Positions 1 to 54,302 of a stretch of 54,302 nt of DNA are shown here, one piece after another (the first letter of the stretch is position 1; each line of letters opens with the position of its first letter). Below the pieces are notes generated by a model. The model was not told where the DNA came from, made no database searches, and saw only the letters and a program-made list of their open reading frames with translations. Made by a program: the position numbers and the translations under genes. Origin of the DNA: Nitrospira sp. (GTDB lineage: Bacteria > Nitrospirota > Nitrospiria > Nitrospirales > Nitrospiraceae); contig JANDJK010000006.1 in assembly GCA_024330925.1 (NCBI GenBank), positions 1-54,302 on the forward strand, written 5' to 3'.

Positions 1-881
1 GCGAGCCAACGCAAACCGACGTGATGCGCGAGCGGAAGTAGTTCCGGACAGACCGACCCTTCCGACGGCCACAGACCGACCGGCGGTCGGCCAAAGGTTC
101 GGCGATGGAAGTCCACTGCCATCCGAAGTTGCATGCCCGCGTCTTCAGGAGCATGGAAACGGGCAGGAAGCGGCAGATCAGGTCTGGCCCGCTTTGTGAT
201 CTCTGTGTCGATGACCAGCGGGAGAATTGGGTGAAAAAACGGCGTCGTGCTGATTTCAATTTGCCCCCGCTCTAGCAAGATGCGGTAGCGCTGGACGACC
301 TCTTGCATAACCGTGCGTTGGATCGCCAGCACTTCCTGTTTGTCTTGTTCGGTGTAGCCGCGATTTTTGTTGCGCAGAGTCGCCAATCGCGGATACCGTT
401 GGATCGCGCCGTATCCGAACCATGCCAAGTTATGCCAGACCTGTAAGTCGAGAAAATCCTGCGTGGAAAAACGGCGAGCCAGTTTGATCAAGTCCTGTTC
501 CCGCACGTCTAAGCCCCGTTTGACCAACAGCTCATGGTAGCGTCGATAGGGGCGCACCATGGTGGACCAGTTGGCGGCAAAAAAATAGCGGATGATGAAA
601 GCCTGTTCCTCTTCGGTCAGGTCCGCGGCCGGTCGTTGCGTATGTTCGAGAAACAGGTCCCGTACGGTACCCTCACCGATCTCTTGGAGCTGTAAAAGCA
701 AGGAGGGAGTGAAGTTGAACGTCGCGCGCACGGCTGGAAATTGCTCCAGCAGGTGGGCCATGTCATAGTAGGCTTTGGTTGCGTGCAGACGTACCCACGG
801 CATGCTGGCCAAGCCCGCCACCGGATCGGTATAGTAGGGCTGGTGCATGTGCCAAAGGAAACAGACGTGGGCGTGTCTCAT
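1..881 (-). CDS. Glycoside hydrolase family 57 protein, N-terminal part (runs off window)
   Basis: The reading frame starts at ATG 881 on the minus strand and is open to the window edge, giving about 293 codons. The N-terminus has the GH57 signature HxHQP (WHMHQPYY, residues 11-18), which lines one side of the active site. Near residues 272-279 is GLWPSEG, the second conserved GH57 block. GH57 enzymes are retaining alpha-glucan enzymes (amylopullulanase, branching enzyme, 4-alpha-glucanotransferase); the catalytic Glu and Asp lie further on and are not in the window. The exact activity cannot be told. It is probably cytoplasmic because no signal peptide is visible, and a role in glycogen metabolism is likely. 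It is divergent from the VanZ-like gene, with a 116-base gap. Confidence 0.85.
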   Translation of the reverse strand, partial: MRHAHVCFLWHMHQPYYTDPVAGLASMPWVRLHATKAYYDMAHLLEQFPAVRATFNFTPSLLLQLQEIGEGTVRDLFLEHTQRPAADLTEEEQAFIIRYFFAANWSTMVRPYRRYHELLVKRGLDVREQDLIKLARRFSTQDFLDLQVWHNLAWFGYGAIQRYPRLATLRNKNRGYTEQDKQEVLAIQRTVMQEVVQRYRILLERGQIEISTTPFFHPILPLVIDTEITKRARPDLPLPARFHAPEDAGMQLRMAVDFHRRTFGRPPVGLWPSEGSVCPELLPLAHHVGLRWL

Positions 882-997
882 AGGTCGGTGAACTGCTGTA
901 CAGTCGAGTCTATGTCAAGAAAGTATGTCATAGGGGCTAGGGCCTTGCAATCAAGCGGGCACATGAAACGTGGCGCGGGAACCGGGAAGGGGGGCTG

Positions 998-1402
998 ATG
1001 GGGTGGTTTCGCTATTGGGGCCCTGTGGGCGTCTACGCCGGGCTGATTTTCTATCTCTCCTCGCAGCCTCATCCGGAAGAGCGGCTTCCGTCGTTTGTCT
1101 GGCTCTTCAGCGATAAGGTCCTGCACGCGGTGGAGTATGCGGTGCTCGGAGGACTGTTCTATCGAGCCTTTCGATGGGGAACCAACGAGGCCGTGAAGCC
1201 GTGGGCCGGTCTTCTGGCCGTGCTGGCGACGTCGCTCTACGGGCTCAGCGACGAAATTCATCAGTCATTTGTGCCCCATCGTGATGCCAGCGGATGGGAT
1301 TGGCTCGCCGACAGTGTCGGCGCCCTGCTCGGCGTCGCGGCCATCCATCGTTTGCCGCGTTGGTGGTCTGGGCGACTTGCACTGAAGATGGATCGTCGCT
1401 GA
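998..1402 (+). CDS. VanZ-like membrane protein
   Basis: This 134-residue protein is almost wholly hydrophobic, with about four membrane segments. It has the VanZ-family pattern: an early YLSSQP motif after the first helix, then DKVLHAVEYAVLG in the second helix, and SDEIHQSFVPHRDASGWDWLADSVG before the last helix. VanZ-like proteins are inner-membrane proteins. VanZ itself gives low-level teicoplanin resistance, but the function of most family members is unknown. The start is well supported by a purine-rich GGGAAGGGGGG site a few bases upstream. No link to antibiotic resistance should be assumed here. Confidence 0.85.
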   Translation: MGWFRYWGPVGVYAGLIFYLSSQPHPEERLPSFVWLFSDKVLHAVEYAVLGGLFYRAFRWGTNEAVKPWAGLLAVLATSLYGLSDEIHQSFVPHRDASGWDWLADSVGALLGVAAIHRLPRWWSGRLALKMDRR

Positions 1403-1504
1403 ACTGCTGGAACTGACAGTCGGGCGTATCTTCGCAACCATCGTCGAACAGGAGCATCTTTGAAGCAGATGATGCCAGATTGGTTGCACGATGCCGGTGG
1501 TTTC

Positions 1505-1533
1505 GTGACAAGTGAGAAGGGCGCCGCTATAAT
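1505..1533 (+). promoter_or_regulatory. Strong sigma-70-type promoter placed for a near-leaderless transcript
   Basis: GTGACA at 1505-1510 (5 of 6 to the -35 consensus), a 17-base spacer and TATAAT at 1528-1533 (perfect -10). The expected transcription start, about 7 bases after the -10, is near 1540. The ATG of the next gene is at 1543, so the mRNA would have almost no 5' leader. No Shine-Dalgarno sequence precedes the ATG, which agrees with this. Confidence 0.7.
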
Positions 1534-1542
1534 CGCCTCCGT

Positions 1543-2649
1543 ATGTCGAAGGTTCATTCGGCTCCTCCCACCCCGGTTTCGCCTCTTCCTCCCGAGTCGT
1601 CCCATGTGGCCCGGACGATTCAAACATATCTTGCTCCCGGCCTGACGGTACGCGAGATCCGGCCGTTGGCCGGTGATGCATCGAATCGCCGCTATTATCG
1701 CGTGGTGCTCGACGGCGGTCCGCCGCATTCCGTGATCCTCATGCAATTGGCCCAAGCAGAGGGGTTTAAACAGTCCGAGGAGGCGGTCAGTGGCACGAGC
1801 AGGGAAATCGATGAGTTGCCCTTTGTGAACGTCCTTTCCCATTTAGCCAAGACGAACATCCCGGTGCCGACACTCCATTACTATGATGTGGAGGCTGGTC
1901 TGCTGTATCTTGAAGACTTGGGCGACATGACATTGGCCGAAATGACTCGGACTGCTGACGCCGCGACGCTGGAGACTCGTTATAGACAGGCGATCGATAT
2001 TTTGGTGCGTCTTCAGAGTGAAGCGACGATGCCTCCCAATGGAACCTGTATTGCCTTTCATCGGCGGTTTGACGTTCCGTTGCTCATGTGGGAGTTTGAT
2101 CACTTTCTGGAGTACGGCATCGTGGCGAGACGAGGAAAGCCAATGTGTTCGGACGATTGGGTCGTGATCCGTCAGGAGTTCGAGCGCATCGCCGATCTCT
2201 TAGCCGGAGAGCCGCGTGTCTTTGTGCACCGGGATTATCACTCGCGAAACCTGATGGTCGATGGGGAGCGGCTGGGGGTGATTGATTTTCAGGATGCCTT
2301 GATGGGGCCGGCGACCTACGACTTGGCCTCGCTGCTCCGCGATGCGTATGTCGAGCTTGACGAATCGCTGGTGGAGGAATTGGTGGACTACTATCTCGAT
2401 CAGATGGCGGCGAGGCGCGTCGTCTGGGCCAATCGCGCTTCCTTCCGCCGCTTGTTTGACTTCACCAGCATTCAGCGCAATCTCAAGGCCGCCGGGCGGT
2501 TCGTCTATATTGATCGCGTCAAACGGAACCCTAAGTTTCTAGCAGACATTCCCCGTGTGCTGGGTTACGTGAAGCGAAATCTGGTGAAATATCCGGAATT
2601 AGACAGGCTCCGACGCCACCTCACACCCTACGTGTCGGAGTTGCAGTAA
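1543..2649 (+). CDS. amgK: Sugar kinase of the aminoglycoside phosphotransferase fold, AmgK-like
   Basis: 368 residues. The C-lobe has the APH-fold Brenner motif VHRDYHSRNLMV (His229, Asp231 as catalytic residues, Asn after it) and the metal-binding GVIDFQDA near residue 253. The N-lobe has GDASNRRYYRV, typical of COG3178 kinases. AmgK phosphorylates N-acetylmuramate and N-acetylglucosamine at the anomeric position in the cell-wall recycling route that bypasses MurQ. The call rests on the next gene, a MurU-like nucleotidyltransferase that would take the sugar 1-phosphate. The residues before about 20 are Pro/Ser-rich and poorly conserved in type, so the start is less certain, but the promoter position supports ATG 1543. 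Other sugar or small-molecule kinase activity is possible. Confidence 0.72.
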   Translation: MSKVHSAPPTPVSPLPPESSHVARTIQTYLAPGLTVREIRPLAGDASNRRYYRVVLDGGPPHSVILMQLAQAEGFKQSEEAVSGTSREIDELPFVNVLSHLAKTNIPVPTLHYYDVEAGLLYLEDLGDMTLAEMTRTADAATLETRYRQAIDILVRLQSEATMPPNGTCIAFHRRFDVPLLMWEFDHFLEYGIVARRGKPMCSDDWVVIRQEFERIADLLAGEPRVFVHRDYHSRNLMVDGERLGVIDFQDALMGPATYDLASLLRDAYVELDESLVEELVDYYLDQMAARRVVWANRASFRRLFDFTSIQRNLKAAGRFVYIDRVKRNPKFLADIPRVLGYVKRNLVKYPELDRLRRHLTPYVSELQ

Positions 2650-2785
2650 ACGTTGCAGGACCAGAATGCCCGACCACCATGGCTTCTGCCGTACAGGGCA
2701 GGTAGGTGAGTATTAGATCGCGATGCTCTGTGGGGAGGATTGCTGGGTGGTGCTTCTGTGAGATGCTTCCGTTGTGGAGAGGGGA

Positions 2786-3562
2786 ATGAAAGCGATGATC
2801 CTTGCTGCCGGGTTCGGCACCAGATTGCGGCCATTGACGGATAGTGTTCCAAAGCCATTGTTGCCGGTTGGTGGGGTGCCGCTGATTGTTTGGAACCTGT
2901 TGCTGCTGAGGCGTCACGGATTTCGAGAGGTCGTCATCAATCTGCACTACCGCGGCTCGATGATCGAAGAGGCGCTGGGTGATGGGTCGCAATTCGGCCT
3001 GCGGATTATCTACTCCAAAGAGACGACGATTTTGGGAACCGGAGGAGGGATCAAACAGGCTGAGCCCTATTTCGACGGAGGACCGGTGCTAGTCCTCAAT
3101 GGCGATACCCTTGTTGAACTGGATCTCGATGATCTCATGGCGTTTCACCGGGATCATCAGGCGGCGGCGACGCTGGTCTTACGCGAAGATGACGATGTGA
3201 GTCGGTGGGGAGTGGTGGAAGTAGGGGCGGAACACCGCATTGTCCGTATTACCGGCAGGGGCCTTGATGACGGTGGGCCCACGATGCCGCGGATGTTCGC
3301 GGGCATTCATATCTTGGATCTTCGTCTGCTCAAGGCAGTATCAAGAGGAGCGGTGCTGTCGATCATTGATCCCTATGTCGCTGCTATCAAGCGGGGGGAA
3401 CGGGTGCTGGGGTACGACATGCACGGCTATTGGTCCGATGTGGGGACTCTTCAGCGGTATAGACAGGCTGAGCAGGACGTTGCGGCGGGATTGATTCGAT
3501 TGAAGGATCGCCAGTTTATTGCCACCTCTAGCGGTACCTCCCTCATTTCTTCAACGGTTTAG
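2786..3562 (+). CDS. murU: Sugar-1-phosphate nucleotidyltransferase, MurU-like
   Basis: 258 residues. It starts MKAMILAAGFGTRLRPLTD, the nucleotide-binding GxGxRLxPLT signature of the sugar nucleotidyltransferase family, followed by VPKPLLPVGGVPL. VLNGDTLV near residue 110 holds the metal-binding Asp. GYDMHGYWSDVGTLQRY near the end matches the C-terminal GxWxDxGT of single-domain family members. MurU makes UDP-MurNAc from MurNAc-1-phosphate; the pairing with the AmgK-like kinase 137 bases upstream suggests this role. A GTG at 2774 is in frame, but ATG 2786 is preferred because GGAGAGG sits just upstream. A mannose- or glucose-1-phosphate specificity cannot be excluded by eye. Confidence 0.72.
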   Translation: MKAMILAAGFGTRLRPLTDSVPKPLLPVGGVPLIVWNLLLLRRHGFREVVINLHYRGSMIEEALGDGSQFGLRIIYSKETTILGTGGGIKQAEPYFDGGPVLVLNGDTLVELDLDDLMAFHRDHQAAATLVLREDDDVSRWGVVEVGAEHRIVRITGRGLDDGGPTMPRMFAGIHILDLRLLKAVSRGAVLSIIDPYVAAIKRGERVLGYDMHGYWSDVGTLQRYRQAEQDVAAGLIRLKDRQFIATSSGTSLISSTV

Positions 3563-3605
3563 GGGGGCGTGAAAGAGGTGCATGCCTCTCTGGGTGGGAC
3601 ACGCA

Positions 3606-5009
3606 TTAGACGCTGTCTGAGATGGCCGTTGGTCCTAATCCGCCCATGGACTTGTGGCGCTTGATGAGGCGAGCAAGATAGGTACGTTGCAGCTTTAAAA
3701 ACTCGGCGGCTTTGGTTTGATTGCCGTTGGCATGGGCAATGGCCCGGGCGATGATATAGCGACTGTGTTCTTCCATCGATTGGTGGTAGGGCAAATCCAA
3801 ATAGGGAAGATAGGGGCCGTTGTGGGGGCGAATTTCTTGTTCCTCTTGCAAAAGGGCCAGCATGTTGGGCTCGATCGTGTCGGTGGGACTTAAGACCACG
3901 GCACGGGCGATCACATTCTCCAATTCACGGATGTTGCCTGGCCACGAGTACCGGGTCAGGGCATCAAGCGCCTGGGGGCTGAAGGTCATGTGCGGCCGTT
4001 TGGCATCTTTCGCATGTCGGTCGAGAAAGAAGTGGGCTAAGGCGGGAATGTCGCTTCGGCGATCCCGCAGGGGAGGAAGGGTGAGGGTGATGACGTTCAA
4101 GCGAAAATAGAGATCTTCGCGAAATGTTCCGGCTTTGACGGCTTTCTTTATATCCTTATTGGTCGCGGCGATGATGCGGATGTTGACTGAGATGGTCTTC
4201 GTGCCGCCCACACGGTGAAACTCGCGGTCCTGCAACACGCGCAACAGTTTGGCTTGTAGTGGCAAGGACATGTCGCCGATTTCATCCAGAAACACTGTGC
4301 CGCCGTCGGCCATTTCCAACTTTCCCTTTTGCAGCCGATCCGCACCGGTAAAGGCGCCGCGCTCGTGGCCGAATAGCTCGTTTTCAAGCAGCGTTTCCGT
4401 CAGGGCCACGCAGTTAATGACGATAAGCGGCATGGCCTGTCGATGGCTCCACTGGTGAATGGAGCGGGCGAACAGTTCCTTGCCGGTTCCACTCTCACCG
4501 AGCAGGAGCACGCTGGCATCAGACCGAGCTGCCCGGCGAGCCGCTTCGATGATGGGCTGGATTGACGGGCTGTTGCCAATGATCGAGGCGTAGCGTCCGG
4601 TGACCTCGGAGCGGAGATAGTCGATCTGCTGACGTAACTGGTCCCGTTCGAGCGCTTTGCGAATGACGAGCAATAAATGATCCTTGTCGAGTGGCTTGGT
4701 GAGGAAGTCAGAGGCTCCTTCCTTCATTGCCTCGACCGCCACATCGATGGAGCCGTGGGCAGTCATGACGACGACGGGCAGACTCTCCATTTGCTTTGAG
4801 CGATGTAACTGCTTTAAGACATCAATGCCAGACAGTTTGGGGAGGGTGAGGTCCAGCAGTACCAAATTAGGGGATTCCTGCAAGATTTGCCCCAACGCCT
4901 CTTGGCCGTCTTTTGCCGTGATGATGTCATAACCATGCAACTGCAGCCGGTCTTGCAACACTGATACAATGTCCGGATCGTCGTCGGCGATCAAAATTCT
5001 GGCAGCCAT
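3606..5009 (-). CDS. NtrC-family sigma-54-dependent response regulator
   Basis: 467 residues. The receiver domain (1-120) has acidic residues at 10-12, the phospho-acceptor Asp53 and the conserved Lys105. The AAA+ domain (about 140-375) has Walker A GESGTGKE at 171-178 and the sigma-54-contacting GAFTGA at 218-223, so it should activate sigma-54 polymerase. The C-terminus (about 425-460) is a Fis-type helix-turn-helix. The start at ATG 5009 is fixed by AAGGAGG just upstream; a longer frame from 5189 would run far into the DUF1015 gene and lacks support. No partner kinase is adjacent, so its signal is unknown. It ends 43 bases from the convergent nucleotidyltransferase gene. Confidence 0.93.
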   Translation of the reverse strand: MAARILIADDDPDIVSVLQDRLQLHGYDIITAKDGQEALGQILQESPNLVLLDLTLPKLSGIDVLKQLHRSKQMESLPVVVMTAHGSIDVAVEAMKEGASDFLTKPLDKDHLLLVIRKALERDQLRQQIDYLRSEVTGRYASIIGNSPSIQPIIEAARRAARSDASVLLLGESGTGKELFARSIHQWSHRQAMPLIVINCVALTETLLENELFGHERGAFTGADRLQKGKLEMADGGTVFLDEIGDMSLPLQAKLLRVLQDREFHRVGGTKTISVNIRIIAATNKDIKKAVKAGTFREDLYFRLNVITLTLPPLRDRRSDIPALAHFFLDRHAKDAKRPHMTFSPQALDALTRYSWPGNIRELENVIARAVVLSPTDTIEPNMLALLQEEQEIRPHNGPYLPYLDLPYHQSMEEHSRYIIARAIAHANGNQTKAAEFLKLQRTYLARLIKRHKSMGGLGPTAISDSV

Positions 5010-5026
5010 TGTTCTGCCTCCTTGGA

Positions 5027-6349
5027 TTATTGCTCCATCACATGGAGAACTAAGCCGGTCAACGGTTTGGGGAAAAAGTATGTTGATTTGTGGGGCATGC
5101 GCTCGCCGGCCAGCGCGACGGCGCGGATTTCTTCCACCTTGGTGGCATTGAGCAGTAGTGCTCCAGTGCCAACTCCTTGCGCCACCCAATCCAGTGCTTC
5201 GTGGTCATCTTTTGTGTACAGTATTGCCTCTTGCTCCTCCGGCGAGGGACAGAGCTTGGCGATAATCAATTGCTGGAGCAGCGATACGTCGAGTTTGGCA
5301 CGTGGAGAGACGTTGTCTGATGGCCAGTGGGTCGATTTCAGGGTCAAGACGGTGTAGCGGGAATCGCCCTTCACTGCCATACCAAAGGAAGGAGCCGAGC
5401 GGCCTTTTGATCTTAGAGTGTTCAAGAATTGTGAGCGTGCCGTCTGCTGGGAAGCGGGCGTAAAGGGAAATTCGTCATAGTCGAACAGGTCACCCAGCCT
5501 GGTTTTGATCGTCTCATAAGGAGGGAGAGGCGCGGTAAGCACCCGATGAGTTGGCAACACAGTGAGCCCGGAATCTTCCAGAGGGGTCAGCAGCATTAGT
5601 ACGCAATCATAGGGTTGAAGTTCCAGTGGACCGCCCCTGTTCCGGCGATGGGACTGATAGTGCAAAGCGGTTTCATAGCGATGGTGACCGTCCGCAATAA
5701 AAAGCGATTTCCTTCGCATGGCATGAGTTACGGAAGCTAAGATCTCGGGATCTGTGATGGCCCATAGTCGTTGGTGGAAACCGGTGTCGTCCTCAAAGTC
5801 GTACAGGGGCGATTGTCTCTTGGCCGCCATGTCGAGCCACCCTACCACGGTTCCTTCCGGGTCTGAATACAGCGACCAAATGGGACTGACATTGGCCCGG
5901 CATGCTTTCAAAAGATTAAGGCGATCGGTTTTCGCTGCCGCTCTCGTGTTTTCATGGGGGTAGATCTGTCCCGAATTGAAAGTCTCAAGTTTGACCAGAG
6001 CAAGGAATCCTCGCAGCACTTTTGAGGTTGGTGGGACGGAGGCGAAGGAAGGAGGATGATAGTCAATGGTGTGATAGTAGAGAGCCGGTTGCTGATCTTG
6101 TTTGAGCACCCCGTTGGTTATCCATTCGTGTAAGGTAGTGGCGGCGCGAGTGTAGCGGTTGTTGGTTGGTCCATCATCCGGTCGATCAAGTCCTAATTCC
6201 AGCCGAATCACGTTGTAAGGATGTCGACGGTGGAGAGCCGCTTGGCAAGATGAGTCAATCACATCGTAGGGGGGGGCCACGATGTCCTTCATGTGGCCGA
6301 CGACTGCAGTGTCAAACCGTGTGCCGTGAAAAGGAAAAATCTCTGACAT
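5027..6349 (-). CDS. DUF1015 family protein
   Basis: 440 residues. The N-terminal FPFHGTRFD and DIVAPPYDVID, the central LFIADGHHRYETAL and the inner RGFLALVKLE blocks are typical of the DUF1015/COG4198 family of conserved bacterial proteins. The biochemical function is unknown; some members sit near serine or one-carbon metabolism genes. The start at ATG 6349 is chosen because the longer frame begins with TTG and its extra 13 residues lie outside the family motif. The stop lies 17 bases before the start of the NtrC-like gene, so the two are probably cotranscribed. No signal peptide or membrane segment is visible, so it is likely cytoplasmic. Confidence 0.85.
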   Translation of the reverse strand: MSEIFPFHGTRFDTAVVGHMKDIVAPPYDVIDSSCQAALHRRHPYNVIRLELGLDRPDDGPTNNRYTRAATTLHEWITNGVLKQDQQPALYYHTIDYHPPSFASVPPTSKVLRGFLALVKLETFNSGQIYPHENTRAAAKTDRLNLLKACRANVSPIWSLYSDPEGTVVGWLDMAAKRQSPLYDFEDDTGFHQRLWAITDPEILASVTHAMRRKSLFIADGHHRYETALHYQSHRRNRGGPLELQPYDCVLMLLTPLEDSGLTVLPTHRVLTAPLPPYETIKTRLGDLFDYDEFPFTPASQQTARSQFLNTLRSKGRSAPSFGMAVKGDSRYTVLTLKSTHWPSDNVSPRAKLDVSLLQQLIIAKLCPSPEEQEAILYTKDDHEALDWVAQGVGTGALLLNATKVEEIRAVALAGERMPHKSTYFFPKPLTGLVLHVMEQ

Positions 6350-6469
6350 GGTTTTCGTGCTCCGAGCGGCTAAAGGTGAATAACCCAACTTTGCAATGGG
6401 GAAGGAGCCTGCCCTCCTCTTGCCGTTTTCTGTTTAGACCGTTTGCAGTGATGGGCGGGCGGGAGATAA

Positions 6470-7474
6470 CTATCGATCCCTGGTAATCATGTAATCGGCA
6501 GCGACCGTCAGGGCGCGACGCGCCGGACTGTCCTCAAACAACTCGAGCTCTTGCTTGGCCGCGGCTACGTAAGTTTTGGCTCGATCCATCGCGTAAGTGA
6601 TGGATCCATATTTTTTCATCAGCAAGAGAATACGTTCAAGATCTGCCTCGCTTACTGTCCGGGTTTCCATTCGGTCCTTGATCATTTGTGCGTCCTCTTC
6701 CGAACATTGTCGAAACAGATGAAGCAGGGGAAGTGTGGCCTTCCCCTGCCGCAAATCTTGTCCAATGGTTTTCCCTAGCGAGGCTCCGTTCGCAATGTAG
6801 TCCAACGTGTCATCAGCGACCTGGAACGCAATGCCCAGGTACTGTCCAAAGCGGAACAATGCCTCTTGTTGAGCTTCGGGAGCGTCAGCGAGGATGGCCC
6901 CCATGCGACAGGCAGCTGCGATCAGTCCAGCGGTCTTGTGCTCAACGATCTTGATATAGTCGCTTTCAGGGATGGAAGGATTACCGTTGTAATACAATTG
7001 CAGGACTTCCCCTTCTGCCATTTTCTTGCAGGCCTCGGCCAGCACTTCGTTGATGCTCTGGCTCCGAAACTCGACAATCCGACACATGGCTCTGGTGTAA
7101 AGGTAGTCGCCCACTAAGATACTGATCTGATTTCCCCAGACCCGTCGTGCCGTGCGTCTGCCCCGGCGAAGATCTGCCTCATCGACGACGTCGTCATGCA
7201 ACAACGTGGCGGTATGGATGAACTCCACCAGGCTGCCCAATTGATGATGTTCTTTGTCTGTGTAGCCGCAGAGGCGAGCGCTCAATAAAAGGAGAAGGGG
7301 CCTAATGCGTTTCCCTCCACCACTGAGGATTTGGGCAGCTACGGTGTTGACGAGGGCGACGCTGGAATCCAGGTTTTGCCGAACCCGCTCTTCGACCTCT
7401 TCAAGCTCATGGCGGTATGCCTCCCACACGTCCGCCATTGTATTGATGGTCGAGATGGCAGGCTCTCCACTCAT
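6470..7474 (-). CDS. Polyprenyl diphosphate synthase (all-trans, octaprenyl-type)
   Basis: 334 residues. It has both aspartate-rich motifs: LLHDDVVDEADLRRG (first, in the DDxxD position) and FQVADDTLDY (second), plus GGGKRIRPLL near residue 55, which binds isopentenyl diphosphate. These are the hallmarks of trans-polyprenyl synthases that make the quinone side chain from IPP and an allylic primer. In this organism the product would most likely be the menaquinone tail used by the respiratory chain. The start is uncertain: ATG 7474 and ATG 7438 are both possible with no clear ribosome site, and the still longer frame needs TTG at 7516. Chain length cannot be read from sequence by eye. The symbol ispB would be the nearest label. 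Confidence 0.9.
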   Translation of the reverse strand: MSGEPAISTINTMADVWEAYRHELEEVEERVRQNLDSSVALVNTVAAQILSGGGKRIRPLLLLLSARLCGYTDKEHHQLGSLVEFIHTATLLHDDVVDEADLRRGRRTARRVWGNQISILVGDYLYTRAMCRIVEFRSQSINEVLAEACKKMAEGEVLQLYYNGNPSIPESDYIKIVEHKTAGLIAAACRMGAILADAPEAQQEALFRFGQYLGIAFQVADDTLDYIANGASLGKTIGQDLRQGKATLPLLHLFRQCSEEDAQMIKDRMETRTVSEADLERILLLMKKYGSITYAMDRAKTYVAAAKQELELFEDSPARRALTVAADYMITRDR

Positions 7475-8205
7475 GGAAGTGGATGGTATGGCAGAGAGGG
7501 AAATAAAGTCAAGCAAACTGGGAGTCGATCGTTATGCCATGATTGCCATGCGAAGCGCTGTCCCCTCACCTTGTTGACTGTGTGTGCGAGCCTCCCGGGC
7601 GCCAGCGGACAGCCGACCGCACATCGGGAAAAATGCCGCTGGTTGCTCGGTGCTCCACTTATTGGTGGGCCGGCTACCACGTTGGTTGGGCAGACCAGTG
7701 TATGTTTGAATCACACGCTCACTTGCAAGGCTTGATTCACCATTGTGGCTGAAAGAGGGGGCGCTCTGAACGCGCTTGTCAGTTACCAAATGACCAATAG
7801 GGCTGGCGGTCTGGTCTTGTACTGGCTCACAACATTTTTTACGAGTCTTCACCTGGTCATCCTTGACCGTCTGTTCGTTTCGTCCTGTGTGGGCACCGTT
7901 GGCAGGAGGGAGAGGACCTCAACTCGGGATGGGCGTGAGTGTTCGTGGTGAGGGGCTTATCTCCTCCGCGCTCTTACCCTCTATACGGAAGGTCTAAACT
8001 GTCGGATGAGGTGGATCACATGGGAAACCTTGACAGAGCAAGGACCATTTCAGTAAGTTCGACCATCACGCACATTCATCACACGCACAGAGATCGGCTG
8101 AGGAATCAGCCGGAGAGCAATGAAATCAAGCTGGTTCGCATCTCCTCGTTCGGCGCGTTCTGTCCAATAAAGGAACCTTCCTCACATCGTGAATGGGATA
8201 GGGTT
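7475..8205. other. Intergenic region between prenyl synthase and gltB, long gltB leader
   Basis: About 730 bases without a supportable gene. The gltB frame is open back to 7939, but the residues before Met at 8206 do not belong to the GltB family. A TTGACA-like element lies near 8031, but with only a weak -10. The one clear structure is the hairpin at 8095-8112. No terminator, tRNA or insertion element was seen. Confidence 0.5.
8095..8112 (+). promoter_or_regulatory. Hairpin with GGAA tetraloop in gltB leader
   Basis: CGGCTGA (8095-8101) pairs perfectly with TCAGCCG (8106-8112) around the loop GGAA, a stable GNRA-class tetraloop. It ends 94 bases before the gltB start. No U-tract follows, so it is not a terminator by itself. 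Whether it regulates gltB is unknown. Confidence 0.4.
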
Positions 8206-11200
8206 ATGAATGTTCTAGGCTTCCCCCACCAGCAAGGTCTTTACGATCCTCAGTACGAAAAGGATTCGTGTGGGATCGGCTTTGTTGTCAACATTAAGGG
8301 GATCAAATCTCATGAAATTGTCCGGCAGGGGCTTCAAGTGTTGGAACACCTTGCCCATAGGGGAGCACAGGGGAGTGATCCCCGCACTGGGGATGGGGCC
8401 GGAATCTTGATCCAGGTCCCACACGCGTTTTTAAAACGGGCTGCGGAGGATGTGGGGATTGCGGTAGGGGAGGCCGGGGAGTACGGTGTCGGGATGGTCT
8501 TTCTCCCGCCGCAGGAAGATCAGCGGGTTCAGTGTGAGCGGCTGTTTGCGGAGATTGTCAAAGAAGAGGGACTGCGACTGCTGGGGTGGAGAGATGTGCC
8601 CGTAAAAAGCGACGTCATTGGGGAGGTCGCGCGGCGGACCGAGCCCTTCATACGCCAAATCTTCATTGCTCGGGGAATTTTTACCGAATCGCAGTTCGAA
8701 CGGAAGCTCTACGTCGTTCGCAAACGTGTTGAACGGGCGGTCCGTGAGTCGGCGATCCAAGGGCGGGGCTATTTTTATGTGGCTAGCCTGTCTAGCAATA
8801 CGATTGTGTACAAGGGGCTACTGCTGCCCCAGCAGATCATGGAATATTACCAGGACCTGCAGGATGACTCGCTCGTCAGTGCGCTGGCGTTGGTCCATTC
8901 ACGTTTCAGTACGAATACGTTTCCCACCTGGCCGCTTGCGCACCCCTATCGATACATTTGCCATAACGGGGAAATCAATACCCTGAAGGGCAATGTGAAT
9001 TGGATGAAAGCACGGCAGGGTCGGTTGAAGTCTGATCTCTTTGGTTCGGATATTACCAAGCTGTATCCCATTATCGATGAGCACCAGAGCGATTCAGCCT
9101 GTTTGGACAACGCGGTGGAGTTTCTCACGCTGGGTGGCCGATCACTGCCTCATGTCATGATGATGTTGATTCCGGAGCCGTGGGTGGGCAATCCGCAGAT
9201 GGATCTCGACCGGCGTGGGTTTTATGAGTATCACGCCGCGATGCAGGAACCTTGGGACGGTCCGGCTGCGGTGTGTTTTACCGATGGTAAGTTCGTCGGC
9301 GCCACGTTGGATCGCAACGGCCTGCGACCATGCCGGTATTTGGTCACGACCGATGGAGTGGTCGTCCTAGCATCAGAGGCGGGGGTCCTGCCTGTGGAGA
9401 TCCAGCGGATTCGACAAAAAGGGCGGCTGATGCCGGGACGCATGTTTCTAGTCGATACGGTGCAGGGGCGCATTATTGACGATGAGGAAGTGAAGGCGGA
9501 GATCGTTGGCCGAAGGCCGTACCGAGCCTGGGTGACTCAGTACCGCATCTCGTTGGATGAGTTGCCAGAGCCCCTCAATGTGCCTCAGCCGGACCACCCG
9601 ACGATTCGTCAGAGGCAACAGGCGTTCGGCTATACGGTTGAAGAATTAAAGATGGTCATTACCCCAATGGTGGTCGAGGGGCAGGAAGCGGTGTCCTCGA
9701 TGGGGACAGACACGCCGCTGGCCGTTTTGTCGGATCGTCCGCAACTGTTGTTCAAATATTTTAAGCAGCTCTTTGCGCAGGTCACCAATCCCCCAATTGA
9801 TCCGATTCGTGAAGAGCTGGTCATGTCTTTGTCCACCAATATTGGGCCCAAGCCGAATTTGATGGAAGAGAATCCAGAATCCTGCCGTCGGATTCGCGTG
9901 AGGCAGCCGATCCTCACTAATGCTGAACTGCAGAAGATCAGGGAGATTGCGGATCCACATTTCCGCAGTAAGACGCTCAAGATGCTCTTTCGGGTTGCCG
10001 AGGGGCCGGATGGATTGGAACCGGCGGTGGAGGAGCTGTGCCGTCAGGCGTCACAGGCCATTCGTGAGGGGTATAAGTTTCTGATCTTGAGTGACCGCGG
10101 TGTCAATGAGGAGTGGGCACCAATTCCGAGTCTCTTGGGCATTGCGGCCGTTCACCATCATTTGGTGCGGGAATGTACCAGAACCGAAGTGGGGCTCATC
10201 GTCGAGAGTGGTGAGCCGCGCGATGTGCATCACTTCGCTTGCCTTATCGGGTATGGTGCCGGCGCCGTGAACCCCTATTTGGTATTTGAATCGCTGGTGG
10301 ATATGGAACGCGATGGGTACCTCCCAGAAGGGCTGGATGCTCAAACTGCCGAAGCGAAGTACATTAAGGCTGTGGGGAAGGGATTGCTGAAAATCTTTTC
10401 CAAAATGGGCATTTCCACGGTGCAATCCTACTGCGGTGCGCAGATTTTTGAGGCCATTGGCCTGCGGCGCGACGTCATCGACCGTTATTTTACCGGGACC
10501 GCTTCGCGGGTTGAAGGGATTGGGATTCGCGAGATTGGCGAGGAAACGGTCCGCCGGCATCGGGTGGCCTATCAGCCAGCGCCGATCCGTCAGCTGGATT
10601 TTGGGGGGGAGATCCATTATCGCGCGCAGGGCGAACATCATAATTGGAATCCCGAGACAATTTACAAACTCCAGCATGCAACCAGATTCAACGACCCCAA
10701 GCTTTATGAGGAATTTGCCCAATTGGTCAATGACGAGAGCAAGCGGCGGTCGAACTTGCGGGGACTGCTCGACTTTAAGTTCTTACCGGAGCCCATTCCG
10801 TTGGAGGAGGTTGAACCGGCAAAGGAAATCGTCAAACGGTTTACCACTGGCGCCATGTCCTTCGGTGCGATCAGCAAGGAAGCGCATGAGACCTTGGCGA
10901 TTGCAATGAACCGGATTGGCGCCAAAAGCAACACCGGCGAAGGGGGCGAAGATCCCGAGAGATTTATCCCGCTTCCCAACGGGGACTCCAAAAACTCATA
11001 CATCAAGCAAGTGGCGTCAGCTCGTTTTGGAGTCACGATCCATTATCTGGTCAACGCACGCGAATTGCAGATCAAAATGGCCCAAGGAGCCAAGCCAGGA
11101 GAAGGTGGACAGTTACCGGGCCATAAAGTTGATGAGGTCATCGCACGGATGCGGTATTCGACTCCCGGCGTGCAGTTGATTTCCCCCCCTCCACACCATG

Positions 11201-12723
11201 ACATCTATTCGATCGAAGATTTAGCCCAACTGATCTTTGATCTGAAGAATGCCAACCCAGAGGCAGATATTTCCGTGAAGCTGGTGGCGGAAGTGGGAGT
11301 CGGCACTGTGGCGGCAGGGGTTGCCAAGGCCCATGCTGATAAGGTGCTAATCAGCGGTGATTCAGGCGGCACTGGTGCCTCGCCCCTCTCGTCCATCAAG
11401 TATGCCGGCATTCCCTGGGAATTGGGATTGGCGGAAACCCATCAAACACTCGTGCTGAACAACCTGCGCGGACGGATCCGCATCGAAACGGATGGCCAAC
11501 TGAAAACGGGTCGCGATGTTGCCATCGCTGCTCTGCTGGGGGCCGAAGAGTTTGGTTTCTCGACAGCGCCGTTAATTGTGGAAGGGTGCATTATGATGCG
11601 CAAATGCCACCTTAACACTTGTCCGGTGGGGGTGGCGACTCAGGATCCCGTTCTCCGCAAGAAATTCACCGGTCGACCCGAACATGTGGTGAATTACTTT
11701 TTCTTTGTTGCCGAAGAATTGCGGAGGATCATGGCTAGGTTGGGATTCCGCACGGTCAGTGAGATGGTCGGACGAGTGGATAAACTCAAGGCCCACAGGG
11801 CGATCGACCATTGGAAGGCCAAGGGGCTTGATCTCAGTGCGTTGCTAGCAATGCCTGAGGTGGGGCCTGAGATCCCGCGCCGTTGTGTGCAGGTCCAAGA
11901 TCATGGGATTGCTGATGTGCTTGACAGGAAGTTGATCGAGCTGTGTACGCCGGCGATTGAGCATGGTGAAGCGGTCAAGCTTGATCTGCAGATCCGTAAC
12001 GGAAATCGGGCTGTCGGTACCATGTTGTCGGGTCGCATTGCGAAACGGTACGGTCAGGACGGTTTACCGCCCGATACTATTACGATTAAATTTACCGGGT
12101 CGGCGGGACAATCGTTTGGGGCCTTCCTTATCCGAGGGGTGACTCTTATCCTTGAAGGAGAGTCCAACGATTACTTAGGCAAAGGACTCTCGGGTGGCAA
12201 GATCATCGTGTTTCCGCCCAAACAGGCGCTGTTCAATCCCGAAGAGACAATTTTGATTGGCAATACGTCTCTGTATGGTGCCACGGGAGGCGAGGCCTAT
12301 TTTTATGGTCTAGCAGGGGAGCGGTTTGCCGTCCGCAACAGCGGTGCACGCGCTGTCGTGGAGGGGACAGGCGATCATGGCTGCGAATACATGACGGGTG
12401 GGGTTGTGGTTGTGTTGGGCAGTACGGGACGGAACTTCGCTGCTGGTATGTCGGGTGGAATCGCGTTTGTTCTCAATGAGGACGGACGGTTTGAGTCTCG
12501 TTGCAATCTCGGCATGGTCGAACTGGAGCCGGTCAAGGCCGAAGAAGACAAAAAACTGCTTCATGAGATGGTCATGGCTCATTTCATGCACACCGGAAGC
12601 CGAAACGCCAAGCGGGTTTTAGATTTGTGGGAGGCGATGTTGCCGAAATTTGTGAAAGTGATGCCGACCGACTACAAGCGGGTGCTCGAAGAACGGAAAC
12701 GAAAAGCCAGCGCCATACATTAA
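8206..12723 (+). CDS. gltB: Glutamate synthase large (alpha) subunit
   Basis: 1505 residues, the usual GltB length. The Ntn-type glutaminase domain has its nucleophile at Cys22 in KDSCGIGF, which implies removal of a 21-residue propeptide. The central and FMN domains follow: [14 protein letters not shown], then [14 protein letters not shown]. The 3Fe-4S cluster cysteines are in CHLNTCPVG from residue 1134. The C-terminal beta-helix domain carries GxxGG repeats ([27 protein letters not shown]). It converts glutamine and 2-oxoglutarate to two glutamates with GltD. The start is set at ATG 8206 because the frame upstream adds 89 atypical residues. The gap of 82 bases to gltD suggests an operon. 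Confidence 0.97.
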
Positions 12724-12805
12724 CGATGGTGATGTGGGAGGTCGATGGTGGTGGCTGGCCCGTCAGGTTTGCCGGTGAGAGGAAGAAGCGGCCTATCGAG
12801 GAAAC

Positions 12806-14242
12806 ATGGGAGATCCCAAGGGGTTCATGAAGTTCGCGCGCGAGACACCGAAACGGCGTCCCGTTGAGTTGCGTGTCAAGGATTGGAAGGAACTGTACGA
12901 GCCAATCTCCGATGAGAAGCTCAGGGTGCAGGGGGCGCGGTGTATGGATTGCGGCGTGCCATTTTGTCAGAGTACGAATGGCTGTCCAGTCGTTAATCTG
13001 ATTCCAGAATGGAATGATCTCATCTACCGTGGACGATGGCTCAGTGCCCTCAAAGCATTGCACGCAACCAATAATTTTCCTGAGTTCACCGGGCGTCTTT
13101 GTCCGGCGCCATGCGAGTCGGCCTGTGTATTGGGCATCAATGAAGATCCCGTGTCTATTCGAATCATTGAGTGGAATATCATCGAACACGGATTCAGCGA
13201 AGGGTTGGTGGAGCCGATCATGCCAGTCTATAAGACGGGCAAGGCGGTTGCGATTGTTGGCTCGGGACCGGCTGGATTGGCCGCTGCGCAACAGCTTTGT
13301 CGTGCCGGCCACGATGTGACTGTGTTTGAAAAAGCTGATCGGATCGGGGGGTTACTGCGATATGGTATTCCTGACTTCAAGATGGAAAAATGGGTGATCG
13401 ATCGTCGGCTGGATCAAATGAGAGCTGAAGGGGTGACCTTTGTGACCAATGTGACGGTTGGAAAAGATCTGACGGTCGATGAGCTGCTCAGCCGATTTGA
13501 TGCGATTGGTCTCACGTTGGGAGCTGAACAACCAAGGGATCTCCTGGTGCCAGGGCGCGAATTAAAGGGCATTCACTTTGCGATGGACTATCTGACCCAG
13601 CAAAATAAGCGGAATGCCGGGGATATGATCACAGACGAGCCGATTACCGCAGCGGGCAAGCGGGTCGTCATTATTGGAGGGGGGGACACAGGGTCTGATT
13701 GTCTGGGGACGGCCCATCGCCAGGGATGTCGTGAAGTGCATCAATTTGAGTTATTGCCGGAGCCACCTCCCCACCGAGCTGAGTCAACTCCTTGGCCGCT
13801 CTGGCCTATGCAATTACGCACCTCCCACGCTCATGAAGAAGGTGGCGATCGACAATGGAGTGTGTCCACCACGCGATTTTCTGGACGCAACGGCCATGTT
13901 ACCAAGTTGCATGCACAACGTGTGCGTTATGAAAACGGGAAGTTCATCCCCCTTCCTCACACTGAATTTGAGATGGAGGTGGATCTGGTCTTGCTGGCCA
14001 TGGGGTTCACCGGACCGGTTAAAAGGGGGTTGCTTGACAGTCTCGGTGTCAACTATGACCAACGAGGTATGGTTCAAGTCGATGAGAACTTCATGACCAA
14101 TCGCGACGGAGTGTTTGCCGGTGGCGACGTCAGACGGGGTGCTTCCCTCATCGTTTGGGCCATTGCTGAAGGAAGAAAGATGGCTGCGGGGATCGATCGG
14201 TACTTACGTGCGGGCAGGTCGGCGAGACAAGCTTCAACCTGA
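12806..14242 (+). CDS. gltD: Glutamate synthase small (beta) subunit
   Basis: 478 residues. The N-terminus holds cysteines for two 4Fe-4S clusters: CMDCGVPFC (C46, C49, C54) with C60, then LCPAPCESAC near residues 97-106. The FAD-binding VGSGPAGLAAA is near residue 152 and the NADPH-binding IIGGGDTGSDC near residue 293. DGVFAGGDVRRGASLIVWAI near the end closes the FAD site. It passes electrons from NADPH to the large subunit. It follows gltB directly. The ATG at 12806 is used; the ATG at 12827 (MKFARE) is an alternative. Confidence 0.96.
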   Translation: MGDPKGFMKFARETPKRRPVELRVKDWKELYEPISDEKLRVQGARCMDCGVPFCQSTNGCPVVNLIPEWNDLIYRGRWLSALKALHATNNFPEFTGRLCPAPCESACVLGINEDPVSIRIIEWNIIEHGFSEGLVEPIMPVYKTGKAVAIVGSGPAGLAAAQQLCRAGHDVTVFEKADRIGGLLRYGIPDFKMEKWVIDRRLDQMRAEGVTFVTNVTVGKDLTVDELLSRFDAIGLTLGAEQPRDLLVPGRELKGIHFAMDYLTQQNKRNAGDMITDEPITAAGKRVVIIGGGDTGSDCLGTAHRQGCREVHQFELLPEPPPHRAESTPWPLWPMQLRTSHAHEEGGDRQWSVSTTRFSGRNGHVTKLHAQRVRYENGKFIPLPHTEFEMEVDLVLLAMGFTGPVKRGLLDSLGVNYDQRGMVQVDENFMTNRDGVFAGGDVRRGASLIVWAIAEGRKMAAGIDRYLRAGRSARQAST

Positions 14243-14417
14243 TCGCAAGTGGTGATCTGTGCCACCCCCTTTGTTCTTTTAGCAATTCCAGCATGTGTGA
14301 GTGAGGTGAGGTTCCTACTGAGAGGAAGGGGCAAGGCGCCAACAAAATCCGACGATCAGAAGAAAGAAAAGGGGCACGAGGAGCTGGAGGGGGCAAACGC
14401 TGGTAAACAAGTTCCAC

Positions 14418-14708
14418 TTACACTTCGCCGCTGCTTGCTGGTGCTGGTTGCTTTTGAGGGACAGTGGAACGAGAGCCGTCTCTGCTCGTGGCGGCTGTCA
14501 GGTGGCTAGGCCGTCGAATGGGGCGAGGTTTCCCGTGAGTTGTTGAGGGAGGGGCCAGCGTGGGGTTGTTTTCTCGCGATCGCTGAATGATGCGATCGGA
14601 ATCTTTTTCAAACACTCTCCAGGCGAGGTGTGCCATCGCTGTACCAAAAAACAGCACCAATGTTGTGAAGACGACGAATCCCAGCACCATGATCGTCATG
14701 TTGCTCAT
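14418..14708 (-). CDS. Small single-helix membrane protein with basic, Pro/Ser-rich tail
   Basis: 96 residues and no family recognised. The first 28 residues form one strong membrane helix (MTIMVLGFVVFTTLVLFF). The rest is a charged and then Pro/Ser/Arg-rich tail, probably cytoplasmic by the positive-inside rule. It is judged real because GGGGAGGAGG lies 5 bases before the ATG, the best ribosome site in this part of the window. It is divergent from the His/Lys-rich exported protein at 15018. Confidence 0.6.
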   Translation of the reverse strand: MSNMTIMVLGFVVFTTLVLFFGTAMAHLAWRVFEKDSDRIIQRSRENNPTLAPPSTTHGKPRPIRRPSHLTAATSRDGSRSTVPQKQPAPASSGEV

Positions 14709-15017
14709 GTTGCCTCCTCCCCTTCAATTTTCCAATGAGCCAATGAGGACCTTCCTCTCCCCAGGGTCCTGCACAAAGCCTTAATGGGCGAAAATTACTA
14801 CCATTCTTGCTGATCCGTTCGCAGGAGTCAATGAGCTGAAACCAGAGCTGTTTCCTAAATCTTAGCTTAGAAGGATACCCCACATTTCCGGTCATTTCTT
14901 GACATCACTGAGCTTTATGCCATGGTGGAGTCTGCAAAGGTTGTTCAAAAGTTCAGCAAGATTCTACAAGATTCTCTAATGGAAAAATGGATCGTATCTG
15001 ACAAAAGGAGGATATGG
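14709..15017. other. Divergent intergenic region
   Basis: About 310 bases between two divergent small genes. It should hold both promoters. A TCTAAT hexamer at about 14974-14979 (5 of 6 to the -10 consensus) sits suitably for the rightward gene, with only a poor -35. Nothing else was recognised. Confidence 0.35.
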
Positions 15018-15416
15018 ATGAGAGGTTGTGTTGCTGTGCTCGTCATCATGATGGTCTTGGTGCCCTGGGCGAATGGGAAGGCTCAGGAAGGAGACGCCGA
15101 AATAGCTGCGCCGGTCGATTCCTCTCCGGCGAGACAGGAGCCTGCGACGGCCTCTGAACGAGATGCAGTCTTGGAACAAGGGAAAGAGGAGAAAATGAAG
15201 CGGGGTAGGCCAGGCGGAGAGGGGCACGATGGCAAATATCACGAGAAAGAAAAAAACAAAGGCAAGGGAAAGAAAAAGGGTCAGTCTCAATTCGGGGAAA
15301 CAGGACATCGCCATCAACGGGGTCTTGATCAGGCCGATGAAGTGGCTGGCAAACATGGGCACCACGGACGAGCCAAGGCCAGAAGTCGCCACAACCAGAA
15401 GCACGAGCAAGGCTGA
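15018..15416 (+). CDS. Exported His/Lys/Gly-rich low-complexity protein
   Basis: 132 residues with no recognised family. It begins with a clear signal peptide (MRGCVAVLVIMMVLVPWANG, then KAQ as a likely cleavage region). An acidic Ala/Pro-rich linker follows, then a strongly basic part rich in Lys, His and Gly (about residues 60-132). That composition is seen in metal- or polyanion-binding exported proteins, but no specific motif supports a function. ATG 15018 is chosen because AAAGGAGGAT lies just upstream and because it places the signal peptide at the N-terminus; the frame is open further upstream. Confidence 0.6.
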   Translation: MRGCVAVLVIMMVLVPWANGKAQEGDAEIAAPVDSSPARQEPATASERDAVLEQGKEEKMKRGRPGGEGHDGKYHEKEKNKGKGKKKGQSQFGETGHRHQRGLDQADEVAGKHGHHGRAKARSRHNQKHEQG

Positions 15417-15533
15417 CCGTCTCGTGCTCCCTCGACACATCAACAACCCGCCTGGCTGTATCGTATAAAGCTGGCGGGTGCTCTTCGCAACAACAGTGGA
15501 GTGGCTCACATGAACGGCAGACAGTTCCGTTGT

Positions 15534-15944
15534 TTAGGCGAGGGGCTGGTTTAAGAGCTTCTTGACTTCACAATGGGCCATGACCACGTCGGGAGCTCGT
15601 TGAAGTGCTTCGTAGTAACTACGCTCAAATCCTTCGCCTTCTTCAGATGGGCGGATCAACGCTCGTGCTTCGGCGATGAGAAGGGCGGCTTGCTCGGTGG
15701 CGGAGCCGTCTTCCTTTTCCAATAACTCATCGATGCGAATGATCAAATTGGACAGGGGATGAAGCCAGGTAAACCAAGGATCGTTCATCACCAATTGGAG
15801 CAATTGGCCGGTTGAATCAATGCGGCCGTAGACACGCTCAAACGTGATTTGCTCCGCGACAATAAGTGCTCTGTGTAATTTCAACAGACTACGCCGCAGG
15901 TTCGCTAAAGTGTGGCGCGGAGCAGCGGTGGACGACGGTTTCAT
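15534..15944 (-). CDS. Conserved-looking alpha-helical hypothetical protein
   Basis: 136 residues, not recognised. It is predicted to be mostly helical: LANLRRSLLKLHRALIVAEQ, then LLQLVMNDPWFTWLHPLSNL and a run of Glu/Ala-rich helices. It has no signal peptide or membrane segment. The helical DPWFTWLHPLS block and the regular composition suggest a real soluble protein. Codon phase is sustained over the whole length and no better gene lies on the other strand. The start could also be ATG 15971; neither has a clear ribosome site. Confidence 0.6.
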   Translation of the reverse strand: MKPSSTAAPRHTLANLRRSLLKLHRALIVAEQITFERVYGRIDSTGQLLQLVMNDPWFTWLHPLSNLIIRIDELLEKEDGSATEQAALLIAEARALIRPSEEGEGFERSYYEALQRAPDVVMAHCEVKKLLNQPLA

Positions 15945-16065
15945 TTTTGTTTCTTTTCGGAAAAGATTCATACAATATTTTAACAAGTCAATCGTCAAGA
16001 AGGAAAAAACAAAGGGGCGGTTTTCTCCTCGTCCCCGAGCACAATACGATCTTAGCTTTTGTTTA

Positions 16066-17600
16066 TTATCGGTTGTTTTGAGGGAGACTGTAGGGGATGA
16101 GGCGAAGCGATGGCACGGCTACAAACAGGAGAGAAGGTTTCTGTGGAAATGGGTGATGATCCGTCAAAGAGAGGGGACCTTCTGCGCAATCGGGATCTGT
16201 CGATGGAGAGTATCGATAGAGGGATGCAACGACTGGTTCGATCTCCGTCCTCTGAAACCGTTGCTGCACTGATAGTGTGACCATGTCCAACTGTGCTGGA
16301 TCTTGCTTCTGAAGGCGCAGATGGATCTTCCAAATGGCCTCCCGCTCGTCGTCTGGCAGGTCCACAAAAAAGATGTTGTCGAAGCGGCCCTTGCGTAGCA
16401 GTGCGGATGGGAACGATGAAAGATCGTTGGCGTGGTAACAGAGGCCATCTCTTCCTTCACTTCTAGCAACCATGTCAGGAACGGGCCGAATACACGACGG
16501 CTTCAAACCGGAAGTAGCTTTGCTGCCGCTGCGACTGCTGCACATGCTTTTTCGATTTCGCCAAGTCAGAACACAATCGGCGCGAATGATTCGACCACAT
16601 CAATGGCCCTGCAGAGTTGCTCGCTGATTTGCCGACGAACTTGTCGAACAGTCGTCCCGAGTCGAGAGCAACGGTAATTGCCATGAGCGGGCGATGCCCT
16701 TAGCGGCGAGTGATTTGCCGCAGCCCAACACTCCTTCCAAGCAGAATGCTGTAGGGCGGTGTGAGCCGGAGCGTCTGGGTCTCGCCGTGAATCCCCTTTT
16801 GCCCGCTCTAGCCACGTTTTCCAATTGGCAAAGCCGTCCAGCTCGAATCGCTTGTCTTCAAGCGAGTAGTCTGCAAGCAGGCTGCCATCTTTGATGAGTT
16901 GGATCTTGTGTTGGAGGATAGTTTGCATGGCTGAGGTAGAAACGTGTCTCTCCTCCATCAAGCATTGGGTCATGACTTGGCGGGCTTGGTGACGTGTCAA
17001 GCCGCGTAATGCAAGGAGGAGGGTCTCCTGCTCGGCGGTTTCTTCGTTCGTGGCAAGAGCCGGTGCGCGCGGGAGCAGAGTGGTGCTGGGGTACTTTGAG
17101 CAAGGGGGAGTGATTATTTGTGTCGGCTTAGGTGTCAAGGAGCACAGTATGTTTTGGAGCATGGATCGTAGCTCATGGTCATCCGACAATCGTCATTCAA
17201 AACGAACTGTGAGGCGCTCACGGTCGGCAAGAGAGTGAGGGGGCCCGGTTATGCGACAGGGTGGAATGAGATTGACTGAAAACGGCGGTCACCTTCCGAA
17301 GCGGGTGGGCAACCAGAGGATCTTGCGGACGCGGTGCAAAATCCTCGGAGCCCAAAGACCGCTTCAACAGTCAATCCATGCAGATGGTGAAACGCTGCCT
17401 GTGGTGTGGCGGTCAATTTGCTGTGCGTTTGTTTATCAGAGCGGATGAGAGACCATTCGAAAAGAGGCCGGTTCTTCTGCGTCGTGACTGATTGGAGCAG
17501 GATCGCCGCACCGTCTGCTTCCACTGTATCGATGGCAATCAGTGGCTGAAAGGATGCGGATCAGGGGACGAAGATCGTGTATGCCAGTCGTCGTGATCAT
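16066..17600 (-). pseudogene. Ycf46-like AAA ATPase, destroyed by multiple frameshifts
   Basis: Recognisable pieces of one AAA-family protein of about 500 residues lie in order on the minus strand but in changing frames. They are HDLRPLIRI (17580), PLIAIDTVEADGAAILLQSV then RPLFEWSLIRSD (17540-17440), the FELDGFANWKTWLERA segment (16830), Walker A GVLGCGKSLAAKGIAR (16720), GRLFDKFVGK and LCRAIDVVESFAPIVF (16660-16570), DEIEKA (16560) and [20 protein letters not shown] (16400-16340). At least six frame changes are needed. The order and motifs match the Ycf46 type, whose function is poorly known. Ends are approximate. Sequencing error is unlikely to explain so many shifts when the genes on both sides are intact. 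Confidence 0.8.
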
Positions 17601-17800
17601 CCAAACGTTAATGGCAGCACAATGGTACATGAGAAGAAGAAAACGAACATTGCTGCCTCACGCCACTTTGCAGCGCAGGACAATGGTAAGGTGGCCAACC
17701 GACATTCTGGTGGTCACGGCACAACGGAACCAGTTGGCTAGTAGCTCAGTTAGCTCTTACCGGACGCGGTGAATGCCTTGCGGATTTCATTTATCAGATG

Positions 17801-18480
17801 TCATTTAACCTCTGCCCTTTCCTCCTTGAGCGATTTTTCACGCTCCGCCTGGACAGCCACTATGGAGGCGTGTGCGGGTACTGCTTGCAGCGAGACAAGG
17901 GAGTAGTTGCAAAAGCCAAGAATCTCCAATGAAAAGGAGGACGAGATTATCCAATCGGTGACGTAGTCGGCCTTTTGATTGGCTCGCAAGCCAGCTTTGA
18001 TCGGTAGCCATTTGGGGCTAGCGCCTTTCCCGTCATCTTTGCAACAATGTTGAGTGGACGGGTGATGGTTTTCGTCTGGGTTTCTCGGTCGTCGGCTCTA
18101 ATGGACAGGGTCGCATGAGTGTCGATGATGTGCTGCATCTGTTCCAGTCATCTGCTTGACCTGGGCGAGTGGAGCCTCTCACTGGTCGGTCAGGTGGGCC
18201 ATGGCATTCTTAGCGAGTTCTGTGGTCTGTTTGGCATCGCGGAGCTCTGGATTCAAGCAAGTTGATTTGTTGTTGCATGGCATGATTGTCGTCTTGGAGC
18301 AAGATCAGGAGAATCTCTTGCTGGGAGCGCTTGCTTCTTCAGCGCTTGGTGTTCTGCCTTGGGCAGAGGCTTCTCCGGGCTGCACCGAGGGCGACACAAG
18401 CAACGAGCAAGCCGCCTCACGGCTGTTAAGCGACAACAAAAGATGGTGTGCAGGCCTATGAGATGGTCTCCGACAAGCGG
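17801..18480 (-). pseudogene. Decayed coiled-coil exported protein
   Basis: On the minus strand, frames switch between pieces that look like one protein. A hydrophobic start (LLVACVALGAARRS) is followed by LLQDDNHAMQQQINLLES, then after a one-base shift RDAKQTTELAKNAMAHLTDQ and a stop, then APLAQVKQMTGT in the same frame. Further downstream is a frame ending in AEREKSLKEERAEVK. The pattern is of a coiled-coil protein with a signal or lipoprotein anchor. The family was not recognised and the borders are rough. It lies directly beside the AAA ATPase remnant. Confidence 0.45.
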
Positions 18481-18560
18481 AGGGGATTTCTCTCCCTCGC
18501 CTTCTGGTTGTCCAGGCTCGTTAGGGTGACTCTTCGGGATCTGCGTTGTATCTTCCGGCC

Positions 18561-19220
18561 ATGAAGACCATAGCAGCGGTAGTCGTTGGCGGAGCCCTGA
18601 TGGGCGGATGGTGGTGCGGTGGGCTGCCTTCCGAAGTGGATGGCGGTCAGGTGTCGGAGGGGCATGCCACGGTACCGATCGAAGATTATCCCCTCTATGA
18701 CCAGGCTGTGGAGAGACTGTTTCCTGCTTCGACTGTGTCGTTGCTCTGGATCGAACGATTAACGGTCGGTCGATTGCTGCCCCATCAGATTGAACCGGTC
18801 ACAGTTGAGTGGTTCTTGGAGCAGGAGTATTTCGGCGGGCGTCTCCCACGAGAACTCGTGTGGGATTTTGTTCATGTCAACCACGTCGTTTCCCGTCTTG
18901 AAGGGCGTTTCCATTTCGGTGCACGGTATCGATTTCTATCGGACGGTGAGGTTGAGGAGCTTGAAGCGTTCTCCGCCCGATTGGTGGGGACCACTCACGT
19001 GGCGTCGCTCCCGTCGTCAGCGCACCTAGCGTTTTCTCGGATCGGACGGACGCGACGCAACGATCAGGCATTGCTTTATGTGGAACATGTCCGGCCTGAT
19101 GGTACGGGCGCTGGTTTTCTTGTGTGGTTCGAGCGAACAGGGGGGCAATGGAAGATCCTTGAGACAGATGTTGTATGGATTATTCGTGACGCGAAGAGTG
19201 AAGGTGAGGAATTCCCGTAA
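18561..19220 (+). CDS. Exported protein of unknown function
   Basis: 219 residues. The N-terminus (MKTIAAVVVGGALMGGWWCG) reads as a signal peptide; the Cys at residue 19 is preceded by GWW and is not a classical lipobox. The mature part is rich in aromatic residues and strands, with WKILETDVVWIIRDA near the end, like a small beta-rich domain. No family was recognised. ATG 18561 was chosen over TTG 18546 because it gives a proper signal peptide. It is followed after 40 bases by the MBL hydrolase, so the two may form an operon. Confidence 0.6.
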   Translation: MKTIAAVVVGGALMGGWWCGGLPSEVDGGQVSEGHATVPIEDYPLYDQAVERLFPASTVSLLWIERLTVGRLLPHQIEPVTVEWFLEQEYFGGRLPRELVWDFVHVNHVVSRLEGRFHFGARYRFLSDGEVEELEAFSARLVGTTHVASLPSSAHLAFSRIGRTRRNDQALLYVEHVRPDGTGAGFLVWFERTGGQWKILETDVVWIIRDAKSEGEEFP

Positions 19221-19260
19221 CTTGTGGTAATGGACAGAAGAAAGGTAGCATAAGGTACCT

Positions 19261-19902
19261 ATGTCTGGACTGATTCGAACAACCTTCCCCGTTCCCCCGC
19301 TTGGCTGTAACTGCTCGATTATCGGCGATCCGGTGACGAAGCAAGCAATCGTTGTTGATCCTGGCGGAGATCCGGGTCGGATTCTTGGAGAGATCAAGCG
19401 GCTGGGATTTACAGTCAGTCATATTCTCCACACGCATGCTCATTTTGATCACTTTCTTGCCGCTGGTTCTTTGAAAGCGATGACGGGTGCGGTCTTAGGG
19501 CTGCATGGTGGTGACCTTGATCTTTGGAAGAATCTCGAGGTCCAATGCCGCTTCTTTGGAGTACAACCGACTCTTGTACCGATGCCCGAGTATTGGCTCA
19601 ACGATGAAGAGCGGGTGCTGGTGGGCGTGACACCGATTGTCGCGCTCCATACACCGGGTCATACCCCAGGCTCGATGAGCTTCTATATTCCCAGCGAGAA
19701 CCTAGTCCTGGCGGGCGACACTCTGTTTCGAGGCAGTATCGGCCGTACGGATTTGTGGGGGGGTGACGCACGGGCGATAGAACGCTCGATCAGAGAGCGT
19801 CTGTACACCCTTGACGACACCACGATTGTCGTAACAGGACACGGGCCGGAGACCGAAATCGGGTGGGAAAAAGAAACCAATCAATTTGTTCGTGCCTCGT
19901 AG
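19261..19902 (+). CDS. Metallo-beta-lactamase-fold hydrolase, glyoxalase II-like
   Basis: 213 residues. The dinuclear metal site is complete: HTHAHFDH at 57-64, the third His in HTPGHTPGS near 127, the bridging Asp in LAGDTLF near 147 and the last His in VTGHGPET near 192. Length and motif spacing match the short glyoxalase II-like (YcbL type) branch that hydrolyses thioesters such as S-lactoylglutathione. The substrate in this organism is unknown. No signal peptide is visible, so it is likely cytoplasmic. AAGG lies a few bases before the ATG. Confidence 0.9.
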   Translation: MSGLIRTTFPVPPLGCNCSIIGDPVTKQAIVVDPGGDPGRILGEIKRLGFTVSHILHTHAHFDHFLAAGSLKAMTGAVLGLHGGDLDLWKNLEVQCRFFGVQPTLVPMPEYWLNDEERVLVGVTPIVALHTPGHTPGSMSFYIPSENLVLAGDTLFRGSIGRTDLWGGDARAIERSIRERLYTLDDTTIVVTGHGPETEIGWEKETNQFVRAS

Positions 19903-19926
19903 CAGAGGTGGTTTCGAAAGAGTAGG

Positions 19927-20235
19927 TTATTCTTGCTCCATGCGCGCTCTCAGCCGCTCGAGCCGCTTCTGGGTGACGTGTTTGATGAATGCCATATTCT
20001 CCGCCAGGTGCTGGCGAGCATCGATCCTTCCTTCTTCCCGCCGTTTTTGCTGATCGAGACCAAATTGAGCAATGATGGGGGCGTCTTGGTCGTTCAGTTC
20101 TTTCCAAATTTCGGCGCAGCGACTCTGCTTGGCCGGCGGATAGCGGTTGCATGGTGGGTCGGCTGTCCATGCCGTTGAATAGGCTATGAGCAATAGGAAG
20201 AATGCAAAAACCAGGCTTCGTTGTCTCAGCTTCAT
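19927..20235 (-). CDS. Small exported protein of unknown function
   Basis: 102 residues. A signal peptide (KLRQRSLVFAFFLLLIAYST, cleavage after AWTA) leads to a charged helical mature part with two cysteines (CNRYPPAKQSRC), followed by a Lys/Arg/Glu-rich helix ending KRLERLRARMEQE. ATG 20235 is used; the longer frame starts with TTG and would bury the signal peptide. Its stop is 25 bases from that of the MBL gene, so the two converge. No family was recognised. Confidence 0.6.
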   Translation of the reverse strand: MKLRQRSLVFAFFLLLIAYSTAWTADPPCNRYPPAKQSRCAEIWKELNDQDAPIIAQFGLDQQKRREEGRIDARQHLAENMAFIKHVTQKRLERLRARMEQE

Positions 20236-20343
20236 GGGGACCGCTCTCTGTTCAGAAGTCAAGAGGGATCAATAACACAATAGCACAATTTGAAGCGAGG
20301 GTGCCGCAGTTCGCCACTCGGCTGCTCGTTTCTGTTGGAGGGA

Positions 20344-21342
20344 TCATGGAGAGGGGGTTGAGCGAATGGCAGGAAGAGGGGGAAGCGCTGCATTGAGGAG
20401 ATGAGTCTGGGTGCGGAGAAGCGCCTGAGCTTCGGCAATGGAACAGGCAACAAAACAGACTGTATTGCCTGGGCCTAATTGAGCAGCAAGGGGCAGATCG
20501 ACCGAGATGACCGTCGCAATGGGGGGGTAGCCACCGGTTGTTTGCCGATCAACCATCAAGAGGATTGGTTGGCCGTCGGGAGGGACCTGCAAGGAGCCTG
20601 TGACCGTGCCTTCGGAAATGAAACGGCTCTCCTCTATTCTGGCGAGAGGCGGGCCACTCAGGCGATAGCCAGTGCGATCGGATTGCGGAGCGACAGTGTA
20701 TGTGGAATTGGTCAGGACGGTCAGTGCACATCTGTGAAAGAAGTCGCGGCGACTATCAAGAATCACGCGAAGCGTGACCGAATCACTATAGGAGGGACAC
20801 AAGCGCGGAGGCAGTCGTCGTGCTACCAGAGTGTCGATGGCCTGGTCGAGTGCACAATGATACAGGTGGTCGCCTGCGCGTAACGGCCGTCCGTTAAACC
20901 CACCAGTCTGGCTCGGGCAATGCGTGGAACGGCTTCCTAGGATCACAGGTACGTCAAATCCTCCGGCAATGGCGAGATAACAACGAAACCCAAGACGCCG
21001 CGGACCAAATGCGAGCCTATCCCCCTGGCGAACGTTGATACCGTGCCACAGAGCAATGGCATGGCCGTTGAGCGTGGGCGAGAAATTGGCGCCGGTGATA
21101 GCCAGGTAGGTGTCTTGTTGAAACAAGAGTTCTGGCCCTTGTCCCGTACATTCGAGCACAGCTGCTTGATCAGGGTTGCCGACTAGACGATTAGCCACGA
21201 TGGCGGCAAACCGGTCCATAACACCCCCAACGGGCATACCATATTGCTGGTAGCCGGGACGCCCCAAGTCCTGAATCGTCGTCAGCCACCCTGGCTTGAT
21301 GACCTCGATCAGAGGGGTTCTGCTATTTTCGTGGGTTGCCAT
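20344..21342 (-). CDS. pxpC: 5-oxoprolinase subunit C (biotin-dependent carboxyltransferase / KipA family)
   Basis: 332 residues. Family hallmarks are all present: VIKPGWLTTIQDLGRPGYQQ at the N-terminus, GVMDRFAAIVANRLVGN, then AVLECTGQGPELLF, ITGANFSPTLNG and LAIAGGFDVP, and near the end SDRTGYRLSGP and LMVDRQTTGGYP. With PxpA and PxpB it makes the prokaryotic ATP-dependent 5-oxoprolinase, which opens toxic 5-oxoproline to glutamate. It is third in the order pxpB-pxpA-pxpC on the minus strand. The start at ATG 21342 leaves 31 bases after pxpA; the frame is open upstream into pxpA but the extra 99 residues are not family-like. Confidence 0.92.
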   Translation of the reverse strand: MATHENSRTPLIEVIKPGWLTTIQDLGRPGYQQYGMPVGGVMDRFAAIVANRLVGNPDQAAVLECTGQGPELLFQQDTYLAITGANFSPTLNGHAIALWHGINVRQGDRLAFGPRRLGFRCYLAIAGGFDVPVILGSRSTHCPSQTGGFNGRPLRAGDHLYHCALDQAIDTLVARRLPPRLCPSYSDSVTLRVILDSRRDFFHRCALTVLTNSTYTVAPQSDRTGYRLSGPPLARIEESRFISEGTVTGSLQVPPDGQPILLMVDRQTTGGYPPIATVISVDLPLAAQLGPGNTVCFVACSIAEAQALLRTQTHLLNAALPPLPAIRSTPSP

Positions 21343-21373
21343 GCTTGCGTCTACTCTGGGAGCGACAGTGGTC

Positions 21374-22135
21374 TTATCGACCTCTTGGACTCGCGATCCG
21401 ATATCCCTGCGAGAGGAGTTCGGCATGAAGCAGACGTGCAAGGTCCACGCTGCGAGGGGTGTCGGCGTGGAGGCATACACTATCAGCATGGAGGGACACG
21501 CGTCGGCCGTCGATGCTGGTGACGAAGCCCTGGAGGATCTCACGCAATTGGCGAAGGATCTGTTGGTCTGTCCGGAGCAGAGCGGTTGCTTCTGAGCGGG
21601 GCACAAGGGTGCCATCAGCTTGGTAGGCACGATCGACAAAGGCTTCCCGGATGACGCGGAGACCTGCTTGTTGCGCCTGTGTGGTCAGGGGGGAACCAGC
21701 AGGGGCCACAATCAGGAGTTGGCGGTCAAAGGTGGCGATGGCTCGGACGAATGAGTCGGCGGCATCCTGGTTCCAGGCCACGAAGTGGTAAAGGGCTCCA
21801 TGGGGTTTAACGTGGCGAAGCGACAGACGTTCTTCTCGCAGGATCTGCGACAAGGTGGATAGTTGTTCAGAGACCAGCCATGCCACCTCGGGGGAGGATA
21901 TCTGATAACTGCCGCGTCCGAACTCTCCCTTGTTGGGGAAGCCGGGATGGGCACCGATAGCCACACCATGGGCAGCGGCCAGTCGGGCAGTCCGCCGCAT
22001 CAGGGTCGGATTGCCGGCGTGTCCTCCGCAGGCAATGTTGACCGAGCTCAGCAGGGGCATCAGCTCTGCTTCACGGGCGAGAAATGCCTGATCATCGTAT
22101 TCCCCAAGATCACTGTTGAGATCGATGGTATTCAT
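21374..22135 (-). CDS. pxpA: 5-oxoprolinase subunit A (LamB/YcsF family)
   Basis: 253 residues. It starts with the family signature IDLNSDLGE and continues with VNIACGGHAGNP, GAHPGFPNKGEFGRG and VKPHGALYH, whose Asp and His residues form the metal site of this TIM-barrel family. It carries out the phosphorylation and ring-opening part of 5-oxoproline cleavage with PxpB and PxpC. GAGGT lies 5 bases before the ATG. The start overlaps the end of pxpB by 26 bases, which suggests translational coupling. Confidence 0.95.
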   Translation of the reverse strand: MNTIDLNSDLGEYDDQAFLAREAELMPLLSSVNIACGGHAGNPTLMRRTARLAAAHGVAIGAHPGFPNKGEFGRGSYQISSPEVAWLVSEQLSTLSQILREERLSLRHVKPHGALYHFVAWNQDAADSFVRAIATFDRQLLIVAPAGSPLTTQAQQAGLRVIREAFVDRAYQADGTLVPRSEATALLRTDQQILRQLREILQGFVTSIDGRRVSLHADSVCLHADTPRSVDLARLLHAELLSQGYRIASPRGR

Positions 22136-22850
22136 CGGTTACCTCACGGCTGAGCCGTTCGAATTCATCCTGTGTAATTGGTCTGAACAGGACCTGGTCA
22201 CCAGGCTTGAGCAAAAACGGTGTTGATCCCTTTCGATGGTATAGCGGGATGGGCGTTCGCCCAATCAGTCTCCAGCCTCCCGGAGTTGCGATCGGATAAA
22301 TGCCGGTCTGTCGGTCAGCGATACCGACCGATCCGGCAGGGACTCGGGGACGGGGAGTTGCGAGCCGAGGGATTGTCAGTTGGGGAGGAACTAGTCCCAG
22401 ATAGGGAAAGCCGGGACTAAATCCTATCATATAAACACGGTACTGAACGGAGGCATGTAAACGAATGACCGTAGAGGGTTCCAGACCGGCCCATGCCGCG
22501 ACCTCGTCTAAATCTGGTCCGTAGTCACCGCCATACAAGACCGGAATTTGGTGGACTGTGCCGCTCGATTCGGTTCCCGAGGGACAGGGGCAGGACAGGA
22601 CTCGCAAGTGATCGGCCAGCGAAGCCATGTCCCACTGAAGAGGATCGAAATGGATGGTCACTGAGCGAAAGGTGGGCACCACATCCACGATTCCGCTCCA
22701 GTCTTGCTCGCGGATCTTCTTGGTGTAGGAAATGACAAGGGCGTTGACTGTTGGGTCGATGCTATCCCCAAACTCTACAGTGACAGCCGAGTCTCCCATC
22801 GGAATGATTCGCCGAGGAGCGAGGGCTTCTTCTTGGGCAGAAGTGGGCAT
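22110..22850 (-). CDS. pxpB: 5-oxoprolinase subunit B (KipI family)
   Basis: 246 residues. It has the KipI-family blocks: MGDSAVTVEFGD early, HQIPVLYGGDYGPDL, then VYMIGFSPGFPYLG and PRPRVPAGSVGIADRQTGIYP, and RPITQDEFERL at the end. In Bacillus the homologue KipI was first described as a kinase inhibitor, but the pxp gene order here supports the 5-oxoprolinase role. It is first in the operon, and its promoter should lie in 22851-22989. The first 12 residues are poorly conserved, so the start could be later, at Met18. Confidence 0.93.
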   Translation of the reverse strand: MPTSAQEEALAPRRIIPMGDSAVTVEFGDSIDPTVNALVISYTKKIREQDWSGIVDVVPTFRSVTIHFDPLQWDMASLADHLRVLSCPCPSGTESSGTVHQIPVLYGGDYGPDLDEVAAWAGLEPSTVIRLHASVQYRVYMIGFSPGFPYLGLVPPQLTIPRLATPRPRVPAGSVGIADRQTGIYPIATPGGWRLIGRTPIPLYHRKGSTPFLLKPGDQVLFRPITQDEFERLSREVTDEYHRSQQ

Positions 22851-22989
22851 GGCAGAGTTGATTTATGCTGCTGATCGGATCCCAGTCAATCGTCTGAGCA
22901 AGAGCGAGCAAGAACCACCTCAGTGCTGGTGGTGAATGGGAATGCCCCGGAGGTGAGTCCTGAGTACGGGCCAACCCCAACTGGTCTGG

Positions 22990-23574
22990 TTATTTCTTGA
23001 TCACAGCGTCAACGGAGAACGGCGGCGTAAACGTCTCTAACAAGTTCTCGATGGCGGTTGCCGGAATGGCTGTGGGGATGAATTTGGGATATTCCTGGCA
23101 CTCCACCTCTCCGGTGGGTTCAACGTAAAGCCTGGATTGCACCTTGAACGATTTGATCGGTTGGGCGTGGGGTGTTGGCACATAGACCGTCTTTCCGTCC
23201 GCGCCCACAAACGACCAAAATGCTTCGTCCCGTGCTGCCTCCTTGGTGATAATTTCATCCAGGGCCGCAACCGCTTGGCCGGTCTTGTGATCGCAGCGTC
23301 GATTATCAAAGTAGAGGTTGATGGGATTCCCGCTGCCGGCGATTTTGTTCTTAAAGATTGACAGGACAAAGATGGACTCGCCAACCTTGAAAGGAACGAG
23401 GGGTAGTTTAAAGAAAGGGCCAGCCATCTCGACGATAGGGCCGAGGACCTTGCCTTTTGCGTCCACCATGACCAGCGATTCAACCGTACCAGCGTTGGTG
23501 GCGGAGGAAATTGACCATCCGCCAAACAGCAGAGCCGCCGCTGTAGCTACTGCAACGCCCTTAACTCTTTTCAT
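22990..23574 (-). CDS. Exported protein of unknown function
   Basis: 194 residues. The signal peptide (RVKGVAVATAAALLFGGWSI, then SSATNAG) is followed by a beta-rich mature domain with LVMVDAKGKVLGPIVEM, a pattern seen in several environmental exported proteins, and two cysteines (RRCDH, VECQE). No known family was assigned. GGAGGT lies a few bases before the ATG, so the start is sound. It probably acts in the periplasm. It is separate from the pxp operon by 139 bases. Confidence 0.7.
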   Translation of the reverse strand: MKRVKGVAVATAAALLFGGWSISSATNAGTVESLVMVDAKGKVLGPIVEMAGPFFKLPLVPFKVGESIFVLSIFKNKIAGSGNPINLYFDNRRCDHKTGQAVAALDEIITKEAARDEAFWSFVGADGKTVYVPTPHAQPIKSFKVQSRLYVEPTGEVECQEYPKFIPTAIPATAIENLLETFTPPFSVDAVIKK

Positions 23575-23739
23575 GTCAGACCTCCATCTTTTGTGTGGTT
23601 AGAGGACAGATTGAAATTGTTGATCATCTGTGTCGGGGGCACTTGTAGAAAGTTGTTAAGGGCGCATTCTAAGAGATCGATGCCATGGGCGCAAGACGTT
23701 GACGATGAGCTGGCTGTTCGTGAGAAGTTTGTCGTAAGA

Positions 23740-24183
23740 TCAAGAAACCTCCGGCTGTTCGACCGTGATGGGTGGCATCTGGATGTCGGTGGTAAGCTCC
23801 GATTCAAAAGGATGGACTCCCACGTCGCAGATCCCCTTGCAGTAAGCCTCCTCTTCCATCAAAAACACCGGCGTATGGACGTCGTCGAGGAAGACGGCTT
23901 ATGTGAGGATGTGAAACGTTTGGCTTGCTGTGACGGTTCCCTTGATTGTGCCGCTGCAGATCAATCAATGGGCCGATGTTGAGTGGGGCACGAACGACCG
24001 TGTGCTTGCCGATCACGATCGTTCCCGTCGGGCGAATGTCGCCTTCGAAGCGGCAGTCGAGTTGAAGACACCCTCGAAATGGGCGATCTCTTTGAAGGTC
24101 ACATCTTTGCTGAGAATGGTAACCGATTCGCCGTTTGGTTGATCCAGCCATCTCTTGCTTTCCCACATGGCTGCTTCACCCAT
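23740..24183 (-). pseudogene. Bactofilin with two frameshifts and a stop
   Basis: Reading the minus strand from ATG 24183, the first frame gives ESVTILSKDVTFKEIAHFEG. A shift near 24075 gives CRFEGDIRPTGTIVIGKHTV and VRAPLNIG, the beta-helix repeat typical of bactofilins. A second shift near 23950 gives ICSGTIKGTVTASQTFHILT, a TAA, then AVFLDDVHTPVFLMEEEAYC and the rest to the stop at 23740. Bactofilins are polymerising cytoskeletal proteins. The intact ancestor would be about 145 residues. With three separate lesions it cannot give a full-length protein. Confidence 0.8.
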
Positions 24184-24399
24184 TGAAAGAATTGTCCGGT
24201 CTGCTCATCGATCATTGAGTCATACCGGTGTTTTCTCAGTGTGCAGCGAATAGGAGCGGATTCAGCCGATTCCACCCTGTTTGGTCATAAGTGACGAGGC
24301 GTTCGTAGGTTATTGAGGACAGAGCCCCCTCCTTTCTTACGGGAGCATAGCGAACGGCGTGGCGGAGGGGGAGTTGGCGGTGGGCAGTCGCAGCGCCGC

Positions 24400-25287
24400 T
24401 TACTTCCCTGACGACTGTCTCAGCCGTTCCAGTTCCGCCTCTTGCTCGGCCAGTTTTTTTTGCATGGCTTTTAACTCTTCTCTGAAGGCGCGCAGCTCCA
24501 TGTCGGTTGCTCCCGGTGTCGGTTGTGCCGGTTGTCCACCGATTGCTGGAACTGGAGAGGAAGAGGGAGCGGCAAATGGCGAGGCGAGGAGTCTATTGAG
24601 AAGTTGGTAATCGACGACTACTGTTCGGTCATCCGATCCGCTGAACCAGCTCGATGAGCCGATTTCTCTCCGCAATGCCTTTTCGGGAATAAATCGCACT
24701 TCGCGATTGCGTAGACCGTCAGGATCAGGAAGCTGGTGGGGTTGTGTCTTGTCGATTTTTCCGGGGCGGTACCGATAATGTGTCAGTGTCAAGTTGAGCG
24801 AGAGTCCTTCCGCGAAGAGATACCCCGCGGTGACTTCCCTGACATCCTGTCCCTTGGCTGCGCGAACCTGTCCTTCCGGCGCATAATACAATCGGAATGC
24901 GACCCGTTGATTCGGAGTGGCCTGTGCGAGCGCGGAAGAAATGTGCGGCGCCAAGAGCGCGATGTCGTCTTCTGAAAAGGTTCGAACGTCATTGTAGTTG
25001 GCTGCCATCAAGGCTTTGCCGAGCAACAGCACCAGCCCCGGCTTCTCTTTGGTATGAACACCGCGTAAAACGTTGGCGATCGTCGCTTCGTCCAGTTTAA
25101 TGGGATGAGCCGCTTGAAATGATTTGTCCCGTACGGTCTCAAGCAGCACGGCTCCCCGACTTTCCTCGTAGATGGTGGTGACAGGGGTCTTCATGCCTGC
25201 ACAACCGGTAAAGAACAGGACGGCGTAGCCTATGAATAGAAGCAAACAACTCACGAATGAGCATTGTGGACGCGAGGTCATATCCAT
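24400..25287 (-). CDS. Putative outer or periplasmic lipoprotein with C-terminal coiled coil
   Basis: 295 residues. The lipoprotein signal ends in LFFTGCAG, with the modified Cys at residue 29. A globular part follows (about 40-215) with FRLYYAPEGQ and LTLTHYRYRPG. A Pro-rich linker leads to a C-terminal coiled coil (about 262-292: REELKAMQKKLAEQEAELER). No named family was recognised. The coiled coil suggests oligomerisation or partner contact. A weak AAGAG site precedes the ATG; ATG 25281 is a near alternative. Confidence 0.72.
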   Translation of the reverse strand: MDMTSRPQCSFVSCLLLFIGYAVLFFTGCAGMKTPVTTIYEESRGAVLLETVRDKSFQAAHPIKLDEATIANVLRGVHTKEKPGLVLLLGKALMAANYNDVRTFSEDDIALLAPHISSALAQATPNQRVAFRLYYAPEGQVRAAKGQDVREVTAGYLFAEGLSLNLTLTHYRYRPGKIDKTQPHQLPDPDGLRNREVRFIPEKALRREIGSSSWFSGSDDRTVVVDYQLLNRLLASPFAAPSSSPVPAIGGQPAQPTPGATDMELRAFREELKAMQKKLAEQEAELERLRQSSGK

Positions 25288-25718
25288 GGGATGCTCTTGG
25301 CTGAGGGTTAAAAAATATTATGACGGGAAAAGTGTAACAAAAAGAGTCTTTTGAAAACAAACCGGCATACCCGGTTGCGTGCACAAACCGGTCGTCATGT
25401 CTTCGTTCTTTTTTATTGCTGCTACGGAGAAGCCATTGAATGGTTCTTCTCTTTGTCTCGTGTCTTAAAAGGAGGGGATCTTCTCAGATCACATTCTGAT
25501 TATCCCGCTTCTTCTCAAGAGAGTGCTGGCCTTTGTTGCTTGACAAGCATCATGTTGCACAGTCGAACTATGTTGCGAGCAAGCTAGCCTCGCTCTTGCT
25601 AGAGATGCGATTGTCATAGACATGGTATAGCCGGGAGCGAAGCAGGTGTTGTCTTATTTTGTGTGTCAGAAACAGAATCAAAAAATGGCAATCCTGTCTG
25701 ATCGTCGGATCGTTTGAT
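25288..25718. other. Intergenic region with small hairpins, no gene
   Basis: About 430 bases between the lipoprotein gene start and the desaturase stop. A stem AACCGG-CATAC-CCGGTT lies at 25360-25376, with another AACCGGT just after it at 25386. A second imperfect hairpin (GAGAAG...CTTCTC) lies near 25424-25450. No coding frame, tRNA or terminator with a U-tract was found. Confidence 0.4.
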
Positions 25719-26657
25719 TCAAGGAGTCAGAGGGAGATTCGAAGGTCTGGCTGCAGGACCGCTGGCTCTTCGGAGCGACCATGCCAGTCCCAGGAATGAG
25801 AGGGTAGCAATCAACCATTTTGAGGGGTCAAAGTTATACCACTGCGGGCCGTTGCGATAGTCGCTCGGGTAGGTGTGGTGATAATTGTGGTACCCCTCGC
25901 CGAACGTGATCAGGGAGACCACCCAACTGTCGCGGCTCGAATTGGCTTGACTGTGTGGTTGGCGTCCCCAGATGTGGCAGATGGAATTGATGCAAAACGT
26001 GGAATTCAGGACGGCAAATGTTCGGCCGATACCCGCCAGGATGAAACAACTGAGCCCGCTGCGCCAGCCGCCGTGCGAGAATCCGACAATGAACGGTACT
26101 GCTAGCCCTGACAACACGATCGGCATGTAATATCGGTGTTGCCACATGACGATCGGATCCTGCCGGAGTCGCACTGCGTATTTTTCATCAGTGTGCCGTT
26201 GTTCCACCAACAGCCATCCACAGTGGCTGTACCAAAATCCCCGCGTCGCATTGTAAGGATCCGCTTCTTGATCACAGGCCGCATGGTGCCGGATATGGTC
26301 GGCTCCCCACTTCAGTGCCGAATTCTGAAGCGCCCATCCTCCGGCGATGAGCAAGCCTGCCTTGACCCACGACGGGCAGTCGAAGCTTCGATGGGAAATC
26401 AAACGATGGTAGCCGACCGTGATTCCTAGGCCGGTGATCACATACAGCAAGCCGAACATCGTCCAGTCCAGCCTTGTATAGCCCCATAGATATCCGAACA
26501 GGGGCACGCCAATGATTGTGCCGGTTACGATAAGGCAGAACAGGAAGACGGTAGCGGATTGAGGAAAGGTTCGCTGCGGGCCAGATAAGGCTGAATTCGG
26601 AATAGCCTCGACGGGAGAAGCTGACTCCGCGACTTCGGAACCGGATGTGTTAGTCAA
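25719..26657 (-). CDS. Acyl-CoA/acyl-lipid delta-9-type fatty acid desaturase
   Basis: 312 residues. The three histidine boxes of the membrane desaturases are present: HRLISH (84-89), HIRHH (121-125) and HNYHH (257-261). Together with about four membrane segments they bind the di-iron centre. It introduces a double bond into saturated acyl chains using O2 and reduced electron carriers, adjusting membrane fluidity. The only in-frame start is TTG 26657, as a stop lies three codons upstream and no ATG occurs before the first helix. No ferredoxin or cytochrome b5 partner is adjacent. Confidence 0.93.
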   Translation of the reverse strand: MTNTSGSEVAESASPVEAIPNSALSGPQRTFPQSATVFLFCLIVTGTIIGVPLFGYLWGYTRLDWTMFGLLYVITGLGITVGYHRLISHRSFDCPSWVKAGLLIAGGWALQNSALKWGADHIRHHAACDQEADPYNATRGFWYSHCGWLLVEQRHTDEKYAVRLRQDPIVMWQHRYYMPIVLSGLAVPFIVGFSHGGWRSGLSCFILAGIGRTFAVLNSTFCINSICHIWGRQPHSQANSSRDSWVVSLITFGEGYHNYHHTYPSDYRNGPQWYNFDPSKWLIATLSFLGLAWSLRRASGPAARPSNLPLTP

Positions 26658-27063
26658 CAGCTCTCAACCTTACTGCGCAGAAATTTATACTGCCACACTA
26701 TAACAGGTTAAACTCAGATTTGCCACAGGAATTTTACTCATTCATCAGGAGCTTGGAGGGAGAGCACGTTGTCCAATCGCGCACAGGAACAAAAGATTTT
26801 TGATGAAGGAAGTCTGAGAAGGAATTCTCGTGATGGCTGATGGATCAAGAGGCAACGAGCGAATTTTAGGTCTTGTCTGCAAAGATAAGGGTGCGGTAAT
26901 ATCCATTGCAAGTCAACAGGTCCTAGGCTAGTCTTTCCGGCACGTTGCCGATCGTCTAGACACCATCCAGCGGAGGCTGTCCCGTGTGTCGATCGGGGGG
27001 ATCCGGGAGAGGACTCCCTAGGGACAAAACTGGGATCCATCAGTCCATTACAAGGAGGCACTT
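26658..27063. other. Divergent intergenic region upstream of the cupredoxin-like gene
   Basis: About 400 bases that should hold the desaturase and 27064 promoters. On the plus strand TTGTCT (26872) and TAATAT (26897) are 18 bases apart, a modest promoter candidate. A small stem GGGAG-AGGA-CTCCC at 27005-27018 lies in the presumed leader. A minus-strand frame of 107 codons here has no protein-like features. Confidence 0.35.
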
Positions 27064-27858
27064 ATGACACGTTCGTTGTCGATCATGATGGGCGTGGTAG
27101 CCGTCGCAGTCATTGCGTCGCCTCTCACGTCGTTTGCAGGTGGAACGATTACTGGGAAGGTCATCTATTCTGGAAAGCCCGAGCAGAAGGAATTTCTTCT
27201 GTCCAAATTTCCCAACCCCGGCTTCTGTGCCAAGATCCCCAACAAGAGCTTGGTAGACGGGGACAAACGGTTTCTTAAGCAGATCGAAGTGAGCAAAGAT
27301 GGCGGGCTCAAACACGCCATTGTTGCGGTGGTCGATATTGAAGACAAGGCATTTATGGATAGTTACAGTGGGACGGAAGTAAAGGCGGAGTTCTGCGACT
27401 TCCAGCCGTTCAGTGGGATTGTGGTCAACAATCGGCTCTTTAAGGTGGAAAATACCGATGCGGATCCGGATGATCCCAAATCGGTGGCGGGTGTGCTTCA
27501 TAACCCCCACAGTTTTGTGGTGAAAGGATCGACCTCTGCGACCGGCTTTAACATTGGTCTTTCCAAGAAGGGCGACAGACTGGAAAAGCCCGTGGTGTTC
27601 CGTGGTGGGGCGGAAAAAGAGGGCTACTTCCGCTTGCAGTGCGACCAACATGAATTCATGCAGTCCTTCTTCTTACCCGTGACCAATCCCTACTATGCTG
27701 TGGCCAAGGAAGACGGTTCGTTCGAGATCAAGGACGTTCCGCCCGGCAAGCATAAGGTGGTGGCCTGGCATCCATTTGCCGGGAAGGCCAAGAAAATCGA
27801 GTTTGAGGTGGATGTGCCCGACGGTGGCACGGCCACGCTTAAGGCTGAAATCAAGTAA
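27064..27858 (+). CDS. Exported cupredoxin-like protein with C-terminal carboxypeptidase-regulatory-like domain
   Basis: 264 residues with a signal peptide cut after TSFAG. The middle has the ligand pattern of type-1 copper sites: His146/His149 in LHNPHSF and the block CDQHEFM (Cys193, His196, Met199). The last part (about 208-262, GSFEIKDVPPGKHKVVAWHP) matches the beta-sandwich carboxypeptidase regulatory-like fold. A periplasmic copper electron carrier or copper-handling role is therefore plausible but not proven. AAGGAGG lies just upstream of the ATG. It has its own terminator and sits before the respiratory cluster. Confidence 0.72.
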   Translation: MTRSLSIMMGVVAVAVIASPLTSFAGGTITGKVIYSGKPEQKEFLLSKFPNPGFCAKIPNKSLVDGDKRFLKQIEVSKDGGLKHAIVAVVDIEDKAFMDSYSGTEVKAEFCDFQPFSGIVVNNRLFKVENTDADPDDPKSVAGVLHNPHSFVVKGSTSATGFNIGLSKKGDRLEKPVVFRGGAEKEGYFRLQCDQHEFMQSFFLPVTNPYYAVAKEDGSFEIKDVPPGKHKVVAWHPFAGKAKKIEFEVDVPDGGTATLKAEIK

Positions 27859-27883
27859 CGATCAGTATCGTCATCTCTTGAGC

Positions 27884-27914
27884 AAAGGCAGCGGTCACGT
27901 GCCGCTGCCTTTTG
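27884..27914 (+). terminator. Intrinsic terminator after the cupredoxin-like gene
   Basis: AAAGGCAGCGG (27884-27894) pairs with CCGCTGCCTTT (27902-27912), an 11-bp perfect stem with a 7-base loop, ending in a short T run. It lies 26 bases after the stop codon. Confidence 0.8.
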
Positions 27915-28046
27915 CGTTTGAAGCAGGAACCATTCGAATCACGACGAGCAGAAATTCACCATGACGGTCTGCTCCTTGCCTTTCCTTTTCTTCTCTCTGT
28001 AAGATCAATTTTTCACAGCCTCGAAGAGGAGCAAGAGGGGGAAACT

Positions 28047-29045
28047 GTGTCACGAGAGCTCTCGCTCGCCGAGGTGTTTCAACTCGGCTATTACTGGGAA
28101 ACAAAAATCCTCTTAACGGCGGTGACGCTCGATGTGTTTACTGCGCTGGATGACCGGCCCAAGTCTGCCAGGGAAATTGCTGAGCAAATTGGTGCGCATG
28201 GACCGACGCTTGAGTTGTTGCTCAACGCTCTGGTGGCGATGAAGCTGTTGCTCAAGCAGGGGGACCACTATGCCAACTCGCCTGTAACGGGTCAGTACCT
28301 TGTCAAAAGCTCACCGCACTATGTCGGGTATCTACTGCGGCTTCATGATGCGGAGTGGAACAACTGGGGCAAGTTGGAGGAGACGGTCCGCACCGGACGC
28401 CGAATGGCAGATCGGCATGTCTTTGAGACTGATCCGGAATTGGGGGGCAATGTCTTGACTGTATTGGATCGAATCGGTCGTCAGAGTGGTCCGGAATTGG
28501 CGCGGCGCCTGAAATTGAAGGGTCCGGTTCGTTTGTTAGATTTGGGAGGAGGAGCAGGGACGAACGCCATTGCATTTTGTGAGGTGTATCCTGACTTGAC
28601 AGCGACCGTCTTTGATTTGCCGGCCACGCTCCGCCTCACGGAGAAAACGGTCAAAGAGCGAGGATTGACTGCTCGAATCACTCTGATGGCTGGAGATTTT
28701 AACCGGGATTCGCTTGGGGGACCCTACGATGTCGTATTGATGTCCGACATCTTGCATTATCAAACCAATGAGGGCAATGAAGCCTTGTTTAAAAAAGTGT
28801 ATGCCCATTTGACAACGGGCGGCCGTGTTGTGGTGAAGGATCGCTTTCTTGATGAAAGTAGGACAGCCCCAGCATGGACCACGGCCTTTGCCATCCATAT
28901 TTTGGTGAACACTCAGTTCGGAAGTTGTTATCGGTGTAGTGATGTCGTGCAATGGATGAAAAAGGCGGGATTTATTGACATTGTGGAAGAGGAAAAAACT
29001 GCCGTCGTTCAAGGGGTCAAGGGGCAGCAGGTGGGAGCAATGTGA
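28047..29045 (+). CDS. SAM-dependent methyltransferase (O-methyltransferase type, with dimerisation domain)
   Basis: 332 residues. The N-terminal winged-helix dimerisation domain (about 10-95) is followed by a class I methyltransferase with motif I LLDLGGGAGTNAI near residue 163, an acidic residue in VFDLPA (SAM ribose) and later LMSDILHY. This layout is that of the hydroxyneurosporene/acetylserotonin O-methyltransferase family. The substrate is unknown; in this place a role in quinone or haem-related metabolism is possible but is only inference. GTG 28047 is used because GAGCAAGAGGGGG lies upstream; the frame is open further 5' into the terminator. Confidence 0.85.
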   Translation: MSRELSLAEVFQLGYYWETKILLTAVTLDVFTALDDRPKSAREIAEQIGAHGPTLELLLNALVAMKLLLKQGDHYANSPVTGQYLVKSSPHYVGYLLRLHDAEWNNWGKLEETVRTGRRMADRHVFETDPELGGNVLTVLDRIGRQSGPELARRLKLKGPVRLLDLGGGAGTNAIAFCEVYPDLTATVFDLPATLRLTEKTVKERGLTARITLMAGDFNRDSLGGPYDVVLMSDILHYQTNEGNEALFKKVYAHLTTGGRVVVKDRFLDESRTAPAWTTAFAIHILVNTQFGSCYRCSDVVQWMKKAGFIDIVEEEKTAVVQGVKGQQVGAM

Positions 29046-29198
29046 ACTGTGGTGATGCAAGGACGAAGGAGACAATCGGTTGGATTTCTCTGCGGGGATG
29101 GGCGGCCAATGGACGAGGGACGAGCCCCGAGGAAAAGCAGTGAAAGCACATGAGCGCACAGGAAGACGTAAGAGAGCAGGAGTAATGGAGCAAGAATT

Positions 29199-29912
29199 AT
29201 GGAGTGGTTGAGGGAGCCGGGATTTTTCGGAACCCATGCCACAGTGGGTGCAGATTTGAGTCAATTGATGGCGACCCTCTTCACCGTGCTTTTTGTTGCT
29301 GGATGGCTGCAAGCACGCAAGCACAATACCAACGCTCATCATTGGCTGATGCTGAGTGGCATGGCTTCCATGGCCAGTTTCTTCGTGGCCTATTATCTCT
29401 TTCGTCAACTCGGTGTGTTAGCCTTCGAGGGAAAAGAAGGATTCGGTGGTTCACAAGAACTGTATGACCGTGTGTTTGTTCCGGTACTGACCCTGCACAT
29501 TATGCTCGTCATCATCGGTTTGATTATGGCGATCTATCTGATCGTGTTGGGATTTCGGGTTCAGACCTTCATCGGTGCCAAACGGCAGTTGAGGCGGGGA
29601 CCCAAACAGGTATCGTGGCGATCGGTGGCCAAGCTGTGGAGCGTCGTTGGTGGACTGATTGGAACGTACGTGCTGTATTTATACCTAGTTGACCGCTTGT
29701 CCGTGAGAAGGTTGAGTGTCTGGCTTGCGTTCATGGCTATCTTCACGACGGTGCTGCTTTTGGAGATGGCGATTCAACGAATTTGGCCGGATGGAGCACA
29801 GCGGCACCGGGCCCTTGGCCGATTGACGATGGTGATCTACTGTGTGTTGTTCGCGACCGGAAGCTTTACCTACGCGATGCTCTATATTTTTTATCCAGGA
29901 AAAATCGGATGA
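29199..29912 (+). CDS. DUF420-like integral membrane protein
   Basis: 237 residues with about six membrane segments. The conserved histidines of DUF420 proteins are seen: KHNTNAHHWLML (His42, His47/48), LTLHIMLVIIGL (His100) and RHRALGRLTMVIYC (a late His). DUF420 proteins (YozB/CtaM type) are linked with haem-copper oxidase assembly in other bacteria. That makes this a likely maturation factor for the bd-like oxidase that follows. It is the first gene of the respiratory block after the methyltransferase. Confidence 0.75.
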   Translation: MEWLREPGFFGTHATVGADLSQLMATLFTVLFVAGWLQARKHNTNAHHWLMLSGMASMASFFVAYYLFRQLGVLAFEGKEGFGGSQELYDRVFVPVLTLHIMLVIIGLIMAIYLIVLGFRVQTFIGAKRQLRRGPKQVSWRSVAKLWSVVGGLIGTYVLYLYLVDRLSVRRLSVWLAFMAIFTTVLLLEMAIQRIWPDGAQRHRALGRLTMVIYCVLFATGSFTYAMLYIFYPGKIG

Positions 29913-30021
29913 AAGGCAGAGCAAGCAGTGGCTATTGTGTGAGTCCATTGAATGGTACGCAAGGACGTGATCTCGGGAGAGCAGGGGAACCTTCTTGGGC
30001 TATATTTATGCACGGTGGGCA

Positions 30022-30522
30022 ATGTTGACCTGTGGATGTGGTCGCTGGATGCACACACAAGGAATCGAAGAGCTGAAGGGAGAAAAAGGGGTGCCCAGAT
30101 GGTTTGTCCGTTCGGAATGCCGCGGCTGCGGATTCATGGTGGGGGTCGATGTGCCGGCGGGACAGGAGGAGGGGGTCGTTGATCGGTTGATATGGACGGA
30201 TGAGGCGTTGCATCGGCTGGACCGGATGCCACCGTACATGGCGGTCCTTGTGCGACAGGAAGCGGAAGAGCGAGCAAGAGCTCGCGGAACTCGGGTTATT
30301 ACGTATGAGTCGCTCTTTCCGTCAGTGACCGATCAACAGATTGGGTGGGAATTGGAAGCGGAACGACGGCTGGAAAACGTACCACCTGCTGTGCGGGCAA
30401 TGGCGAAGGTCGAGTTGGAGCGAACGGCGGCGGAGCGGGGATTGCGGCGTGTGACTGTAGCGCTGATGGAAGAGGTCAAAGCCAAGTATTTTGGGATGAG
30501 TGCCAGACAAGATAAAGCCTAG
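30022..30522 (+). CDS. Double PCP_red-domain protein with N-terminal Cys cluster
   Basis: 166 residues. Two copies of the PCP_red (protochlorophyllide reductase 57 kDa subunit C-terminal) domain are seen at about 57-99 (WTDEALHRLDRMPPYMAVLV) and 109-157 (WELEAERRLENVPPAVRAMA). The N-terminus has C4, C6, C33 and C36 (TCGCG and CRGCG), which could bind zinc or an iron-sulfur cluster. In chlorophyll organisms this domain ends BchB/ChlB; in non-phototrophs its role is unknown. ATG 30022 is chosen; TTG 29995 is in frame upstream. It lies between the DUF420 gene and an oxidase-linked membrane protein, so a cofactor or assembly role for the oxidase is suspected. Confidence 0.75.
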   Translation: MLTCGCGRWMHTQGIEELKGEKGVPRWFVRSECRGCGFMVGVDVPAGQEEGVVDRLIWTDEALHRLDRMPPYMAVLVRQEAEERARARGTRVITYESLFPSVTDQQIGWELEAERRLENVPPAVRAMAKVELERTAAERGLRRVTVALMEEVKAKYFGMSARQDKA

Positions 30523-30580
30523 GAATGGTTGCTCAGGGTGGTGATGGAATGGATCCGTCCAGAGCGAATAGGGAGTGACG

Positions 30581-31651
30581 ATGCTCCATCGAATGGCACT
30601 GCGGGTGCTTCCGAGTTTGAGTCTGGCTGTAACGGAGGAATCCGTCCGAAAACGAAAACGATTGGTTATGTTGGTGTCAGGGGCGGTGGTCTTTCTAGTT
30701 TATCGGATGGCCAAGGATGTTATCCCGCTTGCAGATCCCTTTGTGCTGTTGGCAGTCAGTGGTGTGGTGTCGCTTGTCACGGCATTTGCAACTTATCGAG
30801 TCGGGAGATTGGATCATTGGCAGACGATTATTCGCGAAGATGGCCCTCGGATTCTGGGGTGGGTCCTTCTATGGGTTGGAGCGGTCTATGGTGTGCAACT
30901 CTCGCTGCTGGTGTTGGCCCTGTTGTGGGTGGTGGGCTACAACTATTTCTCCCATCCGGATGGTCCCGCAATGATGGCGATCATGGTTGCCTGCGCGTCT
31001 GTGGCGCGGGATGCCTTTGAGATCGGGCATGTGCGTCGGTTCGTTGTAAAGGGGAGACCATTTCCCACGTTTCCCGATGGAGCAGCCTTACGGGCATTGG
31101 TAAGAAGCCGAGCGCGCAGTGTCGGTGCGTGGGTGGGGATAGGAACAGTTGCCGGTGCCCTTGCTGCCTCCCTTGATTTCGTGATGACAGAACGGCTGGT
31201 CATTGTCCCACTGGTTGCCGTCTCATTGTCGGGTAGCGTGATCACCCTCTGTGCTTATTTAGAAGGAATGACTGAACGGGCCACTACCTCGACTTCCTCA
31301 TGGAGGGTTTGGTTGGCTGAGACAAAGCTGTCCGCGCTTCTCAAGTATTGGTGGTGGCCTGGGCTTGCCTTTTCGTCTACTTATTATTTGGTGGCGATGG
31401 GCATGTGGTTGTTCTTGTTTCAGTTCACGTTGATGGCTCCCCTCTACGTCGTTGGGATAGGAGCACTGGTGGGCGGGGTTATGGCGCTCTATGGCTATTA
31501 TTTGGGGCATCGTCGGCTGGTGGAGGAACAGGAGGGACAACGGTTGAAGGAAGGACTTCTTCGATGTCCCTTTGTCATGGGGATTCTTGGAGGGACAAAC
31601 CAGGCGGGACGGGCCCTGCCGACTGCTCCTGGATCAAAAGGTGTAGCATGA
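30581..31651 (+). CDS. Polytopic membrane protein of unknown function, coupled to oxidase A
   Basis: 356 residues and about eight membrane segments, with none of the CydB or cytochrome motifs that could be looked for. No family was recognised. GGGAG sits five bases before ATG 30581. Its TGA overlaps the ATG of bd-like oxidase A (ATGA), which implies coupled translation and a linked job. It could be an unrecognised second oxidase subunit or an assembly factor. Histidines near the N-terminus and in EIGHVRRF are few, so a haem-binding role is not obvious. Confidence 0.7.
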   Translation: MLHRMALRVLPSLSLAVTEESVRKRKRLVMLVSGAVVFLVYRMAKDVIPLADPFVLLAVSGVVSLVTAFATYRVGRLDHWQTIIREDGPRILGWVLLWVGAVYGVQLSLLVLALLWVVGYNYFSHPDGPAMMAIMVACASVARDAFEIGHVRRFVVKGRPFPTFPDGAALRALVRSRARSVGAWVGIGTVAGALAASLDFVMTERLVIVPLVAVSLSGSVITLCAYLEGMTERATTSTSSWRVWLAETKLSALLKYWWWPGLAFSSTYYLVAMGMWLFLFQFTLMAPLYVVGIGALVGGVMALYGYYLGHRRLVEEQEGQRLKEGLLRCPFVMGILGGTNQAGRALPTAPGSKGVA

Positions 31652-33525
31652 TTACTGGAAACCGATACTGGCTGCAGAGACAGGGGCGGTTGATGGCGCT
31701 CGGAGCCATTGTGCTGCTGATTATCCTGTGGAGTCTTAGTGTACAGGAAGCATGTTTGGCCGAAGAATCACTGGATATTTATTTCAACACGCCAGGGGAG
31801 CCGCAAGGTCCTCCTGCTCCGGGACCCCACGAAATGGTCTATCCCCAAATCGGCTCGCTGGATAGCCGGGCGCTTGTGTGGTTTGTCACGCAGCAACACA
31901 CGTACTTTGGCGGGTTCGTGCTGGCGTTGCCGCTCTTTTGTGCGTTGCTTGAATTCCTGGGGTTGATCACTACCAAACCGGCGTTGTCGCTCAGATATGA
32001 TGCCCTAGCGAGGGATTTGGCCAAGGTTGCGGTCTTAGCCCTTTCTGTGACCGCGATCATTGGGAGTCTGATGCTCGCTATGTTTATCAAGCTTTATCCG
32101 AGTTTCATGGCTTATATGGGGGGAACGTTCAAATCCTTTATGCCCGCCTATGCTGCCGTGTTTGTGGCCGAGTCCCTTCTTCTGATGCTTTATTACTATA
32201 GCTGGGATCGGATGACGGAACGAGGGGCGAAGTGGGGTCATGCAGCCATTGGGGTAGCGACGAACGCTGTGGGGACCGCGCTGCTCCTGTTAGCCAATGC
32301 CTGGTCCGCCTTCATGATGGCTCCGGCTGGTGTAGATGCGCAGGGGCGGTTTTTGGGCAACGGTTGGCACCTCTTGCATTCGGTCTTGTGGAATCCACTC
32401 AACGTCCATCGATTTTTGGCGGACATTATGTCCGGGGGGGCGGTTGTGCTCGCCTATGCCTGTTATCGGTTTTTCACTGCTAAAACGGTGGAGGAACGAG
32501 CCTATTTCGATTGGGTGGGATATGTGTTCCTCGTGGTCACGGTTTGCGCGTTGTTGCCGATGCCGATTGCGGGCTACTGGCTGATGCGATCTGTCTTTGC
32601 ATTCCGGCAGACCATGGGAGTGACTATGATGGGGGGGCTCTTGACCTGGATGTTTGTGGTGCAGGCGCTGCTGATTGGCGCCTTGTTTCTAGGCATCAAC
32701 TATTACATCTGGCAGAGCATGGCGCGGCTCAAAGGAGCAGAGCGGTATCAACCCTACTCTCAATTAGTGTTTGGCGGACTACTGTTGGCGCTGTTCATTT
32801 GGCTGACACCGCATACGCTCCTCATGTCGCCTGGTGAGATGAAGGCGATGGGTGGTGCGCAACATCCGGTTATCGGGAATTATGGGGTCATGTCGTCTAA
32901 AAACGGAGCCATCAACGTAATTCTTCTCTGCACCGCGCTGAGCTTTCTCTACATGCGGCGTGCAAATCGAACGATGACGGTATCGTGGGTGACGACGGGC
33001 AATATTGTTCTTGCCGTGTTGTTTGGGGTAGGGATCGCGAACGTGGTGGGGTTGTCAGTTTACGGGTTTTATCTGCCAGCGAATGTGCGGGTGGGCTTGT
33101 CGGTGCCGCAAGCTTGCACCACACTGACAGTGATTGTGGTCGGTCTGGTGATCAACCGCGCTATGCTCAGACGATCGATCGTGCATGGCCCGATCCAATG
33201 GGGAAATATCCCGTCACGCGGCATGGTGGTGCTGTTTGCAATGGCGGCGGCGTTCAGCTGGGTGATGGGGCTGATGGGATATATCCGCTCGTCGGGACGG
33301 TTGGCCTGGCATGTGAGTGAGCTGATGGCGGATGTGTCGCCCTGGGCGTTTACTCCGGATCTCTCGTTTGCTGCCCAAATGGTGACCTTGAACATGGTGG
33401 TGTTTTGGGCAGCGGTGCTAGTGCTCTTTTGGATGTGTCAATGGGGTCAGCAACCGGTGATGGGGGAAGAAAGTCCCCATCAAAATACCCCCCTCTTGTC
33501 AGCGGTTTCGTCGCATGAAACATAA
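31648..33525 (+). CDS. Cytochrome bd-like oxidase, copy A
   Basis: 625 residues with about 14 membrane segments. It resembles CydA in its first half. His84 (QQHTYFGGF) lies where CydA has the haem b595 ligand His19. Glu175 (VFVAES) lies where CydA has a conserved Glu. His254 in NPLNVHRFL lies where CydA has His186. Extra histidines occur at 241/244, 389 (TPHT) and 406 (AQHP). The CydA quinol-loop block GRQPW is missing. Nitrospira genomes are known to encode such bd-like proteins in place of, or beside, haem-copper oxidases; whether this one reduces O2 and from which donor is not shown. It is 46 percent or so similar in pattern to copy B at 37162 by eye only. Confidence 0.85.
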   Translation: MITGNRYWLQRQGRLMALGAIVLLIILWSLSVQEACLAEESLDIYFNTPGEPQGPPAPGPHEMVYPQIGSLDSRALVWFVTQQHTYFGGFVLALPLFCALLEFLGLITTKPALSLRYDALARDLAKVAVLALSVTAIIGSLMLAMFIKLYPSFMAYMGGTFKSFMPAYAAVFVAESLLLMLYYYSWDRMTERGAKWGHAAIGVATNAVGTALLLLANAWSAFMMAPAGVDAQGRFLGNGWHLLHSVLWNPLNVHRFLADIMSGGAVVLAYACYRFFTAKTVEERAYFDWVGYVFLVVTVCALLPMPIAGYWLMRSVFAFRQTMGVTMMGGLLTWMFVVQALLIGALFLGINYYIWQSMARLKGAERYQPYSQLVFGGLLLALFIWLTPHTLLMSPGEMKAMGGAQHPVIGNYGVMSSKNGAINVILLCTALSFLYMRRANRTMTVSWVTTGNIVLAVLFGVGIANVVGLSVYGFYLPANVRVGLSVPQACTTLTVIVVGLVINRAMLRRSIVHGPIQWGNIPSRGMVVLFAMAAAFSWVMGLMGYIRSSGRLAWHVSELMADVSPWAFTPDLSFAAQMVTLNMVVFWAAVLVLFWMCQWGQQPVMGEESPHQNTPLLSAVSSHET

Positions 33526-33549
33526 ATTGGAAAACGGGAGAGTTGTTCG

Positions 33550-34218
33550 ATGGGGATCACGTTGACAGTATTCATGAGAGTTCTGTTAGGAGGGTTGGTC
33601 GTCAGTGGCTTTGCCGCTGCCCCGATTGGGGGGCAGGCTGAGGAGCAGGTTCTGGTTTTGGAAGATTTTAAAGAGAAAGATGCGGATGGCTTTCCATCAT
33701 TGTGGGAACACGAAAGTCAGCGCAGCAAATCAAAAGGACGAGAAGCTTACAAAGTCCAGTCCGAAAACGGGCACACCTTCTTATCGGCGAAAGACGCTGG
33801 GCAGCGGATCAAGAAGAAAAAGATCGACTGGGACCCACGAGCCTACCCTGTTCTCACGTGGCGATGGCGATTAATCAAGGCGCCGGCTGGCAACGAGCCA
33901 CTTGCGGCTGTCTATGCCTCGCTCGATACCGATCTCTTGTTTATTCCGGTCTTTACCAAATACGTTTGGAGTCCTTCAAAGCCGGAAGGGACGTTGACGG
34001 AAGGAGGAATGTTTAGTGGTTCTGAGATTGTAGTCCGGAGCGGTACAACAGCAGTGGGCCAGTGGTTTGAGGAACAGGTAAACGTCTACGAAGATTTTAA
34101 AAGGATCCATGGACATGAGCCGGCGGCCAAAGCATGGGGGATCTCGCTCATGGCGGGGGCTGGGGTAGAGATTGATTTTGGTCCGCTGATAGCGCTTCCA
34201 ACGAAGGCGGCACAATGA
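33550..34218 (+). CDS. Exported DUF3047 protein
   Basis: 222 residues. A signal peptide (cleavage after GGQA) precedes a beta-sandwich domain with LTWRWRLIKAP and the KIDWDPRAYPV block that marks DUF3047. Family function is unknown; members are often exported. Here it follows oxidase A after 24 bases and overlaps the next gene by 4 bases, so it belongs to the same operon. A GGGAGAG site lies upstream. Confidence 0.8.
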   Translation: MGITLTVFMRVLLGGLVVSGFAAAPIGGQAEEQVLVLEDFKEKDADGFPSLWEHESQRSKSKGREAYKVQSENGHTFLSAKDAGQRIKKKKIDWDPRAYPVLTWRWRLIKAPAGNEPLAAVYASLDTDLLFIPVFTKYVWSPSKPEGTLTEGGMFSGSEIVVRSGTTAVGQWFEEQVNVYEDFKRIHGHEPAAKAWGISLMAGAGVEIDFGPLIALPTKAAQ

Positions 34219-34613
34219 TGGTGAACCCTATTAGCCAATGGGGTTGTCAGATATCCAAAGGGCAACTCCTGGACATAGTGCTGGGGATAACGGTCATGGG
34301 AACCGTAGGAGCCTTGATCGGAATGGTGATGGGCGGAGGAGCGGTCCCCATCGCTGTTGGAGTGGGACTGCTGTTAGGCAGTGTCATTGGGCTATTGGGA
34401 GGACGTCGATTTCTTGTCAGTATTATGGTGGGAACAGTCGTGGGGGGGATACTGGCGTGGCTAGTGGCTGATGTGGAACGTCTGTGGGTAGGGGCAGGTG
34501 CCGGGGCGGCAATGGGTGGATTTCTCGGCGTTCATGTGTCGATGTTGCTCGACCTTCGAGCGGCTAGGAAGTCCGCTTCTGATGAGGGCTCGCCTCCGAC
34601 GCCGCAGCCCTAA
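34215..34613 (+). CDS. Small glycine-rich membrane protein
   Basis: 132 residues with about four short membrane segments very rich in Gly, Val and Ala (GMVMGGGAVPIAVGVGLLLG), resembling glycine-zipper proteins. The tail is short and charged. No family was assigned. Its ATG overlaps the stop of the DUF3047 gene (ATGA), which supports both its reality and an operon. Confidence 0.65.
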   Translation: MMVNPISQWGCQISKGQLLDIVLGITVMGTVGALIGMVMGGGAVPIAVGVGLLLGSVIGLLGGRRFLVSIMVGTVVGGILAWLVADVERLWVGAGAGAAMGGFLGVHVSMLLDLRAARKSASDEGSPPTPQP

Positions 34614-34631
34614 ACAGTGGGAGAGGCAATT

Positions 34632-35525
34632 GTGGAGCATCGAGGTGTATTGTACGGATCAATCATTTTTGTCTTTGCGTCATTTTTGGGGCTCATCGGT
34701 ATGTTGGTTTATGAATCCTACAAAGCAAACAAGGTCAAGGAGCTGGCCAAAACGGTCGCATCCGGGACTCAGACCGCGAAAGCGGCAGCGACACCTCAGG
34801 ACTATTCCATGTACAAGATCAAGATCGGCGATGAAGGGCGCGAAATGGTGTATATCCCGGAGGGGCCGTTCACGATGGGGAGTAACGACGGGGATCCGGA
34901 TGAGGCTCCCGAACATCAGGTGTTCTTAAAAGGGTTCTATATCGATCTTAAAGAGGTGACCCAGGCGGAATACCTGCGATTTGCCAACATGACAAAACGT
35001 CCGTTACCGAAAATCGAGGTGTTTGAGGATGACCAGTCAAAGTTACTACAGCCTGAGTTTGCCGTGATGAGTGTTTCGTGGAGCGATGCGGCGGCCTACT
35101 GCAAATGGGCCGGCAAGCGCTTGCCAACAGAGGCGGAATGGGAAAAAGCCGGTCGTGGCGAAGGCAAGAGAAAGTATGCATGGGGGGACCAATTTGCTGC
35201 CGATCGCGCCAATCTAGAAGGTAGTGAGGATGGATACAAATACCTTGCGCCTCCCGGTTCATTTGAAGCCGGCCGGAGCCCTTATGGACTCTATGATATG
35301 ACGGGCAATGTGGCGGAATGGGTGGCGGATTCGTATGACGAAAACTACTACAAAAAATCGCCGTATCGGGATCCGAAGGGACCGGAAGAAGGAGATCTCA
35401 AGGTGGTGCGAGGAGGTTCATGGAGAGAAACCGCTCATAATGCCCGTCTGTCTAAGCGCTTTGCGGCAAAGCACTGGCGAGCCGATATTACGATTGGCAT
35501 CCGCTGCGCGGCAGATGCTGATTGA
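34632..35525 (+). CDS. Membrane-anchored SUMF1-domain protein, copy 1 (lacks FGE active-site cysteines)
   Basis: 297 residues. One N-terminal membrane helix (about 7-27) and a linker lead to a formylglycine-generating-enzyme (SUMF1) fold: YIPEGPFTMGS, LKEVTQAEYLRF, KRLPTEAEWEKA, YDMTGNVAEWVADS and VVRGGSW. True FGE has two active-site cysteines after the RGGSW block, in the CRxxxR region; here the matching stretch reads AHNARLSKRF, so oxidase activity on sulfatases is unlikely. Related proteins such as NirV sit in respiratory gene clusters. GTG 34632 has a GGAGAGG site six bases upstream. It likely faces the periplasm. Confidence 0.85.
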   Translation: MEHRGVLYGSIIFVFASFLGLIGMLVYESYKANKVKELAKTVASGTQTAKAAATPQDYSMYKIKIGDEGREMVYIPEGPFTMGSNDGDPDEAPEHQVFLKGFYIDLKEVTQAEYLRFANMTKRPLPKIEVFEDDQSKLLQPEFAVMSVSWSDAAAYCKWAGKRLPTEAEWEKAGRGEGKRKYAWGDQFAADRANLEGSEDGYKYLAPPGSFEAGRSPYGLYDMTGNVAEWVADSYDENYYKKSPYRDPKGPEEGDLKVVRGGSWRETAHNARLSKRFAAKHWRADITIGIRCAADAD

Positions 35526-35573
35526 GGAGGTCAGCCTGACGCGCGAAGTCCTTTGGCTCCCTGCAGCGTAGCT

Positions 35574-36503
35574 ATGTTGGAGACAAGGTTCAAAGTCGTG
35601 TTCCTGGTGGTCGTGCTTGCATGCGCGGCTCTGCCGATCGCCGGCATTCTAAAAGGCACGACCTTGACTCCCTACGAACAACCAGTCGGTGAAATGGTTG
35701 TTGAGTCGGAGCCTGCCGATATTTCGAATCAAGCACTGGTTGAAGAGGAGATGGTCATGATTCCGGCAGGACCGTTTATTCGAGGAACGGAAGAGGGGGG
35801 GTTCGACGAACGACCATCACGGGTAATCTACTTGGATGAGTTTTTTATTGATCGGTATGAGGTGACAAACCATCAGTATCAGCAGTTTGTTGTGGCAACG
35901 GGACACCGCAAGCCTGGCTTGCCGGCCAGATATGTCAAAGGCGGAGGAAAGATGAAGGGGCCCAATCAGCCGGTCGTCTATGTGTCGTGGGAGGATGCGG
36001 ATGCCTATTGCCGTTGGAAAGGGAGACGGCTTCCCACAGAGGCAGAATGGGAAAAGGCCATGCGCGGTACTGATGGGAGGCTGTGGCCTTGGGGGAACAA
36101 GGAACTAGTCAATGGTGCCAATTGGGCCCGTGTGTATGACGGCTATGAAGTGTCCGCCCCAGTTGGGAGCTTCAAGATGGATCAGAGTCCCTATGGGGTC
36201 ATGGATGGAGCGGGAAATGTCATGGAATGGGTGGCTGATTGGTACCAGGAAGAGTATTACCACGATTCTCCTGAGCGCAATCCGATGGGTCCTGAATTTG
36301 GAACCTATCGGGTGCTAAGGGGAGGGGGGTATACAACCACCGGGGCTGATGTGAGAATCACGAGCCGCAGCAAGATGATGCCGGATTTCCGCGATGAAAC
36401 TATCGGGTTCCGCTGCGCGATGTCCGGGACATCGCAAAGAGGAAGCGAGACGAACACTAGAGAAAGTCGAAATAATACAAGATTAAAAACACAGCCAGAA
36501 TGA
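35574..36503 (+). CDS. Membrane-anchored SUMF1-domain protein, copy 2 (lacks FGE active-site cysteines)
   Basis: 309 residues and paralogous to the previous gene. It has an N-terminal helix (VVFLVVVLACAALPIAGIL) and the same blocks: MIPAGPFIRGTEEGGFDE, RRLPTEAEWEKAM, MDGAGNVMEWVADW and VLRGGG. The region of the FGE cysteines reads ADVRITSRSKM, again with no Cys. It probably arose by tandem duplication. The tail after about residue 285 is Arg/Thr/Glu-rich and poorly conserved in type. The start lacks a clear ribosome site. Confidence 0.83.
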   Translation: MLETRFKVVFLVVVLACAALPIAGILKGTTLTPYEQPVGEMVVESEPADISNQALVEEEMVMIPAGPFIRGTEEGGFDERPSRVIYLDEFFIDRYEVTNHQYQQFVVATGHRKPGLPARYVKGGGKMKGPNQPVVYVSWEDADAYCRWKGRRLPTEAEWEKAMRGTDGRLWPWGNKELVNGANWARVYDGYEVSAPVGSFKMDQSPYGVMDGAGNVMEWVADWYQEEYYHDSPERNPMGPEFGTYRVLRGGGYTTTGADVRITSRSKMMPDFRDETIGFRCAMSGTSQRGSETNTRESRNNTRLKTQPE

Positions 36504-36561
36504 TATTGACAACCATTCCAGCCAAAACTATAATGTCAAACACTTTCGCATTTTTTGACAT
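36457..36561 (-). CDS. Possible 34-residue single-helix membrane protein (overlaps promoter)
   Basis: A minus-strand frame of 34 codons starts MSKNAKVFDIIVLAGMVVNI and continues as a hydrophobic helix. AAGGG lies seven bases before the ATG. It overlaps the 3' end of the second SUMF1 gene and also the perfect promoter at 36506-36534, so it may be chance. Confidence 0.25.
   Translation of the reverse strand: MSKNAKVFDIIVLAGMVVNIILAVFLILYYFDFL
36506..36534 (+). promoter_or_regulatory. Perfect-consensus sigma-70 promoter for the small proteins and oxidase B
   Basis: TTGACA (36506-36511), a spacer of exactly 17 bases and TATAAT (36529-36534): both hexamers match the consensus fully. It starts right after the SUMF1 copy 2 stop and would begin transcription near 36541, giving a leader of about 150 bases before the small gene at 36691. 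Confidence 0.8.
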
Positions 36562-36617
36562 ACTTTTTCCCTTGCACAGTCAAATTTCACACCTCAGTTG
36601 ACGAGGAGTTGATTAAC

Positions 36618-36635
36618 ACAGGGTCACCTCCCTGT
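36618..36635 (+). promoter_or_regulatory. Leader hairpin carrying an anti-Shine-Dalgarno-like loop
   Basis: ACAGGG (36618-36623) pairs with CCCTGT (36630-36635) around the loop TCACCT. The loop and stem contain CACCTCC, complementary to the GGAG-type site before the gene at 36691. Any switching function is speculation. Confidence 0.3.
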
Positions 36636-36690
36636 CAAGAAACACAAGGCCGGTTGTTCATCTCTTTTTTATCATGACAAGGAGCTATCG

Positions 36691-36816
36691 ATGGCAGAGA
36701 CAGCCCAGCAGGATAGTGATATCAAGATCAAAATTGGCAAGATGATTTTCTATATTACCTGCGCAGTCTCGCTGTGGTTTTTCTATTGGTTTGCAGGGAT
36801 TCAGTGTCCCTGCTGA
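36691..36816 (+). CDS. 41-residue single-helix membrane protein upstream of oxidase B
   Basis: 41 residues: a charged N-terminus with KIKIGKM, then one helix (MIFYITCAVSLWFFYWFAG) and a tail ending in CPC. AAGGAG lies a few bases before the ATG. It is too short for length-limited gene finding. Its placement between a strong promoter and an oxidase gene, and its size and single helix, recall small oxidase subunits such as CydX, although no sequence likeness to CydX was seen. Confidence 0.72.
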   Translation: MAETAQQDSDIKIKIGKMIFYITCAVSLWFFYWFAGIQCPC

Positions 36817-36899
36817 ACAACGCGCGAGAAGGAGCCGACGAGGCTGGCTTGCGCTAAGGGAAGTGACTGAGCTAGGCAAGGAAGGAAGGGGAAGAGAGC

Positions 36900-37031
36900 A
36901 TGAGCGCACTTAACAATCCGATTATTGCGGTGCTTGTGTCACTGGTTATTGCGGTGACGTATTTTACGCTGATTGATCACTACCTGATGGAAATGCAAGG
37001 GTTGGATTTTTGGTATCTGTTTCGTCAATGA
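36900..37031 (+). CDS. 43-residue single-helix membrane protein upstream of oxidase B
   Basis: 43 residues: a short polar start, one helix (IIAVLVSLVIAVTYFTLI) and a tail with DHYLMEMQGLDFWYLF. GGAAGGGGAAGAGAG precedes the ATG, a strong purine-rich site. The gene lies 83 bases after the previous small gene and 130 bases before oxidase B. Like it, this is a candidate small subunit or assembly peptide of the oxidase; the family was not recognised. Confidence 0.72.
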   Translation: MSALNNPIIAVLVSLVIAVTYFTLIDHYLMEMQGLDFWYLFRQ

Positions 37032-37092
37032 CGAAAGGGGAAGGTGCTGAAGCAGTAGGGTTGTCTAGTGTGATCACGGGTGTCAACAAGAT

Positions 37093-37101
37093 TGGTATAA
37101 G
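37093..37101 (+). promoter_or_regulatory. Possible extended -10 promoter just before oxidase B
   Basis: TGGTATAAG matches the extended -10 form (TGnTATAAT) at 8 of 9 positions, about 60 bases before the oxidase B start. No -35 element is at the right distance. It may give an extra start inside the operon. Confidence 0.3.
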
Positions 37102-37161
37102 GGAAATGAGTTGAAAGGGGTTGGAAGGATCAGTGATTGTCCTTGCCCAAGGAGGTATTTC

Positions 37162-39078
37162 ATGGGTGTTGTAACGCGGAAGAAACTATTCTCGACCGTT
37201 GCGCTATGCGCGATCGTCGTTTCTCTCTTCCTTCCGATCGTTATGGCGCTTCCGTCGCCAGCTACGGGTGAGGAGGCTCCGGTTGCGGAGGGGGCACCAA
37301 AGGAAGGGGAGAAGGTTGAAAAGGCTCGAGATGTCTACTATAAGACCGAAGGTATTGTTGTTGGAGCTCCTGCCCCCAAAACAACGGACAGTCCCACTGA
37401 TTATCCGCGATACAACTTTGAAAGCCGGGTGCTGATCTGGTTTGCCAACCAGCAACATCTGTATTACGGAAGCTTTGTCCTTGCGGTTCCCATATTCTGT
37501 ATGATCATCGAGTTTATGGGTGTGATGACGAAGGACAAAGCGCTGGCTAAGCGGTACGATCAATTAGCGTATGATTTTATCAAGATTAGTCTGACCGCGT
37601 ATTCGCTGACAGCCATTCTGGGCGGAATACTCATCTTTACCTTCTTGACCCTCTATCCAACATTCTTCGCCTATCTTTCGAGTATCTTCCGTCCGGTCAT
37701 GCACATCTATGCGCTGATGTTCGTGGCTGAGAGCGGAACCCTCTACATCTACTACTATGGCTGGGACAAGATGAAGGAGGGATTCTTAAAGTGGATTCAC
37801 TTGAGCATGTCCGTTATTCTCAACGTCATCGGGACTCTGCTCATGTTCTTGGCAAATTCCTGGATCGGCTTCATGATGTCACCAGCCGGTGTTGATGAGC
37901 AGGGGCGTTATCTGGGCAACATTTGGCATGTCATTCATACCGCTCTGTGGAATCCGCTTAATCTCCATCGTATTCTCGGTAACATGGCCTTTGGGGGAGG
38001 CGTGGTTGCTGCGTATGCCGCGTACAAATTCTTGGCGGCGAAGACCGATGAAGAAAGGGCCCACTATGATTGGATGGGGTACATCGCCATGGCCCTTGGC
38101 GTGGCGTTCCTGATCCCTCTTCCATTTGCGGGCTATTGGCTCATGCGAGAGGTCTATGCCTATCGGCAGCAGATGGGAATTACGCTCATGGGTGGATTGC
38201 TGGCGTGGCTGTTTATCATTCAGGCGACGATGATTGGCATCCTCTTTTTGAGCACCAATTATTACTTATGGCAGGCATTAGGCCGGATGAGGGGTGCTGA
38301 ACGCTTTCAGCGGTATATTAAGTACCTTGTTTTCTTAATGGCGTGTGGGTTCATGGTCTTTATCACTCCCCATACCATGGTCATGACTCCGGCTGAGCTC
38401 AAAGCGATGGGCGGGCAACAACACCCTGTGTTGGGCAACTATGGAGTCATGTCAGCCAAAAACGGGGGAATCAATGTCATTATTGTGACCACCGTGCTCA
38501 GTTTCGTATGGTACATGCGAGGCAATAAAGTACCGACTGTTTCGTGGGCTCGGTTCGGTAACATCTTTATGGGGGTATTTTTCGCCTGTGCGTATATCAA
38601 TATCATCTTCCTTGCTATCTACGGGTATTACATTCCGGCAAATGTGCGGGTCGGCCTCTCGGTTCCCCAAGTGGCCAGCACGTTGTCGTGTCTCTTCTTC
38701 ATGTTTGCATTAAACAGTTTGATGATGAAAGGAGCCAAGCAATTGGGGCCAATTGAGTGGGGGAAAATCTCTGCTCGTTCCCAGTATGCCCTTATCATGC
38801 TGGCGACGGCCTTTACGTGGATGATGGGATTGATGGGGTATATTCGCTCGTCCGTTCGTCTATTCTGGCATGTCAATGAAATCATGCGAGATAATTCTCC
38901 GTGGGCCTATACCCACACCGTTGGATTCGCAGCCAATGTGATTTCAGCTAACGTTCTATTCTTTTGGATCAGCATTCTCTTTGTCTTCTGGCTTGGCAGC
39001 TTAACTGCCAAGAAAGCTCCAGTTGAGGCGAAGGTTGGGGTTCCTGGAGCTATTCCGCAACCGGCTGGAAGCCATTGA
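37162..39078 (+). CDS. Cytochrome bd-like oxidase, copy B
   Basis: 638 residues, about 14 membrane segments after a signal-like N-terminus and an Ala/Glu/Pro-rich stretch. The CydA-like positions are kept: His99 (QQHLYYGSF), Glu190 (FVAES), His269 (NPLNLHRIL). Also kept as in copy A are His256/His259 (WHVIHT), His404 (TPHT) and His421 (QQHP). GRQPW is absent. AAGGAGG lies just before ATG 37162, which fixes the start. This is the copy followed directly by membrane cytochromes c, so it may take electrons from cytochrome c rather than from quinol. That is inference from gene order. Confidence 0.88.
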   Translation: MGVVTRKKLFSTVALCAIVVSLFLPIVMALPSPATGEEAPVAEGAPKEGEKVEKARDVYYKTEGIVVGAPAPKTTDSPTDYPRYNFESRVLIWFANQQHLYYGSFVLAVPIFCMIIEFMGVMTKDKALAKRYDQLAYDFIKISLTAYSLTAILGGILIFTFLTLYPTFFAYLSSIFRPVMHIYALMFVAESGTLYIYYYGWDKMKEGFLKWIHLSMSVILNVIGTLLMFLANSWIGFMMSPAGVDEQGRYLGNIWHVIHTALWNPLNLHRILGNMAFGGGVVAAYAAYKFLAAKTDEERAHYDWMGYIAMALGVAFLIPLPFAGYWLMREVYAYRQQMGITLMGGLLAWLFIIQATMIGILFLSTNYYLWQALGRMRGAERFQRYIKYLVFLMACGFMVFITPHTMVMTPAELKAMGGQQHPVLGNYGVMSAKNGGINVIIVTTVLSFVWYMRGNKVPTVSWARFGNIFMGVFFACAYINIIFLAIYGYYIPANVRVGLSVPQVASTLSCLFFMFALNSLMMKGAKQLGPIEWGKISARSQYALIMLATAFTWMMGLMGYIRSSVRLFWHVNEIMRDNSPWAYTHTVGFAANVISANVLFFWISILFVFWLGSLTAKKAPVEAKVGVPGAIPQPAGSH

Positions 39079-39111
39079 GCAACTCTCTTTAATGCGATCG
39101 CTTTGTCGGAG

Positions 39112-39136
39112 GAGGGGGCATTGCCTCTGCCCCCTC
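39112..39136 (+). promoter_or_regulatory. Stable hairpin between oxidase B and the cytochrome c genes
   Basis: GAGGGGGCA (39112-39120) pairs perfectly with TGCCCCCTC (39128-39136), loop TTGCCTC. No T run follows, so a processing or stability element is more likely than full termination. Confidence 0.5.
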
Positions 39137-39158
39137 TCCAAAGAGGAGGGGTAGCACC

Positions 39159-40472
39159 TTGGGAAATTTGATTGTTGAAGCCCTGTCGATGGGGTGGATG
39201 GCGTTGGCCATCTTGGTTGGGTTGTTAATCTATTTTCAGGTCTCCATCACCGATCCTACGGCAAAGAAACGAGCCGTCTTTAAAACATTTATTGGTATTG
39301 TTTCGACATTTCTTCTTTTTATCGCAATCGCCAACTATAAAATGAATTTTTATGGAGAGAGCCGGTTGTTGCCGGTGTCTCTTGCCATGATCACTGCTAC
39401 CACCTTCATCATGGCCTTATACTTTACCAACCTTAGCGCCTTGTTGAAGATCGGTGGGTTTATGTTTTTCGTAGCGGCGTTTCTTTCTGGTTACGGAAAC
39501 TGGCTTCCCCAAGTAGAAGGAGGATTCCCGCCTAAAGAGGAAAAACTCGATTTTAGTTCGATGACGCCCCAGCAATTGGCGGATGAAGGTGAGAAAATCA
39601 TTTTTGGGGGGATAGGAAAAAATAAAGAACAGGGGGCGATTGGGAAAGGGCAGTGTCCCCTGTGTCATGCATTTCATGCTGGTATGCTCGGCGAGCGTGC
39701 GCCAAACTTGCTGGGTATTGTGAATCGAGCAAAGGAACGGATTGAGGATCCAAAATATTCGAAGGGTAACCCGGCTAAGCGCGACTACGTGGTAAAGGAG
39801 GCATTCCCAGGAGCTGGTACGGCTGAAAATGCTCAAGAATATATAGCCGAATCACATGCTTGTCCCAGTTGCTATGTGGTTGAAGGGTACGGAGTCAAAG
39901 GTACCAATGACCGGGAAAGTCCTATGCCGCCTATCCACAAGCCCCCCATCTCGTTGAGTCTGCCTGAGCTTGTGGCTGTTGATGTATGGATGTATGTGCG
40001 TGAAGGGGTAGAGCCGCCTTCGTTTGAGGAGATGATTAAGTCTTATGAGAAGTTCATTCCCGAGGGAGAACGTCCTCAGCTTCAAGAAAACAAACCCAAA
40101 GAAGGCGAAGCGAGTTCGTTAATGGCTGACGGCTCTGAGCCTGTTGATCAAATCTTTGCCAAGGCTCAATGTGTGGCTTGTCATACCATCCCTGGGATTC
40201 CGGGAGCAGTGGGGACGATTGGTCCTAAGCTAGAAGAAGGGACAACCGCTGCTCAACGTATTAAAGCACCAGATTACAAAGGGTCGGCGAAATCTCCCGC
40301 AGAATATATTATGGAATCGATCGTGGATCCCAGCGCGTACGTGGTCAAACCATATCCCGACAATACCATGCCGAAAGTGTTTGGCCAAAAACTGAGTGCG
40401 GGGGCACTGAAGAAAATCGTGGATTACCTCTCGCAGGTTAAAGCGGGAGCTCCACCACCAAAGATTTCGTAA
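39159..40472 (+). CDS. Membrane-anchored dihaem cytochrome c
   Basis: 437 residues. Four membrane helices fill the first 115 residues, followed by two class I cytochrome domains with CPLCH (166-170) and CVACH (338-342). Each domain ends in a Met-Pro that could be the sixth ligand (SPMPP, TMPKV). The first domain has an extra CPSC pair (235-238) where the second has DPSA. The soluble part should lie in the periplasm. The start is TTG 39159, with GGAGG upstream; no ATG is nearby. It follows oxidase B and so is a likely electron donor subunit. Confidence 0.85.
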   Translation: MGNLIVEALSMGWMALAILVGLLIYFQVSITDPTAKKRAVFKTFIGIVSTFLLFIAIANYKMNFYGESRLLPVSLAMITATTFIMALYFTNLSALLKIGGFMFFVAAFLSGYGNWLPQVEGGFPPKEEKLDFSSMTPQQLADEGEKIIFGGIGKNKEQGAIGKGQCPLCHAFHAGMLGERAPNLLGIVNRAKERIEDPKYSKGNPAKRDYVVKEAFPGAGTAENAQEYIAESHACPSCYVVEGYGVKGTNDRESPMPPIHKPPISLSLPELVAVDVWMYVREGVEPPSFEEMIKSYEKFIPEGERPQLQENKPKEGEASSLMADGSEPVDQIFAKAQCVACHTIPGIPGAVGTIGPKLEEGTTAAQRIKAPDYKGSAKSPAEYIMESIVDPSAYVVKPYPDNTMPKVFGQKLSAGALKKIVDYLSQVKAGAPPPKIS

Positions 40473-40530
40473 GCGAGAGCGCGCGGCACGGTCGCTCATC
40501 AGGCTAAAGAAAGGCCAAAGGGAGTATACA

Positions 40531-41568
40531 ATGAAAGCACTAATGTCACTTGGCGCACTAGTAGGAGTCGTCGGATTGTTGCTGCTGGCTGGCATGGTGT
40601 TCGACATCATTCCGTCTACGACGGTTCGTCTGGTCGAAGGCTACATGCCGATGCAGATGTTATTTGAGGTGGGGTGCTTTGTTCTTGGGTTCACTGGGCT
40701 CAGTTACATGCTCAATGCTGTGGGGATGGGGATCCCTCGATTTTGGCAGGGCATCGGATTCTGGGTATTTTTTCTTCTCTACATCAAATATCGCATTTAT
40801 CCTCCTATCCCCTTTAGCGTAAGGGCTATGTATGGCACAGTTGCCCTGGTTGCAGTGTTGATGTGGCTTTCCTCTAACGAAGAAGATTGGAAGAAATTTA
40901 AACAACCCATTCTCAATGTGCTGGATGCCCAGACGGGGTTCAATAAGTTTCTGCGCTATGTATACTTGGTCGCTCTTCCGATTCTGACATGGGGATTCTC
41001 TTACAATGCGATGATGCCAAAATCAGAAGAGCCGATTGAGCTGCGAACCGTACATCCAGCTCCTCCTGCCAGCACCAAGGTTCATGGAAAGACGTATGTA
41101 CTTCAAACGGCATTGAATCCCTATCGTGTGAACCCAGAGGGAAAATACGATCAGGAATATACCAACTCCCTCATCGTTGAGCAGGGCATGGGGCGCCTGA
41201 TGAAACCTAATGCTAATCCATGGGATGAAAACGCAACAGGATACCTGAAATACGTCCGTGAGGGAGGCGAAATCTTCTTCCAAAATTGCCATTTCTGTCA
41301 TGGAGACAATCTCAACGGTCGCGGTCTCCATGCCTTTGCATTTAACCCCATTCCTGCCAACTTTACAGATCCTGGTACCATCGCCCAATTACAAGAGACA
41401 TTCATCTTCTGGCGGGTCGCCAAGGGTGGGATGGGGCTTCCCAATGAGGGATTCCCATGGGCATCAGTAATGCCGCCATGGGAGCAGCACCTGACCGTTG
41501 ACGAAATGTGGAAAGTCATTCTCTTTGAATACTGGCACACTGGCTACTATCCAAGGACATGGGATTAA
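40531..41568 (+). CDS. Membrane-anchored monohaem cytochrome c
   Basis: 345 residues. About five membrane helices occupy residues 1-160, and a single cytochrome c domain follows with CHFCH at 253-257 and MPPWEQHLTVDEMW near the end. AAAGGGAG lies before the ATG. It shares its layout (membrane bundle, then periplasmic haem domain) with the gene before it. It is likely part of the electron path to the oxidase. A Glu/Pro-rich linker joins the parts. Confidence 0.85.
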   Translation: MKALMSLGALVGVVGLLLLAGMVFDIIPSTTVRLVEGYMPMQMLFEVGCFVLGFTGLSYMLNAVGMGIPRFWQGIGFWVFFLLYIKYRIYPPIPFSVRAMYGTVALVAVLMWLSSNEEDWKKFKQPILNVLDAQTGFNKFLRYVYLVALPILTWGFSYNAMMPKSEEPIELRTVHPAPPASTKVHGKTYVLQTALNPYRVNPEGKYDQEYTNSLIVEQGMGRLMKPNANPWDENATGYLKYVREGGEIFFQNCHFCHGDNLNGRGLHAFAFNPIPANFTDPGTIAQLQETFIFWRVAKGGMGLPNEGFPWASVMPPWEQHLTVDEMWKVILFEYWHTGYYPRTWD

Positions 41569-41618
41569 GGAAGGAACTCGATAGTTTATTCGGTCAACAC
41601 ACTTTGAAGAGGCGTATT

Positions 41619-43394
41619 ATGCAAAAGCGTGGAACTCAGGTGGCGAGTCTTGTTGTTTCGGCGACCGCTGGAGCCATTCTGATGACCGTGTCAGGGACGG
41701 CTATGGTCTTTGCGCAGAGTGGTATCCCAGAAGGCTTCAAAAAAGGTGAACTCGCTCCTCCACCTTCTCCAGAGATGATTGAAGCGGGGAAGCGAGTGTA
41801 CTTCACCAAGTGTGTCTGGTGCCATGGCGTTGATGGAGCTGGAGATGGTCCAGCGGCCGATCGGCTGTGGCCACGGCCTCGGAATTTTAATCAAGGGACG
41901 TTTAAAATTCGTCTTACTGCCAGCGGAGAACTGCCTTTGTTCGACGCCAAGAAGCCTATTCCCGGACAAAATGATCTCTTTGACACTGTTACTCACGGCC
42001 TGCCAGGTTCAGCCATGCCGCCGTGGGAAGGGATTCTGACGGAAGAACAACGGCTACAGGTGCTCGCTTTTGTGACAACGCAGTTGGTCAAGGATCGAAG
42101 TTTCACGGACAAGCAATCAGAAACTCAAACAGTCTTGAATTTGGCAGAGCTTAAGCCCAAGCCAGCAACTGAGGAAAGCATCAAGAGAGGGGCTGAGCTC
42201 GTAGTCGAGAAGAAGTGTATTGAATGTCACGGAGTGGAAGGTCGTGGTGATGGGAACGCCTTCAATTTAAAGGATGACTGGGGATTTTCTATTCAGCCGG
42301 CCAATTGGCATAAGTGTTGGAACTTTAGAGGAAGTCGTCAAGATCCCTACAATGTGGCCAATATTTTTAGAACCTTCTCCACTGGGATCAACGGTACGCC
42401 CATGCCATCCTTTGCAGATAGCACAACAATCGATGAGCGGTGGGACATTGCCAACTTCGTCAACTCTCTTTGTGAACGTGACGCAAAGGGGAATCCCCTT
42501 TCAATTGATCCCTTGACGGACAAACCCAAGATTGACTTCGTGATCCCCTCCAATCCCGTTGAGGGAGAGATTCCTGCAGATATTGAGCATGAAGCGTGGA
42601 AAAACACTCCGCGCCGTTATGTAGCGATGGGAGGGCAGATTACCCATAAGCCGCGAAACTTCGTCAATCGCATTGACGATATTTGGGTCCGGTCACTCTA
42701 CAATGAGAAGTCGATTGCGTATTTGCTGGAGTGGGATGATCGAACCAAGAGTGTAGCGGAGGGGAAATTGCCGTGGGCCCCCACCGAAGTCAATATTGAT
42801 ATCGAGGAACAACCTCCGGTGACAGGCGAAGAGGGATCCATCGCTGCCAAGCAGAACAATTATCCGGTGTATAATGATGCCATCGCTATTGAAACGCCGG
42901 TGAAATGGCAAGAGTTACCAGCTCCCATTAAGCCCCGATACCTGTTTGGAACGAATGAACAGTTTCCCGTAGACATTGTGAAATGGGAGGCAGATGGATC
43001 CATTCGGGCCTTTAAAGGCACCGGCTGGGATAAAGATTTTGAAGAGCGAGACAGCTACGAAGAGTATCTCAAGGTTCTCAAGAGTGAGTGGAAAAACGGC
43101 CGCTGGTACGTACTCATCGAACGGCCACTCGGCAATAAGAAAGAGCAGGACTATGATGAGGATACGTTTTTCGAGGTCGGTAAATACATTCCGACGGTCT
43201 TCTTTGCGTGGGATGGGCACAATGGAGATGCTGGTCGGAAGATGGCAGTGTCGGCCTTTTACTATACGTTCATGAATCCCCCGATTCCTCAGGAAACGTA
43301 TATTTATCCTGTTCTCATTGCCTTTGGGGTGGTCTTTCTTGAGGGATGGGTTTTAACGAGACGGGCTAACAAGAAGAAAGGAAAGACGTTGTAA
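41619..43394 (+). CDS. Dihaem cytochrome c fused to an NxrC-like (EB_dh) haem domain and C-terminal anchor
   Basis: 591 residues. A signal peptide (cut near MVFAQ) leads to two cytochrome c domains with CVWCH (65-69) and CIECH (200-204). From about 318 to 560 comes a domain like the gamma subunit of type II DMSO reductases (EbdC/NxrC/DdhC), a beta-sandwich that binds haem b. The last helix (IYPVLIAFGVVFLEGWVLT, about 567-585) is followed by a basic tail, so the protein is anchored. NxrC passes electrons from nitrite oxidoreductase; fusion to cytochrome c domains suggests direct transfer towards the oxidase. GAGG lies before ATG 41619; an earlier ATG 41559 gives no signal peptide. Confidence 0.85.
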   Translation: MQKRGTQVASLVVSATAGAILMTVSGTAMVFAQSGIPEGFKKGELAPPPSPEMIEAGKRVYFTKCVWCHGVDGAGDGPAADRLWPRPRNFNQGTFKIRLTASGELPLFDAKKPIPGQNDLFDTVTHGLPGSAMPPWEGILTEEQRLQVLAFVTTQLVKDRSFTDKQSETQTVLNLAELKPKPATEESIKRGAELVVEKKCIECHGVEGRGDGNAFNLKDDWGFSIQPANWHKCWNFRGSRQDPYNVANIFRTFSTGINGTPMPSFADSTTIDERWDIANFVNSLCERDAKGNPLSIDPLTDKPKIDFVIPSNPVEGEIPADIEHEAWKNTPRRYVAMGGQITHKPRNFVNRIDDIWVRSLYNEKSIAYLLEWDDRTKSVAEGKLPWAPTEVNIDIEEQPPVTGEEGSIAAKQNNYPVYNDAIAIETPVKWQELPAPIKPRYLFGTNEQFPVDIVKWEADGSIRAFKGTGWDKDFEERDSYEEYLKVLKSEWKNGRWYVLIERPLGNKKEQDYDEDTFFEVGKYIPTVFFAWDGHNGDAGRKMAVSAFYYTFMNPPIPQETYIYPVLIAFGVVFLEGWVLTRRANKKKGKTL

Positions 43395-43432
43395 GGAGCG
43401 ATAGAGGCCACGTAGAGACTGGCTTGTGGCCC

Positions 43433-43472
43433 AAGAAAGGGGGATGGGGGGAACCCCATCCCCCTTTCTTTT
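43433..43472 (+). terminator. Strong intrinsic terminator closing the respiratory cluster
   Basis: A 17-bp perfect stem (43433-43449 with 43454-43470) with a 4-base loop GGAA, followed by T residues. It lies 38 bases after the cytochrome fusion stop and 18 bases before mobA. Confidence 0.92.
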
Positions 43473-43489
43473 GAGATGAGGGGGGCATC

Positions 43490-44116
43490 GTGATTGTGGA
43501 CGTTACTGGTGTGCTCTTGGCAGGAGGGCGTAGCACACGTATGGGAACAGATAAGCGGATGCTCTCCCTTGGTGGAACTACCATGCTCGAGCGTAGCCTG
43601 ACAGTGCTTCGAGAGGTCTTTCAGCAGGTGAGCCTTGTCATTGCTGAGGAGCTCCCGCTAGTGGTAACTGAAATCCCCGTGTGGCGGGATCTGATCCCCC
43701 ACCAGGGAAGTTTAGGAGGAATCTATACTGGAATCCGGCTGGCGCAGACCCCCTATATTTTTGTGGGCGCCTGCGACATGCCTTTTCTTAATGCAGGGCT
43801 GATTCGGTATCTTGTTTCATTGAAAGATGGTATGGATATCGTGATGCCGCGGTGGGAGAAGAATCTACACCCAACCCACGCTGTCTATGGACGTCAATGC
43901 GTGTTGGCGATGGAAGAGATGATGCGGTCTGGCCACCTGAGTATAAGGGATTTAGTGCTGGCGGGGACTCTTCGTGTTCGATGGGTGGAGCAGCCGGAAC
44001 TCAGCCAATTTGATCCTGAGGGGTGGTCGTTTTTTAATGTCAACACGCCAGACGATTTTGAGCGAGCGAGACAAAGAGCCATGAGAGTGGGAAGCAACGG
44101 CGGGAGGAAGAAGTAA
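43490..44116 (+). CDS. mobA: Molybdenum cofactor guanylyltransferase
   Basis: 208 residues. LLAGGRSTRMGTDKRMLSL at the N-terminus is the GTP-binding signature of MobA, and GACDMPFL near residue 95 holds the metal-binding Asp. It links GMP to molybdopterin to make the MGD cofactor of DMSO reductase-type enzymes such as nitrite oxidoreductase. The start is GTG 43490 with GAGGGGGG upstream. Its stop overlaps the next ATG by one base. Confidence 0.92.
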   Translation: MIVDVTGVLLAGGRSTRMGTDKRMLSLGGTTMLERSLTVLREVFQQVSLVIAEELPLVVTEIPVWRDLIPHQGSLGGIYTGIRLAQTPYIFVGACDMPFLNAGLIRYLVSLKDGMDIVMPRWEKNLHPTHAVYGRQCVLAMEEMMRSGHLSIRDLVLAGTLRVRWVEQPELSQFDPEGWSFFNVNTPDDFERARQRAMRVGSNGGRKK

Positions 44117-45201
44117 TGTCAGCTTGGGCGTTGATCATTCATCCTGGTGCGTTGGGGGATATTCTCCTTGCTGTTCCCGCTCTACGGCGGTTGAAAGCCG
44201 GCTGTCTCGGCTACCGGTTTGTTCTTGCTTGTCAGGAAGCAGCAGGGCGGTTTCTTCAAGAATGTGGACTGATAGAAGAGTGGGTTGCATTTGAGTCAGA
44301 GGTCATTCGAACTCTTGCATTTCGGGATCCGTTCTGTGTGGCGATTGAGGAGTTTCCATGGATTCGGCAGTGCACGCTTGCGGTGGCCTGGATGAATGAT
44401 CAGGGGGGAGCAATCAGGGACAGACTGCAGCAATGGGGAATTCCCCGCGTGGTGGTCAAATCACCATTCGATCCAACAGTGACGGCTAAGCATCAAGCTG
44501 ACCGATTTTGTGAGATTATTGGAGAATTGGGCTGTGATGTTGAGGCGTTGCCGCTTTCGCTTCCCTCCTCGAGCAGGTTGACCGCACAACAACTTTTCGC
44601 AGAGTTAGGTGTCACCTCTCATAATCCGATCCTTGTGGTTCATCCGGGAAGTGGGAGCCGAGCCAAATGTCTCCGACCCCAAGCCATGGCTTCAGTCATT
44701 CAGCATCTGATGAACGATCACTGGCAAGTTGTGTTGCTCGAAGGACCGGCCGACGGCGATCATGTTCAGGCCATTCTTGATAGGTTGAGCCGCCCATTGC
44801 CCGTGGTGCGCCATGTCGACTTAATGCAGGTTGCCAGCGTGTTGGCCCATGCACAGATGTACATCGGACACGATTCCGGGATTACTCACCTGGCAGCGCT
44901 GGTGGGGATTCCTACCCTTGCCCTGTTTGGGCCTACGGAGCCGGCTCAATGGGCACCCCGAGGGGCGTCAGTTATGATTCTCCGCGGAGCTCCCTGTCAG
45001 TGTGCGTCATGGGAAGCTGTCTTATCCTGCTCCCAAAGAATTTGTCTAAATATTGACCCGGATCACATCGTGGCTTTATGCCAGAGGTGGGGAGCAGAGA
45101 ACGCTTCCCTCATGCGAGAAATCCCACCCGCTACCTTGTCTCCACCAGACCCATATGCTAAAGTGACCCCTTCATTTTCTCTTTCTTTACTGAGAACTTA
45201 G
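44116..45201 (+). CDS. Glycosyltransferase family 9 (heptosyltransferase-like)
   Basis: 361 residues with the two Rossmann domains of GT9. HPGALGDILLAVPALRRLK opens the acceptor side; HPGSGSRAKCLRP near 176 and IGHDSGITHLAALVGIPTLALFG near 250 form the ADP-heptose binding part. It most likely adds heptose to the LPS core, at the inner face of the inner membrane. It overlaps mobA by one base (TAATG). Confidence 0.88.
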   Translation: MSAWALIIHPGALGDILLAVPALRRLKAGCLGYRFVLACQEAAGRFLQECGLIEEWVAFESEVIRTLAFRDPFCVAIEEFPWIRQCTLAVAWMNDQGGAIRDRLQQWGIPRVVVKSPFDPTVTAKHQADRFCEIIGELGCDVEALPLSLPSSSRLTAQQLFAELGVTSHNPILVVHPGSGSRAKCLRPQAMASVIQHLMNDHWQVVLLEGPADGDHVQAILDRLSRPLPVVRHVDLMQVASVLAHAQMYIGHDSGITHLAALVGIPTLALFGPTEPAQWAPRGASVMILRGAPCQCASWEAVLSCSQRICLNIDPDHIVALCQRWGAENASLMREIPPATLSPPDPYAKVTPSFSLSLLRT

Positions 45202-45212
45202 GAGTTTCCTAC

Positions 45213-46937
45213 GTGTCTCACGGCATTGTCCACGAGATGGTCTCCACTGCTTTGCTCAGTGCGCTGGATGAGGCTCGCAAGAGAGGCCGACTGAAAACAG
45301 AAAACTGGCCGCCTTTGACCCTTGAAACTCCCAAACGTCAGGAATGGGGAGAGTTAGCCACAACGGTGGCCATGGCCTTGGCGCCATCGGAACAAAAACC
45401 CCCGCAGGAGATCGCGGAAATTATTGCTGAACACCTTACTGCTACTGAGCAGCTCTTTGAACGGGTGGAAGTTGTCCGTCCCGGCTTTTTGAATCTGACG
45501 ATCAAACCCGCTTTGTGGCATGAGGTGTTGCGAGAAATTGATAGACGAGGCGCCTCCTATGGAAGGGCTGAGGTGGGGCGAGGACGCCGCGTGGTGGTTG
45601 AGTATGTCAGCGCCAATCCCACGGGACCCCTGCATGTGGGCCATGGACGAGGAGCGGCTGTTGGGCAAGCGATCGCCCGCTTACTTGAGGCGGTCGGCTA
45701 TGATGTGACCAGCGAGTACTACATTAACGATGCTGGTCGGCAAATGAAACTGTTGGGGGCGTCCGTCTATGCGCGCTATCAAGAATTGCGCGGACAACCG
45801 GTTGAGTTTCCAGAAGAGGGCTACCACGGCACCTACATCAGTGACATGGCAAGGCGTCTTAAGCCCGTGCTTGATCAAGAAGCAGAAGGAACGGACCGGG
45901 TCCAGCTCGAGGAGCAGTGTCGGGTGTTGGCGTATCGGGAGATCTTGGCGGCAATTCGTGACGACCTGTTCTCGTTTGGCATCGAATTTCAGTCGTGGTT
46001 TAGCGAGGAGTCATTGCTTCAATCTGGGGCGGTAGCGCAGGTTTTGGATGATTTGCGGAACCGCGGCCTTTTGTATGAGCAGGAGGGAGCCCTCTGGTTC
46101 CGCTCGACGGCGTTTGGCGATGAAAAGGACCGCGTTGTCAAGAAGCAGGACGGCGAGTACACCTATCTGGCGTCGGATATTGCCTATCATCGCGACAAGT
46201 TGCAACGTGGATACGATTTACTCATCGATGTCTGGGGAGCCGATCACCACGGCTACATTCCCCGGATGGAAGCTGTCATGCAGGCCTACGGCCATCCAAA
46301 GGAGCGATTACGAGTCGTCCTGGTTCAGCTTGTCCGCCTCTTGCGGGCCGGTGTCGAGGTGAAAATGTCAAAACGGACCGGCTCGTTTATCACGTTGCGC
46401 GAAGTTATCGACGAGGTAGGGGCTGATGCTGCGAAGTTCTTTTTTCTCATGCGAGATTCGCGGACTCATTTGGATTTTGATCTGGAATTGGCCAAACAAC
46501 GATCGGCGGATAACCCAGTATATTATGTCCAATATGCCCATGCCCGCATCGCCAGTCTCTGGCGAACGGCAGCTACGAGAAGGATTGAATGGGCTAGGCC
46601 AAGGGAAGCGAATCTGGCGCTGTTGACTGATCCGGATGAACTGGAGTTGATCCGAAAACTCTCTGTGTATCCAGATGTGTTGCAGACCAGCGCCTTGACC
46701 TTCGAACCTCATCGCGTCACCTACTATCTGCAACAGCTTGCGGCGCTTGTGCATACCTTTTACAACAAACATCGGGTTCTTCCTCCTCCAGGCGGTCAGG
46801 GATCCAATGCGGTGGATGCCAGGGAAGAACTGACGTCTGAGCGAACAGTCGCGCGCTTGGCCCTTCTGGGGGCTGTTCAACAGGTGATTCGGAACGGATT
46901 AACGGTGCTGGGAATTTCCGCCCCGGACCATATGTAG
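45213..46937 (+). CDS. argS: Arginyl-tRNA synthetase
   Basis: 574 residues, usual length. The class I HIGH motif appears as HVGHGRG in NPTGPLHVGHGRGAAVG (about 132-140), and the KMSKS-like loop as VKMSKRTGS near 385. The C-terminal anticodon domain (YVQYAHARIASLW onwards) is complete. It charges tRNA-Arg. The start is GTG 45213 with AGGAG upstream. It follows the GT9 gene by 11 bases, so these genes are probably one transcript. Confidence 0.97.
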   Translation: MSHGIVHEMVSTALLSALDEARKRGRLKTENWPPLTLETPKRQEWGELATTVAMALAPSEQKPPQEIAEIIAEHLTATEQLFERVEVVRPGFLNLTIKPALWHEVLREIDRRGASYGRAEVGRGRRVVVEYVSANPTGPLHVGHGRGAAVGQAIARLLEAVGYDVTSEYYINDAGRQMKLLGASVYARYQELRGQPVEFPEEGYHGTYISDMARRLKPVLDQEAEGTDRVQLEEQCRVLAYREILAAIRDDLFSFGIEFQSWFSEESLLQSGAVAQVLDDLRNRGLLYEQEGALWFRSTAFGDEKDRVVKKQDGEYTYLASDIAYHRDKLQRGYDLLIDVWGADHHGYIPRMEAVMQAYGHPKERLRVVLVQLVRLLRAGVEVKMSKRTGSFITLREVIDEVGADAAKFFFLMRDSRTHLDFDLELAKQRSADNPVYYVQYAHARIASLWRTAATRRIEWARPREANLALLTDPDELELIRKLSVYPDVLQTSALTFEPHRVTYYLQQLAALVHTFYNKHRVLPPPGGQGSNAVDAREELTSERTVARLALLGAVQQVIRNGLTVLGISAPDHM

Positions 46938-46954
46938 AGCGAAAGAGCGCGGCG

Positions 46955-48067
46955 ATGGTTCACTATCTGGTCCGACATCGTGATCGACAGTCCAAGGCCC
47001 GAGTGGGGCAGTTACGTACCAATCGTGCTGTCATCGACACGCCAGCCTTCATGCCGGTTGGCTCATTGGGACCGGTCAAGGGACTGGAGCCGGACGACTT
47101 GCAGATGATGGGATTCCGGCTTCTCCTGAACAATGCCTATCATCTCTACCTCCGTCCCGGCCATAAACTTGTGGCGGAACTGGGTGGGCTACATGCCTTT
47201 ACTGGATGGCCTGGCGCGATTTTGACCGACAGTGGCGGGTTCCAGATTTTTAGTTTGGCCAAACTTTGTACGGTCACGGACGACGGTGTACTCTTCCAGT
47301 CTCATCTCGATGGGGCCAGCCATTTCATCACGCCAGAATTGGCTATGGACATTCAAGAATCGTTGGGAGCCGACATCGTTATGGCGTTTGATCAGTGTGT
47401 CGCGTTGCCTGCAAGCCGAGAATGTGTTGAGGATGCTGCCCGTCGAACCAAGCTGTGGGCAGCCCGTTGCTTGGCCAGTCGGCGAAGAAGCGACCAGCTT
47501 CTGTTTGGGATTGTCCAAGGGGGGCTCGACTTGGATGTGCGTGTTCGGGCCGCGAGAGAGTTGACGGCTATGGGGTTCGATGGCTATGCCGTAGGAGGAT
47601 TGTCGGTCGGAGAAAGTAAGACCGACATGTATGCGGTGCTTGATGTCACGGTGCCTGAACTGCCGGAGGAAAAGCCCAGATACCTTATGGGAGTTGGACA
47701 TCCCGAAGATTTGGTTGAGGGAGTCGCTCGGGGGATCGATCTTTTCGACTGTGTAGTGCCATCGCGGCATGGACGAACCGGGTCGTTGTTGACGGCAACG
47801 GGACGAGTAGTCATTAAACAAGCCCAGTATGCACGAGACGAGCGGCCGATCGATCCCACGTGCAGTTGTCCAGTCTGTCGGCGATATTCGAGAGCCTATC
47901 TCCATCATTTGTTTTTAGTAAAAGAAATGTTGGCAGCACGGCTCAACACGTTTCATAACCTGTGGTACGTGTCAGACTTGATGCGCCGGATACGGGCGGC
48001 TATCGAACAAGGAACGTTCTTGGAGTTTCGGGAGGCTTTTTATCGCGCGCAAGCCGGCACGGTATAG
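46955..48067 (+). CDS. tgt: tRNA-guanine transglycosylase (queuine/preQ1 insertion)
   Basis: 370 residues. ILTDSGGFQIFSL has the general-base Asp near residue 90, and GIDLFDCVVPSRHGR has the nucleophilic Asp near 265. The zinc site is CSCPVCRRYSRAYLHH. It exchanges guanine-34 for preQ1 in tRNAs of Asp, Asn, His and Tyr. It begins 17 bases after argS and is followed by yajC-secD-secF, a gene order conserved in many bacteria. Confidence 0.97.
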   Translation: MVHYLVRHRDRQSKARVGQLRTNRAVIDTPAFMPVGSLGPVKGLEPDDLQMMGFRLLLNNAYHLYLRPGHKLVAELGGLHAFTGWPGAILTDSGGFQIFSLAKLCTVTDDGVLFQSHLDGASHFITPELAMDIQESLGADIVMAFDQCVALPASRECVEDAARRTKLWAARCLASRRRSDQLLFGIVQGGLDLDVRVRAARELTAMGFDGYAVGGLSVGESKTDMYAVLDVTVPELPEEKPRYLMGVGHPEDLVEGVARGIDLFDCVVPSRHGRTGSLLTATGRVVIKQAQYARDERPIDPTCSCPVCRRYSRAYLHHLFLVKEMLAARLNTFHNLWYVSDLMRRIRAAIEQGTFLEFREAFYRAQAGTV

Positions 48068-48161
48068 GCCGTTGCTGATGTCCGTGGATGGCTGGTCGCG
48101 GCTCCGGAAGACAGGGAATGAAGACATTTCCAGTAGGCCAAGAAAGGGGAGATTATCTATT

Positions 48162-48509
48162 ATGCTGATGGAAACTATGGCATGGGCCCAAGGAACGGGA
48201 GCGAACGGAACGGGGCCCGCGGGCCAGGGACCCAGCGGTCTGCTCTCACTCGTCCCGTTCATTCTAATTTTCCTCATCTTTTATTTCTTACTGATCCGAC
48301 CACAGCAAAAAAAGCAAAAAGAACAAAAAGCACTCATCGACGCGCTCAAGAAAGGTGACAAGGTTGTGACGACGTCTGGTATCTGGGGAACGGTTACAAA
48401 TCTGGGCAAACATACCGTCACGCTCCAAATAGCCGACAATACGAAAATCAAGATCCAGCGGGATTCCATTGCACGGCTGCGTGGGGAGGATGACGAGAAA
48501 GAATCGTAG
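48162..48509 (+). CDS. yajC: Preprotein translocase subunit YajC
   Basis: 115 residues. A membrane helix (about 29-47, LVPFILIFLIFYFLLIRPQQ) is followed by the family motif RPQQKKQKEQKALIDALKKG and GDKVVTTSGIWG. It is the small accessory protein of the SecDF complex. ATG 48162 has GGGGAG a little upstream; the frame extends 5' without support. It lies just before secD. Confidence 0.93.
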   Translation: MLMETMAWAQGTGANGTGPAGQGPSGLLSLVPFILIFLIFYFLLIRPQQKKQKEQKALIDALKKGDKVVTTSGIWGTVTNLGKHTVTLQIADNTKIKIQRDSIARLRGEDDEKES

Positions 48510-48532
48510 GCAACAAAGGGGTTCGAGGTACG

Positions 48533-50179
48533 ATGAAGAAGGTCGGAGGACGATTGGGGGTATTGGCGCTGGTTATCGTAACGTCGGTGGTGTGTTCGCT
48601 GCCGTCATACCAGCCACTGTATCAGACGTTGCCCTTGTGGATGAAGGCTATTTTACCGGACAGGGGCATTGCGTTGGGCTTGGACCTTCAGGGCGGCATC
48701 CATTTGGTTATGGAGGTCGACGAGGATCGAGCGGTGGAAATCGTGGTCGATCGGACGGTGATGTCGCTGCAGGACTTGCTAGCTGAGAAGAACATTGCCG
48801 TTGAGTCGGTTAAGCGGACCGGTGCTGAACAGATCACGATCAAATTGAACGACGAGGGGATGAAAACCGCGATCCAGAAGTTGATCGACGAGTTCCCGTC
48901 GTTTGTGGAGGACGAATCCGCTGGCACACCCACCTCGGTCGTGTGGAACTTGCGCGACACGGAAAGCAAACGCATCAAGGATTCGGCCATCAATCAAGCG
49001 TTGGAAACCATTCGCAACCGCATCGACCAGTTTGGCGTGACCGAACCAATTGTCCAGCGGCAGGGATTAAAACAGATCGTTGTGCAGTTGCCGGGCATCA
49101 AAGAACCGAAACGGGCGAAGGATTTAATCAAAGAGACTGCCTTGCTCGAGTTCAAGATGTTGGACGAAGACAACCAGATGAAGCTGGATCTGCCCGCTAG
49201 AATCCCCAAGGATAAGGAAGAAGACTTCCTCCGAGAGTTTCAGGACAAAATTCCGGAGGGGGATGAAATTTTGTTCGAACGCACCGTGGATAAGGAAACG
49301 GGACGCGAATACCGCATTCCCTACTTGGTCAAGAAGCGGGTGATGCTCACCGGAGATGTGCTGAGTGACGCACGGGTAGCAATTGGGCAATTCAACGATC
49401 CCTACGTTTCAATCACCTTTGATTCCAAAGGGGGGAAGGAATTTGAGCGAATCACGGCGGAGAACATCAAAAAACGAATGGCCATCGTGCTTGATAATAC
49501 GATCTATTCGGCACCTGTCATTCAGGAGCGGATCGCGGGAGGGCGCGCCCAGATCACCGGGACTTTCACCACGCAGGAGGCCAACGATCTGGCTATTGTG
49601 TTGCGGGCCGGTGCTTTGCCTGCTCCACTGAAGATTGTGCAAGACCTGACCGTTGGTCCATCGCTCGGGCAGGATTCGATCGATAAGGGCATCAGGGCGA
49701 CATTGATCGCGGGTGCGATGGTCATCCTGTTCATGATTGTGTATTACCGGCTTTCCGGCGCGATCGCTGACTTTGCGCTGATTTTGAACCTGGTGTGTCT
49801 CGTGGGTGCGCTGTCTGCCTTAAACGCGACGCTGACGTTGCCAGGCATCGCCGGGATTGTACTCACGATCGGAATGGGGGTGGATTCAAACGTCTTGATC
49901 TTCGAACGCATTCGAGAAGAGCTGCGGAATGGCAAGGCGGTGCGGACTGCGATCGATGCCGGTTATGATAAAGCGTTGCTCACGATTATCGATTCGCACG
50001 TGACGACCTTAATCACCGGCGTGGCGCTCTTTTTGTTTGGAACTGGGCCAATCAAAGGATTTGCGGTTACCTTGTGTCTGGGGATTGCGATCAATCTGTT
50101 CACGGCGCTGGTCGGCACCAAGGTGATTTTTGACCTGTGGTATAGGAACCAACCCAGAGCACAAACGTTGAGTATCTGA
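48533..50179 (+). CDS. secD: Protein translocase subunit SecD
   Basis: 548 residues. One N-terminal helix is followed by GLDLQGGIHLVMEVD, the large periplasmic P1 domain, then RAGALPAPLKIVQDLTVGPS, which leads to five membrane helices. It uses the proton gradient to pull exported proteins from the Sec channel together with SecF. It is 23 bases after yajC. Confidence 0.97.
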   Translation: MKKVGGRLGVLALVIVTSVVCSLPSYQPLYQTLPLWMKAILPDRGIALGLDLQGGIHLVMEVDEDRAVEIVVDRTVMSLQDLLAEKNIAVESVKRTGAEQITIKLNDEGMKTAIQKLIDEFPSFVEDESAGTPTSVVWNLRDTESKRIKDSAINQALETIRNRIDQFGVTEPIVQRQGLKQIVVQLPGIKEPKRAKDLIKETALLEFKMLDEDNQMKLDLPARIPKDKEEDFLREFQDKIPEGDEILFERTVDKETGREYRIPYLVKKRVMLTGDVLSDARVAIGQFNDPYVSITFDSKGGKEFERITAENIKKRMAIVLDNTIYSAPVIQERIAGGRAQITGTFTTQEANDLAIVLRAGALPAPLKIVQDLTVGPSLGQDSIDKGIRATLIAGAMVILFMIVYYRLSGAIADFALILNLVCLVGALSALNATLTLPGIAGIVLTIGMGVDSNVLIFERIREELRNGKAVRTAIDAGYDKALLTIIDSHVTTLITGVALFLFGTGPIKGFAVTLCLGIAINLFTALVGTKVIFDLWYRNQPRAQTLSI

Positions 50180-50245
50180 TACGAGAAATGAAAGAGGCAG
50201 AGGCAGGAATCACGGTTTGAGAGGGCCATCTGCCAAGGAGCAAGC

Positions 50246-51163
50246 ATGTTGGAGATCGTAGGCAAGACCAACATCGATTTTATGGGCAAGCGTACCATCA
50301 CCTTTGCGGTGTCAGGGTTTTTGGTTGTGTTGGGGTTGGTGGCTGTGGTCCAGATTGCACGCGGAGCAGCCAATCTCGGCATCGATTTCGCCGGAGGTAC
50401 GGCGGTGCAGTTAAAATTTGAGCAACCGATCCGCATCGATGAAGCGAGAAAAGCATTAGAGTCTAACGGCTTGGGGAATGCCGACTTGCAGGAGTTTGGG
50501 CAGGATAACAAATTGCTCATTCGGGTGAAAACCTCGACCACCATCGAGGAGAAAATTGCCGAACAAATCGTTGCTGCGTTTTCCAAGGAGTTTCCCACCA
50601 ACTCGTTTGTGGTTGATTCCACAACCGAAATTGGGCCCACAATCGGGAAAAAGCTCCAAGAAGATGCCTTGATCGCAATTCTCATTTCTTTCGTTGGTAT
50701 CATTCTGTATATCGCGGCTCGGTTCGAGCTGCGGTTTGGTGTAGCGGCTGCTCTAGCGACCTTTCACGACGTGTTAGCAGTGCTGGGGGTGTTTTATGTA
50801 TTGGACAAAGAGATTACTCTACTCATTGTCACAGCGCTGCTGACGTTAGCCGGCTATTCACTGACTGACACCGTTGTCGTCTTCGATCGTATCCGCGAGA
50901 ATCTCAAAGTCCGGCGACGAGAGAGCGAGGAGGTGATGATCAACAACGCCATCAATCAGGTCTTGAGTCGTACCATCGTTACGAGTCTGACGGTGATTTT
51001 GGTGTTGATCCCTCTGACAGTCGCCGGGGGTGAAGTGTTGCATGACTTTTCGTTAGCCCTGCTCTGGGGCGTTATCTGTGGTACCTACTCGTCTGTTTTT
51101 GTGGCGAGCCCGCTGGTCTTACTATGGCCTAGTAAATCAGGCCGGCTCTTGAAACGGGTCTGA
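50246..51163 (+). CDS. secF: Protein translocase subunit SecF
   Basis: 305 residues. It has GIDFAGGTAVQLKF in the N-terminal domain and six membrane helices with the family blocks DTVVVFDRIRENL and SRTIVTSLTVILVLIPL. It works with SecD. AAGGAG lies before the ATG. It lies 66 bases after secD. No terminator is seen in the following 100 bases. Confidence 0.97.
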   Translation: MLEIVGKTNIDFMGKRTITFAVSGFLVVLGLVAVVQIARGAANLGIDFAGGTAVQLKFEQPIRIDEARKALESNGLGNADLQEFGQDNKLLIRVKTSTTIEEKIAEQIVAAFSKEFPTNSFVVDSTTEIGPTIGKKLQEDALIAILISFVGIILYIAARFELRFGVAAALATFHDVLAVLGVFYVLDKEITLLIVTALLTLAGYSLTDTVVVFDRIRENLKVRRRESEEVMINNAINQVLSRTIVTSLTVILVLIPLTVAGGEVLHDFSLALLWGVICGTYSSVFVASPLVLLWPSKSGRLLKRV

Positions 51164-51271
51164 GTCGGGTGGTGGAATAAGACCATTGGCTTCCAAGAGG
51201 GATGAGTGTGCCATCATTCCAGATGAACGGCGACACTACGGGACACCTCCTCAAAACATGACGCGGCAGGT

Positions 51272-54200
51272 ATGACTCTCCGGGGTCCGTTTCACAGTCT
51301 CCAGCGCAAGATCATCGCGGCGATCGTGCTGGTTGGTCTCTTGCCCATCACGTTGTTTTTCATCTTGCTCTACTTTGAAGAACGCCGGGCTCTACGCGAG
51401 GCCACAGGAGCAAATTTCAAGGAAGCTGCTGTCGAGGCAGCCCGGCGGATCGAAATGCAGATGACCCGCAGTATCAATGAGGCGCAGCAGCTTGCCACCA
51501 TGCCGTTTCTCCGTGCTGCCGTGTCAGAGGCCAATCGAACCTATGAAGGCAAGGCCCCGCAAGCCATCGAAGCCATGATCAAGGATTGGCAACGGCGGTG
51601 GGGAGAACGGAATTCACGTAACGAGTTTCCACTATTCGTGAATCGAATTACGACGAACTCCTTGATTCGCTGGCACGAGATTCGGAAAGCTGATTACGTT
51701 GGTATTCTGGTGACAGATGAGCAAGGGGCGTTAGTGGTCAGCTCCATTCCTCAAGTGGAATACTGGTATAAGCACACGGCCTGGTGGCGTGCAGTGGTGC
51801 AGGAGCAGATGGTGCAGCCCTTCGTGGGAGCAGTCGCGTTCGACCCTGCTCTTGGGATGCATGTTGTGGCTGTTGCGGCGCCGATCTGGGACGAAGTACG
51901 AAAGAAAGCCATTGGTGCGGTGACCATTTTACTTCGTCGCGACACCATCTTTCATGCGATCTCCCAGGTCTCGCTCGGTGCTACAGGACATGCCATGTTG
52001 GTCAGCTCAGATGGCACGGTGGTTCTGTGTCCGGTCATGGCGCCGGAGGCTCACACGATCAATCCAGAGGTCATCGACTTGCTGGAGACATTGAAGGCCG
52101 GATGGGCTTCAGTTGACGACGATTCGCATGGAAGCAGAGGCGGTATGATCGGCTATGCGCCAGTCCGTTTTGCCGACAAGCTCGCTGGGGGCAGTCTTGA
52201 CGGTCGACAGTGGCTAGTCGTTGTGCGGCAAGATCCGCGGGAAATCTTTGCCCCCCTCGATGAATTGATGACCAAGATCCTTTTGTTCGGCGGAACGGTG
52301 TTGGCCGTGCTCGGCGGAATCGGAGTGGTGATGGCGGGGCGCATCGCCGGCCCGATCAAACTGCTGCAGGAAGGGGCCCAAGAGATCGGGAACGGACGAC
52401 TAGACCGTCGGCTTGATCTTAAAACCGGCGATGAAATTGAACAGCTGGCTCACGCCTTCAATCAGATGGCTGCTAACTTACAGCAATCGTTTGGGCAAAT
52501 CGAACAGCAAATGGCGGCGGTGAAACAACTGGAGGAGCGGTATCGCGACTTGATCGAACATTCGCCGGAGATGATTTACCAGATGGATCGCGAGGGACGG
52601 TTTGTCCACGTGAATAAAACCGGACTCGACAAGTTGGGCTATACCTTGGACGATATGCTGGCGCTTCGACTGTGGGAAATAGTACCGACAGGAGAAGCCC
52701 CGCAGGTGCTGCATTTTCTTGAGCAACTGGTCGTGCAGGGACAGGGGTGCATGGAAACCGTGCTGGTGGCGAAGGACGGGCGAACCATCGATGTTGAAAT
52801 TCATGCCACCGCATTGCTCGATCATGTGCGTGGGGAGTTGATTTATTCCCGTGCCTTCGTTCGTGATGTAACAGAACGGCGTCGGCTGGAGCAGGAATTA
52901 CATCGCTACACGGCGGGCCTCGAACAAGCTGTCACGGAGCGGACCAGGCAGTTAGCCGCGTCACAAGCGCGGTACAAGGCCCTCTTCGACTTAGTGGCTG
53001 ACTCAGTGTTCATGGTCGACGCTTGTGGAACGATCGCTGCCGTCAATAAACGCGAAGAGCTGGTTCTCGGTTATACCGAAGCCTCCGTTCTCGGGCGGAA
53101 CATTCTGGAACTCATAGAAGAGCAACACCGCCACGAATTCAGAGAGTGGCTGGCGGAGGTTGGCCGTGGTTATCAGCCGCCCATGACCAGGGAACTGACC
53201 ATCCTCCACAGCGATGGTCATCAGGTGCCGGTTGAGGTGAATCTGATCGGGGCCAGTGATGCGGATCATGAACTCATCATGGTGCAGATGCGGAACATCA
53301 CGGATCGAAAAAAACTCGAGCGGCAGTTGCAGTCGTATCGGGAAGACCTCGAGTTCAAGGTGAGAGAACGAACAAGGGAAATCGAGGAGACGAAACAATA
53401 CTTAGAAAACTTACTAGAAAACGCCAACGACGTCATCTACACGCTTGATACGGAACAGCGGTTTACTTACGTCAACAGCAAGGTCAGTGCCTGGGGGTAT
53501 CGCAAGGACGATCTGTTGGGCCGTCCCTATCTCTCGTTGCTCTCGCGACGTCATCGCGGCCGCCGCCTCAAAGCCGTTTTAGATATCGGGGCCAAACAGG
53601 TCTATGAAGTAGAAATTATGACTAAGCGAGGCGAGATCCGCACGGCGATGATCAGTGTCTCTCCTCTCCAAGGCGCTGAGGGGCGGATTCTCGGCGTGCT
53701 GGGGATTGCCCGGGACATGACGGAGACAAAAAAGTTGGAGCAACAGATCCGCAACGCCGAAAAATTGGCGTCTATCGGAAAACTGGCGGCTGGTGTGGCG
53801 CACGAAATCAACAATCCTCTCGGCGGCATCCTCAACTGTCTGTACAACTTGAGGAAAGGCGGTATTTCACCAGCCCGCCAAGAGGAGTATTGGGCCTCGA
53901 TGGAACATGGTGTGCGACGGGTGCAGAAGATCGTTCGACAGTTGTTGGATTTTTCGCAGCAGCACGAGCCGGAATTCAGTCCGGCCGACATCAACCAGAT
54001 TGTCGAGCGGGTGTTGACGCTGACCACCCATTTGTTTGCGCCCAACCGTATTGCACTCGAAACCGAGTTGGGGCTCGACTTGCCCAACGTGATGGTGGAC
54101 AGCCACATGATCGAACAGGTCTTGATGAATCTGATCTTGAACGCTGTCCAGGCGATGAAAAAAGGAGGGGTCTTGACAATCCGAACGTCGGTTGCCGAAG

Positions 54201-54302
54201 GAATTTGCCGTGTCGAGGTTCGTGATACCGGCTCCGGTATCCCCCCGTCCATTCTTCCCCGCGTGTTTGATCCGTTTTTCACGACCAAGGGCGAGGGCGA
54301 AG
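51272..54302 (+). CDS. Multi-PAS sensor histidine kinase, C-terminus cut by window
   Basis: The frame is open from ATG 51272 to the window end, about 1010 residues. Order: first membrane helix (14-36), a large periplasmic Cache-like sensor (about 40-330), a second helix (about 338-358), HAMP (GPIKLLQEGAQEIGNGRLDR), three PAS domains (about 430, 570 and 710) joined by coiled-coil stretches (LERQLQSYREDLEFKVRERT), then HisKA with the phospho-acceptor His844 in GVAHEINNPLGG. The ATPase N-box (MNLILNAVQAM) and G1 box (DTGSGIPP) are present; the G2 box begins at the edge. The ligand is unknown. The start has only a weak ribosome site. Confidence 0.9.
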   Translation, partial: MTLRGPFHSLQRKIIAAIVLVGLLPITLFFILLYFEERRALREATGANFKEAAVEAARRIEMQMTRSINEAQQLATMPFLRAAVSEANRTYEGKAPQAIEAMIKDWQRRWGERNSRNEFPLFVNRITTNSLIRWHEIRKADYVGILVTDEQGALVVSSIPQVEYWYKHTAWWRAVVQEQMVQPFVGAVAFDPALGMHVVAVAAPIWDEVRKKAIGAVTILLRRDTIFHAISQVSLGATGHAMLVSSDGTVVLCPVMAPEAHTINPEVIDLLETLKAGWASVDDDSHGSRGGMIGYAPVRFADKLAGGSLDGRQWLVVVRQDPREIFAPLDELMTKILLFGGTVLAVLGGIGVVMAGRIAGPIKLLQEGAQEIGNGRLDRRLDLKTGDEIEQLAHAFNQMAANLQQSFGQIEQQMAAVKQLEERYRDLIEHSPEMIYQMDREGRFVHVNKTGLDKLGYTLDDMLALRLWEIVPTGEAPQVLHFLEQLVVQGQGCMETVLVAKDGRTIDVEIHATALLDHVRGELIYSRAFVRDVTERRRLEQELHRYTAGLEQAVTERTRQLAASQARYKALFDLVADSVFMVDACGTIAAVNKREELVLGYTEASVLGRNILELIEEQHRHEFREWLAEVGRGYQPPMTRELTILHSDGHQVPVEVNLIGASDADHELIMVQMRNITDRKKLERQLQSYREDLEFKVRERTREIEETKQYLENLLENANDVIYTLDTEQRFTYVNSKVSAWGYRKDDLLGRPYLSLLSRRHRGRRLKAVLDIGAKQVYEVEIMTKRGEIRTAMISVSPLQGAEGRILGVLGIARDMTETKKLEQQIRNAEKLASIGKLAAGVAHEINNPLGGILNCLYNLRKGGISPARQEEYWASMEHGVRRVQKIVRQLLDFSQQHEPEFSPADINQIVERVLTLTTHLFAPNRIALETELGLDLPNVMVDSHMIEQVLMNLILNAVQAMKKGGVLTIRTSVAEGICRVEVRDTGSGIPPSILPRVFDPFFTTKGEGE

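Follow-up and report, generated by a model that had tools for sequence, protein, structure and literature searches.

The alt_NxrC_2/bd-like_3/bd-like_4 island of Nitrospira, with copy B as its probable core

Two bd-like genes stand a few genes apart in one respiratory island of a Nitrospira genome, which raises the question of what each of them does. An initial annotation had proposed two oxidases of related fold with different electron donors and partners, or one hetero-oligomer of the two proteins, here called copy A and copy B. We analyzed the whole stretch of 54,302 nucleotides (the window), contig C118 of a 2.44-Mb Nitrospira MAG that is 90.6% complete.

Gene content and identity of the island

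We observed that the conserved island reaches upstream as far as position 27064, taking in a cupredoxin-like protein and a methyltransferase, and that its gene order is kept in about 60 Nitrospira loci spanning the region (Table 1). The neighbors originally listed for the two copies (DUF420, PCP_red, a polytopic membrane protein, DUF3047 and two SUMF1 proteins) were all recovered. Both copies matched PF01654 (Cyt_bd_oxida_I) above the cut-off, in agreement with their bd-like assignment; the match covers the N-terminal part only, the first about 250 positions. Of the three cytochromes c reported beside B, all downstream of it, two are membrane-anchored cytochromes c and the third is a diheme protein of the NxrC-like kind. 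A homologue of copy B from Nitrospira sp. shares 97% identity with it.

Table 1. Genes of the island, with positions in the window
Feature	Coordinates	Strand	Remarks
Cupredoxin-like exported protein, CDQHxxM motif	27064..27858	+	Pfam: weak fn3_3 only; fold putative
O-methyltransferase (Methyltransf_2 + dimerisation)	27912..29045	+	Start codon uncertain
DUF420 membrane protein (CtaM/YozB family), long form with insertion	29199..29912	+	PF04238, E 1.1e-18
PCP_red protein	29995..30522	+	PF08369, E 9.6e-21; resembles BchB C-terminus; start codon uncertain
Polytopic membrane protein	30575..31651	+	No Pfam family match; about 7 predicted helices
Copy A, bd-like protein (bd-like_4)	31648..33525	+	PF01654, E 2.8e-15
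DUF3047 protein	33550..34218	+	PF11249, E 4.5e-18; tracks A
132-aa membrane protein	34215..34613	+	Tracks A
SUMF1-fold protein a	34617..35525	+	PF03781, E 9.4e-57; N-terminal helix
SUMF1-fold protein b	35553..36503	+	PF03781, E 1.1e-58; N-terminal helix
Tiny single-helix protein 1	36691..36816	+	C-terminus Cys-Pro-Cys in Nitrospirales
Tiny single-helix protein 2	36900..37031	+	Motif D(H/W)..M..QGLDY(W/F)
Copy B, bd-like protein (bd-like_3)	37162..39078	+	PF01654, E 2e-20
Membrane-anchored diheme cytochrome c	39159..40472	+	Two CxxCH in 76/76 orthologues; about 4 helices
Membrane-anchored monoheme cytochrome c	40531..41568	+	One CxxCH in 72/72 orthologues
alt_NxrC_2	41559..43394	+	Two heme c sites; EB_dh (NxrC-like) domain; C-terminal helix

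The cupredoxin-like protein keeps C..H..M in 37/37 genus orthologues, and also beside the B module in other families (L151, L153, L157). An ORF of the tiny protein 1 kind, with a C-terminal CxC, was present in 76 of the 80 genus loci (the other 4 begin at or just before B), and the tiny protein 2 kind in 73. Relatives of both precede B in other families; the tail of tiny protein 1 is His-containing in L151 and L165. Because the genus conserves both ORFs at the protein level and relatives recur before B elsewhere, we regard them as genuine, as first annotated. The catalytic Cys pair of formylglycine-generating enzyme (FGE) is located in its C-terminal region. We found no such pair in SUMF1a or SUMF1b, whose sole C-terminal Cys belongs to a terminal G(I/F)RCA, and neither protein therefore classifies as an FGE.

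The N. moscoviensis orthologues of B and A map to 3,442,875 and 3,448,340 (3.44-3.45 Mb), and that of the NxrC-like protein has a mass of 66.8 kDa when one of its possible start codons is used. The published alt_nxrC_2 (NITMOv2_3640) encodes a 66.8-kDa diheme protein with one helix (Table 2, PMC6606698). Map position and protein mass together identify the island as the alt_NxrC_2/bd-like_3/bd-like_4 locus, with B as bd-like_3 and A as bd-like_4: a bd-like gene stands with two cytochromes c and the 66.8-kDa diheme alt_NxrC_2, and its bd-like duplicate lies a few genes off. The A-B pair has thus been known since 2019, when Mundinger described bd-like_3, bd-like_4 and the alt_NxrC_2 cluster (PMC6606698), in line with the earlier remark that Nitrospira has known bd-like proteins.

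The same two measures ruled out the complex IV locus (bd-like_1/2, alt_NxrC_1) as the identity of the island. The proposed complex IV is bd-like_2 (NIDE0901), and its locus carries a 30-kDa alt_NxrC_1 (NITMOv2_0740) (PMC6606698); neither A nor B corresponds to it. The other bd-like pair of N. moscoviensis lies at 0.70 Mb, which fits bd-like_1 and bd-like_2. The other pair in the MAG itself, of the C and D types, is on contig C62 (L174:3344-10982) and matches bd-like_1 and bd-like_2.

Copy B compared with copy A

We measured conservation in 59 Nitrospira loci having DUF420, A, B and the NxrC-like gene, with the window as reference. Median identity was 90.3% for B, the most conserved protein of the island, and 76.0% for A, with the same direction throughout the 59 loci (P = 2.4e-11, paired Wilcoxon). 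The cytochromes and the NxrC-like protein reached 81-85%, and the remaining genes from the methyltransferase to B 55-75%.

The B module also occurs without A in four other families of the same class. Three of their loci (L151, L153, L157) contain the cupredoxin-like protein, SUMF1a, SUMF1b, B, both cytochromes c and the NxrC-like protein, and the fourth (L154) has the module from SUMF1b onward. No A orthologue was present among the profile matches of the genomes behind these loci. B is therefore the older core. Because the SUMF1 proteins accompany B where A is absent, they are partners of B rather than of A. The initial division of neighbors between the copies did not hold: the SUMF1 and cupredoxin-like proteins go with B in L151, L153 and L157, and DUF420 forms a separate group with PCP_red or the methyltransferase (L152, L155, L162, L167). 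The methyltransferase adjoins DUF420 also in L162, L167 and L178. Only the polytopic protein, which was found only where A is, the DUF3047 protein and the 132-aa protein track A.

Across Nitrospirales, the two copies are present together. A further bd-like paralogue exists in family f5, adjoining B in L148 and L149, and the best tree joined A with this paralogue (95/95) through long branches; a Nitrospirales-only duplication was not rejected (AU P = 0.27). In another family (f3, genome G160), a tandem bd-like pair flanked by cytochromes c (L150:8127-11781) forms a separate branch near the B clade.

Both copies keep E. coli CydA H19, H126 and H186, which are H99, H213 and H269 of B, and an additional His (His570 in B numbering) is universal among the bd-like sequences aligned. 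CydA E107 is mostly kept, as E190 of B, and all bd-like sequences examined have Tyr at the E99 position (Tyr183 in B). Aligned with CydA, both copies lack E445 and GRQPW. The initial claim of conserved CydA-like positions is therefore correct for His and only partly so for Glu. GRQPW is a later CydA motif beside E445; its absence had been noted correctly, and its description as a quinol-loop block was mistaken. We found no CydB in the MAG (at its 90.6% completeness) or near the A-B island, consistent with the earlier reading. With Tyr at E99, no E445 or GRQPW and no CydB in the MAG, the pair is not a canonical quinol-oxidizing CydAB.

His181 is present in all B-clade sequences of the class, and every A sequence has Pro there. 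A has also lost two residues that are common in the family, Glu330 and Arg576. B-like proteins from other classes of the phylum (L163-L165) have Ile at position 181, where this class has His. AlphaFold models of A and B had a mean pLDDT of about 61-63, probably due to shallow alignments, and the top Foldseek matches of both low-confidence models were CydA chains. Together with PF01654, these matches place both copies in the cytochrome bd superfamily with a CydA fold, as the initial annotation had supposed in calling their folds related. A is a faster-evolving paralogue that lacks several B-clade residues, and its likelier role is that of an accessory or partner subunit, not of a second independent oxidase.

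DUF420 and a candidate metal site

DUF420 is the family of CtaM, a heme-copper-oxidase assembly factor. The island protein belongs to it by its PF04238 match and conserved His: the long form has His47/48, His100 and His203 in common with short forms. DUF420 was present in 57/57 class genomes, of which only 7 had a strong COX1 match (E below 1e-30), and no CtaA was found in 39 Nitrospira genomes. Outside the class, all 22 genomes with DUF420 had a COX1 match, two of them weak, and the three phylum genomes with Ile181 in a B-like protein had no DUF420. Since the class has a single common ancestry, these DUF420, COX1 and His181 counts do not represent independent events, and some of the DUF420, COX1 and bd-like tallies assume that genomes without a match were listed by kinship, nearest first. 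DUF420 was apparently lost at L048 and L081; at L048 a run of N occupies the expected place of the gene. We found no literature link of DUF420 or CtaM to Nitrospira respiration, and the universal presence of the family in a class mostly without heme-copper oxidases is apparently unreported. In most deeper families DUF420 is not adjacent to B; in L153 it is near B. A Nitrospirales genome (G145) has a second, short DUF420 protein (L177:7667-8152) among chemotaxis genes, not near an oxidase.

The stretch 27912-30522 encodes three proteins with distant tetrapyrrole relatives: the methyltransferase (BchU, its best NCBIfam model, far below the cut-off), DUF420 (CtaA) and PCP_red (BchB, protochlorophyllide reductase subunit B). 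These genes are partly together in other families as well, and judged by such likenesses a heme-modification role for the group is conceivable. DUF420 has been proposed as the ancestor of the heme A synthase CtaA (PMC8239418).

His181 stands two residues before Tyr183, the CydA E99 position. The combination of DUF420, the CPC tail of the tiny protein and His181 is a lead, not proof, from sequence patterns toward a metal site. In a copper-containing enzyme of the bd superfamily, the CtaM-like DUF420 protein would deliver copper to a B-clade site including His181, helped by the CPC-tailed tiny protein and the cupredoxin-like protein; we rate this arrangement as rather unlikely. Putative copper sites have reportedly been proposed for bd-like_2. 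We know of no cytochrome bd shown to contain copper, and copper in the B complex, if true, would be a first for the superfamily. The DUF420 protein could instead serve the oxidase at the other locus. One relative, G172, has DUF420 and B and no C or D type at E 1e-20.

Proposed function and comparison with known systems

From gene content, conservation, the occurrence of B without A in relatives and the residue differences, we infer a complex, its electron path, its acceptor and a role for A. We favor, with moderate confidence, a reading in which the alt_NxrC_2/bd-like_3/bd-like_4 locus encodes an NXR-fed, cytochrome-c-driven bd-like membrane complex with B at its core, and A is probably an accessory or partner. 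B would supply the core heme subunit, and its companions would be alt_NxrC_2, both tiny helical proteins and the two membrane cytochromes c, one diheme and one monoheme. From the periplasmic nitrite oxidoreductase, electrons would pass to alt_NxrC_2, then to the cytochromes c and finally to the bd-type hemes of B. Since no quinol-loop or GRQPW block is left, the donor side would be cytochrome c, not quinol. The acceptor of the B complex would be O2, to which we assign an even chance.

O2 is favored by bd family membership, by the gene content of G172, by near-complete Nitrospira genomes without COX1 and CydB, and by strong transcription of the cluster. In G172 (96% complete), B was the sole bd-like protein, COX1 gave no match, and no CydAB was found within the 1.9 of 2.4 Mb read; in at least one relative, B apparently stands alone as a bd-like protein. 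Neither COX1 nor CydB was found in the MAG or in near-complete G019, G030 and G055. G019 and G030 have four bd-like genes each, and genomes without COX1 and CydB carry the other bd-like locus where checked. In many Nitrospira genomes, a frame of about 430-510 aa matches COX1 weakly and in part, over about model positions 4-180. Transcription of alt_nxrC_2 was about six-fold above that of alt_nxrC_1, and genes of the alt_nxrC_2/bd-like_3 cluster were among the 40 strongest transcribed genes (PMC6606698); the six-fold difference fits a high-flux branch. Against the favored reading, the literature's preferred complex IV is bd-like_2 at the other locus, and a homologous cluster is reportedly conserved in anammox bacteria (PMC3578206, PMC6606698), anaerobes for which O2 is excluded as the usual acceptor.

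The anammox cluster speaks for quinone as the acceptor, reached by pmf-driven reverse transport, which we hold to be possible at somewhat less than even chance. The B complex would then not be an oxidase, and would move nitrite electrons uphill to quinone for reverse electron transport, like an inverse complex III. Such a role was proposed in PMC3578206 and PMC6606698, and we treat it as a tentative alternative. The Tyr at E99 and the absence of E445 imply that the O2 site of B differs from that of CydA, which would suit a non-oxidase, but Tyr also occupies the E99 position in the C and D types, to which the proposed oxidase belongs. Moreover, B has no recognizable quinone site and is the only oxidase candidate found in the part of G172 that was read, and reverse transport carries few electrons, yet the cluster is among the strongest transcribed.

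An A-B hetero-oligomer is possible in Nitrospirales, where both copies co-occur. In its fullest form, A would replace CydB, of which there is none near the island, in a single CydAA'-type enzyme, an arrangement we find plausible though not the expected one. CydAA' heteromers of two OR-N types have been proposed, but the published pair combines a NIDE0901-like OR-N2 with an OR-N1, and NIDE0901 belongs to the other locus (PMC12342949, PMC10839748). A keeps the heme-ligand His, unlike CydB, and the occurrence of B without A in four other families means that the ancestral B module cannot depend on the hetero-oligomer. Two separate oxidases with different electron donors are improbable. Both copies keep the heme His positions and have a related fold, and some genes track each, so this much of the initial proposal stands; A, however, is a faster-evolving paralogue that has lost E330 and R576, conserved in most of the family; the island offers it no separate cytochrome c, and the SUMF1 and cupredoxin-like genes are part of the B module.

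What is new here is the picture of B as the conserved core of an ancient electron-transfer module, A as its faster-changing duplicate and neighbors that hint at copper, in a class where a heme-copper-oxidase assembly family is universal and heme-copper oxidases are mostly missing. These results narrow the tests, since B, not A, is the ancestral core.

Compared with E. coli CydA, A and B have in common the N-terminal helices and the H19, H126, H186 and mostly E107 positions, and differ by Tyr at E99, the lack of E445/GRQPW and CydB, and extra helices. The OR-N CydAA' of Murali 2021, as far as it is conveyed by citation in PMC12342949 and PMC10839748, has a bd-like CydA without a quinol site and cytochrome c as proposed donor, as here; NIDE0901, the oxidase subunit proposed for it, lies outside the A-B island, at the other locus. 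By description, the NXR-associated cluster of Nitrospina gracilis and Ca. Kuenenia (PMC3578206) resembles the island in its 14-helix bd-like protein, mono- and diheme cytochrome c, alternative NxrC and cupredoxin-like proteins, whereas the copy A duplicate is reported for Nitrospira. The N. moscoviensis cluster has the same genes in the same order as the window, its A and B proteins being 77% and 90% identical to those described here, and nothing essential differs.
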